DNA from: an uncultured Methanomicrobiales archaeon
GTDB lineage: Archaea; Halobacteriota; Methanomicrobia; Methanomicrobiales; Methanospirillaceae
DNA: 64,000 nucleotides
Assembly (NCBI GenBank): GCA_903832665.1
Contig: CAILCG010000028.1
Span: forward strand, 1 to 64,000
Direction of reading: 5' to 3'
A program made the position numbers and the translations under genes. Shown in pieces: positions 1 to 64,000 of this stretch. Within the stretch, counting starts at the first letter, position 1, and each line of letters starts with the position of its first letter. The notes under the pieces were generated by a model, which was not told the origin of the DNA, made no database searches, and was given only the letters and a program-made list of their open reading frames with translations.

Positions 1-258
1 GATGGTGTTGAACTTGTCCGACAGGCTGCCGACAACCTTTGCATCGGTATCCTGATAGACAATCTTCACCGTGTACCCTTCCTTGGTCTTTTCTACCGGG
101 TCGTGGTTCAGCCCGGCGGTCATATACGCTACACATGCAAATGGGTTGTCGGTGATAACCGACTGGACGATCGTGTTGAACGTCGCAACGTCTGCAATCG
201 GGTCCGCGAGTTCACGGACCGCACTCTTGGTTACATTGCTCTGTACGAAATCTGCCAT
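1..258 (-). CDS. MADF-family protein of unknown function (3' end outside window)
   Basis: Reading leftward from the ATG at 258, the frame is open for 86 codons to the window edge. The protein begins MADFVQSNVTKSAVRE and is clearly paralogous to the complete gene at 36804-37307: by hand alignment about 47 of the first 78 residues are identical, including the blocks PIADV, NPF, PVEK, GYT and IVYQD. No signal peptide or membrane segment is visible. I do not recognise the family. The paralogue's length suggests that roughly half of this gene lies outside the window. It has the same orientation as the small-gene cluster at 3960-6326, but Fic, SDH protease and restriction genes lie between them, so common membership of one system is inference from the second locus. 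Confidence 0.75.
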   Translation of the reverse strand, partial: MADFVQSNVTKSAVRELADPIADVATFNTIVQSVITDNPFACVAYMTAGLNHDPVEKTKEGYTVKIVYQDTDAKVVGSLSDKFNTI

Positions 259-310
259 AAGTTTTCTCTGGCTCCCGCCCTTGGGCTAAAATAGTACTCT
301 GTAGGACGGG

Positions 311-327
311 GAATTTAGGTTTTTATG
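311..327 (-). promoter_or_regulatory. Possible TATA box of the MADF gene
   Basis: On the minus strand an AT-rich stretch reading TAAAAACCTAAAT lies about 55-65 bases upstream of the start codon at 258. It would place transcription start near 285-290 and leave a leader with the purine-rich GGGAG ribosome site. The spacing fits an archaeal promoter; nothing else supports it. Confidence 0.35.
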
Positions 328-460
328 AAGGGAGGAGGGGAGGAAACAAGAAGTGATCTGTACACCAAATGAACAGCAAATATAGGAGATTCAAATATTC
401 AGGAATATAATAGTAAAATCAGCGCATTTTCTGAATATCAAATACCGAAGAGACCGTGAT

Positions 461-844
461 ATGGAAAATCTCACTATCGATAAAATAATAGAAATTCAGG
501 TCCGGGCGATCAGGATGAGCACCCGCCCCGAGGATTTAGGATTCGGGGGACAGATACGTGACTGGGGCACTCTTGAATATATTGTCTATGAAGGAAACCG
601 GAAATCCGACACTATCCGCAAAGCATCTTGGTATTTATACAAAATTGCGACAGAACACCCCTTTTTTCAGGGAAATAAAAGAACTGCTTTGTTAACAGCG
701 CTGGTTATTTTAAAATTAGATCCACGGGCCTATCGGATAAACTGTAATAATGAGGAAGTTGCGGCATTTATTGAAAAAGTTGGAAGGTATGAAAGTACGC
801 TCGACGAAGTCGAACAATGGATCAGAGAAAAAATAAATTTGTGA
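461..844 (+). CDS. Fic/Doc family protein (Doc-like toxin)
   Basis: The 127-residue protein carries the Fic core HPFFQGNKRTA at about residues 64-74, matching HPFx(D/N/Q)GNKRTA. The His is the catalytic base and the GNKR loop binds the nucleotide phosphates. The size and the absence of extra domains match the small Doc subgroup, whose best-known member phosphorylates EF-Tu; other Fic proteins transfer AMP. In this copy the acidic residue usual before G is Gln, as in some family members, so the exact reaction cannot be predicted. No short antitoxin gene precedes it: the 200 bases upstream are AT-rich and hold no convincing open frame. It converges on the gene at 846-1136 with only one base between them. 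Confidence 0.8.
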   Translation: MENLTIDKIIEIQVRAIRMSTRPEDLGFGGQIRDWGTLEYIVYEGNRKSDTIRKASWYLYKIATEHPFFQGNKRTALLTALVILKLDPRAYRINCNNEEVAAFIEKVGRYESTLDEVEQWIREKINL

Positions 845-845
845 A

Positions 846-1136
846 TTAATGCCTGCTTAAGATATCAAGAGCCTGGCTGTATCGGCTCATTGAGTCTTCG
901 AGGGCATGTAACTCGACAGGAGATAGTGCTCCGCCGATGTTTTCGGGCATGCTTATGCATTCCTTCGGGACAGAATAAATCTCACTCATCCCTACGAGAG
1001 TAGATTTCCCCCATGCGATATGGGGAATAGCCGACACGTTACAAATTAAATTCCCTGACACCTGTTGCCGGTAGGGACCAACCGATTTTAACATCTCTTG
1101 TTCATTATCGGTAGTGTCGAATCTCGAGTACTGCAT
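846..1136 (-). CDS. Unknown 96-residue protein, downstream partner of the SDH protease
   Basis: I do not recognise this protein. It is soluble, without membrane segments or a signal peptide, and its central region is mixed and moderately hydrophobic. It starts 14 bases after the stop of the SDH protease gene on the same strand, so the two are almost certainly co-transcribed and may act together. It could be a substrate, adaptor or inhibitor of the protease, but that rests only on gene order. The 3' end nearly touches the convergent Fic gene. Confidence 0.6.
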   Translation of the reverse strand: MQYSRFDTTDNEQEMLKSVGPYRQQVSGNLICNVSAIPHIAWGKSTLVGMSEIYSVPKECISMPENIGGALSPVELHALEDSMSRYSQALDILSRH

Positions 1137-1150
1137 CTTACAACCCTCCC

Positions 1151-2266
1151 TTATGTTTGATTGATTGTTCTCCAGCTACTTGAAATTGGCGCTACATTGA
1201 TATTAATGTTCATATCAGGCATCCGGATTGCCGTTATTTTCAATTTTGTTTTGAACTCGCTTCTCATCCGGTTACTCTCAACTGCGGCCTGATACAGTTC
1301 AGATTCGACAGGGTTAACTATCGTGACTTTTACCCATTGCATGATCTGCTGGAATACCTGGTTGGCCATTTCCGGAGGAAGATTTGCCGGCATTTCAATA
1401 TGCGGAATGGAGCAGATCTGCTGGCTGAGAACCGGATCGGTCATCACAACTTCCAGCGGATTGAAAGGAGCGTCACATTTCATATCTTTCTGCATATCTT
1501 CCCATACATTCCACATGAGATCTTCAAGGTTATCCGGGGGAGTCTCAATGATAGGAAGTCCAATAGATTTAGCCTCGCTTCTTCCCACAGGATAACCGTG
1601 ATGGTAGAAGGATTTGTTGAGTGAATCAGAAATTGCCTTCACTTTGTTCTGATCGGTCATATGCAGGCTGAGTAATTTCTGGCCGAGTGATGAGGCAAGA
1701 TTTGAACTTCGTTTCGCAATCCCTATAGGGATGGCTCCGACCTCCTTGCATACCAGTTCGAATGCCCGCTCTTTTTGTTCCTGATCGGTTATTCCCACAT
1801 CTTTGCATACGAAATCAATGAAATGCGACAGGTCTTCAGCCCCGAAGTTGATCTGTTCCTGCATCCCGGGTTTTCCCGGGATATTTCGTTGGCCGGAAAG
1901 TTGCGGATCTACCGGGCCAAGGTTTGAGAACGGGTGCATAACTATGTCGTCAGCCCCAAGAGCGACCAGCGTTGCAGCACTGTATGCCTGATAGGGGAGT
2001 AACACACCGACTTTTTTAAATCGCTCCCGCAACAGACTGATGATTCGCCAGGATACAACAGGATCGCCACCGTTGCTGACGAGTAAAAGATCCACTTCTG
2101 TTTTTTCTTTCGGGATATTTATGATCTGTTTACAAAATTCCGGGATAACATCAGCAGCCATGTTACCAGACGCATTCAGTCGGGAACTGGTGATGTAGGT
2201 AATAAGCGGTCTTCCGCGTACTTCCTCAATTTTATTGTATAATTTGACCCGGTCCTCATAAGTCAT
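1151..2266 (-). CDS. SDH-type (ClpP-fold) serine proteinase
   Basis: The 371-residue protein belongs to the serine dehydrogenase proteinase family (SDH_sah), a ClpP/crotonase-fold group. The diagnostic run is an LLLVSNGGD segment (oxyanion-hole glycines), then about 35 residues later PYQAYSAATLVALGAD, with the expected nucleophile Ser in YSAATL, followed by the GPVDPQL segment shared with ClpP-class peptidases. Family members are soluble or membrane-associated peptidases of poorly known substrate. No N-terminal membrane segment is seen here. The start ATG at 2266 is followed directly by a good helical segment. It is divergent from the restriction gene at 2367, with a roughly 100-base AT-rich shared promoter region, and it lies first in a two-gene unit with the 96-residue protein. 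Confidence 0.8.
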   Translation of the reverse strand: MTYEDRVKLYNKIEEVRGRPLITYITSSRLNASGNMAADVIPEFCKQIINIPKEKTEVDLLLVSNGGDPVVSWRIISLLRERFKKVGVLLPYQAYSAATLVALGADDIVMHPFSNLGPVDPQLSGQRNIPGKPGMQEQINFGAEDLSHFIDFVCKDVGITDQEQKERAFELVCKEVGAIPIGIAKRSSNLASSLGQKLLSLHMTDQNKVKAISDSLNKSFYHHGYPVGRSEAKSIGLPIIETPPDNLEDLMWNVWEDMQKDMKCDAPFNPLEVVMTDPVLSQQICSIPHIEMPANLPPEMANQVFQQIMQWVKVTIVNPVESELYQAAVESNRMRSEFKTKLKITAIRMPDMNININVAPISSSWRTINQT

Positions 2267-2366
2267 AGTGTAACGCTGACCTTTTTAAGCATATTAAAGT
2301 ATTGAAAAACAACTGATTAAGATAATTCAACACCTTTAACGCCTCTGAGAAAAAATATCACTACAA

Positions 2367-3968
2367 ATGCCAGCCCCGGACCCGATTCTCTCCCTTATCG
2401 AACGCTTTGAATTTCATCGCCAGGCATACGTTCTGGGAAACTACAACGAGACGCAACTCCGTCGTGAATTTGTCGATAAGTTTTTCTCTGCGCTCGGCTG
2501 GGACGTGGATAACAACAAGGGATTTTCCGAGAAATACAAGGAAGTCATGCACGAGGAACCGGTGCGGATCCGGGGCACGACTCTCTTTTTCGATTACACG
2601 TTCCGGATAGGGGGCGCCCGGAAGTTCTTAGTCGAGACCAAGAAACCGTTTGTGCGGATCAAGGATGCTAATGAGGCAGCCCTGCAAATACGGCGGTATG
2701 CATGGAATCAGAAACTGCCGCTCTCAATCCTCACGAATTTTGAAGAATTCGCCATCTATGACTGCCGGATAAAACCGGAGAATGGTGATGCCGCATCCAA
2801 GGCGCGGATCGAGTACTTCACGTACAAAGAATATTCCCAAAAATGGGACTGGCTCGTTTCCATCATCTCCCCGGAAAGCATCCAACTGGGATCGTTTGAC
2901 AAGTATGCCGAAACAACGAAAGGCAAGCGGGGAACGGCAAGTGTCGATGACGATATTCTTGCAGAGATTGAGCAATGGCGTGACGCTCTTGCGAAAAATA
3001 TCGCCCTGCGCAATCCATCCCTGACGGTCGAAGAACTGAACAGCATCGTGCAGCGGACCATCGATCGCATTCTCTTTCTCCGTATCTGCGAAGATCGCGG
3101 TATCGAGGAGTATGAGACACTCCACAAACTTCTGGAGGGCGAACAGGTCTATGGGAGGCTCTGCCAGCTCTTCCGCAATGCTGATGACAAATACAACTCC
3201 GGGCTCTTCCACTTCCAGCAGGAGCCGGACTGGGACGAATCCCCGGATACACTCTCACTCACCGTCGCGATGGATGACAAGGTCCTGAAAGGGATCATAA
3301 AACGCCTTTACTTCCCCGACAGCCAGTATGAGTTTTCCCTTATCCCTCCGGCTATTCTCGGGCACGTGTACGAGCAGTTCCTCGGCAAAGTGATACGACT
3401 TACGGACGAGCACCAGGCAAAGGTCGAGTTCAAGCCCGAAGTGAAGAAAGCCGGTGGGGTTTTCTACACGCCGCAGTACATTGTCGAATACATCGTGAAA
3501 CATACGGTCGGCGAACTCGTGAAGGACAAGACGCCCCGTGAAGTGTCGAAGCTTCGCATCCTCGATCCCGCATGCGGCTCCGGCTCGTTCCTGATCGGTG
3601 CCTACCAGTTCCTCCTTGACTGGCACCGCGACTGGTATATCGCAAACCTTGTGCCGGTCTTCAAGGAGAAGAACTCGGTGACTGACCCGGCCGTGCTGGC
3701 GCTGCTTCCGGAGCCGGCCCCGAGAAAGAAGAAACCTGCGGCTACGATTGATCTCCCGATTTACAATCCCGGTAGTGGTAAGGAGGTCCGGCTATTCGGG
3801 CAATTGCCTCACGCAGCAATCCATCCACGAGTCACCACCCACGCCCTGGCTTCCGTCCGGACTCAGGAAGAAATAATGGTTAGCCATGCCCGTCGCCTTC
3901 TTCGGGGGCAGGGCTTTCCGGATTTACCGCTAGCAACTGTTTGGCTTTGTTTTCAACCGTTATCGTAA
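2367..3968 (+). pseudogene. Truncated restriction-modification methylase/nuclease (Eco57I/type IIG-like)
   Basis: The first ~470 residues look like the N-terminal half of a fused restriction-modification enzyme. A nuclease-like domain spans about residues 1-150, with the PD-(D/E)XK-type pair D-Y-T-F and V-E-T-K-K near residues 75-95. A helical linker follows, then the start of an N6-adenine methylase with the target entry GGVFYTPQYIV and AdoMet motif I, DPACGSGSF, near residue 400. The catalytic NPPY motif, the rest of the methylase and any specificity domain are missing. From about 3775 onward the frame reads a run of residues unlike the family and ends at 3968, where it meets the 3' end of the opposing small-gene cluster. 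Full-length relatives have about 1000 residues. The gene was probably cut when locus A DNA arrived. Confidence 0.75.
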
Positions 3969-4118
3969 ATTTGTGATGTTTTTCCGCTCTACGAGGATCT
4001 GGAAGATTGCATCACCGTGTTTATTGACCAGGGCTTCGATCACGTTCGAGATCAGGTAGAGCGGGATGCCTCCCCTCTTGTCAGTCGTGACTGCCGGATT
4101 CGTGTCTTCATCCGGCAT
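3960..4118 (-). CDS. Small protein, last gene of the locus A cluster
   Basis: A 52-residue protein starting MPDEDTNPAV. Its ATG at 4118 overlaps the end of the preceding gene by 11 bases, typical of translational coupling in this cluster. The C-terminal half is a probable amphipathic helix (IEALVNKHGDAIFQILVERK). I do not recognise it. Its stop overlaps the last bases of the truncated restriction gene on the other strand. It lies at the end of a compact run of genes, so it could be a genuine small subunit or a remnant. Confidence 0.45.
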   Translation of the reverse strand: MPDEDTNPAVTTDKRGGIPLYLISNVIEALVNKHGDAIFQILVERKNITNLR

Positions 4119-4479
4119 AGGCTGCCACCTCCTGGAGAGAATCTGGCAGCACCTCGTAACAATGGATTGAACCGTTCGGTGACACGACCCAGATCTCGCA
4201 GCGCAGGAACACATTGCCCGGATATTTTGTCAGGAACGAACGGAACTGGCAGCACTCGAACCTGCAGAACGATTCAACGTACGGCACGCTCACCGCACCG
4301 TGAGCGATCCGCAATTTCACGCAGAGCGCCTCATAGTTCCCCCGCAATCCTACAAGGTGGAGCGGGATGTAGCGTGTGAGGAATCGGCTGTTCTCCGGCA
4401 GGACCGGCTCAAAGCCCCGGGAGATGAGCAGTTCAGTAGCCCGCTCCTTCGAGGCGTTGAATGATGTCTGTGCGATCAT
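4108..4479 (-). CDS. Locus A paralogue 3: possible degenerate PD-(D/E)XK-fold protein
   Basis: A 123-residue protein, the third of three tandem relatives (also 4476-4892 and 4889-5272). The shared plan is an N-terminal helix (ERATELLISRGFEPV), two or three beta strands (LHLVGLRG, ALCVKLRIAHG), a helix, a strand EIWVVSPNGSIHCYEV, and a final helix start DSLQEV. This order resembles restriction-endonuclease-like folds such as resolvases. The positions expected to hold the catalytic Asp and the E-x-K pair read LHLVG and VKLRI, so the active site appears to be lost. It overlaps its upstream neighbour by four bases. Inference: a non-catalytic structural or DNA-binding relative. A profile search would be needed to establish the fold. 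Confidence 0.6.
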   Translation of the reverse strand: MIAQTSFNASKERATELLISRGFEPVLPENSRFLTRYIPLHLVGLRGNYEALCVKLRIAHGAVSVPYVESFCRFECCQFRSFLTKYPGNVFLRCEIWVVSPNGSIHCYEVLPDSLQEVAAYAG

Positions 4480-4892
4480 GCCTTACCTCCGTTCTGCCCG
4501 GTCTTTTCGTCTGGAATAAGAATTTCCCGGATGCCGTCCCGGGTGATCTCGAACTGCTGGAACCGGTCCGAAGGAATCGAGATCCAGATCTCGAACCGGG
4601 AGCATTTCACTCCCTGCGGTACCTGGTCAAAGAATTTCTTCATGCGCCCTGTCTCGTTATGGCAGAAGACCGCTGCTTCGTCCAGGGACTGCATCGCGTG
4701 AAGGGAAATTTTCAGTTTCACCATCACGGCATCGATGGTCCCGTCTTCCAGTTCCTTGCGGGCTGACAGGTTGAAGAGGATATACCGGGGATTCCGGAAA
4801 CAGTTGCTCACAATCACGGGCTTATATCCGAGCTTCAGTAAGATGGTGCCGGCCTGTTGTTCCAGTATCCGCATCCGGTGGACAGCGGTCAT
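4476..4892 (-). CDS. Locus A paralogue 2: possible degenerate PD-(D/E)XK-fold protein
   Basis: A 138-residue protein of the same plan as its two neighbours: a first helix RMRILEQQAGTILLKLGYK, a strand pair around YILFNLSARK and VMVKLKISLH, a central helix with paired acidic and basic residues, then CSRFEIWISIPSDRFQQFEI and a final helix GIREI. The C-terminal match FEI...DGIREI parallels FEV...DSVREI in the next gene and YRV...WGIGNV in the locus B protein at 35754-36542. ATG/TGA overlaps of four bases on both sides show tight coupling. The function is not known, and no catalytic residues of a nuclease are visible. Confidence 0.6.
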   Translation of the reverse strand: MTAVHRMRILEQQAGTILLKLGYKPVIVSNCFRNPRYILFNLSARKELEDGTIDAVMVKLKISLHAMQSLDEAAVFCHNETGRMKKFFDQVPQGVKCSRFEIWISIPSDRFQQFEITRDGIREILIPDEKTGQNGGKA

Positions 4893-5272
4893 GCAACACC
4901 TCCGGCCTTCCGGGTGACCGGGGTATAGAGCGAGAGTTTGGGGATCTCCCGCACGCTGTCTTTGTGCACTTCAAAACACCGGAAACCGTAGCTCAGGGAA
5001 TAGCACCAGATCTTGGCATGGAGCGCCTGATGCTTGCGAAGCTGCGTGAGGCCCACGTAACATCTCTGTTCAACGGTTTGCACCGAGGAGGACTGGTGAA
5101 AGAGTTTCGTAATCCGGATGAACCGTGTCTCACCCGATGGCCGGGTTGCGACAAGGTGGGCCGGGGGAAGCCGCTTGTTGAATCCGACCGGCAGGACCCG
5201 GACCTTGTACCCGTGAAACTGGAGCAGTTCGCGGGCCCCGTCCTCGATCAGCCTGCTGCGACGGCTGGTCAT
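4889..5272 (-). CDS. Locus A paralogue 1: possible degenerate PD-(D/E)XK-fold protein
   Basis: A 127-residue protein, the first of the three paralogues. It begins MTSRRSRLIEDGARELLQFH, followed by YKVRVLPV, the strand pair AHLVATRP and TRFIRITK, a helix, and IWCYSLSYGFRCFEV ending in DSVREI. The segment TRFIRITK occupies the place of the E-x-K strand in PD-(D/E)XK nucleases, but the acidic residue is absent. The N-terminus is basic. It overlaps both flanking genes by four bases, which places it in one transcript running from about 6326 or 5637 down to 3960. Three tandem diverged copies suggest a hetero-oligomer; this is inference. Confidence 0.6.
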   Translation of the reverse strand: MTSRRSRLIEDGARELLQFHGYKVRVLPVGFNKRLPPAHLVATRPSGETRFIRITKLFHQSSSVQTVEQRCYVGLTQLRKHQALHAKIWCYSLSYGFRCFEVHKDSVREIPKLSLYTPVTRKAGGVA

Positions 5273-5637
5273 GAGGTCGCTCCTTTCTTTGACGGGGAAA
5301 TGATTTCGGGTTCCTTCACATCGGAAGGGACTTCAAAGAGGAGGCAGGATATATCCTCGTCAAGCGCAACCGCGATGAACCGGTCGCGGGGGAGCATGTA
5401 CCGGGTTTTTCCGACGCCGATAATAACGGCACGGCCCGATGGATTGAGATGTGCAATGCCAGATATCAGTGGCATTCCATTGGGGTCCGGTCCTTTTTTC
5501 AGAAGCGGGACCCGGTCGCCCACGAAGATGAGCATCCCCAGTTCTTCGGGGCATATGTAGTACGATTCGCCCCAGATCCGGACATGGACATACCCGTCAC
5601 CTCCGGTCATGACAATCCCGGCGGAGAAATGGCTCAT
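5269..5637 (-). CDS. Unknown beta-rich protein leading the locus A paralogues
   Basis: I chose the ATG at 5637 over the one at 5664 because GGAGGAGA lies about five bases upstream of it. The 122-residue product is rich in short hydrophobic strands (YVHVRIWGESYYICPEE, GMLIFVGDRVPLL, RAVIIGVGKTRYML, ISCLLFEV) and ends in a charged tail. I recognise no family; it could be a small barrel or a PilZ-like fold, but no defining motif is present. It overlaps the first paralogue by four bases, so it is translated with the locus A set. Locus B has no obvious counterpart. Confidence 0.55.
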   Translation of the reverse strand: MSHFSAGIVMTGGDGYVHVRIWGESYYICPEELGMLIFVGDRVPLLKKGPDPNGMPLISGIAHLNPSGRAVIIGVGKTRYMLPRDRFIAVALDEDISCLLFEVPSDVKEPEIISPSKKGATS

Positions 5638-5749
5638 GCTTCTCCTCCGGTCGTTTGTGTCCATTCAGTGAGGGATATAAAGTCAGAAACAAAATTATGT
5701 TTGGCAGTTTCACGGCATGACTGGGTAAGTTTCGCCTGTGAGCTGCCAA

Positions 5750-6046
5750 CTAACTGTGACTGCATGGTGCCTCCTCTTTTGTGACGATCTTCCAGCGACC
5801 GTGTTCAACCATTTTCTTGCCAATGCCATAGAAGCCGGACCGCTTCTCGTACGCATCCACGGCTTCCTGTGTGCCCCTCAGAGGTTCACGAACAATCCCG
5901 TTCTGCATTTTTTCACCAAATTTTGTGTTTTGTTCAACCACGTTCCCTGAATTTTGAAAATTTCTCTCTGCCGGGCCGGATAGAGCCATGGCTATTGTCC
6001 GGTCATGAACCGTTTTTTTCGAAACGCCAGGTGCCCTATCGGACAA
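5750..6046 (-). CDS. Unknown hydrophilic 98-residue protein
   Basis: The frame starts MSDRAPGVSKKTVHDR and has no membrane segment. A later Met at residue 20 (MALSGPAERN) is an alternative start. The composition is polar, with many Lys, Glu and Asn, and the end is Cys/His-poor (EEAPCSHS). I do not recognise it. It lies between the small tail-motif gene at 6084-6326 and the beta-rich gene at 5637, all on one strand with short gaps, so it is probably part of the same transcript. With no homologue visible in locus B, it is the weakest member of the cluster. Confidence 0.4.
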   Translation of the reverse strand: MSDRAPGVSKKTVHDRTIAMALSGPAERNFQNSGNVVEQNTKFGEKMQNGIVREPLRGTQEAVDAYEKRSGFYGIGKKMVEHGRWKIVTKEEAPCSHS

Positions 6047-6083
6047 ACGCCATGAAAGAAATCCGACAGCAGGTTATCTGATT

Positions 6084-6326
6084 CTACTGACGATCACCAA
6101 AATAGGTGAAGAGCGAAAAGATAGGGGCGTGGCTGCTCGTCAGTCTGCACCACTGGTCCTTGTTCATTGCACGCCGGGTTTCGGACGTGTAGTTGTTCTT
6201 CTGGACCGGGTATTTTTCCGGAGCCTCGGGTTCAGGCTGGCCGATCAAAACAAGGAATTTTGTTTTGACGGATTTTGCTGCCGCCTTTATCCGAGCGCTC
6301 GTCGTTTTGAAGAATTCCCAGAGCAT
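6084..6326 (-). CDS. Small protein with conserved HAPxFSLFTxF tail (locus A)
   Basis: An 80-residue protein beginning MLWEFFKTTSARIKAAAK, with a basic helix at the start, a variable Pro/Lys-rich middle and the C-terminus SSHAPIFSLFTYFGDRQ. The protein at 35328-35567 is the same length and ends SGHAPLFSLFTFFKNSQ; 11 of the last 17 residues are identical although the middles hardly align. A strongly conserved C-terminal tail on a variable body suggests a docking or sorting peptide. It heads the locus A cluster, as its relative heads locus B. No known family is recognised. Confidence 0.65.
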   Translation of the reverse strand: MLWEFFKTTSARIKAAAKSVKTKFLVLIGQPEPEAPEKYPVQKNNYTSETRRAMNKDQWCRLTSSHAPIFSLFTYFGDRQ

Positions 6327-6353
6327 TGTAAATATTTTATAAATGCGCGGTTG

Positions 6354-6364
6354 TTTATAGGGTT
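6354..6364 (-). promoter_or_regulatory. Probable TATA box of the locus A cluster
   Basis: The minus strand reads AACCCTATAAAC about 30 bases before the ATG at 6326, which would give a leader of only a few bases. A second AT-rich stretch (TTTATAAAATA, 6333-6345) is closer and would start inside the gene. Placement fits an archaeal promoter. Confidence 0.45.
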
Positions 6365-6663
6365 ATCTGAACCAGCGGGTTAGCTGGCTGCTTTTTGGCG
6401 TACAAAGTTAACTGATTTGCCCGTTTTTCCTGCAAAAAAAGTGGTGCGCGGCTGGATTTTTTAGAGAATGTGCACTCTCTCATTAATATTGTGGTTGGAA
6501 TATTTTGGAGGGGCGGGAGGTGCCGCAAAAAGGTGTGAGTTTTTTTTACGCTGGCAAACGTTGGGGGAAATTTAAAAATTTTATAGAAGAATTTGGGGAA
6601 AATTGTCTTATGACTCGAACGAGGGTCATGAATATTACTAAAAATCTTTTTGAGGATTGTTTT
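6365..6663. other. AT-rich intergenic stretch without a supported gene
   Basis: About 300 bases between the locus A promoter and the end of the transglutaminase-like gene. Open frames here are short, have no ribosome site and show no protein-like composition. Runs of T and A mark the junction between the GC-rich locus A DNA and the AT-rich cassette that follows. Confidence 0.5.
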
Positions 6664-7599
6664 TTAATTCGCTTCAATAACGAATGGTTTTTCATTCATG
6701 TATTTGCCCCATACTGTAAAATAATTCCCTAGACTGACTGGATCGTTCGTTGTTTCAAGGAAGCAGTACTTCCGTCCTTGGTAATTATAAAATGTTCCTG
6801 GACAATTATTCGAAGCAAAACCGACGGCCATATGATCTGAATATAACAATAAGATAGTATCAAGATCCAAAGCCTCCAGAATTGAAGCCATTAAAAATGA
6901 TGTGTCTTCACAATCCCCACGTTCATCAACGATAGTCTCAATTGCATATTTTGGATAATCTATATTGGAATTATAGTCTATGTCATATTGGTAAGTCATT
7001 GATTCCACAAAATCAATCGCAAGACAATATTTACAAGAATCTCCAGCACTCACCGAGGCATCGGCAATATCTTTTGCGATCGTTTGGATTACAGGATCAT
7101 GGGATGTGGCAAATTTCCCATCTGCCGATGTAGTTCTTTTCTGGGTTTTGTAGTACAAATATTTGTCTTCCGGGATACCGAACTGGGTAGTAAAAGGTTG
7201 ATTATTGTGTCTCCAATGGACCGTAATTTTGTAGGTTTCCCCTCCACCGGCAGGATGTTTATCCTCATTATCCCGGATGCCGTCTCCATCCGAATCAGCC
7301 TTATCATCACTGGTCCCTAATTTCAATTCCTGTTCATAGGTTAATCCGTCGCCATCCTTATCCAGTTTTAACCGTGAAGCTTGTTCAGCCTCAGATTTGA
7401 TCTGCTATTGTTGCAGGGTTTGTTGTTGTTGAGAGAACTGGGTATCCAGACGGCTTTGTTCCAGTTTGATTCTTTCAATTTCTTTTTGGTGCTGGTTTTG
7501 TTCGGCTTCGTAATTTTTATTGTAATTATAGATAACAAACGCGAATACGCATCCGATGATGAGCAAACAGAAAACCAAAATTACAATTATTTTTTTCAT
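6664..7599 (-). pseudogene. Membrane-anchored calcium-binding transglutaminase-like protein with in-frame amber codon
   Basis: The gene starts at 7599 with a signal-anchor (MKKIIVILVFCLLIIGCVFA) and a Gln/Glu-rich coiled coil. A TAG at 7405-7407 (codon 65) interrupts the frame, and the same frame continues without a break to 6664. After the TAG come Asp-rich calcium-loop repeats (DKDGDG, DSDGDGIRDNED) of thrombospondin type 3/EF-like form. A papain-like transglutaminase core follows, with Cys in ERGDCEDTS (residue ~230) and His in YSDHMAVGF (~256). The context QQ-TAG-Q suggests a former CAG Gln. Without readthrough only the 64-residue anchor is made; a start at the TTG at 7326 would give a soluble C-terminal part. 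It starts directly at the stop of the zinc-ribbon gene (7600). Confidence 0.7.
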
Positions 7600-8439
7600 T
7601 TATTTACCTGAAATAAAAGGGAGATGGAGTGAGTAAGGAGTCTTAAATCCCAGGAGCCAGTTCACTTCCAGAGGTCGTTGTTCAATTCTGGTTTTCATCA
7701 CATCGCGGGTTTTAGCGACATCGTGATATTTTGTGACATCTCTGGTTTTTGTTTCAGTCCGATATTTTGTCACGGGTCGCTCTTTCTGGAGTGATTGTTG
7801 TTGCATTTCGGTCCGGTATTTTGTTACCGGTGTCGAGATTTTACAACTCAATTGAACGCATAATGCTCCATATACCCCATCTTTATCGTACATATATCGG
7901 TTGCTTGAGCACACACAACCAGAAGGAACGGATGTATAATATTTTCCGGTTCCTGCATCAGAATTTTGATATGAATATTCATAGTCCTGATAGGGAACAC
8001 TTACCGGTACTGGGACAGTATCAGTATACGTCTCAGTGGTCTGATAGGGTACTTGTTCCTGATATGATTCTTGAGCCATGTAGGGCTCTGTTTCGTAGTA
8101 TGTTTCGCTAGCGGTGTATGCAACCTCAACTTCGTTAGTGATCGTTTTTGTTGGAACGATAACTAAAGAAATGACAATTAAAAAAATGCAGATCCCGATA
8201 ATTGCTAAAACGATCGGTTTATGGGTGAATAGGGAGGTTGCTTTGTTTGGGTTTGCATCGGACCTATCAATGTATTCAGATTTTTTAATTGTGTGATCGT
8301 CTTTTTGGTAACTATGCGGTTTTTCATTCAGAGATTGATTAGAACCTGAATCCGGAGATTCGAGATTTACACCACACTCCGGACAAAAAAGTTTTAGATC
8401 AGAGATTTCTTCCCCACAATTGGGGCAAATTTTTGACAT
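7600..8439 (-). CDS. Zinc-ribbon membrane protein, AT-rich cassette
   Basis: The 279-residue protein opens with a double-knuckle zinc ribbon (CPNCG near residue 5, CPECG near 19), then a polar linker, one membrane segment at about 75-95 (PIVLAIIGICIFLIVISLVI) and a long extracytoplasmic region. That region is unusual: the first part repeats Tyr-Glu/Thr units (ETYYETEP, ESYQEQVPYQ, ETYTDTVPV), and the last part repeats basic units (PVTKYRTE, RDVTKYHDV, RDVMKTR). Four Cys lie between the two parts and may form disulfides. The repeats suggest a fibrous or binding surface. No enzyme motif is seen. It sits between two transglutaminase-like genes and probably shares their transcript and anchoring. 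Confidence 0.65.
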   Translation of the reverse strand: MSKICPNCGEEISDLKLFCPECGVNLESPDSGSNQSLNEKPHSYQKDDHTIKKSEYIDRSDANPNKATSLFTHKPIVLAIIGICIFLIVISLVIVPTKTITNEVEVAYTASETYYETEPYMAQESYQEQVPYQTTETYTDTVPVPVSVPYQDYEYSYQNSDAGTGKYYTSVPSGCVCSSNRYMYDKDGVYGALCVQLSCKISTPVTKYRTEMQQQSLQKERPVTKYRTETKTRDVTKYHDVAKTRDVMKTRIEQRPLEVNWLLGFKTPYSLHLPFISGK

Positions 8440-8525
8440 TCGATTGTACTAACCATTTTCCAAAGATATACGTTTCGATTTGTTATAGATCCCTCTGAAG
8501 GGCCGTAGTGTATGAATAAACAATT

Positions 8526-9434
8526 TTACCATGCGTAACATTTCCCGTCAGTATGACAAACACCATTCAAACAATACTTACCTGATCCAACGGGACATTC
8601 TTGGTGGCATTTATAGTCCGGTCCGAATACATATCCATCATTGCAACGACGACATCCTCCATTGAGACAAACACTATCACCCGTGCAATAGGAATTTAGT
8701 CCACACGCAAGATGGCATTTATCATCATCACCAAGTACAGAACCATCAGGACATGGATGTTTAGATTTCTCTAAATAATCTTTGAACTCCTTGGGGCTGG
8801 CAAAACTCCAACCTGAATAATACCGGGGATTGTTGACAGGACAGGTATCTGGAAAAGGGCATACAAGATATCCTGCAGTGCATTCTAATGCAATCCACTC
8901 ATTCGGGGAAACTTCCGCTAATACCCAGGCATGAGTAGCATCTTGAATTTTTGAAACATCTTTATCAACGTTCCCCACTTGGATTTTTGCATTTATTTCC
9001 TTAGTTATTACCATATTCCAAACATCGCTCGCCATATCACCACAGACAAACATATCTGGCTTGCTGTAAGTGTGGGTTGCATGATAATCTTCAACAATTT
9101 TTTTCACAGTATTGATATTCTGGTTTTTTGCGCTTTCTATGGGACTAGGAGAAAAAGTGCTTGAACCTGTTGAATTTGAAGATCCCTGGATCAAGAAGAC
9201 ATAACCAAACCACAAAACAACAATTATTGCAAGTACTGTCAATATTGTATCCCAAATTGATTTCTCTTTCACTTCTGATTTTGAATTTGTTTTTGGTATC
9301 GCGGAATGATTTGTTGGTGTTTTTTTATCCTCACGATCTCTTTTTACAATCGAATCGATATGGATACCACATTCGGGACAATAATTTAAGTCATCGGAAA
9401 TCTTTTTTCCGTATTCTGGACAAAATTTTGGCAT
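8526..9434 (-). CDS. Zinc-ribbon, membrane, transglutaminase-like and Cys-rich domain protein
   Basis: The 302-residue protein has an N-terminal zinc ribbon in which the first knuckle reads CPEYG, so one Cys is replaced by Tyr, while the second (CPECG) is intact. A single membrane segment spans about residues 60-83. Outside it lies a transglutaminase-like core with the triad Cys131 (FVCGDMA), His168 (ATHAWV) and Glu184 (IALECT). The last 80 residues contain about a dozen Cys in EGF-like spacing (CLNGGCRRCNDGYVFG). Predicted topology: zinc ribbon inside, catalytic and Cys-rich parts outside. This suggests cell-surface protein processing or cross-linking. First gene of the AT-rich cassette; its base composition contrasts with the neighbouring core genes. 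Confidence 0.7.
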   Translation of the reverse strand: MPKFCPEYGKKISDDLNYCPECGIHIDSIVKRDREDKKTPTNHSAIPKTNSKSEVKEKSIWDTILTVLAIIVVLWFGYVFLIQGSSNSTGSSTFSPSPIESAKNQNINTVKKIVEDYHATHTYSKPDMFVCGDMASDVWNMVITKEINAKIQVGNVDKDVSKIQDATHAWVLAEVSPNEWIALECTAGYLVCPFPDTCPVNNPRYYSGWSFASPKEFKDYLEKSKHPCPDGSVLGDDDKCHLACGLNSYCTGDSVCLNGGCRRCNDGYVFGPDYKCHQECPVGSGKYCLNGVCHTDGKCYAW

Positions 9435-9582
9435 TTTTTTCTCAAATTTTAATTTAAAAGGAGATGGGATAAGTATTCCTTTTTAATTTTTAGAACAATT
9501 TATTGCAGTTCTCACTAAAATAAAAACCAAACCGGGTTTATAGCGGTTCTCTTTTGTTTCAAAAAATTGGTGTGCCATCAGC

Positions 9583-9805
9583 AGTATGCCGGAACGTGCC
9601 GGAACGTGCCGGAACCAAGCTGGAATGATCTCAAAGATTCTGCCGCCATTTTCAAAAAAGACTCAATCCCATGCACAGGACCTATGACGGGTTCATTCGT
9701 AGTATGCCGGAACGTGCCGGAACGGTCTCAAAGATTTTTCCACAATTTTCTAAAAATGGTAAATTCCTTGCATAGGACCTATGAATGACTCCTTCGTATT
9801 ATGCC
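9583..9805. repeat. Direct repeats with CGTGCCGGAA subrepeats
   Basis: A unit starting AGTATGCCGGAACGTGCCGG at 9583 recurs at 9701 (period 118). The copies share GATCTCAAAGATT/GGTCTCAAAGATT, an A/T tract, and GGACCTATGA near their ends, and a third partial copy begins near 9798 (TATTATGCC). Inside the units, CGTGCCGGAA is itself repeated two to three times. The short frame that runs through this stretch is only a by-product of the repeats. Confidence 0.75.
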
Positions 9806-9903
9806 ACTATGGTAAGCCAAGAGAAAAGAAAAGAGATTATCGGATAATCAGGCAAAATCTCTAAAACAAAAATGATTTTGCAGAAACCCCGGTGAAAAAG
9901 GAA

Positions 9904-10194
9904 TCAATAATATCCGTATTTCTTATGAGCCTGCTCGATGGGCAGGATCTCCTGGACAATCACCAGTTTTTCCTCTTTATCGATCTCGTAAAACGCGGTG
10001 TAACTGTGGGAAATATGAAGCCGGTAGATAATAACCCCGCCCCGTAAAACCAGTTTTTCTTTATCCCCCTGGCTTCCCGGGAACGGATCTTCTTCAAGCC
10101 GCTTCAGGGCAGTTTTGATTATCCTTCGTGACTTCTCCGGCAGGCGATTGATCTCATCAGATAATTCATGCCAGAGCACAAGAGAAAAGGTCAA
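9904..10194 (-). CDS. RelE/ParE-family toxin
   Basis: The 96-residue protein has the RelE/ParE plan: helices with LPEKSRRIIKTALKRLEEDP, then strands with KLVLRGGVIIYRLHISHSYTAFYEID and an EEKLVIVQEI C-terminal strand before a basic end. The Arg in YRLHI and the Tyr pair occupy positions used by RelE-type ribosome-dependent mRNA interferases, but the YafQ His triad is not evident, so the target (mRNA or gyrase) is open. The start overlaps the antitoxin stop by four bases. Both genes are next to the integrase, a common place for plasmid or island stabilising modules. Confidence 0.75.
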   Translation of the reverse strand: MTFSLVLWHELSDEINRLPEKSRRIIKTALKRLEEDPFPGSQGDKEKLVLRGGVIIYRLHISHSYTAFYEIDKEEKLVIVQEILPIEQAHKKYGYY

Positions 10195-10391
10195 TCCTTA
10201 ATCTCCGAGAGTGAAACGAAACCCTCTTTCTTTCGGCTGCTCCACTTCCTGACATCTTCCTCTAACCGGCGCTTCTTCCGGTCCTCGATCATCTCTGCCA
10301 GAAGATCCGTATAGGTCTGGCCTGCCGATCGCATCTCGGCAAGATCCTTCCATACCGGTTCGGTTACCGGTATTCGCTTTACCGCTGACAT
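10191..10391 (-). CDS. Antitoxin of the RelE-type pair
   Basis: A 66-residue protein, MSAVKRIPVTEPVWKDLAEM..., resembling the short archaeal VapB/RelB-like antitoxins that begin with a beta strand (KRIPVTE) forming a ribbon-helix-helix dimer, followed by helices (TYTDLLAEMIEDRKKRRLEE) and a charged tail that would neutralise the toxin. It is directly upstream of the toxin with a four-base overlap. The usual autoregulation by such antitoxins is expected, but I see no strong palindrome in the 120 bases before the start. Confidence 0.7.
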   Translation of the reverse strand: MSAVKRIPVTEPVWKDLAEMRSAGQTYTDLLAEMIEDRKKRRLEEDVRKWSSRKKEGFVSLSEIKD

Positions 10392-10511
10392 GATCGTATT
10401 GTAAGCATTGTAAGTATGAATACTTTTGGCGGATTTTTTTTAATCGCTCGCACGCCGACAATCTCAACATTTTTGTCGATTTTGGTGGGAGGAAAAGATT
10501 CTGCAAAAAAA

Positions 10512-11741
10512 TCAGAGTTCCCCTTTCCGCTTCATTTCCTCAATCTTTTCATCAATAAGTTGCCGCAGGATATCCGGGTTGTTATGCACACTCTGCTGAA
10601 TGCCGTCATCGGTATCGATTACAACATCTGTCAAGCGCTGGCCGCAGGAAACACAATAGTTCGAGACCGGAGGATTGATCTTTTTACAGTGCGGGCACTG
10701 ACAGGGCTCCAGCCGCGACGCATTGCTGTTGGTATCCGTAGCGCTGATGCCGTACGACTTGAGCATCGCTGAGTCAATGTCCTGCCCGGCGAGATGGGCG
10801 TAAGTCCGGAACATATCAGTGCTGATGTTGCCCCACATCATGAGCTTGATCACACTCTCGGGCACGCCTTCCTTGATGAGATGCGTGATCCGGCTGTGCC
10901 GGAAGACATGAGGCGTGATGTGTTTCCGGATGCCAGCTGTCTTCGCGATGCACTTGAGCCGCTTGTTGATGGTCGCATGGATGAGCGGCTTACCGCGTTC
11001 GTTTATGAAGACCAGTGCATCACCGCTCGGGTCCGGCTTGTAGCAGGCCCGCCACTGCGCCAGGTATTCCCGGGACATGATGAGCCGGACATACCGGGGC
11101 ATGTTGGTCTTGAAGTTCACGTTCGCGATGACACCGTATTTATCGAACGTGAGATCTCCCCAGGTCATAGTCCCGATCTCGCCAATACGGAATCCTCCTT
11201 CATAGAGACTCATGACGATGGCCCGGTCAATCGTCCGGGTGCACGCCTTCATCATCGCGGTGATTTCATCGGGAGTCAACAGGTCAGCGGCCACTTTGGT
11301 CATAGTGTCCTTGGGCGGGGTCCGGAGTTTGTGGATTTTGCTTTCGGTGAGTTGGGAATATTTGTTATCAATCATCCAGAGGTAAAACTGTTTGAGAATG
11401 GCGATGAAATCGCTGATGGTGTTCTGTTTGAATGGCGTCTCACGGCGGCTCTTTGCATTTCTCAACTCAGGGATTGCAGCGTAGAGATCGCCGATGGGAT
11501 TGTCTGCAAACGGACCGATGAACCTGCGCCAGGTTATGAGCGTGAAGGTGAGTTTGTTTGCCCGACCGGCGCTGATGTTCTTGCAGGACCGGAGTTCTGC
11601 AATGAATTCCCGGATCTGAGCGGCATCAATCGTCGTGATGGTGAAATTCTGAAGTGCGGTCTTGATGGCGTTTTCTGCCAAATCGGTCCTGATGTTGTGA
11701 AAAGAGCTTTCAGTAATTAACTGAGCGACTGGGTAAGTCAT
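10512..11741 (-). CDS. Tyrosine recombinase/integrase with C-terminal zinc ribbon
   Basis: The 409-residue protein has a SAM-like core-binding region in the first ~150 residues and a catalytic domain with the family residues: Arg in GGFRIGEIG (~190), HVFRHSR (HxxR, ~283), a Trp in MMWGN where many members have His, and the nucleophile Tyr in MFRTYAHL (~316). A zinc ribbon (CPHCKK...CVSCG) follows near residues 350-372, a common addition in archaeal integrases. The start ATG at 11741 lies 64 bases from the 3' end of tRNA-Leu, the expected arrangement for a tRNA-targeting integrase whose element lies to the left. I could not find a second copy of the tRNA 3' end in the window. Confidence 0.85.
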   Translation of the reverse strand: MTYPVAQLITESSFHNIRTDLAENAIKTALQNFTITTIDAAQIREFIAELRSCKNISAGRANKLTFTLITWRRFIGPFADNPIGDLYAAIPELRNAKSRRETPFKQNTISDFIAILKQFYLWMIDNKYSQLTESKIHKLRTPPKDTMTKVAADLLTPDEITAMMKACTRTIDRAIVMSLYEGGFRIGEIGTMTWGDLTFDKYGVIANVNFKTNMPRYVRLIMSREYLAQWRACYKPDPSGDALVFINERGKPLIHATINKRLKCIAKTAGIRKHITPHVFRHSRITHLIKEGVPESVIKLMMWGNISTDMFRTYAHLAGQDIDSAMLKSYGISATDTNSNASRLEPCQCPHCKKINPPVSNYCVSCGQRLTDVVIDTDDGIQQSVHNNPDILRQLIDEKIEEMKRKGEL

Positions 11742-11804
11742 ATACGAGTGTCTGATTGAAGCGGTTTAAAAAGAGAACTGAACGATTCAAACTTCGCGTC
11801 CAGA

Positions 11805-11889
11805 TGCGAGGGGAGGGATTTGAACCCGCGAACTTCTGCAAGAACAGATCTTGAGTCTGTCACCGTTGACCAGGCTTGGTTACCCTCGC
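11805..11889 (-). tRNA. tRNA-Leu (anticodon CAA)
   Basis: An 85-base cloverleaf reads on the minus strand from 11889. It has the acceptor arms GCGAGGG and CCCTCGC, an anticodon stem ACAGA/TCTGT enclosing CTCAAGA (anticodon CAA), a long variable arm typical of tRNA-Leu, and the T arm GCGGGTTCAAATCCC. The discriminator base is A and no CCA is encoded. A TATA-like CCTATATCTTA lies upstream at about 11903-11913. The integrase gene begins just beyond the tRNA 3' end. Confidence 0.92.
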
Positions 11890-11913
11890 TTTTTAGAATA
11901 AGATATAGGAATA

Positions 11914-12087
11914 GTACATGGATTTTGGATTAAAAGAATCTTATCCAAAAAACATCATCCGATCCGTTATCTGTCGCCGTTGAACAAATTTTTTTATTCC
12001 TGCCGTGGCCGGGAGGCCGTTGCCGAAGGGAAGAATTCACCGGATCCGGGAGGAAACCGCAATATTTTCGTTATTCAAACCACCCTT
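11914..12087. other. Intergenic stretch, no gene seen
   Basis: The stretch between the tRNA promoter and the end of the CDF gene has no supported reading frame and no clear repeat. Confidence 0.5.
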
Positions 12088-12983
12088 TCATGATAATTCC
12101 GCGTGCCGGTCGACGGGCTCCACGATCGCAGAGTTCTCACATTCCTCGTTCTCGACTTCCAGCGTGGAATGGTGGATATGGTACTTTTCGAGCCGTTTTC
12201 TGATCTCCTGCTTCATCTCCGCGATCTGTGTCACATCCGTTTCGCAGGAATAAATATGGGCATCAAGCACGTGAATATCGGAACTGAGGCTCCAGATATG
12301 GATGTGGTGGACCCCGTCAACTCCCGTCACTGAACTCATATCCGCAATGACCGCATCGAAATTCACGGAACGCGGGGTGAACTGGAGAAGGATCGCAATC
12401 GTCTCGCGCAGGATACCGGCAGCCGAGACGATAATGAGGAGGGCGATAAATCCCGAAAGGAGAGGATCGACTATGACCTGGCCGGTAAACCCGATCCAGA
12501 TGGCTGCAACAATCACGGCAACCGATGATACTGCATCGCCGATGACATGCAGAAAAGCACTCTTTACATTCAGGTTATGACTCCCGTGCAGGAGGAACGC
12601 CACCGCAATATTGGCAATGAGACCGGTCACCGCCACGACCCCCATGAGACCGCTCTGGATCGGTGCGGGGTTCAGCAACCGCTGGTACGCTTCCCACAGG
12701 ATGATGGCGCTGACTGCCATCAGCAGCAGGGAATTGATAAAGGCGGCAAAGATCTCCGCACGTAACCGTATGTCCGTTCCTTATAAGGGAGCCTGGCTGC
12801 AAGCGTGATAGCCCCCAGCGAGAGGAGGAGTGCCAGCACGTCGCTGAACATATGCCCGGCATCGCTGACCAGCGCAAGGGACCCCGAGACCAGGCCGCCA
12901 ACGAGTTCAATAATGAAAAAAAGGAACGTGATGACGAGCGCAAGTTGCAATGGTTTCTTAAAATCCCGGGGGGTGTGAACCAT
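12088..12983 (-). pseudogene. CDF-family cation efflux transporter, frameshifted
   Basis: The start at 12983 (MVHTPRDFKKPLQLAL) leads through two membrane segments with the zinc-site motif SDAGHMFSD. The reading frame slips near 12761: the run expected to read YGYRAEIFAAFINSLLLMAV is split between two frames, and restoring one base there joins them. The second part has the remaining membrane segments, the second metal motif HVIGDAVSSV and a cytoplasmic ferredoxin-like domain with HIHIWSLSS and His-rich strands. The restored protein is about 298 residues, normal for CDF (CzcD-like) Zn/Co/Cd antiporters. Whether the missing base is real or an assembly error cannot be told here; the rest of the gene shows no decay. 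Confidence 0.8.
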
Positions 12984-13121
12984 ACTGCTGCCTGCATGGA
13001 TCTTGGCGTGGTATTAAAAAAAGGTGCATATCCAGGACATCAGGTTCCGGTTACCTGCCGAAGCCCGGGTGATGGCCGCGAGGGCCGCTGTTGGTAGGGG
13101 GAAACAGATCGAGACCCTGCA

Positions 13122-16100
13122 TCACATGAAATCGGCGAGACCCAGTTGCTGCTCCTTCGCATCGCCGAACGTGGACTGGATCGCCAGGTCAATCACTTCG
13201 ACCCGCTGCTTGGTGTACTCCGAGACCTTGTACTTCCGGCAGATCTCCCGGGACATCTCGAGATATTTCTTCACCGAGCCTTCGTGCACCGTCGCGATGA
13301 TGTTGCCATTGCACGGGTGCTTGCCCTTGAACTTCGTGCACTTGCCCGAAAGCGGCATCCTGCGGTAGCTCGTGTTGCACTTCGTGCACCGGCACTTCTG
13401 CTTCGAGAACGCCGACAGGTTGCCCATAAGGTCCCGGATGAAGTGCGTATTGAGCACCCGCTCTGCCACATCGTTGGCATCGACCGCACGGATCTTCTCT
13501 GCCAGCACCAGTTCGGCCTCGAGCTTGTCGGTCATCGACTTGAGCTGGGTGTACATCGATTCGATCGGACCCGCCGATATATCCGAAGTGTCATGGGTGA
13601 ACTGGAACCCTTCGAGCTGGGCGGGGGTGCCGATCCGGTTCTCGACCCGGTCGATGAGCTTGACGATAGTCTTGGGTTCGATATAGTTGAGAGCCCCCAG
13701 GTACACCTCAATCGGGTAGCCTTCGCAGACATCGACGTTCAGGGCTTCCTTGTCGATCTGGGCAGGATCGATCCGGCTCGTCAGCACGAGGGGGGCATCC
13801 ATGGACCCGCCCCGGTTCTGGGGCAGGAACGAGCGTGAGAAGTTGATCAGCCCGTCCAGCAGCAGCATGATACAGTCCTCATCACCATCACACTGGCCGG
13901 TGAAGATCCCGTTTGCCACCAGCGTATGATCGTCAGCAATCGTCAGGCAGTAAACTCGTTCCTCGGGCGCCGGCACGATATCGATGGCGCGGATGCGGTC
14001 CGAGATCACGTTCATGCCCTCCAGCACTGGAACCGCGTCCCCGACTTTAAGTTCGAGGGCCCGTATTTTCCGGAGGTACGCGGTATCCCAGACGAGCATC
14101 GCGTGATCGGGCGTGACCGCAATATCCTTACCCATCGCCGTCGTGATGCGGAGCAGGGTTGCCGGGGAGCGGTGAATGGAGACGGTGGTGACCTTCCGGA
14201 TGTGCATCGCGCCACTCGTATCAATGGTGCGGGTGTAATACGGGCGGGCCGGGTCCGAGTAGTAGGTGCCGAGCTGATCGAGACCCGGGCGGCTGACATC
14301 GAAGTTCTCCAGCACGAACTTCCGGATCGGGTGCCGGGTCCACGACCTGCCATCGTACACCTCGATCATGGTATCGCCAAAAAAGCAGTTGCGCCGTTTC
14401 GCGGCATGGAAGAACGGGTGGGCATACCCTACGTTCGCCCGGGTGAACCCGATGATACGGGCGAGCACCCCGGCGCTCGTGTGCGGGGCAAGACCGATGA
14501 CAAGATGGCCCACGAGATCGTCGGGCTTCTGGATATTGTAAAACGGCGGCAGGCCATAGACTTTCACCAGCAGGTCATCCATGAACCGGGCCACGCTCAC
14601 CATGTATTCGGCGCAGGAGTCCGAGACCAGGAGATCCTGGGCATGCAGCTCCACCACCTGTTTGCCATTCTGGAGATCGTACTCGTGCGTATCTTTCGTG
14701 TATCCCAGCGAACGGAGTTTCTCGACCGGCACCCGCACTTCATCGGGGCGGATGTGGGTGAGGGGCAGGTCGATCATGTCAAACCGCGTGGTCCCGTCTT
14801 TAAAGACCCAGATGTTCTGGATCCCCCGCAGGACTCCCTTCTCCATCGCCTCGACGGATTTCTCCTTCGAGATCATGCCCTTGACCCCCTTGACGAGCGC
14901 GACCGCATCGGTCTTCATGCCGAGACGGGTCATCACTTTGGCATATTCACTCTTCACATCCACTTTGATTCGCTGGGAGCAGGTGGCCTGACCGTCACAT
15001 GCGGGACACCGGGGCAGATTCGTCTCCCTTCCGCACTTGATGCAGGTGAAGACCGCGACCGTGTGCGCACCGCACTTGTCGCACCGGTTGAGATACGTGA
15101 TCTCCCCGCACTGGGAGCAGCGCCGGCGGCCGACTTCGATCTCGATGATCCCGCTCTCCTTCTGGATGCCGATCTCGGTATCATTCTGGTCCATCTGCTC
15201 GATATGGGTCGAAGCGGACTGGAACGAACGCCGGGCACCCCCGGTGTCGCCGAGGGGGAAGAGGACATGCGGGGGAGGATTCATCTTCCGGGGCTTGGAT
15301 TTCCCAGGCCTGCCCATCCGTCCGCCGATACGGGTGCCTGAACGCGATCGCATCTTAAACCCGGAAAGGTGCTGCACGCGATCGAGTTGATTGGTATCCG
15401 GGGCATTCTCCCAGACCCCGCGTTTCTTCAGGGTCTCATCCAGCCCGAGGCACGCGATGAAGGCCCGGTAGATCGGGATCTTCACGCACCCGTCCCGCAC
15501 AATATGGGATACGAGCAGGGTCTCGATGATATCCTTGGTCACCGGTTCCAGCGGAATGACCAGGTGCTCGTCAACAATCTTCCCGCCCCCGGCAACCGCG
15601 TCCGCGAGGAGGGTGATCTGGTCCATGGTGATATCGTCCCAGAACCACGTGTACGCAGGATGGAGATACCCGCCTGCCCTGGCAAATGCGATCGCCTCTC
15701 CCTCATCCGTCGGGGTTTTTGTACCGGGTTCGCTGTCCAGGAGCCACCATTCGTCGCAGTAGCCGGAGGGCACGAGCGGGTGGTTGTTCTCCAGGAATTC
15801 CCCGTACGATATAAGGATCTCGCCCACATCGAGGATCCTCTCGATCACCGGCTGAAGGCGCTTTGCCGTGGCTTCATCATCAATCCGGAGCACGTCGCCA
15901 CTGGTCAGGCGTACGGTCGGACCTTCGATCGAATCCACCGGCACCACCCCGCAGGCCTTGCCCGGCCGCTCGGTCTTCATCTGGGTCCCGGTTGCAAGGA
16001 ACTCGCCCAGCACATACAGAGTTGCCGGGTGAAAACCGGCCGTGGCAAACCCGGTGTTGCGCGAACGGCCGTACCGGAGCCGGAAACCGCCTTTGCGCAT

Positions 16101-17036
16101 CGGGTAGGCAAAGACCGGCCTCCCGCCGATCAGGTCGCGGAGGTACTTGTCCAGGGGCTTGACACCGACATATTTCTCCTCATCTCCGGACTTTGAAGCC
16201 CCCGCGATGAGCTTGTCGAGCCAGTCCCAGCCCTCCATCTTCATCTTCTCAACCCGGCTCTTGAGCTTGCGGGCCTTGCCGGCAATACCTTCCCCAATGA
16301 CGAGTGCCATGCCACCCCGGACAACGTTCGTCTCAACCCGTTCGAGATTCCGGTGCCCCGACACTTCCTCCTGCTCGGTGGCTTCACCATCAATGCAGAC
16401 CGGGCAGTTCTCGATGATGAGCCGGATCTCCGCCTCGCTCGGGAGGTACTGGAGGTTCATGATCGAGTTGTACTGCCGGATCTCCTCGATATATCGTTCC
16501 ACCTCCACCTCCCGGGGGATGTACCGGTTGATGCCCAGCTTCTGGCGTACGTAATCCCCGACCAGCACCGAGAGTGCCTGTGCCGTCCCGCCGGCACTCC
16601 GGATGGGTCCGGCATAGAAGATCATCAGGTACTGGGTCCCATCATCATTCTTGCCAAGCTCGATCTTTGCAATCCCTTCGGTGGGTGCCGCCACGACACC
16701 TTCCGTGAGCAGGGCCATCGCCACCCGGATGGAATGGTCGAGGACCTCGTCGACCGAAGTCTCGCCAAACTTGCGGGCGACAAAGTCGTCCCCGATGCGA
16801 AGTGCAATCTCCTCTCGCGACATCTGGGCTTCGAGCTCCCGGATCCGCACTGCAACGCCCTTGATCCCGAGCAGCGCTTCCACCCGGTCCGCAAGGTCGC
16901 TGGCAATGGGGATCTCGACATCGAGGGAAGGGTCGAGGCCACGGGAACGGGCCTGCTTTGCTATCTCGATCGCATGATGCAGACCATCCAGAAGGGACTT
17001 TTCATAAGCCTCCATCGCGGGCGAGAGCACTAACAT
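13122..17036 (-). CDS. polC: DNA polymerase II (PolD) large subunit DP2, with intein
   Basis: The 1304-residue precursor is the catalytic subunit of the archaeal replicative polymerase PolD. It contains the N-terminal DP2 region, the conserved KRRNC/DGDED catalytic segment (split by an intein) and C-terminal zinc motifs. Two CxxC pairs lie near residues 640-690 ([29 protein letters not shown]), and another ([14 protein letters not shown]) is close to the C-terminus, where DP2 contacts DP1. Removing the 165-residue intein leaves 1139 residues, normal for the family. Translation may begin at the Met of [11 protein letters not shown] (codon 8). The small subunit DP1 is not in the window. Antisense open frames over this gene are GC-rich shadows. 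Confidence 0.95.
13893..14387 (-). other. Mini-intein in polC, inserted at the PolD catalytic motif
   Basis: The 165-residue insert starts with Cys ([16 protein letters not shown], block A) and has block B around [11 protein letters not shown], with the expected T-x-x-H-like arrangement. It ends with block F ([17 protein letters not shown]) and block G (IFTGQ) directly before Cys of the extein CDGDED. The C-terminal residue is Gln rather than the usual Asn, as in characterised PolII inteins of Pyrococcus. There is no room for a LAGLIDADG homing endonuclease, so this is a splicing-only mini-intein. It separates Asn from Cys in the motif KRRN/CDGDED, so splicing is needed for an active polymerase. 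Confidence 0.92.
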
Positions 17037-17469
17037 ACCGGTACGATGGTCCGGGAGGGGATTTATCCCTTCGGTTCAGCACCGGGAAAAGTTCAGTCTG
17101 TATTTCGAGGGAGAGGAAAAATCTGAAGATTTCTTAATTAATCCACGTTGCCCATAGATCTGTTATATCTCATTGATACGGCGAGGGTGATCCCTTTCCC
17201 CCAAAGAAGGGGAGGCCGCACAAAGGGAACGGCCCTTCCCTTTTTAAATTCCTCATTAGAGCAATCACGACAAGGAGAGGTTAATTTCACTGGCGGAAAC
17301 TCGAGATCCTCGACAGAGTTAATGTCATTGACCCGCCGCGGGGGTGCCCATTAGGAGGTGGCGGCGATATCGCATTCGAGGGTATGGGGGACATCAGCCC
17401 CCATCTCTGGTCAACGAAATCTACACAAATTCTATTAAACCAGAAAAAATTCAAAAAAATCTTCCAGAT
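17037..17469. other. Intergenic region with GC-rich hairpins, polC promoter side
   Basis: No gene is supported. The first 110 bases probably contain the polC promoter (AT-rich stretch with TTAATTAA near 17136). From about 17185 to 17410 the DNA is structured: CCCCC-AAAGAA-GGGG, then an exact inverted repeat ATGGGGG/CCCCCAT at 17384-17404. Parts resemble the stretch at 37550-37750 by eye. It could be a small untranslated RNA or a mobile remnant. Confidence 0.4.
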
Positions 17470-18024
17470 TCACTTCGGATCTTTCTCATCCTGCTGGATC
17501 TTCTCGACCATGGAAGGAATCCCCGTCTCCCCCATCTGCCACAGGGTCAGGGAAGCACACGTACGAAGGAGGGCGTCGGCATCGTCCAGCCGCCGGGTCA
17601 GCGGTTCAACTGCCGGTTTTCCGATACGGCAGAGCGCCTGGGAGATATACCCCCGCAGGTCGGCATCATCGCTGCCCATCGCATCGATCAGAAGTTCAAC
17701 GGCCGGGGCGCCCATATTCCCGAGAGCCGCCGCTGCATAGCGCCGGAACTCCTTCTCCTTGTTCACCCGCATCGCAGCGATCAGCGGATAGAACGCCGGC
17801 ACCCCAATCCGTGAGAGGGATACTGCCGCATACCAGCGGTGATCATTATCCGCTGAATCTGCAAGTGCCCGGATCAGGACCGGGATGGCCGGTTCGCCCA
17901 TCTCCCCGAGGGCCTGCACAGCCTCGTGCCGCTTATCAATAGACGGGTCATCCAGTTGGGCGATGAGCGTGACGATCTTCTGGTCATCCGGCGGGTTCTG
18001 GACGTTGTGGGAATCCTGCGTCAT
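17470..18024 (-). CDS. HEAT-repeat (PBS lyase type) protein
   Basis: The 184-residue protein consists of about five HEAT-like repeats of ~31 residues, each with the pattern VxALGxMGxPAIPVLIxAL. No enzymatic residues or signal peptide are seen. Such repeats form solenoids that bind proteins. Despite the PBS-lyase profile name, a phycobilin function is excluded in a methanogen. It lies 12 bases downstream of a larger HEAT gene (18037-18978) on the same strand, so the two form an operon and probably arose by duplication. Role unknown. Confidence 0.8.
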   Translation of the reverse strand: MTQDSHNVQNPPDDQKIVTLIAQLDDPSIDKRHEAVQALGEMGEPAIPVLIRALADSADNDHRWYAAVSLSRIGVPAFYPLIAAMRVNKEKEFRRYAAAALGNMGAPAVELLIDAMGSDDADLRGYISQALCRIGKPAVEPLTRRLDDADALLRTCASLTLWQMGETGIPSMVEKIQQDEKDPK

Positions 18025-18036
18025 AATAACCTCGTA

Positions 18037-18978
18037 TCAATGTTTATTACATCCATTTCTGGGGTTTCCGTTCCGTATCCTGCGCACCAGGGGTTCGACC
18101 GCCGGGATCAGGATCGCATCTACGGCATCGGCGATCTCTTTTCGCTCATCGTCATCCGCATTCTCGAGGAGCTGGAAAAGGGGCTCGATCGCATCGGCGT
18201 TCCCGAGTTCCCCCAGTGCCGACATGACTTCCATGCGGGTCTCCCCTTTCGCACTTTTCAGGAAACCCAGCAGGGGGCCAAGGGCGGGAGTACCGATGGA
18301 TGCGAGTGCCGATGCGGCCTCAGCCTTGATCATCAGGTGTTCATCCGCAAGCAAGAGGATCAGCGGTTCGACCGCGAGGGGATTTTTTATCTTCCCCAGC
18401 GCGAGGGCAGACCCCCACCGGATACCGGCGTCGCTCCTCTTGAGTGCCGTAATCAGGGGTGGGACGGCCGGTTCGCCAATCATGCTGAGGGCATGCGCAG
18501 CCCGGCTTCTCACGTACCGGTCGTCATCGGCGAGGAGCGAGATGAGAGGTACAATGGCATCCGGGTTCCCGATCTCTCCCAACGCAATGGCTGCTTTCCA
18601 GCGGACATCCTCATCCGGGTACTGGAGGGTCGCTATAAGGGGGCCTACAGCGCGATCCCCGATCTTTGAGAGCGCTTCTGCTGCTTTCCACCGGACACCG
18701 CTGAACTCATCACGCTTCAGCGCGGCGATGAGGGGATCGATCGCCCTTTCATCCCCGAGATTTCCCAGCGCTTCTGCTGCTTCGTACTGGACCTGGAGAT
18801 CCTTATGATCCAGCAGCCGGGCAAGATTTGCCACATCCCACCGGCGTTTCAGTTTCTTAACATCCGGCCCGAGAAGTCCGGCGGGATTGAAATTTTCAAA
18901 AAACGCGAGTTCCACCACGATGGGGACCATCAGGTAAAAGAGACGTTTGTACCTGAAGACCGGCGGAAAGAATCCCAT
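18037..18978 (-). CDS. HEAT-repeat protein with hydrophobic N-terminus
   Basis: The 313-residue protein starts with a hydrophobic stretch (RLFYLMVPIVVELAFF) that could anchor it to the membrane. It then has about eight HEAT repeats (AAEALGNLGDERAIDPLIAAL and similar) over residues 50-290. The last repeats are less regular and acidic. It is the upstream gene of a two-gene HEAT operon and is divergent from the DUF1646 gene, with 320 bases between the starts. It probably serves as a scaffold; the partner is unknown. A third HEAT gene lies at 55094-56284. Confidence 0.78.
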   Translation of the reverse strand: MGFFPPVFRYKRLFYLMVPIVVELAFFENFNPAGLLGPDVKKLKRRWDVANLARLLDHKDLQVQYEAAEALGNLGDERAIDPLIAALKRDEFSGVRWKAAEALSKIGDRAVGPLIATLQYPDEDVRWKAAIALGEIGNPDAIVPLISLLADDDRYVRSRAAHALSMIGEPAVPPLITALKRSDAGIRWGSALALGKIKNPLAVEPLILLLADEHLMIKAEAASALASIGTPALGPLLGFLKSAKGETRMEVMSALGELGNADAIEPLFQLLENADDDERKEIADAVDAILIPAVEPLVRRIRNGNPRNGCNKH

Positions 18979-19298
18979 CTGAATGATACTTTGTCAGGAG
19001 GTAGATAAATGGATTGTGTGTTGTTCGCCGGGAGAACGGAGCCGGGGCACATAAATGGCTGAACTTTTCACCGTTGTTCAACAGCATCGATGAACACGGG
19101 GAAACAAAATTTCGTCCCGGAACCAGCGATACATCTGTTCAAACCGGATTTCCTTTACCATGGGAAAGCCGGTGAGATGCCGGCAGGACTCATTCACCGT
19201 CAGACTTTGGGTCAGGATGTACAAAGGGGATTACAGTTTTGTGATCGGCGGTTGAACCATATACTATTCAACCGTGCTCTGCACAGGACTTCTGAACT
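18979..19298. other. Divergent promoter region
   Basis: 320 bases between divergently oriented genes. No gene or strong repeat is seen; both promoters must lie here, but I cannot place TATA boxes with confidence. Confidence 0.4.
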
Positions 19299-20423
19299 AT
19301 GGAACAACTCATGATCGTCAACATCCTGCTTCTTGTCATCTTTGCCATCGTACTGGTACTCCCGTTCAAGGTCAAGAAGATCGAAGAGAATATCGAGATG
19401 TTTCTCTTCCTCTGCGGTGTTGCTGCGCTGAGTGTTGCCAGTTTTGCAACCCTCCACGGGGAGACATTCGGGTGGACACCCGCGATTATCCTTGAAGCAC
19501 TTGCCGCACCGGTTATGATCACGACAGTCTTTGGTATACCCGTCGGGATTGTCCAGATTGTCCTCATCATGGGCCTGATCATTTATGTTGCCCACAGGCA
19601 GATCCATGCAGCGATCCAGTCGATGGTGAGCCGGGTGCCCCTTTCGGTGATCGTCTTCTTCCTGATCTGCGGTCTCGGGCTCATCTCGAGTGTCATCTCG
19701 GCGATCCTGGCGGCGATAATTCTCGTCGAGATTGTCTGTGCCCTCCCGCTGGGGCGCAGGGAGATGATCGGTCTTACCGTAATCGCCTGTTTCTCGATCG
19801 GTCTCGGGGCCGCCCTCACCCCGCTCGGTGAGCCGCTCTCCACGATTGCCATCTCAAAATTATCGGGCGATCCCTATTATGCCGGGTTCGGGTTCCTGAT
19901 TGGCCTGCTCGGATGGTATATCGTGCCCGGGATCGTTGCGCTCGGGGTCCTGGGGGTAGCGTTCCTGAAGCGGAGCGACACGGGAGGCGAACGCATGAAC
20001 TGCCACCTCAAACGCGAGACCCTCCGCGAGGTCGTGATCCGAGCCGGCAAGGTGTACCTCTTTATCATGGCGCTGGTCTTTTTAGGAGAGGGATTCAAGC
20101 CGATCATCCTCGAATATATCATCCAGATCCCCTCTGAGGGCCTCTTCTGGGTAAATATTGTGTCAGCGGTGCTCGACAACGCGACCCTTGCGGCAGCCGA
20201 GATCGGACCGCAGCTCACTATCCTCCAGATAAAAAGCGCCCTGATGGGTCTTCTTATCGCCGGGGGCATGCTGATTCCGGGCAATATTCCCAATATCATC
20301 GCGGCAGGCAAGATGGGGATCACGAGCAAGGAGTGGGTGCGGTACGGTGTGCCCCTTGGATTTGCCCTGATGCTGATCTACTTTTCAATCCTTTTCGTGC
20401 CGGTCTACCTGGGCATTGCCTGA
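19299..20423 (+). CDS. DUF1646-family membrane transporter (putative cation antiporter)
   Basis: The 374-residue integral membrane protein has about ten hydrophobic segments and matches the archaeal DUF1646 family, which is related to ion transporters of the Na+/H+ antiporter type. Features include an LTPLGEPLSTIAISKL segment, with polar residues in an unwound helix, and DNATLAAAEIGPQL near residue 287, a helix with Asp/Asn/Glu typical of the ion site in such carriers. IPGNIPNIIAAGKMGI near the end is also polar. No partner gene is adjacent. Na+ or another cation as substrate is an inference from the superfamily. The start MEQLMIVNILL precedes the first membrane helix. Confidence 0.75.
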   Translation: MEQLMIVNILLLVIFAIVLVLPFKVKKIEENIEMFLFLCGVAALSVASFATLHGETFGWTPAIILEALAAPVMITTVFGIPVGIVQIVLIMGLIIYVAHRQIHAAIQSMVSRVPLSVIVFFLICGLGLISSVISAILAAIILVEIVCALPLGRREMIGLTVIACFSIGLGAALTPLGEPLSTIAISKLSGDPYYAGFGFLIGLLGWYIVPGIVALGVLGVAFLKRSDTGGERMNCHLKRETLREVVIRAGKVYLFIMALVFLGEGFKPIILEYIIQIPSEGLFWVNIVSAVLDNATLAAAEIGPQLTILQIKSALMGLLIAGGMLIPGNIPNIIAAGKMGITSKEWVRYGVPLGFALMLIYFSILFVPVYLGIA

Positions 20424-20919
20424 AGCCCTTTTTTTCGCAGGTCCGGGAAAAATCGGTGAATCGTGGATGCCGCGAACCTGTTCACCCCCGGGAAGAGATG
20501 CCGGGACTTCCCTAAGAGGTCAAACAGAGTCAGACTGACTGTTCCCTCCCACGCAGGTCACCGCATTGCTCCGCAGGAATACTGTGCAAGGAAATTTTAG
20601 CCGAGAGGGATTATCCCGATGGCACTCCTCCTTTTCTCATATGCCGGGTTACAGGAAACCATTTATTTACTTTCGGGGGTAAAGACCCAATCAGTATATC
20701 AGGAAATCACTCTGCAACGATCCGGCCATGTATCCCGGAATGGATGTTTGCAAAAATCCATCACGGGATGTGGTCGCGACCGGAACGAAGAGGTCCCCTG
20801 ACAGGCCGCAAAATACGGGAAAACGGGCCGGGGATTGAAGTGCAGGCTCCTACCGGAACCTGCACAATCGCCTGGGGGACAATCCCGATCCGGGAATACC
20901 GGCACAGGAGGTAAAGGAG
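20424..20919. other. Intergenic region before atpH
   Basis: About 500 bases with no supported gene. The last 20 bases hold a strong ribosome site (GGAGGTAAAGGAG) just before the atpH ATG. A stretch TTTATTTACTTTC near 20662-20674 may be promoter-like. The length suggests a long leader or a lost gene. Confidence 0.45.
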
Positions 20920-21240
20920 ATGGAGACGGAAAAGACACTGCTGCAACAGATCCGGGAAAAAGAGCAGGAAGTGGCAAAAAAAATTGATGCCGTGCGGGCT
21001 GAAACAGACGCATCCATCGCCGCGGCAAAAACGAATGCGGAGAACCTGCTGTGCACGGCCAATGCCGAAGGAAAGGTTGCCGCAGAAGAGGTATACTGGC
21101 GGACGAAAGGTGAGACGGAAGCCCGTATGGAACAGTTGCAGCAGGATGCCCGGCGTGATGCGGATATGGCAGCAGAGAAGGGCAGGAAAAATATTCCCGT
21201 AGCCGCTGAGGCAATTGTGCGTTTCGTGACAATGGAATAG
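20920..21240 (+). CDS. atpH: A-type ATP synthase subunit H
   Basis: The 106-residue protein is an almost continuous charged coiled coil (QQIREKEQEVAKKIDAVRAE, then Ala-rich heptads) ending in IVRFVTME, matching subunit H (AhaH) of the archaeal A-type ATP synthase. Subunit H pairs with subunit E in the peripheral stalk. It is preceded by an excellent ribosome site and followed 26 bases later by atpI. In other methanogens the order is H-I-K-E-C-F-A-B-D in one operon; here H and I stand alone, about 17 kb away from and opposite to the remaining genes. Confidence 0.85.
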   Translation: METEKTLLQQIREKEQEVAKKIDAVRAETDASIAAAKTNAENLLCTANAEGKVAAEEVYWRTKGETEARMEQLQQDARRDADMAAEKGRKNIPVAAEAIVRFVTME

Positions 21241-21266
21241 TCCGGTCTTTCCCGGTAAAGGTTTTT

Positions 21267-23200
21267 ATGCTCCAGCAGATGCGACGAATTCAGGTGATCG
21301 GGCCCAAACCGGCATTCAACCAGGTAGTTGACCTGCTCTACCGGGAAGGGACCCTGCACCTGGAGGATGTGTCCCGGACGGTCTCTCCGTTAGAGATCCC
21401 GCTGGACAAGGTGGTGCTGGAGTCCGCTGGCAACGTTGCCCTCGCGCTGGGGAAGATCAATGGGATCTTCTCCGCCCTTCCCTCCACTGCGGATGACCCG
21501 TCGCGCCAGGCTGGGTCCGGAAAACCCTCCGGAGCCGGAGCCACGAGGATGTGCTGGCACGGGCGGAGGAGATCATTCTCATGCTCGAGACCACCACCGG
21601 GGACCTTGCCTCGAAAAAGAGCGAACTCACCCTCACTGCCGCGACCTTGAACCGCTATGCAAAAATCCTCGATATTCTCCAGCCGCTCGAGCGCGAACTG
21701 CCGCAGCTGGAGGGGTTCGAAGTCACGATTCTCCTGATCTTGAAGGAGCACCGCGACGTTGTTGAACTGATAAAGAAAGAACTCGACATCATAACGAAGA
21801 ACGAGTTCGGGATGACGACCTCAAGTGTAGACGCGGATACGCTCGCTGCCATCATGGTCTTTAACAAGCGGGATTCCGAGAAGGTCCATGCCTTCATCTA
21901 CTCGGCGAACGTGAACGAGGTCCGGCTGCCCCCGGAATACCTGGGAAAGCCGTTCTTCGAGATGTATGCCCTGATTGAGGAGCAGAAGCTGCACTCCGCT
22001 GACGAGATCAAACGGATCGATGGGGAACTTCTGGCCCTTGCGGCGCAATGGTACCCGGAACTGGTGGTGCTGAAGAAGGAGCTTGGGGATATGAACGATG
22101 AACTGGGTGCGTTTTCGAACTTCGCCTTCTCGGAATATACCTTCGTCATTATGGGATGGATCCCCCGGAAAAAGTTGCAGCTGGCGAGAAAAACCCTGTC
22201 GGATGCATTCGCTGACCGGGTCGTGGTGAAGGAACTCGATACCACGGAGAAGGATATGGACGGGGCCCCGGTCTTTTTCGACAATCCGCGATGGGTACAA
22301 CCCTTCGTGGTGATCATGCAGCTCGTTGCGCCCCCGAAATACCGGGAGATCGATCCGTCACCGGTTCTTGCCGTCTTCTTCCCCCTCTTTTTCGGCATCA
22401 TGGTGGGGGATATCGGGTACGGGATCACCATACTGCTCATCGCGCTGCTCATCAGGAAACTGTATGGAAGCATTGCCTTTGCCCGGAGCGCTGCCGAGAT
22501 CCTTATCCTGTCATCGATCCCGACCATCATCTTTGGCTGGTTTTTCGGGGAGTTCTTCGGGGATTTCGGCGAGACGATGGGCTGGCTGCAGCCGGTCACC
22601 CTGTTCGGTATCACGTGGAACCGGGTGGACGCGATGATCCCGATGCTGATGGTGGCGATCGGTATCGGGGTGCTGCATGTCTTCTTAGGGCTTGTTATGG
22701 GGATGCGCAATGCGATCATCCTGAAGAGCAGGAGACACCTGTCGGAGAAGGCGGGGATGCTGCTGATGCTGACGGGGATCATTCTGCTCATGACGATGCT
22801 TGCGGGGGTTGTGCCGTCAACAGGAATCTATCCCACGGTCGTGCTGATGGTGGTTGCGCTGCCGCTGATCCTGTACGGGGCGGGCATCTTCGGGACGATT
22901 GAAGTGATGAGTTCGGTGGGGAACATTCTCTCCTATGCCCACCTGATGGCGATCGGGATGGCGTCGGTGATCCTCGCGATGGTGGCGAACCAGCTGGGGG
23001 GGGCCTTCTCGATCCCGGTGATCGGGATCATGGTGGCGCTGCTGCTGCATGCGCTCAATATTGTGCTGGCGATATTCAGTCCCTCGATCCATGCGATGCG
23101 TCTGCATATTGTGGAGTTCTTTTCGAAGTTTTATGAGGGTGGGGGGGTGAAGTACCGGCCGTTCCGGAAGGCGGTGGTGGAGGAAGTGGGGGAGGGGTAA
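21267..23200 (+). pseudogene. atpI: A-type ATP synthase subunit I, frameshifted
   Basis: From 21267 the reading frame gives the normal start of subunit I (RRIQVIGPKPAFNQVVDLLY...). It leaves the family sequence between about 21500 and 21530, where a one-base change moves it to the frame that continues with DVLARAEEIILMLETTTGDL to 23200. The joined protein has about 645 residues, normal length. It has a cytosolic coiled-coil half and a C-terminal membrane half of about seven helices, including the TM region with the essential Arg expected in the last third. Subunit I forms the stator half-channel facing the c ring. As read, the first frame would give a ~125-residue fragment, so the gene is broken or the sequence is wrong at one base. 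Confidence 0.8.
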
Positions 23201-23286
23201 GAGGGGTTGAGAGATTCGGGGCCTGGACATTTGGTTGATGATCTGCGGATCTGAAGAAGGATCAGTAGTCAAGAAATACTTGACAA

Positions 23287-23775
23287 CTGTTCAGGAACTG
23301 CCGGAATAAATTTTCAATCAAAGTCTGATTTATTTTTTTTAAGTAAAGTCTGGTTGAAAAAAAACATTCAAAGTCTGCTTGAAATATTTCAATCAAGATC
23401 CGATTTGAAAATTTTAAGCAGAGTGTGGTTGAAAAAATAAAATCAAAGTATGGCCGGAATTTTTCAGGCAAAGTCTGATTGATCCGGAAATGATTTTCAA
23501 TCGCAATCGCGTACCCGATTGAAAAATTTTGAGCAGAGTCTGGTTGATCTGCTGATGGATTTCAATCAGGGGCTGGGGGGTTGATTGAAAATTTTTGTGC
23601 ATGGTCTGATTTATTTTTTTTAGGCACAGTGTGGTTGAAAAATAAAATTCGAAGTGTGATTGAAATTTTTTGAGCAGAGTCTGATTATTTTTTTTCAATC
23701 AAAGTCTGGTTAAAAAATAAAAATCAGACTTTGATTGAAATTTTTTGGGCAAGGTCTGGTTGAAAAAATGGATTG
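23287..23775. repeat. Degenerate 25-bp tandem repeat array (left)
   Basis: About 17 units with the consensus AAAGTCTGRTTG, followed by a 13-base A/T-rich spacer usually ending ATC, AGC or GGC; the period is mostly 25 bases and slips in a few units. Examples start around 23320, 23345, 23460, 23700 and 23730. The array fills the space between the atpI stop and the hsdR stop. The same unit recurs at 37785-38035. Units vary at several positions, so this is an old, diverging array. Confidence 0.85.
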
Positions 23776-23780
23776 GGAAA

Positions 23781-26867
<3,087 letters not shown>

Positions 26868-27038
26868 CAGGTACCTAATTTAGGATTCGGCGTTCTCTTA
26901 CGATAAGCTTTGGGAAAAATAATTCTGAAAATATCTGTAAATGATTGAAAAATTTACAGGTTCTGCAAGTCCATTTTTTCTTTTTCATGACTCGGAATCC
27001 GGGCCGAAAATGAGCATTTCAGAAAAAATTCCGTCGGA

Positions 27039-27081
27039 CCAACTACTAATTTAGTAGATTTTAGTAATTATTAGTAGTTGG
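27039..27081. promoter_or_regulatory. Inverted repeat upstream of hsdR
   Basis: Arms CCAACTACTAAT (27039-27050) and ATTAGTAGTTGG (27070-27081) are exact complements, and the spacer contains further TAGTAG/TAGTAA elements. It lies about 170 bases before the hsdR start, in the gap after the DUF1828 gene. It could be an operator or a transcript hairpin. Confidence 0.65.
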
Positions 27082-27169
27082 GAAATGGTCTGATAATCAG
27101 GGAGTGACATCTATCAGTTTGTGAAATGTTGATAGATTTGGATAGAGGAGGAACCATGCGAAGGTTATC

Positions 27170-27306
27170 GCAACACGTTGTCGCGAAAATTGTCGTGGTA
27201 GGGAAGTCTATGAAAATATTTTGAACAATTGCGACACGTTGTCGTGATTTTTGTCGCGATAGGGAAAATTCTAAAATTATTTTGAATAAACGCGACACAT
27301 TATCGT
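27170..27306. repeat. 61-bp direct repeats containing CGACA-CGT-TGTCG palindromes
   Basis: Copies begin at 27170, 27231 and 27292 (third partial). Each opens with GCRACACGTTGTCG and continues TTGTCGYGRTAGGGAA and an A/T tract with ATTTTGAA. The core CGACACGTTGTCG is a five-base-arm palindrome. The exact spacing and palindromes suggest binding sites for a regulator of hsdR or of the preceding gene. Confidence 0.7.
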
Positions 27307-27311
27307 TCCAC

Positions 27312-28076
27312 TCAGGCCGCAAGTTCCTCGACGATCATATCCCGCGTGCTCCACGAGACCGGTGTTACCTCGTAATTCCTGAATATGTCCAGCACTTCAC
27401 CGGATATCGCGTGTTCTGCGTTGTTCAGGATGGCGTACGCTTTTGAATCCGGTGACCGGACTTCCTTGGTATCGATCCATGAGAAGACCATAGTTTGTGC
27501 TGTGTCACGGGCCGGGCGGTTGACGGCCTGGAGGATACGCTCGGGCTGGCTCCGGGATTTCGGGATAACGAAGTCGAAGAGGTGATCGAGCCCGCTCCTT
27601 CCGGTGAACTTCGCCTTGGGCGTGTAGCGGATATCGTGGAGATCAAGCCATGCTATTACATCTTCGAGAAAAACGCTCGCAACGGTAGGCATCGCCAGGT
27701 AAAACAGATCATTGATAGCAAGCATTGCCTGTATCAGGTTGTTTTTTTTCTGGGCGAAGTTATCCTGGGACGCACGAATGGTAAGTTCCCCGTTGGCCAA
27801 CTGTACACCAAACCCATTGAGTGTCATGGTAAGGAGTGCGTGTCTCTTCGGAGTATCGAGTTTGCAACCGGACCGTTCGAGATCCCCGAGAATATAACCA
27901 TCATCGGTGAGGAGGTAGTCGCCATTCTGGCGCCTGATATAGATCTGGAGATAATCGTTGTGGCGATCGAGATACGGCGTCGTGATCTCGACCCATTCTT
28001 CAACCTGCCGGAGCGTGGTCGTATCCTTGAGCCACGAGAGATAATTTTCCAGCAGTTGATTCGTTTCAGAGATCAT
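27312..28076 (-). CDS. DUF1828/DUF1829 domain protein
   Basis: The 254-residue protein has the DUF1828 N-terminal half, with [15 protein letters not shown] and [13 protein letters not shown], and a DUF1829 C-terminal half, with [20 protein letters not shown] and [21 protein letters not shown]... (shown in part). This two-domain protein occurs widely in prophages and defence-rich islands, and no biochemical function is established. The D-x-K-like strand pair may be a nuclease remnant, but I cannot confirm that. It lies in the restriction island between hsdR and the Gp37/Gp68 gene, with the 61-bp repeats immediately after its stop. Confidence 0.75.
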
Positions 28077-28249
28077 TTAGAGAATCCCCCGGTGTAAGTT
28101 GGGCTGATGTGTGATATTACAATAGTTCATGAAATCTTGTAATTTGTCCAGATGCATATTCACATGCGAAATCATTGAGGTCATCTGGTCATTTTGTCCA
28201 TCGGATTATCCAGAGGCATATGCAAGGGGGAGACCAGGCTACAGACTGG

Positions 28250-28972
28250 CTAAACCGTTACAGTCAGACCCGGCATCTGGTCCCATGTCCGGCCTTCAAG
28301 CACCCTGCCGGCCCGTTTCTTGATAACGCCACCCCATTGTTTGAAGAAGAACGGTACATTCGACGCAAGGCAGATGTCCCTGATATCCGTCACCCATTCT
28401 TCCTGCATAGGCCGGGCACCGGGTCCCGACTCCCCGCCAACGATCACCCAGTCGATACCGTCAAGGTTCAGGCCCGGCAGCGGGCCGATTAATGGCTCCA
28501 GCGAGAGAAATTTGACGGGTGCGTGTGTTGCCCGAAGATCATCTATCCTGAAAAGATAATCCTCATTCTCCACATTGACACCCAGCCAGACATTCTTCGG
28601 GATCCTGATGGTCTCCTCAATTTCCCTGAACCGATCGGATCGTTTGGTAAGGATCTGGAATGTATGCCACGATGCCTTTCTCATGACATCAAAGGTTTTT
28701 TTGATAAAGGGTGTCGGGACATCCTTGTGGTAGAGATCGCTCATCGAGTTGACAAAGATCATCCGGGGCTTTCTCCACTCCAGCGGAAGGGGAAGCATCC
28801 TTTCCTGCAGGGTCACCTTGAACCCATCACGGTAGTTCGGCTGCCCCATTGCCTGAAGCCGGTACGCCATCCGTTCCGCGTAACAGTTCTTGCAGCCCGG
28901 GCTTATCTTGGTACAGCCGGTTACCGGATTCCATGTGGTTTCGGTCCATTCGATGCCGGAGTTAATTGCCAT
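28250..28972 (-). CDS. Phage Gp37/Gp68-family three-Cys-motif protein
   Basis: The 240-residue protein shows the family start [19 protein letters not shown], followed by the three-Cys motif [16 protein letters not shown], then [28 protein letters not shown] and WVIVGGESG and the PFFFKQWGG end. The Cys triplet suggests an iron-sulfur or radical SAM-like site; the family is also called DUF5131. It is divergently transcribed from tcmP with 79 bases between the starts, the pairing that gave the partner family its name (three-Cys-motif partner). The biochemical role of the pair is not established; recurrence on phages and islands suggests defence or DNA/RNA modification. Confidence 0.85.
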
Positions 28973-29051
28973 TTCTTACAATCCCTTTTCTCGTAATTGC
29001 TTATTGGTTTTTTCATCAGATTTATGCTTCATTAAAGATAATCGGACATTA

Positions 29052-30010
29052 ATGGAAGATTTTTTCCGGGATAATGAAGGGCTCATTTATGATCGCGTCA
29101 AGTGGCATACCCGGAAAAAACATGCCTTCATAGAATCCTACCTGAACATCTGGGTTGAGAATGTCAGGAACCATCCTCCCACGCTGGATATTTTCGATCT
29201 TTTCGCCTCGACAGGGTTGTGTTCTGTGAAGAAAGTGCGAAATATAAACTCGGCGAGCCGATGTGGAAGGGATCGGCAATTCTTGCTGCTGAATGCCTGG
29301 AACATTACTCAAATGGACAAAAATTATTCCTCAATACATACCATCCGAAACCCGCCATTTGTGAAGCACAGAAAGTGAATCTGAAACGATTACTTGGAAA
29401 ATATTCCAAAATACAACCAACCATCACAACATTACCGATCGAAACTGCTATCGATGAAGCCCGGACTCAGTTATCTCCAACGTATCCCAGTTTCTGGATT
29501 CTGGATCCTTACAGCTCTTCCGAACTGCCCTGGGAATTAGTCGAGAAGATAGGAAACTTCAGGGGTCAGTTTACAACCAAGAATGGGCAGGTAAGGACCA
29601 GAAAGCCGGAGATGATTATCACCCTTATGACATACGGCCTCCAGATGAACATCGATATCAATCCTCATATTGTCAGCCACGCGTTGGGGATGGATGAATC
29701 GGAGTGGCGACCAAAATACAATGTCCTGATGGAGAAAGATCATAACACCCGAAAAGCCCTCATTGACCTCTATGCAGAAAAGTTGACAAAACTCTATGAA
29801 AAGCCACCGATAATCGTTGAAATCAATACCACGGAAGAGGCGGCGATTGTCTATTGTCTCTTCTTATGCACAGACAGCAATGCGGGTCACTACCTGATGA
29901 AACTGAAAGGACTGAAAGACTACACAACATGGGAATATAGCTGGAAAGCAGACGCCAAAAGAATAAGTGTCGAGAAAAAGATTCCGGAAGGACAGACGAG
30001 GTTATTCTGA
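29052..30010 (+). pseudogene. tcmP: Three-Cys-motif partner protein TcmP, frameshifted
   Basis: The first part (MEDFFRDNEGLIYDRVKWHT ... DIFDLFASTG) and the second (VFCEESAKYKLGEPMWKGSA ... GQTRLF) together form a protein of about 319 residues of the TcmP family. They are in different frames, joined if one base is added near 29216. TcmP proteins have the fold of AdoMet-dependent methylases: DLFASTG is the glycine-rich motif I and FWILDPYSSS lies at the catalytic strand. Single-base loss could be real inactivation or an assembly error. It is divergent from the Gp37/Gp68 gene. The last bases overlap the convergent membrane-protein gene by nine bases. Confidence 0.75.
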
Positions 30011-30571
30011 CTTGCCACCATTCTCTAAAAGATACTGTTTTGCGAATTCAACCAAATTTAATTCAGAATATCTTTCAGATTTAAGAATTGGATATGTCGA
30101 ATATACTAATTTTATGAATCCATCCCAATTCAATCTCATTGTCTTATATAATGAAATCCGCTCTGTATGTGTTCCTTTTTCACCGAATTTGAGTGGTCCG
30201 GATGCTAGGGAATGTAATAGTGCATCTATTGTTTCATAGCATATCTCGACCCAATCACGATTTTCTTCGGAAAGCTCAATGATTCTTGTTTGTAGTATTT
30301 CGATTTGTTCATCTTTATCAGATACGGGTGTGAGTTTCTTTATTATTGCACATGTAATGAGGATTAGAACAAACGTAATCAAGCAAATAAATGCGGTTGA
30401 GACAACAAATCCTTGTAAATTTTTATCTTTGACGATAATTGACAAAATCTGATTGTTGGCTAAAGCGAGACAAACTGGAAGCAGAAAAGGAAATATTGAT
30501 TGAATCAACTCGATATAAGGAAAGATTACATCCCGATTTTTATTTAAAAAATTTACAATATGTTCTTTCAT
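30002..30571 (-). CDS. Two-helix membrane protein in the restriction island
   Basis: The 189-residue AT-rich gene encodes two membrane helices at about residues 18-40 and 52-78 (FPFLLPVCLALANN; GFVVSTAFICLITFVLILIT). A coiled coil (DKDEQIEILQTRIIELSEEN) and a cytosolic C-terminal domain without a recognisable motif follow. Two-helix proteins with an intracellular coiled coil are frequent as effectors in defence islands, but no such family is identified here. It starts 22 bases after the hsdS stop and may be co-transcribed with it. The base composition differs from hsdM and YhcG nearby, suggesting separate acquisition with the AT-rich hsdS second half. Confidence 0.6.
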   Translation of the reverse strand: MKEHIVNFLNKNRDVIFPYIELIQSIFPFLLPVCLALANNQILSIIVKDKNLQGFVVSTAFICLITFVLILITCAIIKKLTPVSDKDEQIEILQTRIIELSEENRDWVEICYETIDALLHSLASGPLKFGEKGTHTERISLYKTMRLNWDGFIKLVYSTYPILKSERYSELNLVEFAKQYLLENGGKSE

Positions 30572-30593
30572 ATTATTATCGCGTGAATTGATC

Positions 30594-31874
30594 TCAATTA
30601 TCCACTTGAATTTCCCCAGACATTAACTTTGGCAGCAGCGCATCACGAATTTGGGCGAGCGTGCTGGACTGTTTTTCATTTATTGCTCGCATTTTATCGA
30701 GAGGGGCAACCATTTTCAAAAATGCCTCGGCAATATCTGCTGTTGGAAAAACAAATGATGCGGATGCAAGAACCTGAGCACTCGCGTTTGGTTGAGCTGA
30801 TCCTCCAATAGCATTGCTTACAAAATCGAAATATGATTCAGTTCTCATAAATTCCCCGACAACTCGTGCTATGCCGGGAACTTTAAATTGAAAACGCACT
30901 AAATATGATGGAAAAACTGAATTCGATGCATCAATGATGAAAATATTCTCTCCTGTAGATGCTCCGGTTCTGGCGACAAAAATATCTCCAATATTTATTC
31001 GGTATTTTTCAAAATCATCTGGAGATACTGCACAATAAGGTACGTGATCCCAATTTATTTTCCCACCCTGGATATCAGTTATTCGTAAAAATTTCGGTCC
31101 AATTTCTTCTTGGGAGGCACTTTGAGTTAATCCGTACTGAATCACTGAGGTTTCGGTTCAGATCTCTTTTAATTCCCACCCTCTCGGCACCTCCCGCCCG
31201 TCAACCTCCTCAAACCCATCCGGAAACAGCGCCGCAATCTCCAGCGGCAGCCCAGTGTCGCGCTTCTCGGCCTTCGCCCGCACCGGATCGAAGTCCACGA
31301 ACCAACTCTTGAAGATCGCCCGTGCCATCGCTTCGAGCGTCTCGTTCATCTGGCGGTTGAGCTCGATCTTGTCATCGAGAGAGATGAAAATACGAGATAT
31401 CGCCAGTTGTTCATTCAATGACGGGGTGGGAATTAGAATCGACTTCAAACGAGTAGTATCCAGCTTCCCTGCACCAATCCCAGTAAATTCAACCAAGTTA
31501 TGAATTTTTTCAGAATTAGCTAAAAGTGAATAAAATAAGAAGAAAGGATCAAGCGTAGGTTTTGCTACGAGTGCCTTTACATCTTGATTGAAGGTTACAG
31601 GTTTTGTGGTTATGCATATTGGAACATATTGATGCAGAGTACTTCCACGAACAAGAATGAGTATTGAATTTGTATCGACAATTTTATTCTTACTTTGAAC
31701 TGCTGAAAGGGTTATTTTATCTTCAGAATCACTAACCCTCGAATGAGACATGGATTTTGCACTAATCCAAGGGATAGTGCCATCCCAGAAAGAGGGATTA
31801 TTTTTAGATGGGGTTCCACCAGAATACCAATCAGCAATTACACCCAAATGTTGTTCTGGCCATTCACTGCTCAT
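30594..31874 (-). pseudogene. hsdS: Type I restriction specificity subunit, split by in-frame TGA
   Basis: The first half (MSSEWPEQHLGVIADWYSGG ... GWELKEI) is a target recognition domain followed by the conserved central repeat SLDDKIELNRQMNETLEAMA. A TGA at 31158-31160 interrupts, and the same frame continues with a second target recognition domain (GPKFLRITDIQGGKI...) and the C-terminal repeat PLDKMRAINEKQSSTLAQIRDALLPKL. The complete protein would be 426 residues, normal for HsdS. Each half has one recognition domain with one conserved helix, so two separate half-subunits could in principle assemble, as seen for truncated HsdS in other systems; a start for the second half would be near the GTG at 31145. 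Confidence 0.85.
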
Positions 31875-32118
31875 AGCCTAATCCTTTGAGATTTTGAGTG
31901 ATTTCATCGGTGAGCCGCTCCGATTCCCGGAACTGCTCCCCCAGTTTCGCCGCCAGCCGCCCCATCTTCTCCTCAAACGGCTCGCCATCATCCACGATAT
32001 CCTCAGCGCCCACATACCGCCCGGGCGTCAGGAGAGGATTGTCAGGAAACGATGCCCCACACAAGGCGCCACAAGTGTCCCACGGCTTGTGGGACGAATG
32101 CACTGACAGGCCCGTCAC
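31864..32118 (-). pseudogene. Duplicated hsdM 3' fragment
   Basis: Residues 30-84 of this frame, beginning at [12 protein letters not shown], copy the C-terminus of hsdM ([12 protein letters not shown] at 33485 and onward). The DNA at 31890-32030 and 33355-33480 is nearly identical over the segment encoding [20 protein letters not shown]. The N-terminal 28 residues are unrelated. The fragment overlaps the hsdS start and the YhcG stop. It is most simply the tail of an original hsdM, left attached to hsdS when the YhcG-bearing DNA came in with or created a second tail. Confidence 0.8.
32077..32095. terminator. Small inverted repeat at the YhcG 3' end
   Basis: GTCCCAC and GTGGGAC are exact complements around a five-base loop, just beyond the YhcG stop. 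No T-run follows in the direction of transcription, so termination is not certain; it may mark the recombination junction. Confidence 0.35.
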
Positions 32119-33224
32119 GATTCCCTCTCCTCTTTCCCCGCAAATCTCTCCCTCGCCGCCTCAACTGCTGCTTTCAGTCTCCTTTCCAGAAGATCCCGGG
32201 GTGGGAGTTCCGTGAGGTACTCAGCAACGCGGATACCGCTCTGCTCCAGTTCGAGGAGTTCTACGTGCTCTGTCGATTTCCCTGCACAGAGGATCAGACC
32301 GATAGGGCTCTCCTCGCCGGGGGGACGGTCGTACTTGTCCAGCCATCGGAGATACAGCTCCATCTGCCCCTTGTAGGCAGCCTGGAATCTTTCGAGTTTC
32401 AGATCGATTGCAACAAGGCGGTGCAGCCTGCGATGATAGAAGAGCAGGTCGATGTAATAATCCGTAGTATCGACCGTGATGCGTTTCTGCCGGGCTACGA
32501 AAGAAAAATCAGTGCCGAGTTCGAGAATGAACCGCTCCAGATCCCGAAGGATCGCGGATTCGAGATCCCGCTCCGAGAATGTGTCCTCAAGTTTGAGAAA
32601 ATTAAGGAAATACGGGTCGCGGAAGACCAGATCGGGAGTTATACGATCGGCTTCCGTTAGTTTCGCAAGCTCCTGCCGGATAAGTTTTTCCGGTTTTTTC
32701 GAGATGGCAGTCCGCTCAAAGAGCATCCCGTTGATTTTGTCCCGGAGTGTCCGGACATTCCATCGCTCAATCCGGCACAGGGCGGCATAATATTCACGGG
32801 CAAGAGGATCATCGACCTTGATCAGTTCGACAAAATGGGACCAGCTCAATTGTTGCGACAATGTCTGGACAATCTGTTCATCGGGATACGCGGTGGCGAA
32901 CTGTATCATCCGGAAGAGTTCTGTCCGTTCAAATCCCTGCCCATACTCTTGGGCCAATTGTTGCGACAGCGTCGCGACTATTTTTTTCCCATACGGAGCC
33001 CGCTCTTTCCCAAGGATATCACTGCGGATTCGTGATCCGATGCTCCAGTTCCGCAGCAGGAGCGTAACATTGACACCAATTGCTACACGGGTAATGGCGG
33101 TCTCAATCAGATCCTGGATATCACCAAGGAGAACAGGGAACGATGCCGGAAGATCGTTCTCCTCCGGTATTTTTACCGGGGTACACTTACTCTTCGCGGG
33201 GACTTGTTCTCCGTTCTTACTCAT
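32115..33224 (-). CDS. YhcG/DUF1016-family PD-(D/E)XK nuclease
   Basis: I set the start at the Met of MSKNGEQVPAKS (33224); an upstream Met at 33299 would add 25 unlikely residues. The 369-residue protein has the DUF1016 N-terminal helical domain (WSIGSRI..., LAQEYGQGFERTELFRMIQFA). Its C-terminal nuclease domain has TDYYIDLLFYHRRLHRLVAI followed by DLKLERF, i.e. catalytic D and D-x-K, and ends with an ERRLKAA helix. YhcG proteins occur in restriction and defence islands; the precise target is not established. It lies between hsdM and the duplicated hsdM tail, so it was inserted into the type I operon. Confidence 0.85.
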   Translation of the reverse strand: MSKNGEQVPAKSKCTPVKIPEENDLPASFPVLLGDIQDLIETAITRVAIGVNVTLLLRNWSIGSRIRSDILGKERAPYGKKIVATLSQQLAQEYGQGFERTELFRMIQFATAYPDEQIVQTLSQQLSWSHFVELIKVDDPLAREYYAALCRIERWNVRTLRDKINGMLFERTAISKKPEKLIRQELAKLTEADRITPDLVFRDPYFLNFLKLEDTFSERDLESAILRDLERFILELGTDFSFVARQKRITVDTTDYYIDLLFYHRRLHRLVAIDLKLERFQAAYKGQMELYLRWLDKYDRPPGEESPIGLILCAGKSTEHVELLELEQSGIRVAEYLTELPPRDLLERRLKAAVEAARERFAGKEERES

Positions 33225-33311
33225 ATGCGGGACTCCACTCCGGATTGTGGGGACAGTGTACCCACAATGTGAGATTATGCAAAATAAAAAACCCGCCAAG
33301 ATTGTTCTTAC

Positions 33312-34916
33312 TCATAACCGGTACCCCAATCCCTTCAGATTCCCGGCAATCTCCCCTTCCAACCGATCCGACTCAGCGAACTGCTCCCCCAGCTTCGCCG
33401 CCAGCCGCCCCATCTTCTCCTCAAACGGCTCGCCATCATCCACGACATCCTCGGCGCCCACGTACCGCCCGGGTGTCAGCACGAAACCGTTCTTCCGGAT
33501 CTCCTCAACAGAAGCACTCTTGCAGAACCCCGGCACATCCGCATATTCCCCGGCTTCCTTCTCACCCCGCCATGCATGGTAAGTCGAAGATATCCGGGCA
33601 ATGTCTTCCTCAGTGAGATCCCGGTGCACCCGGTCGATCAGTGTCCCCATCTTCCGGGCATCGATGAACAGCGTCTCGCCGCGACGGTTCCGGAACCTGT
33701 GGTTCTTCTTGTCCCGGGTCACGAACCAGAGGCAGACCGGGATCTGGGTGGAGTAGAAGAGCTGGCCTGGCATGGCGATCATGCAGTCCACAAGATCGGC
33801 CTCAATGATATTCTTCCGTATTTCCCCCTCACCGGACTGGTTCGAAGACATGGACCCGTTCGCGAGCACGAATCCCGCTATGCCGGTCGGTGCGAGGTGG
33901 TAGATGAAGTGCTGGACCCAGGCAAAGTTCGCGTTGCCAGCCGGGGGGAGGCCATACTTCCAGCGGGCATCCTCTTTGAGCCGCTCGCCGCCCCAGTCAC
34001 TCATATTGAACGGCGGGTTGGCGAGGATGAAATCCGCTTTTAAGTCGGGGTGCAGATCGCGGTGGAAGCTGTCCGCGTGTTCGGGGCCGAGATTGCCCTC
34101 GATCCCCCGGATGGCGAGGTTCATCTCGGCGAGTTTCCAGGTCGTGGGGTTGGACTCCTACCCGTAGACCGCGATATCCGCAACATTGCCCCCGTGCGCC
34201 TCGACAAATTTCTCGCTCTGGACAAACATCCCGCCCGAACCGCAGCAGGGGTCGTACACCCGGCCCTTGTATGGCTCGATCATCTCAACAAGCGTCTTTA
34301 CTACTGACCGTGGCGTATAGAACTGCCCGCCCTTCTTCCCTTCAGCGCTTGCAAACTGCGAGAGGAAATACTCGTACACGCGGCCGAGGATGTCCTTCGA
34401 CCGGTGCTCCTTCTCACCCAACCCGAGGGTGCCGATAAGATCGATCAGCTCACCCAGCTGGGTTTTATCCAGCGCCGGGCGGGCATAATCCTTGGGCAGC
34501 ACACCCTTGAGGGAGGGGTTGTCCCGCTCTACTGCCACCATCGCGTCATCGATCAGCTTTCCGATCGTGGGTTGCTTCGCGTTTGCCTGGAGAGTTGACC
34601 AGCGGGCTTCCTTGGGTACCCAGAAAACATTGGCCGCCAGGTATTCGTCCCGGTCCTCCAGGGTCAGGTATCGGGCCTGCGGTTCGGCAACGTACCACTC
34701 GCTCTTTGGATCGCTCAGCTCGGTCTCAAGGTTTACGTGCCGCTCCTCAAATGCATCGGATATGTACTTCAGGAAAATAAGACTGAGAACTACGTGCTTG
34801 TATTCCGCTGCATCCATGTGGCCACGGAGCTTGTCGGCAGCAGCCCAGAGCGTTGCCTCGAACCCGAGGTTTGCCCCATTGCTGGTCTTCTGTTTCTTTG
34901 TGCTTTGCCGGGCCAT
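33312..34916 (-). pseudogene. hsdM: Type I restriction methylase M subunit, interrupted by TAG
   Basis: The frame starts at 34916 with the helical HsdM N-domain. The methylase has [12 protein letters not shown] and motif [15 protein letters not shown]. At 34158-34160 a TAG stands where the family has Gln (IYG-Q-ESNPTTW); the same frame continues with [19 protein letters not shown], the catalytic [12 protein letters not shown] (N6-adenine type) and the C-terminal [10 protein letters not shown] region to 33312. A CAG to TAG change would explain it. The whole gene would encode 534 residues. Without readthrough, motif I and NPPF are on separate polypeptides. It is the upstream gene of the restriction operon. 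Confidence 0.88.
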
Positions 34917-35327
34917 GGTGCTGATTCCTTCGATACAATTCTATTCTCGTTGATGTGCGTTAAGGGTTGTGACTTGGGGTGTGGCGGGTATTGAGATACT
35001 GCAATACTCTCCCTTAGATATAGTGCGGTAAACCGCTCTCATCTGGCCCCTCTATTGTATATACACATGTACAGAGAAAATGAGAAAAATCCGGGATCCG
35101 AAACTCCCATTCGACCAGCAGCATTTTGCCGCACCTCCTTCCACCTCTCACGAATCCGGCCCCGCAAAACCCTCCGTTCCAAATCCCGCAGCCGCGCCCG
35201 GATCCATAGTCCCCCCGCGCCCCAATTCACTCTCCGATTCCCCCATACCATCCAGAATAACTGCGAAAAAACCCGTAGCAACCAACTACCTTTTTAACCC
35301 GAATTTTGCAACATACAAATCAATACA
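34917..35327. other. Intergenic region between hsdM and locus B
   Basis: About 410 bases shared by divergent promoters. An open stretch at 35080-35331 ends in an ATGA overlap with the next gene, but its Pro/Ser-rich content and lack of a ribosome site argue against a gene. TATA-like CCTTTTTAAC lies at 35289-35298. Confidence 0.45.
35289..35298 (+). promoter_or_regulatory. Probable TATA box of locus B
   Basis: CCTTTTTAAC lies about 30-40 bases before the ATG at 35328 and predicts a leader of about ten bases, similar to the arrangement at locus A. Confidence 0.4.
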
Positions 35328-35567
35328 ATGATCAGCGAACTCATCGGACCACTGAAGAACCTGGCAAAGGAGGCCTTTGCAACGCTCAGGGAAACGGGCG
35401 CTGCAGTGATCCGCTGGATCACCTCCCCCAGTTCAGTTGCAGCCTATGAAAAGATGGTCCCTGTAGCAGCCGATGGAAACGTACTGGACATGGGGAAGCG
35501 CTACCGGAAAACGAGCGGCCACGCCCCACTCTTCTCGCTCTTCACCTTCTTTAAAAATAGTCAGTAG
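35328..35567 (+). CDS. Small protein with conserved HAPxFSLFTxF tail (locus B)
   Basis: A 79-residue protein MISELIGPLKNLAKEAFATL..., with an amphipathic N-terminal helix and a C-terminus SGHAPLFSLFTFFKNSQ. It is paralogous to 6084-6326, with 11 of 17 tail residues identical and little similarity elsewhere. It leads locus B as its relative leads locus A. No membrane segment is clear, although the first helix could lie on a membrane. A tail so much better conserved than the body may be a docking or encapsulation signal; that is inference. Confidence 0.65.
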   Translation: MISELIGPLKNLAKEAFATLRETGAAVIRWITSPSSVAAYEKMVPVAADGNVLDMGKRYRKTSGHAPLFSLFTFFKNSQ

Positions 35568-35753
35568 ACGTCGGTCCGGACTTCCGGAAATTTCATCGTG
35601 GTTTTGATCCTCAAGGTTACCTGCCGATTCGCGAGCAGGCGGCCACCAGCAGGAACACGAGCCCCGGTTTTCCCTGGATTGACGTTTTTGGATTAAAGTG
35701 AACGAGCCCCAGCGCCCGAAGAAATCGTTGTTGAACAAACCCCCCCAGCAGAT

Positions 35754-36542
35754 GTGAAAAAGATGAACGGATTCGCAGAAGAAAACGGATTTACAGAAAA
35801 GACCCAGGAACAGCAGGAGAACACCCCCATCGCAGAGAAGACGGATGCAGCGGTAACCGCAGCTCCCGCGGAGACAATCGAACAGGAGGAAACCCCGGTC
35901 GGAACTGACGATGCCGGCCGGAGCGGGACGGGGCCCAGCACAGCGGAACCAAAAGAAGCTCCACGCCGCAGCTCAGTAAAGGGAAAGAAGCGCCGGAAGG
36001 GGCACCGGCACAAGAAGAACGCCGGCGGGGTGGCAGCCAAGGGCAAGAGAAACGGCCAGCACGTCCCCCGGGGGAGCTGCGAGATCGCGGGCATGCTGGA
36101 AGAGGAGGGGTATATCGTCGGGGTAATCCCTGATCCCACTTCACCCTTCGATCTCATCGGCTGGAGCAACGCGGGATCGATCCTCGTCCGGGTGACGCGG
36201 CCCATAGAGCTCGTTGCAAACGCCCGCAATGTCCGGGAGCAGTACGAGGATGTTATCCGGGAGATGGAGCCGTATTACCGGACGGAAGCCGACAATATCC
36301 AGTTCATGGTCCTCTCCCGGGAGCACGGGCTGCTCCGGTACCGGGTCTATGACTGGGGCATCGGTAACGTAAAGACCATGCAGAAAATTCTGAAAATCCC
36401 GCGGGAATTCCCCTCTGATAAACAAACAGACACCCCCCTGCCTGCTAATCAACGAGCGCGCAACTTTCCCTGCCCGGTTGGGCCAGCAGGGCTTGCATTC
36501 GCCCCCGATGTCACCCCCCTTCCCGCGGCTATACCAGAGTAA
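35754..36542 (+). CDS. Basic-linker protein with possible degenerate PD-(D/E)XK domain (locus B)
   Basis: I list the GTG at 35754; the ATG at 35763 is an equally good start, and coding-like composition (APEEIVVEQTPP) extends further upstream without a start. Residues 1-75 are acidic and disordered. Residues 76-105 are strongly basic (KGKKRRKGHRHKKN), suggesting nucleic acid contact. Residues ~105-225 have the same plan as the three locus A proteins: helix CEIAGMLEEEGYIVGVI, strands FDLIGWSN and SILVRVTRP, helix VREQYEDVIREM, strand FMVLSREHGLLRYRV, helix GIGNV. The Asp of FDLIG is kept, while the E-x-K strand reads LVRV. Last 40 residues are Pro-rich. Confidence 0.65.
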   Translation: MKKMNGFAEENGFTEKTQEQQENTPIAEKTDAAVTAAPAETIEQEETPVGTDDAGRSGTGPSTAEPKEAPRRSSVKGKKRRKGHRHKKNAGGVAAKGKRNGQHVPRGSCEIAGMLEEEGYIVGVIPDPTSPFDLIGWSNAGSILVRVTRPIELVANARNVREQYEDVIREMEPYYRTEADNIQFMVLSREHGLLRYRVYDWGIGNVKTMQKILKIPREFPSDKQTDTPLPANQRARNFPCPVGPAGLAFAPDVTPLPAAIPE

Positions 36543-36803
36543 ATCCTATAGTGGTATGTCAAACGGGCGCCCCGCAAGACACCAGAGAACAGAAGTCCGA
36601 ACACACACGGGACACGGTGAGACCCACCGTGGGTCCCGCCAAATCCAGGCAAAAACCAGTATGGCACGGACCGATAAGAGCCCTCGTCTGCTCGCACCCC
36701 GGGATCCAGAGGATCCGGGTGCGAAACGCGGAGGTCGGCTCGCCACACCGGCCCGGCCAGGGAGGAACCAGGACAAGGAAAAAACACAAAGGAGTGATAG
36801 ATT
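36543..36803. other. Leader of the locus B MADF gene
   Basis: Rich in G and C, no supported gene. The ribosome site AAGGAGTGATAG lies just before the ATG at 36804. A second promoter for the MADF gene may lie here, but no clear TATA element is seen. Confidence 0.45.
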
Positions 36804-37307
36804 ATGGCAGATTTCAACATCAGCAACACAACCAAGAGCGCGGTTCGCAAGATCGTCGAGCCGATCGCCGACGTGACGGCCTTTGACAACATCGTCCAGG
36901 GCGTCATCACGAACAACCCCTTCCAGTGCGTTTTCTACAACGCATCGGGAGTGAGCCACGCACCCGTGGAGAAGAGCAAGCAGGGCTACACGGCACGGAT
37001 CGTATACCAGGACGCGGAGGCAAATACCGTCGCGGTAATTACCATCCGGGCCTCCACCATCGCGGCCTTCACGAGCGCCGCCAACCAGATCAAGGACGAC
37101 GCCCAGCTGAAAACGACCTTCGGGGCGACAAACTACCGGGATCTCGACAACGAGAAATACGCAACAACCCTCCGGTGCCACGATGTAAACGGGGAGATCT
37201 ACTCCGTCAACTTCAGCCGGGACCAGGTGACCCTCACCTCGTACACGGACGAAGCCATCCGGAGCCGGGTCGAGACCTGGGCAGACACTGTTGCAGCACT
37301 GGGATGA
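36804..37307 (+). CDS. MADF-family protein of unknown function (complete copy)
   Basis: A 167-residue protein starting MADFNISNTTKSAVRKIV, with blocks PIADV, NPFQCVFYN, PVEKSKQGYTARIVYQD, ANTVAVITIRAST, YATTLRCHDVNGEIYSVNFS and a final helix RSRVETWADTVAALG. It appears soluble, with a mixture of strands and helices. Codons are strongly biased to C-ending forms, and the ribosome site is good, which suggests high expression. Its relative at 1-258 shares about 60% of the first 78 residues. The stop overlaps the ATG of the 47-residue membrane peptide gene. I recognise no family; a structural or shell-like role would fit but is not demonstrated. Confidence 0.75.
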   Translation: MADFNISNTTKSAVRKIVEPIADVTAFDNIVQGVITNNPFQCVFYNASGVSHAPVEKSKQGYTARIVYQDAEANTVAVITIRASTIAAFTSAANQIKDDAQLKTTFGATNYRDLDNEKYATTLRCHDVNGEIYSVNFSRDQVTLTSYTDEAIRSRVETWADTVAALG

Positions 37308-37447
37308 TGATGATGATGGACAACGAACTCATCATCACGGGAGCCTTCCTCGGGGCGGGACTGCTCGCCTACGTGGTAATCCCCGGACTCCTCGTAATGT
37401 GGGACCGGGTGCTGGACCACATGGAATCGGGTGGAAACGGCAAGTAG
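37304..37447 (+). CDS. 47-residue single-helix membrane protein
   Basis: The ATG at 37304 overlaps the TGA of the MADF gene, and five ATG codons follow in a row, so the exact start is uncertain (47 to 43 residues). The peptide is one membrane helix (LIITGAFLGAGLLAYVVIPGLLVMW) between an acidic N-terminus and the tail RVLDHMESGGNGK. The coupling implies that it acts with the MADF protein, perhaps anchoring it at the membrane. A strong terminator follows 18 bases later. Confidence 0.7.
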   Translation: MMMMMDNELIITGAFLGAGLLAYVVIPGLLVMWDRVLDHMESGGNGK

Positions 37448-37464
37448 CGCGATATGAACAAACG

Positions 37465-37501
37465 GGGCCGGGGAGGGTTCCCCGGTCCTAACTTTTTTTT
37501 T
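37465..37501 (+). terminator. Terminator hairpin after locus B
   Basis: A ten-base-pair stem (37465-37474 with 37479-37488, one G-T pair) with a four-base loop is followed by TAAC and a run of nine T. Very GC-rich stem, T-run immediately after: a textbook intrinsic terminator closing the MADF/membrane-peptide transcript. Confidence 0.85.
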
Positions 37502-37549
37502 AGGGACCTATAGAACTCCTTTCTCGATCGTTTGGTAATTCTGTTCGGC

Positions 37550-37765
37550 AGCTATGAGAGTGACCCCCTCTCTCCCCCAGAGGGGGAAGCACCCCAAGGG
37601 GAGCACCCCCTTGACCCCCTTCATACGATTTTCATTTTTTCATCAACCGCCAGGAGTGCTCTCGCTTCATGGGGGATGCCCACGCGGCGGGGGTGAAGGT
37701 CGCGAAAGCGTCGGAACCCCCAAGAGCATCAAATCCCCGTACGATCTCCTGAGCCAAAAAAATTG
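37550..37765. other. GC-rich structured intergenic element
   Basis: C-run/G-run hairpins such as CTCCCCCAGAGGGGG and CACCCCAAGGGGAG, then CATGGGGGATGCCCACG and CGCGGCGGGGGTG. By eye it resembles 17185-17405 in the order of elements (GAGNGTGA, CCCCC-GGGG pair, CCGC-GGGGG-TGCCCA on one strand or the other). No coding potential. It could be an RNA or a small repeat family; the DNA is between the locus B terminator and the right 25-bp array. Confidence 0.4.
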
Positions 37766-37784
37766 TAATCGGAAACCGTAGTGA

Positions 37785-38035
37785 TTTTCAATCGAAGTCC
37801 GGATAATTTTTTTTAAATCATGGTTCGAACGAAATTTTTTGATCAGAGTCCGGCAATTTTTTTTCAATCAAAGTCTGGTTGAAAAAATAAAATTAAACTT
37901 TGATTGAAAAATTTTCGGCAAGGTTTGATTGAAAAGTAAAATTCAGACTTTGATTAAAATTTTTCAGGCAAAGTCTGGTTAAAAAAATAAAACCAAGGCC
38001 CGGTAAAAATTTTTCAAGCAAGGAGCATCCGGTTT
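37785..38035. repeat. Degenerate 25-bp tandem repeat array (right)
   Basis: About ten units of the same 25-base repeat as at 23287-23775 (AAAGTCTGGTTG plus an A/T-rich spacer ending in GATC, AATC or AGGC). The unit AAAGTCTGGTTGAAAAAATA at about 37877 matches units in the left array. The two arrays enclose the restriction island and locus B. A single isolated unit, CAAAGTCCGGTCA, occurs near 40150. Confidence 0.85.
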
Positions 38036-38465
38036 TAACACAGTGAGCTACCAGAAGATACAAGATACGAAAAATCAACCCTATCGTGATTACGGATGCC
38101 TCCAAAACGCTGCGAGACCTGCCGGCATGCAATAAAAAAGACCCGCAGAACATCCCTCCATCCCTATCTCTGCAAAGCCACCGGCCTGATCCGGGAACCC
38201 ACCTTACCCGAGTTCTGGATACGCTCGTTCGGCTGTTTCTGGTATGACCCGAGTCCCTGGACTGCGGAGGAGTGAAGGAACGATCCAAAATCAGGATAAA
38301 ATATTCAGGAGCAAAACGTGATCTGCAGCACTCACCAGCAGCATCTCTGCCCGGTCCCCATCCTCAGGAGCATCCGCACGAACCCTCCGATCCCGGTTTC
38401 CCATGCGGGCACCTCACCAGATTATTATACTGACAGAGAAACAAGAGAGTATTCAGGAATTAGTC
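38036..38465. other. Intergenic region before the STAS gene
   Basis: About 430 bases after the repeat array without a convincing gene. An open frame on the minus strand spans much of it but is continuous with the repeat array and has no ribosome site or family likeness. Confidence 0.4.
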
Positions 38466-38807
38466 ATGGCCCTGTGTGAAGTTCGAACCAAAGGAGAGAT
38501 CACTATCGTCGTAATGCCCCTCCAGATCGACCATGTCGCAGCACTTGAGCTGGATCACGAGCTCCATGAACTCGCCGCCCGGGAACCCAAAGCCCTGCTC
38601 TGCGACTTCTCCGGTACAAAATATATCTCCAGTTCCGGGCTCCGGATCATTCTCAAGACCGCAAAGACCGTAAAGACAGAAGGAGGCCGCTTCGGGATCT
38701 TTGCCCTGGCCCCCTTTGTCGACCACATCTTCACCATGTCGGGGTTCGCCCAGATCCTCTCCATCTATGACAACGAAGAGGCGGCCATCCGGGCAGTTTC
38801 AAGGTAG
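38466..38807 (+). CDS. STAS-domain protein (anti-sigma-factor-antagonist type)
   Basis: I chose the ATG at 38466 (MALCEVRTKGEITIVVMPLQ); an upstream ATG at 38403 would add a 21-residue extension. The 113-residue protein has the STAS fold with the phosphorylatable Ser in YISSSGLRIILK, between CDFSGTKY and a helix, and an FFxxSGF-like HIFTMSGFAQILSIYDNEE end. In bacteria such proteins are switched by serine kinases. Archaea have no sigma factors, so here it probably regulates an enzyme or transporter. No kinase or phosphatase gene is adjacent. Confidence 0.8.
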   Translation: MALCEVRTKGEITIVVMPLQIDHVAALELDHELHELAAREPKALLCDFSGTKYISSSGLRIILKTAKTVKTEGGRFGIFALAPFVDHIFTMSGFAQILSIYDNEEAAIRAVSR

Positions 38808-38842
38808 GGACTGCCTTGTAGGAATGACCAAATCGTTAATAT

Positions 38843-39148
38843 TCAGTTTCTTTTTTTCCTATAATTTCTCCTGGTCGGATTGCAGAAGGATGAAAAAGGT
38901 GATTTTTTACTTTTCTCCACCGTATTATTATTATCATCCATAACGGGTTCTATATAAGCAATAGAGGATTTCATTATTTTGATTATTTTATTATCCTCTT
39001 TTAAAACACGGAATTCACCAGTATTTGTTTCAAGTAAAATATATCCTGTAGGATATGTCGAAAAATTTGAATTATTTCTAAAAATGAACACGTATCTTTT
39101 CGTTGGTAAATTAAGAAGTTGACACCAAATGATGTAGTTTAATATCAT
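38843..39148 (-). CDS. AT-rich unknown soluble protein, downstream of a membrane gene
   Basis: A 101-residue protein with many Asn, Lys and Ile and a beta-rich middle (RYVFIFRNNSNF, YILLETNTGEFRVL). It has a basic C-terminus and no recognisable family. Its ATG overlaps the end of the preceding membrane-protein gene by four bases, so the two are translated together. The very low GC content sets both apart from their surroundings and points to recent acquisition. Confidence 0.55.
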   Translation of the reverse strand: MILNYIIWCQLLNLPTKRYVFIFRNNSNFSTYPTGYILLETNTGEFRVLKEDNKIIKIMKSSIAYIEPVMDDNNNTVEKSKKSPFSSFCNPTRRNYRKKRN

Positions 39149-40080
39149 AATAATTGCAATGGCAAAAAAGTAACAAGAGATAATTGACCGATAAAAAATA
39201 TTAGAACAACAAGTAACGATAACAAAAAGGTCCGGAAGTCAATAGATTGGTTCTCATTAAAGATTTCTTTGATATTCTTATCATTTTCAATTAATTTGAC
39301 GAGGTTATCTAATTCTTTGTAATTCTCCTTTACCGATTCCTTTAAGCGGATCAAACATTTCATTTTAATCAATGAAAGTGTTAAAAATAAACAGAAAATA
39401 ATGCATTCAACAAATTTGGATGTGAGATATAAATTAGTGAATGCAATGGCAATTACACCAAGGATGATAACGTTACTAGCGATGTAAAAAAATGATACAT
39501 AATACTGTGCTCCAATGGAATCATATTCATCTAATCCAAAGAAAAAATTCGCCTTTTGTCTGATGAATGAAAGGAAAAATATGTATCCTCCAATCGATGC
39601 AAGGAGAAACAAAATCCCGGTTATTAAATCACCAAATCTAAAATTTTCATTGTGGTTAAAAGTACAAGTTATGTTGGAGTTAACCGATAAATTTTGAACA
39701 CAATCAACATATTTTTGATTTTCAGAATATAAGAGAAATGATTGTGTAAAGTTTGGATGGATTTCCTGTGTAAAATTTCGGGGTATTGTGTTTACGTGAT
39801 CTATCTGAATCCCTAGAAGAAATGAGATTAAAAAGGGGAATGCCAATAAAAAAATTAAAAAAGCAATTGCAATATTGCAGTATTGAGTGAGTTTTAGTGT
39901 GTTCTTACATTGTTCAGCACTACAATAAAATTTTTCAATTAACCAACCCGCTAAAAAAATAATAGCGCTAATGGATAAAATTTCAATCGTAAAGAAATTG
40001 TTAAAAGCTAAAGAAACAAGAGATTTGATAACCAAAATTGCTAATAAAGAAATGCAATATCCAATAATAAGGAAAAACAT
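39145..40080 (-). CDS. AT-rich multi-helix membrane protein
   Basis: The 311-residue protein has about eight hydrophobic segments in three groups: N-terminal (FFLIIGYCISLLAILVIKSL, then SISAIIFLAGWLIEKFY), a middle pair (FLIFLLAFPFLISFLLG; LITGILFLLASIGGYIFFL), and two near residues 195-225, with another (FLLSLLVVLIFFIGQLSLV) at the end. A hydrophilic loop of ~60 residues with two Cys (FVDCVQNL, ITCTFNHN) lies outside. The helix ENYKELDNLVKLIENDKNIK is cytosolic. No family is recognised. It is encoded with 38843-39148 as a two-gene, AT-rich unit next to the right repeat array, possibly a defence-type module. Function unknown. Confidence 0.55.
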   Translation of the reverse strand: MFFLIIGYCISLLAILVIKSLVSLAFNNFFTIEILSISAIIFLAGWLIEKFYCSAEQCKNTLKLTQYCNIAIAFLIFLLAFPFLISFLLGIQIDHVNTIPRNFTQEIHPNFTQSFLLYSENQKYVDCVQNLSVNSNITCTFNHNENFRFGDLITGILFLLASIGGYIFFLSFIRQKANFFFGLDEYDSIGAQYYVSFFYIASNVIILGVIAIAFTNLYLTSKFVECIIFCLFLTLSLIKMKCLIRLKESVKENYKELDNLVKLIENDKNIKEIFNENQSIDFRTFLLSLLVVLIFFIGQLSLVTFLPLQLL

Positions 40081-40180
40081 TGATAAAGAATATTATAAAT
40101 GAGTCAATAAATTTTTGGTTTTAAATGGAGCCTTGAATGATTTTCTGACAAAGTCCGGTCAACACAAATAAGAGTTCAAC

Positions 40181-40843
40181 TCATTTCGCAGCTTCTTTCT
40201 TCTCCTTTACCTTCTTCTTCTTCCGCTCCAGGATGCTCTTGACTTTTTTTAACCGGAATATATCCTCGCGTTCCCGCTCCTCGATCGCACTCCTGATGTA
40301 CTTCGCCTCGCTCTTCAGCTCGGGGATCAGGATCTGTTCCAACGCATTCACCCGCCGCCGGGTCTTCTGGATCTCGGAACCCAGCCGCCGCATCGCCGTC
40401 TCGGTCTCCGCGAGCTGTATCAGCAGATCCAGTTCGGCCTCAAACCGCTCAGCGGTCTCGTCGATCCTCCCGCTCGTGGAGATGATACCGTATCCCCGTT
40501 CCATCGTGTGCCGGGAGATCCGTTTCTTCTCAATGACGGGCACCGGAACTCCCATGATGTTCTTTCCCGTGATACCGACCGTAATGGATCGCCGGGTGGC
40601 AAAGGCTGCCGATTTGAGCGTGACCGGATCATCGACCGCCTGGGCGATCATCAGGGCGAGATCCGCTTCCTTTGCCACCTGCTCCAGTTCTTCACGGGTG
40701 TTTGAGACCGCATTGAGGATCTTGAAAAACTCCCCGATCAGGGCATCCATCTTCTCCCTCAGGAGATCCCTGCCCTGCTCGGCCAGCCGGATCTGGGATC
40801 GCTTCAGCATCAGCTCCATCCGGGTTGGCCTGACCTGCTCCAT
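40181..40843 (-). CDS. atpD: A-type ATP synthase subunit D (central stalk)
   Basis: The 220-residue protein starts [20 protein letters not shown] and shows the two long helices of subunit D separated by the globular middle ([13 protein letters not shown]..., [13 protein letters not shown]). It ends with [18 protein letters not shown] and a Lys-rich tail. Subunit D is the rotor shaft. The start lies inside the end of atpA (34-base overlap), which is unusual: in other archaea atpB separates A from D. Confidence 0.92.
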
Positions 40844-42492
40844 CTTTCAGCCCCCGCCCGTAACGGGAGAGCCCGCACCTGTTTGAGCGTGATCCCCCGG
40901 TTCATCGCCTCGATCACGCTCGCATGGTAGGTCATGATCACCTTGAGCATCAGGTACTGTTTTTCAATCGGACAGAAGGAATCCGTATCGCTGTACGCGC
41001 TCTGCTGGAGGAAATCCTCGCGGATCATCCGGGTCACCTCCAGGATCACATTCTCGCTCTCCGGCAGGGCATCGGGCCCCACCAGCTGGACAATCTCCTG
41101 CAGCTCGACTTCCTTCTGGAGCAGGTAGATGCATCTCTCCCGCATCTCCCTCCAGTCCGGGGCCACGTTCTTCGTGTACCACTCGGCGATGTTGTCCAGG
41201 TACAGGGAATAACTCCGGGTCCAGTTCACCGAGGGGAAATGCCGGCGGTACGCAAGGTTGGTATCCAGCGCCCAGAACGTTCCCACGACCCGCAGCGTGT
41301 TCTGGGTGATCGGTTCCGAGAAATCCCCACCTTGGGGGGAGACCGCCCCGACAACCGTGACGGAGCCGTTCCGCTCTCCCGAACCCAGGCACACGACCCG
41401 GCCGGCCCGCTCGTAAAATGCAGACAGCCGTGCCGACAGGTAGGCGGGATACCCCTCTTCACCGGGCATCTCCTCCAGGCGTCCCGACACTTCCCGGAGG
41501 GCTTCCCCCCAGCGGGAGGTCGAGTCTGCCATAACTGCAACATCGTATCCCATGTCCCGGAAATACTCAGCGATCGTGATGCCGGTATAGATCGAGGCTT
41601 CCCGGGCGGCGACCGGCATGTTGGAGGTGTTGGCAATGAGGATCGTCCGCTGGATCAGGGGAAGGCGGGTCCTGGGGTCCACCAGCAGGGGGAACTCTTC
41701 GAGCACATCGGTCATCTCGTTGCCCCGCTCCCCGCACCCGATATACACCACGACCTGCGTATCGGACCACTTGGCAAGGGTCTGCTCGGAGACGGTCTTG
41801 CCGGTCCCAAACCCGCCCGGGATCATCGCCGTCCCTCCCTTGGTGACGGGAAAGATGCAGTCAAAGACCCGCTGGCCGGTGATCAGCGGCAGGACCGGGT
41901 CGAGTTTCTTCTGGTGCGGACGGGGAATCCGGACCGGCCAGACCTGCATCATCAGGAGATGGATCGCATTATCGAGCGTGCAGACGGTCTCTTCCACCGT
42001 GAACTCGCCACTCCGGATCTCCGTGACCGTACCGGCAACGAAAGGGGGGACAAGGATACGGTGTTCAAAATGAAACTCCTGCACGGTCCCCAAAATATCC
42101 CCGGGAGCAACGGTATCACCGCTTTTGACCAGGGGGACAAATGCCCATTTTCTCTCACGGTTGAGCCCCGGGGCCGAGATCCCCCGGGCAATAAAATCAC
42201 CGGAGAGCCTGAGTAGCTCCGGCAGGGGGCGCTGTACCCCGTCGTAGATGGAGGCGAGGAGCCCGGGACCGAGTTCAACCGAGAGCGGTCTTTCGGTATC
42301 TTCCACAGACTCTCCCAGCGTGAGACCGGTTGTGTCTTCGTACACCTGGATCACCGCGTCTTCGCCTTCCAGCCGGATGATCTCCCCGCGGAGGGCCTCT
42401 CCTCCCACACGGACCACATCGTACATCTTTGAGCCCTTCATACCCCGGGCAATGATGACGGGGCCGGAAATTCGTGAAATCGTGCCTTTCAT
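40810..42492 (-). CDS. atpA: A-type ATP synthase catalytic subunit A
   Basis: The start ATG is set at 42492, preceded by GAGGTGA (the GTG at 42501 is an alternative). The 560-residue protein has the beta-barrel start ([11 protein letters not shown]), the A-specific insertion ([17 protein letters not shown]...), Walker A GGFGTGKT, Walker [19 protein letters not shown] and the helical end [20 protein letters not shown]. The last residues ([15 protein letters not shown]) are out-of-frame atpD sequence, so the natural C-terminus has been lost or extended by the loss of the intervening DNA. Catalytic ATP hydrolysis or synthesis requires a B subunit, which is absent here. Confidence 0.93.
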
Positions 42493-42497
42493 CTCGA

Positions 42498-42818
42498 TCA
42501 CCTCTTCAGGACGATATTGTACCCGATCGCTTTTCGCATGAGCCGTTCGAGGTAGGTTCTCCGGTCAATCTCCCGGGACTTCGAGGGAATAGGGATGATG
42601 AGCGGGCGGTGCATCTGCTCGATCCGGTCCATCAGTTTCTCGTCAAGCGAGAGCAGGTACTCCTCGTTCACGGCAACGATCCCGATATCGTCCCGGTAGA
42701 GCAGAGGGGGAATCACGGTGAGGGCTTCTTCCCGGGTTGACGCCACCATGACTTCCGCACCCGCGAGCCGGAACCCCGATGCACGATCCTGATCCGTCAC
42801 CACCACGAATCTATACAT
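42498..42818 (-). CDS. atpF: A-type ATP synthase subunit F
   Basis: The 106-residue protein [20 protein letters not shown] ... YNIVLKR has the Rossmann-like N-domain of subunit F, with [10 protein letters not shown] and PLIIPIPSK, and the C-terminal helix that packs along subunit D. It overlaps the end of atpC by eight bases, and its stop is inside the atpA ribosome site. Confidence 0.9.
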
Positions 42819-43860
42819 AGATAAGTTCCTCTTTCAATTGCTCCACCGTAAAATCCGCAGTCTTGCACCGGGAGATGATCCGGATATTGGTGATCTCGTT
42901 GTATTTTGCCCAGAAGTACCCGATCACCGAGGCCACGCTCAGGGGGTCACCGGTAAAGGCGCCAACGCCCTTCTGCACCAGGAACTTCTCGAGTTGCTTC
43001 TCGATCACCGAGATCTTTTGGGTCCTCATGGCGGGAGGCGGGATGTCGGCAAGGAACCGGTAGGGAGTGGTTTTGAGCTCCTCAACCACCTCTTCAATCG
43101 AATGCAGGGTGATGAGATGATCGAGCCCCTCTTGATCGAACTCCTTACCTCCGCTGATGAGGAACTTTTTTGCCTCGCCCGGCGCGACCTGGTCCCGGAT
43201 CATGCGCAGGACGGTCCTGAGGTTCACGACGTCGATCTCCAGCGCGAGGATGTTCCGGATCAGGCCGTTGTTGTAGGAGAGTGGCTTTACCTGTTCGAGC
43301 GCATCGGCGTAATAGAACTCGTTGAGGGCACATTCAAGCAGGGAAAGATCTCCGCTCTTTGCAAACGTCGGGTAGCTTTCGGTCAGGGGCCTGGCATAGA
43401 CGACCTGCCAGGTTGCCAGCAGATCGATAACCGCCCGGACATCCGGCTGCCGGACGAGTTCAGTCAGCGTGGCTTCATCCAGTTCTCCCGCCGGGACGAG
43501 GCAGTCCTGGATCTCTTCTGCGGGGATATGGATGTTCTTCCCGCGGAGGATCGTTTTGATGTTCTGGACATCCCAGCGATGCAGGAAGATCCTGATGTAC
43601 CGTTCCGCTTCAGGCTCCCGGACAAATTTCAGGATCTTCTGAAACGTTCGTGTGAAATTTTTCCGCAGTGCATACTCAACACAGAGCACGCCGGAGTACC
43701 GGACTTTGGCCTCGATGATCTCATCCCGGTAGGGAGTCTTTTCGAGTTCGGCGATAAGAGAGGCAAGGTCGGGCTGAAGGACCAGGGTATCGAGGGCACG
43801 CTTGTTCAGGAGGCGGCTCTTCATGCCCCGCATCCGTGCGTTGATATACCCCCAGTCCAT
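42811..43860 (-). CDS. atpC: A-type ATP synthase subunit C (d-like rotor connector)
   Basis: The Met at 43860 (MDWGYINARMRGMKSRLL) is two bases past the atpE stop and is preferred to the Met at 43884. The ~349-residue protein has the three-fold helical pattern of the family, with conserved RVxxLE-like helices and NLRTVLRMIRD and the C-terminal YFWAKYNEITNIRIISRCK. Subunit C links the c ring to the central stalk. No defect is seen. Confidence 0.9.
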   Translation of the reverse strand: MDWGYINARMRGMKSRLLNKRALDTLVLQPDLASLIAELEKTPYRDEIIEAKVRYSGVLCVEYALRKNFTRTFQKILKFVREPEAERYIRIFLHRWDVQNIKTILRGKNIHIPAEEIQDCLVPAGELDEATLTELVRQPDVRAVIDLLATWQVVYARPLTESYPTFAKSGDLSLLECALNEFYYADALEQVKPLSYNNGLIRNILALEIDVVNLRTVLRMIRDQVAPGEAKKFLISGGKEFDQEGLDHLITLHSIEEVVEELKTTPYRFLADIPPPAMRTQKISVIEKQLEKFLVQKGVGAFTGDPLSVASVIGYFWAKYNEITNIRIISRCKTADFTVEQLKEELIYV

Positions 43861-43861
43861 C

Positions 43862-44455
43862 TCATTCACCCGACAGGATCGCATAGATCTCCTGTTTCTT
43901 TCGCTCCCGTGCCCGTTCCAGCCGGGATTCCACGGTATTGGAGATGATCACCGTCCGGTCGGTGAGGCTCACCACAAGCCCCCCGGCAGAATCAAGGTCC
44001 TGGATGATCTCCGCGTGCAGGTCCAGGGCTGCAAGCGTCTTCCGGCAGAGCTCTTCATCCCGCCTGTCCACTTGGACCTGGAAGGTGCCCCCACCCAGGG
44101 CCCCGACTGCATCAACGGTAAGGGCGGTAAAGATTGCCGTGTATTCCGGGCGATTCCGTAAACTTGACAACCGGAGTTTTGCTTCGGCAAAAGCCGACGA
44201 GAAGAGCTCTTCGCGTACGGAGATCATATGGGACTTGTTCTCCGCATCCACCCCGTACATGAGTTTATTCTTCTCAATTGCGGCCGCCTTTTCCGCCTCA
44301 GCGATCAGCGATCGCCGGATATCGTCTGCCTGTTCGCGTGCCGTTTTATCGATAGACCCGACCGCTGCGCGTGCCTTTTCTATCAGTTCACGCTCCCGCT
44401 CCCGGGCACTCTCCTCAACCGACTTCAACAGGTTTTCATAGGACACACGGATCAC
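43862..44455 (-). CDS. atpE: A-type ATP synthase subunit E (peripheral stalk)
   Basis: The start is a GTG at 44455 (VIRVSYENLLKSVEESARER). The 197-residue protein has a long N-terminal coiled coil with alternating Lys/Glu/Ala and a globular C-domain (RLSSLRNRPEYTAIF ... GGLVVSLTDRTVIISNTVES). It should pair with the remote subunit H. It lies 115 bases after atpK. Confidence 0.88.
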   Translation of the reverse strand: MIRVSYENLLKSVEESARERERELIEKARAAVGSIDKTAREQADDIRRSLIAEAEKAAAIEKNKLMYGVDAENKSHMISVREELFSSAFAEAKLRLSSLRNRPEYTAIFTALTVDAVGALGGGTFQVQVDRRDEELCRKTLAALDLHAEIIQDLDSAGGLVVSLTDRTVIISNTVESRLERARERKKQEIYAILSGE

Positions 44456-44570
44456 CAGCGATTCTTACGTTAAAAAAACCGGTATGCATTGCCGGAAAGC
44501 ATCCGGGTTTCCCCGGGTATTTTTCAGCAGGAGAGAGATCTCCTGTCGTGTCATGCAGGAATCTCTCCTG

Positions 44571-44795
44571 TCACTTGACCATCAGGATGATCATGGACGC
44601 CACGACAAAACCCAGGATCACGAGGGTCTCGGGGATCGCTTCTAAAATAATGATCGATCCGGCAACTTCGGGGCGTTCGGTAATTGCACCCGCCCCTGCG
44701 GCACCTATTCGCGACTGAGCCCAGCCGGTGGCAATTGCGCCCCCGGCAAAGGCAATAGCGGCTCCAATGGGAACTTCCCAACCTGCCAAACTCAT
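44571..44795 (-). CDS. atpK: A-type ATP synthase rotor subunit K (c subunit)
   Basis: The Met at 44795 is chosen because GGAAGG lies seven bases before it. The 74-residue protein is one hairpin of two membrane helices (IGAAIAFAGGAIATGWAQSRIG and IIILEAIPETLVILGFVVAS) with the ion-binding Glu in IPETLVILG. It is a single-hairpin c subunit. Ion specificity (H+ or Na+) cannot be decided from sequence alone. First gene of the operon, with a palindrome in the promoter. Confidence 0.9.
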   Translation of the reverse strand: MSLAGWEVPIGAAIAFAGGAIATGWAQSRIGAAGAGAITERPEVAGSIIILEAIPETLVILGFVVASMIILMVK

Positions 44796-44811
44796 GATAC
44801 CTTCCTTCTGA

Positions 44812-44830
44812 TACAACCTAACAGGTTGTA
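44812..44830. promoter_or_regulatory. Palindrome in the atp operon promoter
   Basis: TACAACCT-AAC-AGGTTGTA is an exact inverted repeat (eight-base arms) 17 bases before the atpK start and immediately downstream of the TATA element. The position covers the expected transcription start, as an operator would. Confidence 0.7.
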
Positions 44831-44842
44831 CCTATATTAAGG
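44831..44842 (-). promoter_or_regulatory. TATA box of the atp operon
   Basis: The minus strand reads CCTTAATATAGG, about 40 bases before atpK, giving a predicted start near 44808-44812. Confidence 0.6.
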
Positions 44843-44900
44843 TATGGAAATTACCGACGTAACGGGGACCGGATTATGAGTATTAATGTCACTTCTTGCA

Positions 44901-45221
44901 TTACTCAAGAATCTCATCGAGCCGGGCGAGTGCGTCCCGGGTCAGGCATTTCTGGGACTGTACTTCTTTTGCAATCGCGATGAGGGAGACAACTTCGTTA
45001 TAGGACAGGGTGGAGAAGCAGTACTCTTTCCAGCTCTCCCGTTCAACATCGGTCCAGACCTCGCCCAATACGTGGCGGAGCGCTTTTTGATCCTCCGCAG
45101 AAAAGGACTTCCAGTCCTCACCAAAGCTGCGCCGGATCTTCTCATACGCCTCTTCAACGGCCTTCTCTTTCTGGACCTGGAACCGTCTCCGGCCCAGGCC
45201 GTCTTCAGTGCTGTGGGACAT
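44901..45221 (-). CDS. Unknown 106-residue helical protein
   Basis: A charged protein starting MSHSTEDGLGRRRFQVQKEK, predicted mainly helical with one Cys in KEYCFSTL, and no membrane segment. The segment RRSFGEDWKSFSAEDQKALRHV is typical of a soluble helical bundle. It lies 80 bases after the atp promoter region on the same strand as the atp operon, so it is upstream of it, but the palindrome and TATA element argue for separate transcription. I recognise no family. Confidence 0.55.
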   Translation of the reverse strand: MSHSTEDGLGRRRFQVQKEKAVEEAYEKIRRSFGEDWKSFSAEDQKALRHVLGEVWTDVERESWKEYCFSTLSYNEVVSLIAIAKEVQSQKCLTRDALARLDEILE

Positions 45222-45511
45222 GGTAGGATACTGCTTGGGAATTATTCCCGTACCGGGTTATATTGTTTTGGTAAAAAAAGAGTGACAGGCAGATTCCCTC
45301 ACACCGGGGAAGGGCTTTTTTCAAAAGTGCTGTCCTTCTCTCCCTGCTGCCTCTACCTCAGGATTCATCATCCAACATCCGCACAAGTGAGACGCGGCCG
45401 TTACGGGAGACAACATCTCCTTCTGGTGCTGACAGCAAAAAGTTCTCACCGCCATACAGAGAATACCTTTTCTTTTCTCCCCTCTATACTCCGGTGAGGG
45501 AGTGACCTAAT
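45222..45511. other. Divergent intergenic region
   Basis: Carries the promoters of the two divergent genes. No gene or repeat is seen; the ribosome site of the next gene (GGTGAGGGAGTGACC) is at 45492-45506. Confidence 0.45.
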
Positions 45512-46069
45512 GTGGAAACGGTGACCGCGAGAATCCGGTGCCCCGGGTGTGGGCTCTGTCTTCCCGACCACCGGCACGATCCCCCGGACCGGTTCAATGC
45601 CTCGGGGGTGTGCTGGCAGCAGTACAGCAACCTGTCATGTGAAACGGTGGCCCGGCAGGATCCGGCGTTCATCCACCAGCATGCGGTGGATGCCTATGCA
45701 GCCCAGCACGCCGGCGGAAGAACCAGGAATATAACCGTGGCATTCGGGCTCATCGGATTGTATCTCGCCCTGGAGAAAGGGTACACGGGAAAACAGGTCC
45801 GGCGGGCCCACATGCAGATCGCCCGGATCCGGAAGGACTGGCCGCGGCTGGAACCTCCGGTGCATCCGGCCGGCATTACGGTCGCGGATGTTCTCAAAGC
45901 CGGCACTGATGCAGAGAAAGATGCGATGATCCGGCAGTGGATGACGGCAGTCTGGGCGAGCTGGGCAGACCGGCAGGGGTGGGTGCGGGGGATGACGGAG
46001 GAACTGCTCAACCGGGAAGGATCATCGCATATATCCTGCCGATCAGGAAAAACGAATCAGCACCGGTGA
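45512..46069 (+). CDS. DUF5946-family protein
   Basis: The GTG at 45512 follows a good ribosome site and is the likely start. The 185-residue protein begins IRCPGCGLCLP, with a metal-binding-like Cys cluster that may include the Cys of SGVCWQQY and SCETVA, and contains the helix RQDPAFIHQHAVDAYAAQH with several His. The pattern CPGCG...HxxxVDAYAAQH fits DUF5946, a family of no known role. The 3' end overlaps the phosphate permease gene by 27 bases on the opposite strand. Confidence 0.7.
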   Translation: METVTARIRCPGCGLCLPDHRHDPPDRFNASGVCWQQYSNLSCETVARQDPAFIHQHAVDAYAAQHAGGRTRNITVAFGLIGLYLALEKGYTGKQVRRAHMQIARIRKDWPRLEPPVHPAGITVADVLKAGTDAEKDAMIRQWMTAVWASWADRQGWVRGMTEELLNREGSSHISCRSGKTNQHR

Positions 46070-47227
46070 GAGGACGAGATAGCCGGCAAATGCGCAGGCG
46101 AACGCGAGCGGAATCGTAATGATCCATGCAATTACCATCTCCCGCACCACCATCCACTGGACCGCATTTTTCCCCCGGGTGGCCCCTACACCGATGATCG
46201 CCCCGTTGATCGCATGAGTCGAGGAGACCGGGATGCCTAACAGTGTCACCATGACCAGGGTTCCGCTGCTGGCGGAGGCTGCACAGAATCCCTGGTAGGG
46301 GCGGATCTTCGTGATCCCTTTTGCCATCTTGTCCACGACCTGCCAGCCCCCGAAACAGGTGCCAAGGCCAATGGCAAACGCGGCAATGAGGATCACCCAG
46401 ACGGGAACTACGAAACTCGCAAGGATCCCCGATGCAACCAGCAGAGCCGTGATCAGACCGACCGAGTTCTGGCCGTCGTTTCCCCCATGTGCGGCAGCCT
46501 GGACGAGGCATGCGATCACGTGGAGCGGCTGGAAGATCCGTTTCATCCGGTTCTGGTGGGAATGCCTGAAGAGCCGGACATAGAAGAGATCGAACAGGAA
46601 CCCCGCGGTCATGCCAAAGACAGGGGCGATTATGATGAACAATGCGATGGCGAGAAGCCCGGAGAGCTGGATCACACCGGCAACCATCAGGATTGGGACA
46701 GGAACAGTCGCCCCGCAGATCACCCCCACGAGAACCCCGGCCCGGACATCTCCCCCGAGAGACGCAGTGATAGCACCAATAACAGCAGCCCCGGTAATTG
46801 CACCCAGGAGTCCATAGAACGAAACGCTTTCAACCATTGCCGGCCCCGGGAGGATGACCACGGACAGGCCATATGCTGCAACACCGGCACCCAGCAGTCC
46901 CCCGACCATCGCATTGCTGCTCGAGAGGGGGATGCCGGCACGGGTTGCCGCGAAGATCAGGAAGATGCCGGTGCCCATCGCAACGATGAGTGTCGCCGGG
47001 GTAAGGGCATTCTGCGTGATGATTGCCGTGCCGATGATAGCAGCGACCGCGGTTGTGAAAATAAAGGGGCCGATCATATTGCAAAGAGCGGTCAGGAACA
47101 CTGCCCTTACAGGAGAAAGTGCCCGCGTGGCAACGACCGTTGCGATCGAGTGCGCTGCGTCATTGAGGCCATTGGCAAATGCGAGTCCGCACGCAAGGAG
47201 AATGCCAAGAAGGATGAGGGGTTCCAT
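46043..47227 (-). CDS. pit: PiT-family inorganic phosphate transporter
   Basis: The 394-residue membrane protein has about ten helices and the two internal PiT signatures: GLNDAAHSIATVVATRALSP near residue 20, and the second half with HGGNDGQNSVGLI near 255 (the GANDxxxxx-type phosphate/Na+ site), plus GIPVSSTHAINGAIIGVG. Such permeases import phosphate with H+ or Na+. A PhoU-like regulator, often adjacent, is not seen. Confidence 0.9.
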   Translation of the reverse strand: MEPLILLGILLACGLAFANGLNDAAHSIATVVATRALSPVRAVFLTALCNMIGPFIFTTAVAAIIGTAIITQNALTPATLIVAMGTGIFLIFAATRAGIPLSSSNAMVGGLLGAGVAAYGLSVVILPGPAMVESVSFYGLLGAITGAAVIGAITASLGGDVRAGVLVGVICGATVPVPILMVAGVIQLSGLLAIALFIIIAPVFGMTAGFLFDLFYVRLFRHSHQNRMKRIFQPLHVIACLVQAAAHGGNDGQNSVGLITALLVASGILASFVVPVWVILIAAFAIGLGTCFGGWQVVDKMAKGITKIRPYQGFCAASASSGTLVMVTLLGIPVSSTHAINGAIIGVGATRGKNAVQWMVVREMVIAWIITIPLAFACAFAGYLVLSPVLIRFS

Positions 47228-47594
47228 GCAGTCACGACACCACGATTCGCCGATCTCTCACGCCCCGGGAAACTCCCTTGCCGGGTTGTTTGCGGGATTT
47301 TCGGGTGGATCAACGTCACATATGCCGGTATGGGCACTTAAGTTTTGGTCCTGAGGGGGATGCCAGGGACCCGGGCTTCATTGCCGGATCTCCAGGGAAC
47401 ATTAAGTTTTCACCTGCAGGACTGCGGCCATAGTACAAATTGCCGGAGTTCGGGAGAGCTGGAGAGCCACCCGGAGGGATGGCGATACTAAAAAAACCCT
47501 GGCCGCATAAAGGAATTCAGGGGGTACTGAGGGACGTTCCTGGTACGCCCTTTCCCTACGGAATCCTGCCTGCACAGGGACAGGAACCGGATAC
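47228..47594. other. Intergenic region between pit and the mevalonate operon
   Basis: About 370 bases holding the pit promoter. No supported gene and no strong repeat. Confidence 0.45.
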
Positions 47595-48767
47595 CTACTC
47601 CGTAGCTACTTTCACGCACACTTCAATCGTCCCGATCCTCGCCAGTGCCCCGCACATATCCGGGACATACGCAAGCGCCTTGCCGCTGTTCACCATGATG
47701 GCGGAGTACTGCTCCATCACCGGAGAGACCACCATGCAGGTATCGGCAAAGACCCGGGCACCACTCTTCTCGATCGAATCGGCGATCTTCCGGTTCTGGT
47801 CAATCACACCTTGGGCTGCAAAGACATACAGGGGTTTTGTGACAAGCTTGCCTGCCAGGAGCCCGGCAATGGTGGCAAGTTCCCCCGGCGAGCAGTGCGG
47901 GCAGCCGACTGCAACGGCATCGACCGGCAGGTCCTTGAACAGGGCCTCAACCTCGCCGGACTCCACCGCAATGACTTCGAGACCGGTATAGTCGAAGGGG
48001 ACCTTCAGGGCTTCCGGGGTGATGCCCTCGACATGATACAGGGCCACGGCACCGGTTGCCGCCATTGCAGCCCCGAGCGCCTTGAGATGATCCTTATCCG
48101 GGTTGAGTCCCGAGAAGAACGGGATACGGTTACCCACCAGCTTGCCGGCATGATACCCGAGCGCCCCGTAGTGGGCGATGCTCCAGTCGCGGGTATCGGC
48201 CTGCACGCGGACGATCACCTGGGGTTTCCGGTTCTCTGCCAGGTGCAGGCCATAGCAGGGAGTCTTTCCGATAAGGGCAGCAGCAAGGGCCCCGGGTCCG
48301 CCTTCCCGGTTCGTCCGGGCCCCGATTACTGAGTTCGCATAGCTGACCGCTGAGGACTCGGACCACGCAAGGTGATCCCCGTAGGAGGTCTCCCGCAGGT
48401 AATAGGGGGTGCAGGTGCATTCGAGGCCGATACCGAGCCGCTCGTAGGCTGCGACCACGGCCTGCTGCTTCTTTGCAAAATCCTCGTTGACCCCCATCTC
48501 CTGCCAGCGTTCCCGGGGCATGCCGATGGGGTTCAGGACCGCCGGTACCACTGCTTTTGCATTGAGCGAGGAGAGCCACTGGAGGCCGTACTCCCCGATC
48601 GTCTTGTAGGAGGCCCCGCTCACCTGGGCACTCCGGATGGGGACGAGCCGTTCGGCCCCAAAGACCTTGCCCAGCGCAACGAGAAGTTCGAGCATCTTCT
48701 GACGGGTCTCGCCCTGCTCTCCGGCAAGGATCCGTTCATCATCAGCATCGAGATACATCACGGTCAC
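47595..48767 (-). CDS. Aconitase X catalytic subunit (phosphomevalonate dehydratase large subunit)
   Basis: The 390-residue protein is an aconitase X (DUF521) large subunit. Three Cys are placed as in the 4Fe-4S site: CTCTPYYLRETSYGDHLAW, VGCPHCSPGEL and FADTCMVVSPV. In the archaeal mevalonate pathway, AcnX dehydrates (R)-5-phosphomevalonate to trans-anhydromevalonate 5-phosphate, with a small DUF126 subunit that is not in this window. It overlaps the UbiD gene by four bases. Together with UbiD and UbiX it forms the branch specific to archaea lacking phosphomevalonate kinase. Confidence 0.85.
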   Translation of the reverse strand: MTVMYLDADDERILAGEQGETRQKMLELLVALGKVFGAERLVPIRSAQVSGASYKTIGEYGLQWLSSLNAKAVVPAVLNPIGMPRERWQEMGVNEDFAKKQQAVVAAYERLGIGLECTCTPYYLRETSYGDHLAWSESSAVSYANSVIGARTNREGGPGALAAALIGKTPCYGLHLAENRKPQVIVRVQADTRDWSIAHYGALGYHAGKLVGNRIPFFSGLNPDKDHLKALGAAMAATGAVALYHVEGITPEALKVPFDYTGLEVIAVESGEVEALFKDLPVDAVAVGCPHCSPGELATIAGLLAGKLVTKPLYVFAAQGVIDQNRKIADSIEKSGARVFADTCMVVSPVMEQYSAIMVNSGKALAYVPDMCGALARIGTIEVCVKVATE

Positions 48768-49999
48768 CAGGTGGCCCGCGAGAAGTCCGCCTCGCGCCCG
48801 AGCACCATTGTCGCATCCACACCGATCTTCACGTTCGTGCCGTCTTCGAGCTGGCAGGGATCGAGCGATGAGCCCCGGACACCGGTGATCACCATCACAT
48901 CGAGGTCGCCCCGGACCCGGGTCGCAACCGCGTACTCCACGTCATGAGGATCATTGGGATCGATATCCTCATCCACGACCACCACATGCTTGAGGGAAGT
49001 GTGGGCGGCAAACGCGGCCATGATGGCATTCTTCGCATCGCCCTGCGTGCTCTTCCTGATCTGGATCACGGCATGGAGATACCCGCAACCGCCCTTGGTC
49101 AGCACCACGTTGCGCACTTCCGTGACCCCGGCAACCGCCTTGTAGATCTTGGGTTCGTAGGGTGCGCCCATCAGCATCTTGTGTTCGTCGCCCCCGGGCA
49201 GGATGCCGTGGTAGATGCAGTCCGGTTTTATGTACATGCCGGTGAACTCGATGATGTGCTGCATCCGGATCGGATCATAGGTCCCGGTGATGTCAACAAA
49301 CGGTCCTTCCTCGGTCAGGTCGCCGGTGATGAAACCTTCCAGCACGATCTCGGCATCCGGGACCAGCACCCCGTTGCTGCACCGGTGCACCTTCATCTCC
49401 CCGCCCATCAGTTCAGCAGCAAACGGGAGTTCCATCGCGGTTGGCACCCGGGTGCAGCTGGCAAACGTGACGGCCGGGTGTGTCCCTATGGTGAGAGCGA
49501 TGGGAAGTTTCTCGCCCTTTGCCAGGGCCTTTTTGAGCATCACATGGGTATGCCGGCCTTCCACGAGCCGGGCGACAACGCGATGGGAGTCGAGCACCTG
49601 CATCCGGTGGATCGAGGCATTCTCCACGCCATCCCACCGGGAGAAGACGATCGCAGAGGTGAGATATTTTCCCGCATCTTTCGGGAAGTGGTGCATGATG
49701 GGGATCCGGGTGAGATCGGGCTTCTCCATCTTCAACGGACCGGCTTCGACAATCTTCCCGTCAAATTTTGCATCGGCGAGGGTTTTGACAATCTGTTTCT
49801 CATCAATACCCAGGGCCAGGGAGAGCGACGTCCGGCTGGCGGTGAGATTCATAACGGCACGTTTGCCTTCAATATTGTGGAAGAAGAGGAGCTTGTCGGT
49901 TGTGCTCGCCATCTTTGCTGCCTGCATATCGGTGGAGACTGGCTCCTTTACATCAACAACAAGCCCCTTGTTTCGCATCTTTTCAATAAAATCACGCAT
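48764..49999 (-). CDS. UbiD-family decarboxylase (anhydromevalonate phosphate decarboxylase)
   Basis: The start MRDFIEKMRNKGLVV is at 49999, overlapping the UbiX stop by eight bases. The 411-residue protein has the UbiD fold with the residues expected for the prenyl-FMN site (HRVVARLVEGRHTHVML; EEGPFVDITGTYD with Glu) and VVVVDEDIDPNDPHDVEYAVATR. In the archaeal mevalonate pathway the enzyme decarboxylates anhydromevalonate phosphate to isopentenyl phosphate. Neighbours support that substrate strongly. The cofactor must come from UbiX. Confidence 0.85.
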   Translation of the reverse strand: MRDFIEKMRNKGLVVDVKEPVSTDMQAAKMASTTDKLLFFHNIEGKRAVMNLTASRTSLSLALGIDEKQIVKTLADAKFDGKIVEAGPLKMEKPDLTRIPIMHHFPKDAGKYLTSAIVFSRWDGVENASIHRMQVLDSHRVVARLVEGRHTHVMLKKALAKGEKLPIALTIGTHPAVTFASCTRVPTAMELPFAAELMGGEMKVHRCSNGVLVPDAEIVLEGFITGDLTEEGPFVDITGTYDPIRMQHIIEFTGMYIKPDCIYHGILPGGDEHKMLMGAPYEPKIYKAVAGVTEVRNVVLTKGGCGYLHAVIQIRKSTQGDAKNAIMAAFAAHTSLKHVVVVDEDIDPNDPHDVEYAVATRVRGDLDVMVITGVRGSSLDPCQLEDGTNVKIGVDATMVLGREADFSRATW

Positions 50000-50549
50000 C
50001 GTAACCACTCCAGCGCCGGGCAAGCGTATGTTCCACCTCAAGATGGTCAAGCACCCGGGCAACGACCATGTCCACGAGATCATCGATCGTCTTCGGATGG
50101 TGGTAGAAGGCAGGGCAGGCGGGCATGATCAATGCCCCGGCATCCTCGGCAGCAAGCATATTTTTGAGATGTATCTTGGAGAGCGGGATCTCCCGGGTAA
50201 CGAGAATGCATTTCCGGCCCTCTTTTAAGCAGACATCCGCAGTCCGGGTGATCAGGTTGTCGGCATACCCGGTCGAGATTGCCGAGAGGGTCTTGGCACT
50301 GCACGGGATGACGACCATCCCATCGATCTTGTGAGAGCCGCTGGCGATCGATGCCCCCATCTTGTCGATGGGGTGGACCGTTGCCTTGAACCCTTCAAAA
50401 GAGACTCCCTCGTGGGTGGCGATCTGCTGCCCGATATCCGAAACAATGAGATGGACATTTGCATCCTGGCACAGCACCTCAAGCAGGCGGCGGGCATAGC
50501 ATACCCCACTTGCCCCCGTCACTCCGATAACATACTCTTTTTTCTTCAT
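49992..50549 (-). CDS. ubiX: Flavin prenyltransferase UbiX
   Basis: The start Met at 50549 (MKKKEYVIGVTGASGVCYAR) gives 185 residues, normal for UbiX/Pad1; an upstream ATG at 50576 is less likely. The motif GVTGASGVCYARRLLEVL binds FMN phosphate, and VVIPCSAKTLSAISTGYADNL and RPxxREIPLSKIHLKNM-like LVTREIPLSKIHLKNML are family signatures. It attaches a dimethylallyl group to FMN to make the prenyl-FMN used by UbiD. First gene of the three-gene operon. Confidence 0.92.
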   Translation of the reverse strand: MKKKEYVIGVTGASGVCYARRLLEVLCQDANVHLIVSDIGQQIATHEGVSFEGFKATVHPIDKMGASIASGSHKIDGMVVIPCSAKTLSAISTGYADNLITRTADVCLKEGRKCILVTREIPLSKIHLKNMLAAEDAGALIMPACPAFYHHPKTIDDLVDMVVARVLDHLEVEHTLARRWSGYDA

Positions 50550-50634
50550 GATCCTGCCCACGCTTTGTGATAGCAATGTCGGAGTCGGGGCAAAAAGAGT
50601 TTATGCCGGGATCGGTCCGGCCGGAAAAAAAAGA

Positions 50635-51081
50635 TTACTGGTTTTTTGGCGGGGCAAAGAAGCGGTACCTGACCTGTGCATCCTCCACCTTGCGGGCATG
50701 GGACGGGTTTAAGTCACGGCGCGCTTCGATCACGAGCGTATTGAGGATATTGTGGAGCCGAAGCGTATCGTACTCCTTGTCCTTGTGTTCGTTGAAGAAA
50801 TCCAACAGGTCGTTGGTGCTCTTTAAGACCCCGGTGCACCCGACAAGATTGAGACGGTTGAGGGTCAGTGCAAGCGTCTTTTTCGCAATATCCATCTTGT
50901 AGGGATCCCCGCCGGCAAGATTCAGTTCGGTGATCGCGTTTAAGAGATCCGTATAGGCCTTGAGCTTGTGGGTATTCTCAATGGTCCGCCGTTCAGCGGT
51001 CCGGAGTTTATAGTAGATGACTACGAGGGTGATGACGATTGCCACAACCCCGCAGGTAACCACGATCCAGTCTTCGTTCAT
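50635..51081 (-). CDS. Membrane-anchored protein of unknown function
   Basis: A 148-residue protein with one N-terminal membrane helix (DWIVVTCGVVAIVITLVVIYY), then a helical cytosolic domain starting LRTAERRTIENTHKLKAYTD. Charged helices continue to the C-terminus (ARRDLNPSHARKVEDAQVR). I recognise no family. It lies downstream of the lipoprotein gene 51099-51590 with a gap of 17 bases and may be co-transcribed with it. Confidence 0.65.
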   Translation of the reverse strand: MNEDWIVVTCGVVAIVITLVVIYYKLRTAERRTIENTHKLKAYTDLLNAITELNLAGGDPYKMDIAKKTLALTLNRLNLVGCTGVLKSTNDLLDFFNEHKDKEYDTLRLHNILNTLVIEARRDLNPSHARKVEDAQVRYRFFAPPKNQ

Positions 51082-51098
51082 CTCTGTTCACTCCACCC

Positions 51099-51590
51099 TT
51101 AAGGGTGACGTTTTGCCGCGGTTACATCCACTTTGACCCGGTTGCCCTTCATCTCGAGATTGTACGGGCCGGTGGTATACATGGGGATCTGGTTCTTGAG
51201 ATCGAACCCGTTGTTCCTGCCATAGCCATAGGTTTCGGACTGCCCGGTATCCACATTGGTCACTTTCATCTCGAACCAGCAGTAGATGGTATTGTCGTTG
51301 AGCGGGAGGACATCGAACTCGATTCCCCACGCAGGATTGTCCACGCGGAACTCCTTTACCACCACATCGCTCTCACTCTGGAACGAGTAGGACTCTGCAA
51401 GGTAGGCATCTCCCAGGGTAAATGAGGGTTTGACCTGGGCGGTTGTTGCAACGGGTGTTGCCACTGCGGAAACCGCAGGGATTACCGGGGTTGATGAGGG
51501 AGTTGCCGGGCCCTGGGTACCCGTGCATCCTGCCACCATGATACCTGCGATGAGAAGGGCAAGGAAGATTACGAGACTGTGCTTCATCAT
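51099..51590 (-). CDS. Secreted lipoprotein, unknown domain
   Basis: The 163-residue protein has a signal peptide ending in the lipobox IMVAGCTG, then a Thr/Pro/Ala-rich linker (PATPSSTPVIPAVSAVAT) and a beta-rich C-domain (FTLGDAYLAESYSFQSES, NTIYCWFEMKVTNVDTGQ). Cell-surface location is predicted. Binding or enzymatic function is not indicated. Confidence 0.7.
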   Translation of the reverse strand: MMKHSLVIFLALLIAGIMVAGCTGTQGPATPSSTPVIPAVSAVATPVATTAQVKPSFTLGDAYLAESYSFQSESDVVVKEFRVDNPAWGIEFDVLPLNDNTIYCWFEMKVTNVDTGQSETYGYGRNNGFDLKNQIPMYTTGPYNLEMKGNRVKVDVTAAKRHP

Positions 51591-51666
51591 GGTGAATGGT
51601 TGGAGACCGGGATATATTATTGTTTATTCGTATTTCGCCGGGTACGTGCATTCCGGCACCCGGTTT

Positions 51667-52872
51667 TTAAAAGAGGGTATCCTGCCGGGTCGGTTTCCTG
51701 ATATGCAGGACTTCGCAGGCAGCGTCGGCAACACGCTCCTGCCGGCCGGGAAGCGTGTAGACCCCGAGACGCCACTGGTCCCGCCGGGTGGCATTGAGGG
51801 TCCGGATCCGGGGAGAGAACTCTTCGAAATCCACGATGGCATGGCGGTTCTTCACCCGGACACACAGGGACATCTCGCTGGGGACCGAGGGGATATCCAC
51901 CAGTACCTCGTGCGGCTCCATGCCGGCCTGTTCTGCGATCCGGGCGGCAAATGCCCGGCATCTTTCCAGCGGCACGCCATCCTGGAATCCCACGATATTG
52001 ACCTGATCGCTGCCGACCGACAAAGCTCGTTTGTACAGCCGGCGCTCGTACAGACGGGCCGCAAGGTCACGGGCCACGGGGGCTTCTGATGTCTGCAGCG
52101 CATGCATACAGTTCGGATCATCCATGGCCAGCATCTTTTGTGCCTCTGCAACCGGTGCGTCGCGGAGATGTTCAAGAACCGCGAGCTGGAACATCGTCTC
52201 GCCGATCCTGCTCACGTGGTGATAATAGACGGAGGGACGCATCAGGGTGCGGGCGATGAGCAGGGATTCCGCTGCGTTCACCCCGTTCTCGTCCAGGACA
52301 GTTCCGTCCGGGGTCTGGATCAGGTGCCGGATGAGGCGCTGGGCATCCACGGTACCATACGGGGCACCGGTGTAGTACGCGTCCCGGAGCAGGTAATCCA
52401 TCCGGTCCACATCGAGATCGCCGTGAATGATACCGGACAAGGGGTGTTTTCCTTTCACTACGGCGCAGAGCTCCCCGGGGTCGATATCCGAGGCCCGGAG
52501 CAGGTCCCCGACCTGCTCCTCAACAATCTGGTCAATATCATCATGGGTCCGGTGCAGGAACTCTTCCATCAGGGGTTCGCTCGCATGGGAGAACGGACCA
52601 TGGCCGATATCATGGAGGAGCCCCGCGGCAACCACCAGCGTGCGTTCGGCATCCGGTAGGGCAAACCTCCGGCAGGCGATGTCGGCAAGGAACATCGTAC
52701 CCAGCGAATGCTCGAACCGGGTATGGTTGGCTCCCGGGTACACGAGGAAAGAGAACCCGAGCTGCTTGACATAGCGGAGGCGCTGGAGGGGCGGAGAGTC
52801 CAGCAGGGCGATGGCGAACACCTCCACTTCCACATAGCCATGAACCGGGTCCTTGATGATCTTCAAGCTCAC
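51667..52872 (-). CDS. HD-domain phosphohydrolase (dNTPase-like)
   Basis: Start taken as the GTG at 52872 (VSLKIIKDPVHGYVEVEVFA), 39 bases from the divergent cofD; upstream continuation is unlike the family. The 401-residue protein has His in NHTRFEHSLGT, the HD pair in LLHDIGHGPFSHASE, and Asp in DVDRMDYLLRDAYYTG, a complete HD metal site of the SAMHD1/dGTPase-like branch. The probable substrate is a (d)NTP or a cyclic/phosphorylated nucleotide. Confidence 0.88.
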   Translation of the reverse strand: MSLKIIKDPVHGYVEVEVFAIALLDSPPLQRLRYVKQLGFSFLVYPGANHTRFEHSLGTMFLADIACRRFALPDAERTLVVAAGLLHDIGHGPFSHASEPLMEEFLHRTHDDIDQIVEEQVGDLLRASDIDPGELCAVVKGKHPLSGIIHGDLDVDRMDYLLRDAYYTGAPYGTVDAQRLIRHLIQTPDGTVLDENGVNAAESLLIARTLMRPSVYYHHVSRIGETMFQLAVLEHLRDAPVAEAQKMLAMDDPNCMHALQTSEAPVARDLAARLYERRLYKRALSVGSDQVNIVGFQDGVPLERCRAFAARIAEQAGMEPHEVLVDIPSVPSEMSLCVRVKNRHAIVDFEEFSPRIRTLNATRRDQWRLGVYTLPGRQERVADAACEVLHIRKPTRQDTLF

Positions 52873-52911
52873 TAAACAATCTTCATATACATCGCATAAA
52901 AGTATTGAGTA

Positions 52912-53814
52912 ATGATTACTTTCTTTTCGGGCGGGACAGGCACCCCGAAACTTCTGCGGGGCATGCAGAAAGTGATGGATCGGCACGAGATTTCGGTCAT
53001 TGTCAACACGGCAGAAGACATCTGGATCTCCGGTAACCACCTGTCGCCGGATGTTGACACGGTCATGTACCTGTTCGCCGGCATCCTCAACACGGATACG
53101 TGGTGGGGGGTCAGGAACGATACCTTCACCACCCACAACGAGATCACCCGGCTGGGTATCGATGAGTTCATTGCGATCGGTGACATGGACCGGGCAGTGC
53201 ATGTTGCCCGTGCCGATATGATGCGAAACGGAATGCGCCTGACAAATGCGACAAAAGTCCTCTGCGACCGCTTCGGGGTCCGGGAAAATGTCCTTCCCAT
53301 GACCGACACGGAAGTGACCACCCAGATCGAGACCGATATCGGGCTCATCCATTTCCAGGAATACTGGATCCGGGCAAAAGGAAAGATAGAGATCCGGAAT
53401 GTTGTGCGGAGTTTCACCGAACCCCCTGTCGTAACCGAAGAGGGACTTGCCGCGATAGAGGCGAGCGATGCCGTGGTGATCGGGCCATCAAACCCCATCA
53501 CCAGCATCCTGCCGATTCTCTCCTGCGAAGGAATGAAAAACGCCCTGAAGGATAAATTCGTGATCGCGGTAAGCCCGTTCATTGGCAATGAACCCATCAG
53601 CGGCCCGGCGGGAGCCCTGATGAAGGCCTCGGGTTTCGAACCCAGCTCGGCGGGGACGATCAAATGCTACGAAGGACTCGTCGATCTCTTTGTGCAGGAC
53701 ATCCGTGACCCGGTGGAAGTGAGCAAGGCAGTCAGGTTCGATACCCTGATGACCGATGAGGACAAGAGCATCGCCCTTGCCCGCGAGATCTTCAGACAGG
53801 TACAGGCGCACTGA
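52912..53814 (+). CDS. cofD: LPPG:Fo 2-phospho-L-lactate transferase (coenzyme F420 biosynthesis)
   Basis: The 300-residue protein starts [20 protein letters not shown], the CofD phosphate-binding loop, and has [51 protein letters not shown] and [15 protein letters not shown]. CofD transfers the lactyl phosphate from lactyl-2-diphospho-5'-guanosine to Fo to form F420-0. F420 is the hydride carrier of methanogenesis. It is divergent from the HD gene. Confidence 0.95.
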
Positions 53815-53930
53815 CGGCAGGACTTCTGTCATAAATTTTGTTTATCTTTGTCCGGTCAACCCCGGTCTCATGGAACCCCGAGTGGCAAACCTATTTAACG
53901 CTGCGGATTAACGGTTATCGTGAGAGAGGC

Positions 53931-54860
53931 ATGACGGGAAGAGCGAGCTGGAAGACGGGCATCATCATCGTGGTTGTTTTTGTATTCTTATCCGGGTGCG
54001 TATCAGGACCGGATGTGCAAAAAAATTCCCTTATTGTTACATCATCACCGTCCGGGTCTGAGGTCTATCTCGACAACCAGTACCAGGGAACAACCCCGGT
54101 CACCATTCCGGATGTGACGCCGGGTACTCATACGCTTGAATACCGTCACGCAGGGTACAAGAGCGGGTCATCGGCCATCACCGTTACCGCGGGTTCATCC
54201 AATTATTATGCGGCCCTGACCCCTCTGGCAGTCGTTCAGCAGCAGTCCACGGGAACTACGCAGGTAATAACCATTGCACCAACCGCTGCAGCAGTATCTA
54301 TCCAGGCAGGAAAAAGGACAATGGTCATCGGGGATTCGAATGTTTTCACCGGCTCTGCAACCGGGACCAGCAGCGTATTGCTAACCCTGTACGGGCCGGG
54401 GATCTATGCGGATGGGAAGTCACTGGTCTCGCAGAATGTCGATGGTCTCGGCTCCTGGAGTTATACCTGGAACCCCGGTTCTTCTGTCCGGGCAGGCTCC
54501 TACACCATGATCGTGACCGACTCCTGGAAGACCACCGAAGCCCGTACTGAATTCACCGTGATTGGCGGAGGACTTGTCTCCATTTCGCCGAGCTCGTATT
54601 CGGTTGGCAAAGGCGATGTGATAACCTTCTCCGGCCAGTGCACGTCGGGCGCACAGAACGTGGTGCTGGTCCTGTCCGGGCCGGGGCAGTTTGCCAGCGG
54701 GTCTGAACTGGGCCCCATTTCCGTTACCGCAGAAAAAACATGGAGTTTTAAGTACACTCTTGACAACACCATGCCTACCGGTGTCTACACCATGTACGTG
54801 TACGATGTTCCCAAAACCGCTTCGGGCAGTACCCAGTTCACGGTCGGGTACTCTTCCTGA
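53931..54860 (+). CDS. PEGA-domain surface lipoprotein
   Basis: The start is the ATG at 53931, giving MTGRASWKTGIIIVVV with a lipobox LSGCVSG. The 309-residue protein has a PEGA domain (SLIVTSSPSGSEVYLDNQYQ ... GTHTLEYRHAGYKS), a Thr/Ala linker, then two similar beta-sandwich repeats (KRTMVIGDSNVFTGSATGTS and VGKGDVITFSGQCTSGAQN), typical of Methanomicrobia surface proteins. Cell-envelope function likely. Confidence 0.8.
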   Translation: MTGRASWKTGIIIVVVFVFLSGCVSGPDVQKNSLIVTSSPSGSEVYLDNQYQGTTPVTIPDVTPGTHTLEYRHAGYKSGSSAITVTAGSSNYYAALTPLAVVQQQSTGTTQVITIAPTAAAVSIQAGKRTMVIGDSNVFTGSATGTSSVLLTLYGPGIYADGKSLVSQNVDGLGSWSYTWNPGSSVRAGSYTMIVTDSWKTTEARTEFTVIGGGLVSISPSSYSVGKGDVITFSGQCTSGAQNVVLVLSGPGQFASGSELGPISVTAEKTWSFKYTLDNTMPTGVYTMYVYDVPKTASGSTQFTVGYSS

Positions 54861-55093
54861 TCGTTTTTCTTTTTTACCATGGAATATCCCGGGATTCATT
54901 TTTTACTATGGATACAGAAACCGGAACCTAAGGGAAATGCTCCCAGTCACCGCATGAAAAGAGTCGTTGTGGGTTCTGTCCGGAACAACACTTTTTCCCG
55001 GTAAAAAAATGCAAGAGAAGCCTGATTTTCGTCGATTGTGCTTCCGATACCTATTTGAGGGATTTTGTACTAATATTCGTTCGGAGTATTCCC

Positions 55094-56284
55094 ATGAGTA
55101 TTATAAAGAAATTCCTCAACATGTTCAAATCAGGAAAGGGCGAGGAGGAAGAGCAGGCGCGTCGCCTTGCACAAAAGGAGCGCTACGATAATTTCCTCAG
55201 GGCCCTGACCGAAGGGGACCTCGATACCCGGTGGAACGCTGTGCGATCCGTGGGAGATCTCGGGGAACCCTTTATCGAGCCACTCATCCAGGGCCTGAAA
55301 GACGAGTACTGGATCATAAGGAGAGGATCGGCTGATACCCTGGGCAAGATTGGCGAGCCCGCAGTAGCTCCCCTCATCGGTGCGCTCGACGAGTCTTCTG
55401 ATGATGTACGCCAGGAGACCATCCGGGCACTCCAGCTGGTTGGCGAACCATCGGTCGGCCCCCTGGTCCAGGCAGTAAAACACACGCACCCGCTCATCCG
55501 TCGCGGAGCCGTCCAGGCACTCGGCATCATGGGAGAAGCCCGGGCAGTCGGCTGTCTTGTAGAAGCTTTGAAAGACGCAGACCCCTGGGTCCGGCACGAG
55601 AGTGCCGTAGCACTCGGCCGGATTGGTGACCCCCGTGCAGTCGCACCCCTCATCGAGAGTCTCAACGATGCCCGTGAGCACATCCGCATGGCAGCGATGG
55701 CAACCCTCTGCTCGCTGGGCGAGCCTGCCATTGAACCCCTGATACGGGCCCTCGTTGATCCCAATGACGATGTCCAGCGGAGGGCATCACTCGCCCTTGT
55801 CACGGTGGGCGAGCCCTCGGTCGATCCCCTGATCAAGGCGCTTGGGGACCAGAACGCCGGCATCCGCAAGGGTGCGGTGGAAGTACTTGGCCAGATCGGC
55901 AATACCCGGGCAATCGCCCCAATCATCGGAGCCCTTGATGATCCCGACAGGGCGGTTCGCATCGAAGTGGTAAAATCCTTAGCCGCACTCGGGGTACCGG
56001 CCATCGCCCCCCTCATGCAGGTCTTCCGCGAAGGCGACATAAGGATGAGAACCGGAGCCATGGAGGCACTCTGGATGCTCGGCCAGCCCGCAACCACGCC
56101 CCTCATCATGGTCTTAAAAGACGACCAGAGCGATGTCCGGAGGCGTGCAGTGCTTCTCCTCGGAGAGATTGGCGACCAGAAGGCAGTCGATCATATCACC
56201 GGCCTCCTCTCGGACGATAATGTTGCCGTGCGCCGGGAAGCATTTGAAGCACTCGAAATGATCAAGAAGCGAACTGCCCAATAA
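55094..56284 (+). CDS. HEAT-repeat protein
   Basis: Start at the ATG at 55094 (MSIIKKFLNMFKSGKGEEEE), with GGAG eight bases before it. The 396-residue protein has about twelve HEAT repeats of 31 residues (VRSVGDLGEPFIEPLIQGL; ALGRIGDPRAVAPLIESL) and an acidic-basic N-terminal helix. Scaffold function probable; no enzymatic part. It resembles the pair at 17470-18978 in its repeats. Confidence 0.82.
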   Translation: MSIIKKFLNMFKSGKGEEEEQARRLAQKERYDNFLRALTEGDLDTRWNAVRSVGDLGEPFIEPLIQGLKDEYWIIRRGSADTLGKIGEPAVAPLIGALDESSDDVRQETIRALQLVGEPSVGPLVQAVKHTHPLIRRGAVQALGIMGEARAVGCLVEALKDADPWVRHESAVALGRIGDPRAVAPLIESLNDAREHIRMAAMATLCSLGEPAIEPLIRALVDPNDDVQRRASLALVTVGEPSVDPLIKALGDQNAGIRKGAVEVLGQIGNTRAIAPIIGALDDPDRAVRIEVVKSLAALGVPAIAPLMQVFREGDIRMRTGAMEALWMLGQPATTPLIMVLKDDQSDVRRRAVLLLGEIGDQKAVDHITGLLSDDNVAVRREAFEALEMIKKRTAQ

Positions 56285-56416
56285 TTCCCCGCAGTTCAAC
56301 TTTTTTTGGGCCCCCGCCGGGTGCCGGTATTCAAGTTTCCCCGTGCGAAGGCTTGATATGACAGCCCGCCAGAACCTGCACATCAGCTGAATATACCAGC
56401 CGACGGGACGGGACAG

Positions 56417-56854
56417 ATGATGGACAGGTTCATGCAGGAAGCAATTGAAGAAGCCAGGAAAGGCCGGGACGAGGGCGGAATACCGATCGGATCGGTGCTC
56501 GTCCGGGATGCTGTCATTCTCGGCCGGGGTCACAACCGGCGTGTGCAGGAAGGAGACCCAATCATCCATGCAGAGATCGACTGCCTGCGCAAGGCCGGGC
56601 GGATCGGGACGTACCGGGATGCGGTGCTCTACTCAACCCTCATGCCCTGCTATCTCTGTGCCGGTGCCGTGGTCCAGTTCGGGATCAAAAAAGTCATCGT
56701 GGGCGAATCGCGGAATTTTGCCGGCGCACTGGCGTTTATGGAAGAGCATGGTATCGAAGTGATCAATCTGGATCTCGACGAGTGCGTCACGATGATGAGA
56801 GAGTTCATTGACCGGAACCCCCGGCTCTGGAATGAGGATATAGGGGAACTCTGA
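56417..56854 (+). CDS. Cytosine deaminase, yeast FCY1-like
   Basis: The 145-residue protein has the zinc site HAE (IIHAEIDCL) and PCYLC (LMPCYLCAGAVV). Its C-terminus FIDRNPRLWNEDIGEL resembles that of the yeast cytosine deaminase FCY1, which also ends in FIDxxPxxWxEDIGE. GxPIGSVLVRD and GRGHNRRVQEGDPIIH match as well. This supports deamination of free cytosine to uracil for salvage rather than tRNA editing. The first Met may be at residue 2. Confidence 0.82.
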   Translation: MMDRFMQEAIEEARKGRDEGGIPIGSVLVRDAVILGRGHNRRVQEGDPIIHAEIDCLRKAGRIGTYRDAVLYSTLMPCYLCAGAVVQFGIKKVIVGESRNFAGALAFMEEHGIEVINLDLDECVTMMREFIDRNPRLWNEDIGEL

Positions 56855-56906
56855 GCGCCAGGTCCGGAATAAAATAGTTCCCCGGAAAATTCCCTTAAAA
56901 AAAAGA

Positions 56907-57575
56907 TTACTTCAGTTCTCCCAACCCTTTCCAGTGCTCGTACTCGCTCGTCCAGAGATCCTTGTTGAACGAGACCAGCCGCTTGAAGTATTCCTTTCGC
57001 TCGAGATGGGCTTTTTCCTGTACAGGATCGCTCCATCTCGTCCTGATGGACTCGGCAAGTTTTCTGCCCAGTTCCTTTGCCTGTTTCTCACCGCCAATGA
57101 TCGCGTTCGGGTCGGCCCCGACAAGCACGCCCACTTTTCCCACCGTGGTTGCCCCGAGATTCAGCAGCGTGGTGTTCATGTACTCCGCTACTTCATCTGC
57201 CATGGATCCGCCGGCAGTTGAGACTGAACAGCCGTACTTCCCGGCAAAGGACTGGCAGTGGATCGAGTCTGCCATCCGGTCGAACATCGTCTTGAGCTGA
57301 CCGGTGACCGAGTTGATGTAATTCGGGGAACCCAGCACAATGCCATCTGCAGCCAGCATCTTCTCCAGCAACACCGGGAAATCATCGTCATTGATGCATT
57401 CGCCTTTCGCATAGCAGCTCCCGCATGCTGTACAGTAGTTGATCTCCAGGCTGCAGATATCCATAAAAGTAATATCCGCACCGGTCTGGCGTGCTCCCTC
57501 GAGAGCAGCCACAACCAGCCGCCGTGTCTGGCTCTTCTCCCCTTTCGGGCTTGCATTGATACCGATAATCTTCAT
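56907..57575 (-). CDS. Iron-sulfur flavoprotein (NADPH-dependent FMN reductase-like)
   Basis: The 222-residue protein starts MKIIGINASPKGEKSQTRRL, the flavodoxin-like FMN phosphate loop. It has the compact Cys motif CTACGSCYAKGEC (residues 48-60) of methanogen iron-sulfur flavoproteins (Isf) that bind one 4Fe-4S cluster. The SPNYINSVTGQLKTMFDRM segment binds the flavin. Isf proteins reduce O2/H2O2 or accept electrons from ferredoxin. The C-terminus LTSEYEHWKG-like tail is helical. Confidence 0.85.
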   Translation of the reverse strand: MKIIGINASPKGEKSQTRRLVVAALEGARQTGADITFMDICSLEINYCTACGSCYAKGECINDDDFPVLLEKMLAADGIVLGSPNYINSVTGQLKTMFDRMADSIHCQSFAGKYGCSVSTAGGSMADEVAEYMNTTLLNLGATTVGKVGVLVGADPNAIIGGEKQAKELGRKLAESIRTRWSDPVQEKAHLERKEYFKRLVSFNKDLWTSEYEHWKGLGELK

Positions 57576-57759
57576 GGTACTATCACTCTACGTAGATGGT
57601 GTTTTTCTAAAAGGATAAAGATGTGCAAACAGCCGATCCTCAGTGCATTGCAAATCCATTTTTCTTAAAGAATCGTCCAGCCCGTTTTGGGAATGACCTG
57701 GCAGAATTTGCAAAAATAGACCGTATTTTATATAGTGGATGAGATGACTGAGTCCACAT

Positions 57760-58107
57760 ATGGAAATCAGTTGTACTGTTCCTGACAGAAGAACCTGGAT
57801 TTTCTTCTTCTTAATCCTGCTCGCGGGCCTCCTCTGGGCATCATTTCTCATGACCCGCGGACAGATGCCCGAGATGAGCGTGCTTCTTGCAATCATCTCG
57901 GTGTTTATCTCCATGTTCTCGTTCATTCACTGCACCCGGCACCGTATGGGGATCTTCCTGTATCTCATCGTCCTGGTGGCCATGCTCTGGGCATCCTTCC
58001 TCATTATGGAGAGGGCAATGATCTGGGTTTCTGCTTTCCTCTTCTTTGTGGCAGGCGGTACCACTCTCTTTTCCTTCCTGTTCATCGAACCCCAGCCGGT
58101 AGGATAA
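57760..58107 (+). CDS. Small four-helix membrane protein
   Basis: The 115-residue protein has four membrane helices arranged as two related halves (RTWIFFFLILLAGLLWASFL and GIFLYLIVLVAMLWASFLI; both end LLWASFL/MLWASFL). This internal duplication suggests a hairpin fused twice. No known family is recognised. Role unknown. Confidence 0.6.
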   Translation: MEISCTVPDRRTWIFFFLILLAGLLWASFLMTRGQMPEMSVLLAIISVFISMFSFIHCTRHRMGIFLYLIVLVAMLWASFLIMERAMIWVSAFLFFVAGGTTLFSFLFIEPQPVG

Positions 58108-58163
58108 TACTTTCTTTTTTAACGTCCAGAATATAATTCAATGAAACGTGCCCGGAGCCTGCC

Positions 58164-58535
58164 ATGATTGTCCGCGACATCGCTGATTACCCCCACGAAA
58201 CGGTCATCGACCGCTCACACCTCTGCGAACTGCTGCATCCCGACAAGGTAGCCGGGGCTGAAAAACTGGAGTGCAGTATCGCCCATGCCATTATCCTGCC
58301 CGGTGAGTCCACGCTCCCCCACGTCCTGAAAAAAGCAACAGAACTCTATTACATACTCGAAGGCTCCGGAGAGATGCATATCGAAGGGGAAACGGCCCCG
58401 GTCTCCCCGGGACAGATCGTCCTCATCCCACCCCTCGCCCGGCAGTGGATCCGTAATACCGGCAGGGATGACCTTGTCTTCCTCTGTATCGTATCGCCAA
58501 GGTGGCGGGCAGAAGACGAGGTTCTGGTCACCTGA
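58164..58535 (+). CDS. Cupin-domain protein
   Basis: The 123-residue single-domain cupin has the first motif LPHVLKKATELYYILEGSGE (His, Glu, Tyr) and a second motif PGQIVLIPPLARQWIRNTG. In the second motif the usual metal His is replaced by Arg-Gln, so the metal site is partly altered. Enzyme or sugar binding cannot be assigned. Confidence 0.8.
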   Translation: MIVRDIADYPHETVIDRSHLCELLHPDKVAGAEKLECSIAHAIILPGESTLPHVLKKATELYYILEGSGEMHIEGETAPVSPGQIVLIPPLARQWIRNTGRDDLVFLCIVSPRWRAEDEVLVT

Positions 58536-58721
58536 AAAAGAGTGATGTCCGGTTTTTTTGACCGGAAAGACCCCACATCCCTCCGGCGGACGCGAAAACA
58601 TCATTCCGGATCTTTTTTGCCACATCAGCCGGCACAGCCTCCGGATTTTTCTCCAGAATCGAAAGGAAAAGTCCGGGAGATGAAATGAAAGATTTACAAA
58701 TTCTCCCTGCGATTGAAATAC

Positions 58722-59369
58722 ATGGGCAGGACTGAAGGAGAGTACTCCTACCATATCTCCAAAAACTGGCTTGAGACCATTGTTGATGCGATCTTTGCAT
58801 TTGCCATGACCCTGCTGGCTATCGGGATACAGGTACCCCAGGCCCTGCAATCCCAGGCTGCCATTGAGCTGGTCGAGTATATTTCTAAACTCCTCCCGCA
58901 ATTTGTTCTCTTTGTGATCGCGTTTCTGGTCCTGATCACCTTCCTGATTGAGCATCATCGTCAGTTCCATTATCTCCGGATCGTTGATCCAACCATCCTC
59001 TCCCTCAACGTGGCGATCCTGGTATTCACCGTGCTGATCCCCTTCACCACCGATGTGGCAGGAAATTATGACCGGGTGGAAGTCGCGGTGATTCTATTTC
59101 ACATAAATATCCTGATCATCGGCACACTCTTTGTTGCCCACTGGAAGTACATCTCCCGCAGCAGTCATCTCTACGCTGAGGAATTTGATGCCCCATCCCA
59201 GGAAAAACGGTACCTGATCCTTGCCACCATTCCGGCTGTTGCAATTCTCGGTATCGGCGTATCATTCATTTCACCGCCTTTTTCCCTGGCCGTGTACGTC
59301 ATCGCCCTGATCATCTTCCTGGTACGGGAGAGATACTTCCGGGGCCATGAACAGGATATCCAGGGATGA
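58722..59369 (+). CDS. TMEM175/DUF1211-family membrane protein (putative K+ channel)
   Basis: The start ATG at 58722 (MGRTEGEYSYHISKNW) is favoured over 58713. The ~215-residue protein has six membrane helices. The first contains ETIVDAIFAFAMTLLAIGIQ, the place of the FSxxxD filter of TMEM175, here with DAIFAFAMT; the Ser is missing. DUF1211 proteins form prokaryotic K+ channels as tetramers; ion selectivity here is not proven. Confidence 0.75.
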   Translation: MGRTEGEYSYHISKNWLETIVDAIFAFAMTLLAIGIQVPQALQSQAAIELVEYISKLLPQFVLFVIAFLVLITFLIEHHRQFHYLRIVDPTILSLNVAILVFTVLIPFTTDVAGNYDRVEVAVILFHINILIIGTLFVAHWKYISRSSHLYAEEFDAPSQEKRYLILATIPAVAILGIGVSFISPPFSLAVYVIALIIFLVRERYFRGHEQDIQG

Positions 59370-59627
59370 AAAATAAGAGATTAGTCCCGTACACTCTCAA
59401 AAATCCCCATACTATTGTCATCATCCCTTTCGTTCATCTCGTTGGGAAGGGAAATTGGCACCACACATCGGCGCCGGGACAATAATTAAGGACTCAGCGC
59501 GAAGGTATGGTCGTTCAACCCGTAAGGTTACGTGAAAAAAGCGTTTCTGTTAATGCTCATCCTTACAAAAAAAGTTGCCAGGGGACCTGTCTTTCCACCC
59601 CCCGGCACCGGTCACCGGATTTTTCAG
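59370..59627. other. Intergenic stretch, nothing recognised
   Basis: Short, no gene or repeat. Confidence 0.4.
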
Positions 59628-60164
59628 TTACACGGGACCAAGGATATTATTCTCTTTGATGATGGCCATGGGAGAGAGCCTGCGAATGATGAGAGGAGGG
59701 CCTGAGGGGGGTTTTACCACGATCGAGATAAACTGCCGGGGCACCAGCGGGGCTTTGGGATTGATGCGTATGACGAACTGCTCCTTGTCATCAATCCGGT
59801 TATTGGAAGGGCCGATCTCGTTGTTCACTTTCAGTATTCCCCAGTAACCTGCCGGGGGCTCGCCCCGGAAACCTGTCACCGGCAGAAGGGATTCAGTCCG
59901 GATTGCATCGGCATATACGATGGAGACATTCTCCATGTTGACGGATTTTTCTCCCGGGGCAAGCCCTATGGTAAAGGTGATCGTGTCAATAGTGCCCCCG
60001 GCGATACCATCACCCGTCACATCGCCAATGGAGTACAAAACCTGGCCGGGCGCAACCGCATTTACCGATACCGGTACCGGAACCGGGGGTCCCTCATCGG
60101 TGCATCCCGCTGTCAGTACCGCTATCATCAGGACAAACACCAAAAAAAGAGACTGCCACTTCAT
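59628..60164 (-). CDS. Lipoprotein with archaellin-like domain
   Basis: The 178-residue protein has a signal peptide with lipobox VLTAGCTD, then VLYSIGDVTGDG and GTIDTITFTIGLAPGEKSVN, which resemble the C-terminal beta domain of archaellins, in which IDxxxxTVxLAPGSxxI is a typical line. There is no archaellin-type N-terminal helix or class III peptide. It may be a surface protein built on the archaellin fold, or a minor archaellum component. Confidence 0.65.
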   Translation of the reverse strand: MKWQSLFLVFVLMIAVLTAGCTDEGPPVPVPVSVNAVAPGQVLYSIGDVTGDGIAGGTIDTITFTIGLAPGEKSVNMENVSIVYADAIRTESLLPVTGFRGEPPAGYWGILKVNNEIGPSNNRIDDKEQFVIRINPKAPLVPRQFISIVVKPPSGPPLIIRRLSPMAIIKENNILGPV

Positions 60165-60343
60165 GCACAGGACCTCCGTCCAATCTTGCTAAGAAGGGTG
60201 CGAACGGTTCTTATAAAAACACTTGCACCGCCCGGAGATAGACCCCGGGAACCAAAACCCTTGGGAGGGATCATGTGAGAATTTTTTTTTCGAAACGGGA
60301 ATGAGTGAAGAACTAAAAAAAAACAGACCGGGATACCGGGTGC

Positions 60344-60934
60344 CTAATCCCAGTAATTCCTGACAAATAGTTTTGATCTCCTGACCTTTGGAGTAAAGTG
60401 ACGGAGGGCGAGGGGCACGATGAGGATCGTCACAATGATGTTGCCGACAAGCCAGAGGGTAAAGGTGCTCCCTATCTGGCTGGAAGTGATGACATTGCCA
60501 AACGCGAGGGTGTAGGCGCCCCAGGCGGCACCCACCACGTTGTTGATCAATACGCCAAAGAGGAGGAGCAGTGTCCAGTCCCGGCGATTCTCCAGCGTGA
60601 GATCCACTTCAAATGTCCGCAGGGCCACCAGGGGGATCAACACCTGCAGGAGGCCCGCGATGGACCAGTACACCGCCACATCGACCGGGATGACACCGTT
60701 GGTGGAGAGCAGCCCGGAGCCGATAAAAGTGCCGGCGTACGCAGCAATCGCACCATAAGCTCCAAACCAGAGTGTAAAGAGGAGCATGAAGGCGACCGCA
60801 AAATACAGGGTGGGTATTCCTCCGGCCCCCCCGGGAAGGATAAGGGTGCAGAGCCGGGCAATGATGGCATTGACCACGATGAGGACGAGGGTCAGGATGA
60901 CAAAGGAATACGTTGGTTCACGAACGTTTTTCAT
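60344..60934 (-). CDS. Six-to-seven-helix membrane protein, transporter/sensor-like
   Basis: The Met at 60934 is preferred (MKNVREPTYSFVILTLVLIV). The 196-residue protein has about seven membrane helices, with PxTLYFAVAFMLLF and GAYGAIAAYAGTFIGSGLLS reminiscent of ECF-transporter S subunits or MASE-type sensors. No cytosolic output domain is present. Substrate unknown. Confidence 0.6.
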   Translation of the reverse strand: MKNVREPTYSFVILTLVLIVVNAIIARLCTLILPGGAGGIPTLYFAVAFMLLFTLWFGAYGAIAAYAGTFIGSGLLSTNGVIPVDVAVYWSIAGLLQVLIPLVALRTFEVDLTLENRRDWTLLLLFGVLINNVVGAAWGAYTLAFGNVITSSQIGSTFTLWLVGNIIVTILIVPLALRHFTPKVRRSKLFVRNYWD

Positions 60935-61099
60935 ACATTCTCCTGTATTCCATATTGCGTGCGCATATAAATAGTATTTATTGTCCGACTGGTTTACCGG
61001 GGTGTACATCATTTTTTTTCAATTCCGCACATGTGCACCAGTCCACAATTTTTATGACTGCGACTGCGAATCTATAGACAGGAGAATACAGCCGGACTT

Positions 61100-62200
61100 A
61101 TGACTGCACACAACGATCTCGACACGACATCTGCACAGGAACTGATACTCATTGAGGAGGCCGCCCGGGCGCTCGACTCGCGCCGGGATGCCGGTCTTGA
61201 CGGACTTGTCGGGGGTCTTGACTCGATCATCATCACGACCGAGACGGATCATCTCGTGCCGGCAACCTATGAACTGCTGCAATATACCGGACTTGGCTGC
61301 ACCGAAGCGTTCTTCGATACCGACTCGCAGAGCTACGTCCTCGGTCTGCCCGGTTCGGCATCCCTCATCGTCCGTTCCCGGGGCACCGGCCCCAACCCGT
61401 TCTCCTCGGCAAACAAGGCACGACTGACCGGGTCTCTCCCGGACACCCGGCTCGAGACGTTTGTCTTCACCACACCGGATATCCAGGAGTACGTGGCAGT
61501 CCAGAAAGCACGCGGGGTGGAATTCCTGACCCCGGCACCCCGGGAATCAGACTATTTCTCGTTCATCCAGACCGCCCCCTCCCCCTATACCGGAAATTCT
61601 GTCGGGATCATCGAGTGGCTGGATGAGATGCGGACCTATGCCCCCGCAGGATCCACGGGCCTCTCCCCCGATATCAGCAAGCCGGCCTACCGGCACCTGA
61701 ACAATATCGAACAGCTCGATCACGCTGCAACCCGCGTGAAAGCGCAGGACCGCACTGCGGCAATCCTTGAATTCATCTCCCTGACCAACTACCATTACGA
61801 TTTCGGGGTCCATGTCAAATCCCAAAACTCCATCACGAGCGTTGCCCGGCGCGAAAAAGAGGACTTTGCCATGGTCTTTACCTCCGGCATTACCCCCTAC
61901 ACCAGTGACGAGGCATCCGGGCCGACCGAGAGATTCATCAAGGATTTCGGGACCCGGGTGCATCACATGGCATTCCGGACCGAAAAGATTGAAGAGACCG
62001 TTGCGGCCCTGAAAAAGGTGGGTATGGCATTCCTGCTCGAACTGGTGGGCTCAGAGGATGAGGGGCTCATGCAGATATTCTCCGAACCATCCCCACACAC
62101 CCTCCTGGTAAACGAATATATACACCGGTTCGGGAACTTCGACGGGTTCTTCACCCGGAGTAACGTGGAGAAGCTGACGGAAGCAACGGTGAGACAATAA
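61100..62200 (+). CDS. 4-Hydroxyphenylpyruvate dioxygenase-like (VOC superfamily)
   Basis: The 366-residue protein has two VOC domains. The C-terminal one keeps the HPPD iron ligands: His208 (QLDHAATRV), His289 (RVHHMAFRT) and Glu339 (LVNEYIHRFGNFDGFF). The last resembles the HPPD C-terminal EIIQRxGxxGF. GLMQIFSEPSP matches the QIFT line. A dioxygenase using O2 is unexpected in a methanogen, so the activity may differ or occur under microoxic stress. No tyrosine catabolic gene is adjacent. Confidence 0.75.
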   Translation: MTAHNDLDTTSAQELILIEEAARALDSRRDAGLDGLVGGLDSIIITTETDHLVPATYELLQYTGLGCTEAFFDTDSQSYVLGLPGSASLIVRSRGTGPNPFSSANKARLTGSLPDTRLETFVFTTPDIQEYVAVQKARGVEFLTPAPRESDYFSFIQTAPSPYTGNSVGIIEWLDEMRTYAPAGSTGLSPDISKPAYRHLNNIEQLDHAATRVKAQDRTAAILEFISLTNYHYDFGVHVKSQNSITSVARREKEDFAMVFTSGITPYTSDEASGPTERFIKDFGTRVHHMAFRTEKIEETVAALKKVGMAFLLELVGSEDEGLMQIFSEPSPHTLLVNEYIHRFGNFDGFFTRSNVEKLTEATVRQ

Positions 62201-62317
62201 TTTTTCCCGCGGGTTTTTTGTTCCTTTGCGTATCCGGGATCCCTCGAACCTCCTGCGCTGCGGCACTCCAGTATTTTCCCGGACTGGGTCCGGCACGGGG
62301 TTGCACTCGAAATTTTT

Positions 62318-62719
62318 TTACTCCCGCTTCTCATTTGCCCTTTTTTGTCTCAGGTAATAGCCGGTTCCGGCCGCCACGAGCGCAATTACCAGGATAGCGA
62401 TCGCCAGTATGACCGGGTCCAGGGAAAAACCAATGGCCTGGGGACCTGCAGCCATCTCTCCTTTCGATGCGGACAAGGCGGCGTCGGGCAGCTCGACCCG
62501 GACCGCGAGGAGGGTTGGGGTCACCTGGTACCCGGAAGAGGTATGATTGGCAAGTGACCCGTTGATCCCGGTGAGATTCGGATATGCTGCGAACGGAGCA
62601 CCCCGCGGAGTATCCGGGGAGGGGGAAGCTCCAGCGAGGGGGATAACCATACCGGCCAGGACAAGCGTGACAAGAACAATAAAAGCAGTCCGGCCCTTTT
62701 CGCCTATCTTGCTCTCCAT
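62318..62719 (-). CDS. Secreted/anchored small protein
   Basis: A 133-residue protein with a signal peptide (FIVLVTLVLAGMVIPLAGAS), a short soluble part (NLTGINGSLANHTSSGYQVT) and a C-terminal membrane helix (VILAIAILVIALVAAGTGYY) followed by KRANEKRE. It would lie on the outside of the cell with a membrane tail. Two likely N-glycosylation sequons (NLT, NHT). Function unknown. Confidence 0.6.
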   Translation of the reverse strand: MESKIGEKGRTAFIVLVTLVLAGMVIPLAGASPSPDTPRGAPFAAYPNLTGINGSLANHTSSGYQVTPTLLAVRVELPDAALSASKGEMAAGPQAIGFSLDPVILAIAILVIALVAAGTGYYLRQKRANEKRE

Positions 62720-62855
62720 GAAAAGGAGCTGGGTAGTTGTATCCGAATAGGTTTGTGGTCGGGTTTGAGAACAGAAAAAACATGATATCTTCGATTTTTT
62801 TCGAAGTTAACGCCAGATTCATCATCTTTTCCGGTGAATTGATGGCTGTTCAATT

Positions 62856-64000
62856 ATGTCCGGCAGGAAATTCACTTGTATCGCCATTGCCGCAGTCGTA
62901 CTCATGCTCACTGCAGTAATGGTCAGCGGCTGCATGGGTTCGGCGGCAACCGTACCGACAGGAGATATCAAAAAATTCAGTTCCGCTGAAGAGATCCGGG
63001 ATTATATCCGGAACAATACCCAGCTCACCGGGAATTCCTATTATGCCACTGACGGGGTGTGGGCAACGGATCGCATGGTTGCCGTCCCACCCATGGCAGT
63101 ACAGGAATCCTCGGCAAAAGGCGTTGCCCAGTCCGGTGCCCTCCCCTCAGCAGGAAGCGTGGGTGCCACGGAACATTCGGAGACAAATGTGCAGGTTGCC
63201 GGTGTCGATGAGCCGGACTTTGTCAAGAACGATGCCCGGTACATCTACGTCATCTCAGGCAGCACGCTGACGATCGTGGATGCGTACCCAGCCTCAACTG
63301 CCGCCATCCTCTCCAGGACCGAACTGGAAGATTCCCCCCGGGAAATCTTCATCAGCGGCGACCGGCTCGTGCTCCTGAAGACCGGTACCTCGGCCATTGC
63401 CGGCAGTGACGACCCGGTGGGCACGGATGTCGCAGCAAAGATGGCCGTGATGCCGCGGTACCCGTACTACCGGACTGCACCGGTCACCCACGCGGTCTTC
63501 TATGATATCAGCGACCGGACCCACCCGAAGCTCCTTCGGGATTACACCATTGACGGCGATTACGTCACCTCCCGGATGATCGGCACTACCGTGTACCTGC
63601 TCTCCCGCGAGTCGGTGTACCCCTACAATGACCGGATCATCGTCCCGGCGCTTAGGGAAAATGCAAAGATCATCGCTACGCCGGACGTGTATTACTTCGA
63701 TAATCCCGAACAGCAGTATGATTTTACCACCATCACCTCGTTCGATGCCTCCAACGGGGCCACAAAGGATGCAAAGACGTACCTGGTCGGCACCGGCAAC
63801 ATCGTCTACGTCTCGACCGAGGCCATGTACGTGAGCTACCAGAAATATCACAACATCTACCCGGTGCGAGGTATGATGGAACCCGCGCTGAAGGTGGGGC
63901 AGGGGTCCGGGGCATCGTCGGGAATCGCAGTACCCGTCTCGGTCTCCTCCATTGCCAGCGACTTCAACACCATGAGCGAGGCAGACAGGCAGGCTGCCAT
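62856..64000 (+). CDS. Beta-propeller lipoprotein (C-terminus outside window)
   Basis: The ATG at 62856 gives MSGRKFTCIAIAAVVLMLTA with lipobox MVSGCMG, and the frame is open for 381 codons to the window edge. The mature part has EHSETNVQVAGVDEPDFVKN, DARYIYVISGSTLTIVDAYP and REIFISGDRLVLLKTG, typical of the secreted beta-propeller domain family (PF09826-like). The copy is extracellular. Its 3' end lies beyond the window. Confidence 0.8.
   Translation, partial: MSGRKFTCIAIAAVVLMLTAVMVSGCMGSAATVPTGDIKKFSSAEEIRDYIRNNTQLTGNSYYATDGVWATDRMVAVPPMAVQESSAKGVAQSGALPSAGSVGATEHSETNVQVAGVDEPDFVKNDARYIYVISGSTLTIVDAYPASTAAILSRTELEDSPREIFISGDRLVLLKTGTSAIAGSDDPVGTDVAAKMAVMPRYPYYRTAPVTHAVFYDISDRTHPKLLRDYTIDGDYVTSRMIGTTVYLLSRESVYPYNDRIIVPALRENAKIIATPDVYYFDNPEQQYDFTTITSFDASNGATKDAKTYLVGTGNIVYVSTEAMYVSYQKYHNIYPVRGMMEPALKVGQGSGASSGIAVPVSVSSIASDFNTMSEADRQAA

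Follow-up and report, generated by a model that had tools for sequence, protein, structure and literature searches.

MADF and its small membrane partner are shown here to form a conserved module of integrated elements that occur throughout Methanomicrobiales, an order of important methane producers for which, to our knowledge, few viruses are known, Blf4 among them. The window, that is, the whole stretch of 64,000 nucleotides analyzed from an uncultured member of this order, contains the focal copy. A profile search of 392 genomes of the phylum identified MADF in 78, all of which belonged to Methanomicrobiales (78 of the 83 genomes of the order sampled); the profile had no match in the 309 genomes of the phylum outside the order, nor in five genomes within it. 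A search with a single sequence yielded 80 of the 392 genomes, including two weak matches outside the order that were rejected, as the profile failed to recover them. MADF was present at eight places in its own genome and in 54 of 60 relatives, and an operon specific to one locus was rejected because the family is multicopy.

The full elements shared the order tRNA, tyrosine integrase, W, a protein of 113 aa, PrimPol-helicase, variable defence cargo, Orc1/Cdc6, and a membrane protein with MADF, which occupied the element end away from the integrase. The genomes of families f2, f4, and f5 and some of f1 (e.g., L205) contained the block W, 113 aa, PrimPol, cargo, Orc1/Cdc6, protein E, and MADF, parts of which were missing from single loci. 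The Orc1/Cdc6 proteins of the elements matched Pfam Cdc6_lid (E 1e-12 and 1e-8), ArdC matched ArdcN (E 2e-28), and the integrase of L197 matched phrog_1 (E 3e-25), whereas the primase motifs and most of the names given to the cargo (restriction, SIR2-like, DUF262, CRISPR, Dnd-like) were read by eye from the sequences. Twenty-four genomes were searched whole, namely the own genome and 23 selected for few contigs. PrimPol was found in 19 of these, at 52 merged loci, a count that leaves out weak short pieces at the end of the list. Of the 50 loci that entered a placement test, 29 were within 20 kb of MADF, compared with a mean of 3.2 and a maximum of 9 in 1000 random placements, for which G029:C2 was taken as 2.0 Mb (true length, 1.98 Mb). 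The other 21 loci were more than 20 kb from MADF, and five of the 24 genomes carried four to seven MADF copies with PrimPol absent. The assignment of the MADF family to integrative elements is well supported.

Comparison of related loci provided evidence of mobility. L197 contained a tRNA-Ser gene at 15120-15205 with the integrase alongside, and its similarity to the relatives L210, L211, and L213 stopped at 15120, 15117, and 15098, respectively. None of these relatives carried MADF, E, PrimPol, or integrase, with L211 extending over just 2.5 kb. A block of 7.35 kb in L201 (G043; 6445-13795) was missing in L212 (G038), where the flanks were 91-94% identical and 1.7 kb of different DNA replaced the block, so that L212 is not a clean empty site. 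The element block varies by presence and absence between relatives in one genus. In a search for att direct repeats in 12 elements, in which the tRNA ends were also tried, nine had no repeat of 14 nt or more; L203 and L209 contained 14-mers of chance size, and the longer repeats of L204 were not accepted as att. Among the loci compared, an integrase of the L197 type occurred in only four and in the window, within a left element (positions 1-11889) that was devoid of PrimPol and had the order tRNA-Leu, integrase, P0-like, 113-like, X-like genes, W, other genes, and truncated MADF:

1..258, minus strand: second MADF gene, 5' part, cut by the contig edge
3960..4118, minus strand: W homologue (E 1e-8)
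4108..5272, minus strand: three X-like genes (by eye)
5269..5637, minus strand: gene of the 113-aa family (E 7e-8)
6084..6326, minus strand: P0-like gene (E 1.4e-4)
10512..11681, minus strand: tyrosine integrase (E 2.8e-114 to the L197 integrase)
11805..11889, minus strand: tRNA-Leu(CAA), probable integration site

The left end of the window follows the L197-like plan of tRNA, integrase, and element genes. A Doc/Fic-like gene (by eye) was also observed within the left element, at 461-844. The pairing of an integrase with a tRNA target applies to L197 and the left element, not to the focal cassette.

Type I restriction genes adjoin the focal locus (35328-37501), which is a reduced cassette and not an intact element, because PrimPol had no match anywhere in the window. 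The cassette and its flanks consisted of the following features:

30594..34916, minus strand: type I restriction-modification genes adjacent to the cassette, named by eye
35328..35567, plus strand: gene P0, 79 aa, with a C-terminus common to the second type-A locus of the own genome
35763..36542, plus strand: gene X, 259 aa, Hjc/PD-(D/E)XK-like via one weak relative
36557..36581, plus strand: leader/promoter motif TGTCAAACGGGCGCCCCGCAAGACA, present at 28 of 65 copies
36789..36794, plus strand: Shine-Dalgarno sequence AAGGAG
36804..37307, plus strand: MADF gene, 167 aa, an ORF of the order-restricted family
37304..37447, plus strand: type A membrane peptide ORF, 47 aa from the first ATG; likely start 37316, giving 43 aa
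37464..37501, plus strand: terminator hairpin and T9

The initial annotation had described MADF and a 47-residue membrane peptide as a highly expressed, self-contained unit. The ATGA overlap (37304) and the ribosome site AAGGAG on which it relied are both in the sequence, as are five in-frame ATG codons at the peptide start (37304, 37307, 37310, 37313, and 37316), the first of which overlaps the MADF stop. The count of 47 residues holds from this first ATG; however, the true start is probably the fifth ATG because the relatives retain only the part from MDNEL onward, where they begin with MDNEL, MENE, or METE. The ATG run was thus rejected as a conserved feature and represents a local tri-nucleotide repeat. 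The strong terminator was borne out, with a computed hairpin of 11 pairs (37464-37489) followed by T9 and an MFE of -22.6 kcal/mol; since a generic terminator scan yielded 1.6 such sites per shuffle, its strength is the notable point, not its presence. High expression, proposed from C-ending codons among other features, was supported by codon adaptation to a reference set of atp and mtr genes, in which the focal MADF ranked 2 among 130 own-genome genes, a second own-genome copy ranked 3, and two other own copies ranked 23 and 27. On the other hand, a self-contained unit was not supported: the upstream P0-X genes recur at a second own-genome locus, type-B loci add two downstream genes, and the family resides in integrated elements.

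The motif TGTC-AAA-GGGCGCCCC-GACA upstream of the focal MADF (36557-36581) preceded 28 of the 65 distinct MADF copies (two of which end at a contig edge) versus 0.025 per shuffled set, the pattern being derived from the same sequences. The stretch around it (36553-36600) folds at -10.1 kcal/mol. Inverted repeats of the TTTGATTGAAAA type were clustered in AT-rich intergenic DNA at 37785-37935 and 23311-23741 of the window (nine matches vs. 0.49 expected), and similar ones were found 3' of L009.

The order P0, X, MADF, and peptide A was shared by two type-A loci of the own genome (the window and L169) in different surroundings. An HsdM-like gene adjoined P0 in L169, and the type I restriction-modification genes at 30594..34916 are likely to be cargo. 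A homologue of gene X in L014 matched Hjc at E=0.006, below the Hjc cut-off. Type-B loci had the order W, X, MADF, peptide B, ORF3, and ORF4. ORF4 (~194 aa) represents a multi-pass membrane protein family 3' of type-B cassettes (L051, L163, L164, L167, L168, L170, and L172-L174), and a relative also adjoined MADF in L040. In Methanocorpusculum (L102, L108, L116, L117, and L186), a 166-aa protein preceded MADF and perhaps replaces W/PrimPol; a Zn-ribbon-like gene was present in L186. The adjacency of MADF copies to restriction, Dnd-like, SIR2-like, and CRISPR genes (by eye) would fit a defence or superinfection-exclusion pair, with MADF as the sensor and the small membrane protein as the effector. 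The type-B ORF3 points in the same direction through an Ig-like sandwich model and one noise-level row for the Pycsar AGS-C domain (Z 6.1, rmsd 3.9, 107 aligned), but the Ig-like fold was given no weight because the model confidence was low (pLDDT 64). However, PADLOC recognized no families among the 10 proteins tested, including MADF, X, W, ORF3, and ORF4; MADF is fixed in the element backbone, whereas defence genes are variable cargo; and MADF persists where the partner is not adjacent. A defence pair is considered unlikely.

Small membrane partners adjoin most MADF copies. The coupling of a soluble protein with a tiny membrane partner, as initially proposed for the focal pair, is a conserved arrangement that extends well past this locus. 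The partners differ between families, and their membrane segments were assigned by hydropathy alone. A type A or B peptide was located within 500 nt at 46 of the 65 distinct copies, a type C peptide at L076, L086, and L091, and decayed peptide relics at L009 and L036. In Methanocorpusculum, the 163-aa MADF was followed by a type D peptide and the 171-aa MADF by an NDRWLD-type peptide. Families f2, f4, and f5 mostly lacked a downstream peptide and instead contained the divergent protein E (~80 aa); peptides A-D are therefore not essential. Across the 24 genomes, MADF was within 1 kb of peptide B in 18/18 places, of peptide A in 19/26 (all on the same strand), and of protein E in 30/36 (28 of these 30 on the opposite strand). 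Tandem or decaying MADF/peptide copies at G017:C1:2428931-2434446, G020:C1:2343649-2346136, and G029:C2:1552683-1559221 suggest local duplication and loss.

By eye, protein E resembles a coiled coil with a terminal hydrophobic segment, and MADF was located near an Orc1/Cdc6-like gene in L176, L177, L180, L195, L197, L201, and others. Both observations are compatible with membrane-tethered replicon maintenance, in which MADF and its partner would act with Orc1/Cdc6 and PrimPol to anchor or partition the element DNA. Methanocorpusculum genomes, however, keep MADF and a partner without any PrimPol match, and a DNA-binding signature was not found; such a role is considered improbable.

Searches of Pfam, PHROGs, and NCBIfam with MADF gave nothing above chance, and neither the PDB sequences nor PADLOC contained a match. 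MADF was rejected as a known virus or plasmid gene because the IMG/VR, phage, and plasmid collections had no match other than one chance-level plasmid row (E 0.4). Twenty-four members aligned over 167 columns with no internal gaps, indicating a constant length. Methanocorpusculum-like genomes encoded 163-aa and 171-aa forms, and the 163-aa copies differed in upstream DNA. After the exclusion of pairs with dS outside 0.02-2, the median dN/dS was 0.074 for the 163-aa copies (45/45 pairs), 0.208 for type A (91/91 pairs), 0.201 for type B (55/55 pairs), and 0.245 for the 171-aa form (53/66 pairs). Many MADF copies, the focal one among them, lack PrimPol yet retain intact and conserved genes; many are solitary, evolve under purifying selection, and show the codon usage of highly expressed genes. 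This codon usage, the dN/dS of 0.07 among Methanocorpusculum copies, and the presence of MADF in 78/83 genomes of the order could reflect a host structural protein of Methanomicrobiales that mobile elements captured repeatedly. Nevertheless, apart from an ATP-synthase operon near four orthologous loci, MADF had no conserved chromosomal neighbor outside the cassettes, and near relatives differ in whether they carry the block; we regard a host protein as very improbable.

The AlphaFold2 model of MADF (pLDDT 91.3, pTM 0.82) predicted a compact alpha/beta domain with a disordered N-terminus, in which MxDF is conserved. Foldseek of this model against PDB and BFVD yielded nothing at E below 0.001, and VIA structure rows peaked at Z 7.1 (78 residues, rmsd 2.5), a level typical of models without a clear match. 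A structure search for phage or shell proteins, as the initial annotation had recommended, revealed neither a phage or shell protein nor an enzyme at a level distinct from noise; no known family rose above noise among the fold-search rows, and no coat-protein fold matched the model. C42 and C125 were rejected as catalytic cysteines, being invariant in the 24 members but lost in the Methanocorpusculum forms.

Taken as a whole, these data are best explained by MADF acting as a membrane-associated coat or scaffold protein that serves the integrated element, a reading that we consider evenly balanced between being right and wrong. It draws on the codon usage, constant length, conserved flexible arm, membrane partner, and lack of any other coat-like gene; no hallmark of a known coat protein or packaging enzyme was recognized in the elements. 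MADF would be made in bulk and self-assemble into a coat or scaffold, which the small partner would hold to the membrane; recruitment to the membrane would be plausible. The assembly may tether the replicon, or it may package or protect the DNA of the element inside a particle or vesicle, and solo copies may persist because their product is supplied in trans or retained by the host. More tentatively, and with a rather small probability, an element family resembling viruses or vesicles could extend through the whole methanogen order and spread defence islands, with MADF as its missing structural protein and with hosts keeping several solo copies that are highly expressed. MADF offers a simple marker for finding PrimPol-type elements across the order, and its link connects integrated elements to the movement of defence genes.

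Among known systems, the TBP, helix-grip, and triphosphate tunnel folds gave the best structural rows for MADF, at noise level (Z 5-7); no match to a whole domain reached a Foldseek E below 0.001. Tunnel enzymes are characterized by EXEXK-type residues, which are absent from the invariant columns of MADF. Protein E shares its layout with two phage families, phrog_1103, listed in PHROGs with unknown function and reached by one protein E (best E 7e-6), and phrog_1193 "hemolysin" (E 0.026), both with weak similarity; peptides A-D lack this likeness, and MADF has no phage relative. In a limited literature search, the pair of MADF and a membrane peptide was not found in print. The closest counterparts are the small integrated arCOG07809 PrimPol elements noted by Makarova et al. 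(2014; PMC4158269), which were proposed as a novel integrated satellite virus without an apparent capsid gene and for which MADF provides a testable gene product. Both groups share a large PrimPol-helicase-HTH-Zn protein, an integrase in some members, and a small size, and the arCOG07809 hosts include Methanosphaerula palustris; the PrimPol described here was equated with arCOG07809 by description and host alone. The sections of that paper on arCOG07809 mention no MADF-like protein, membrane partner, defence cargo, order-wide spread, or solo copies.
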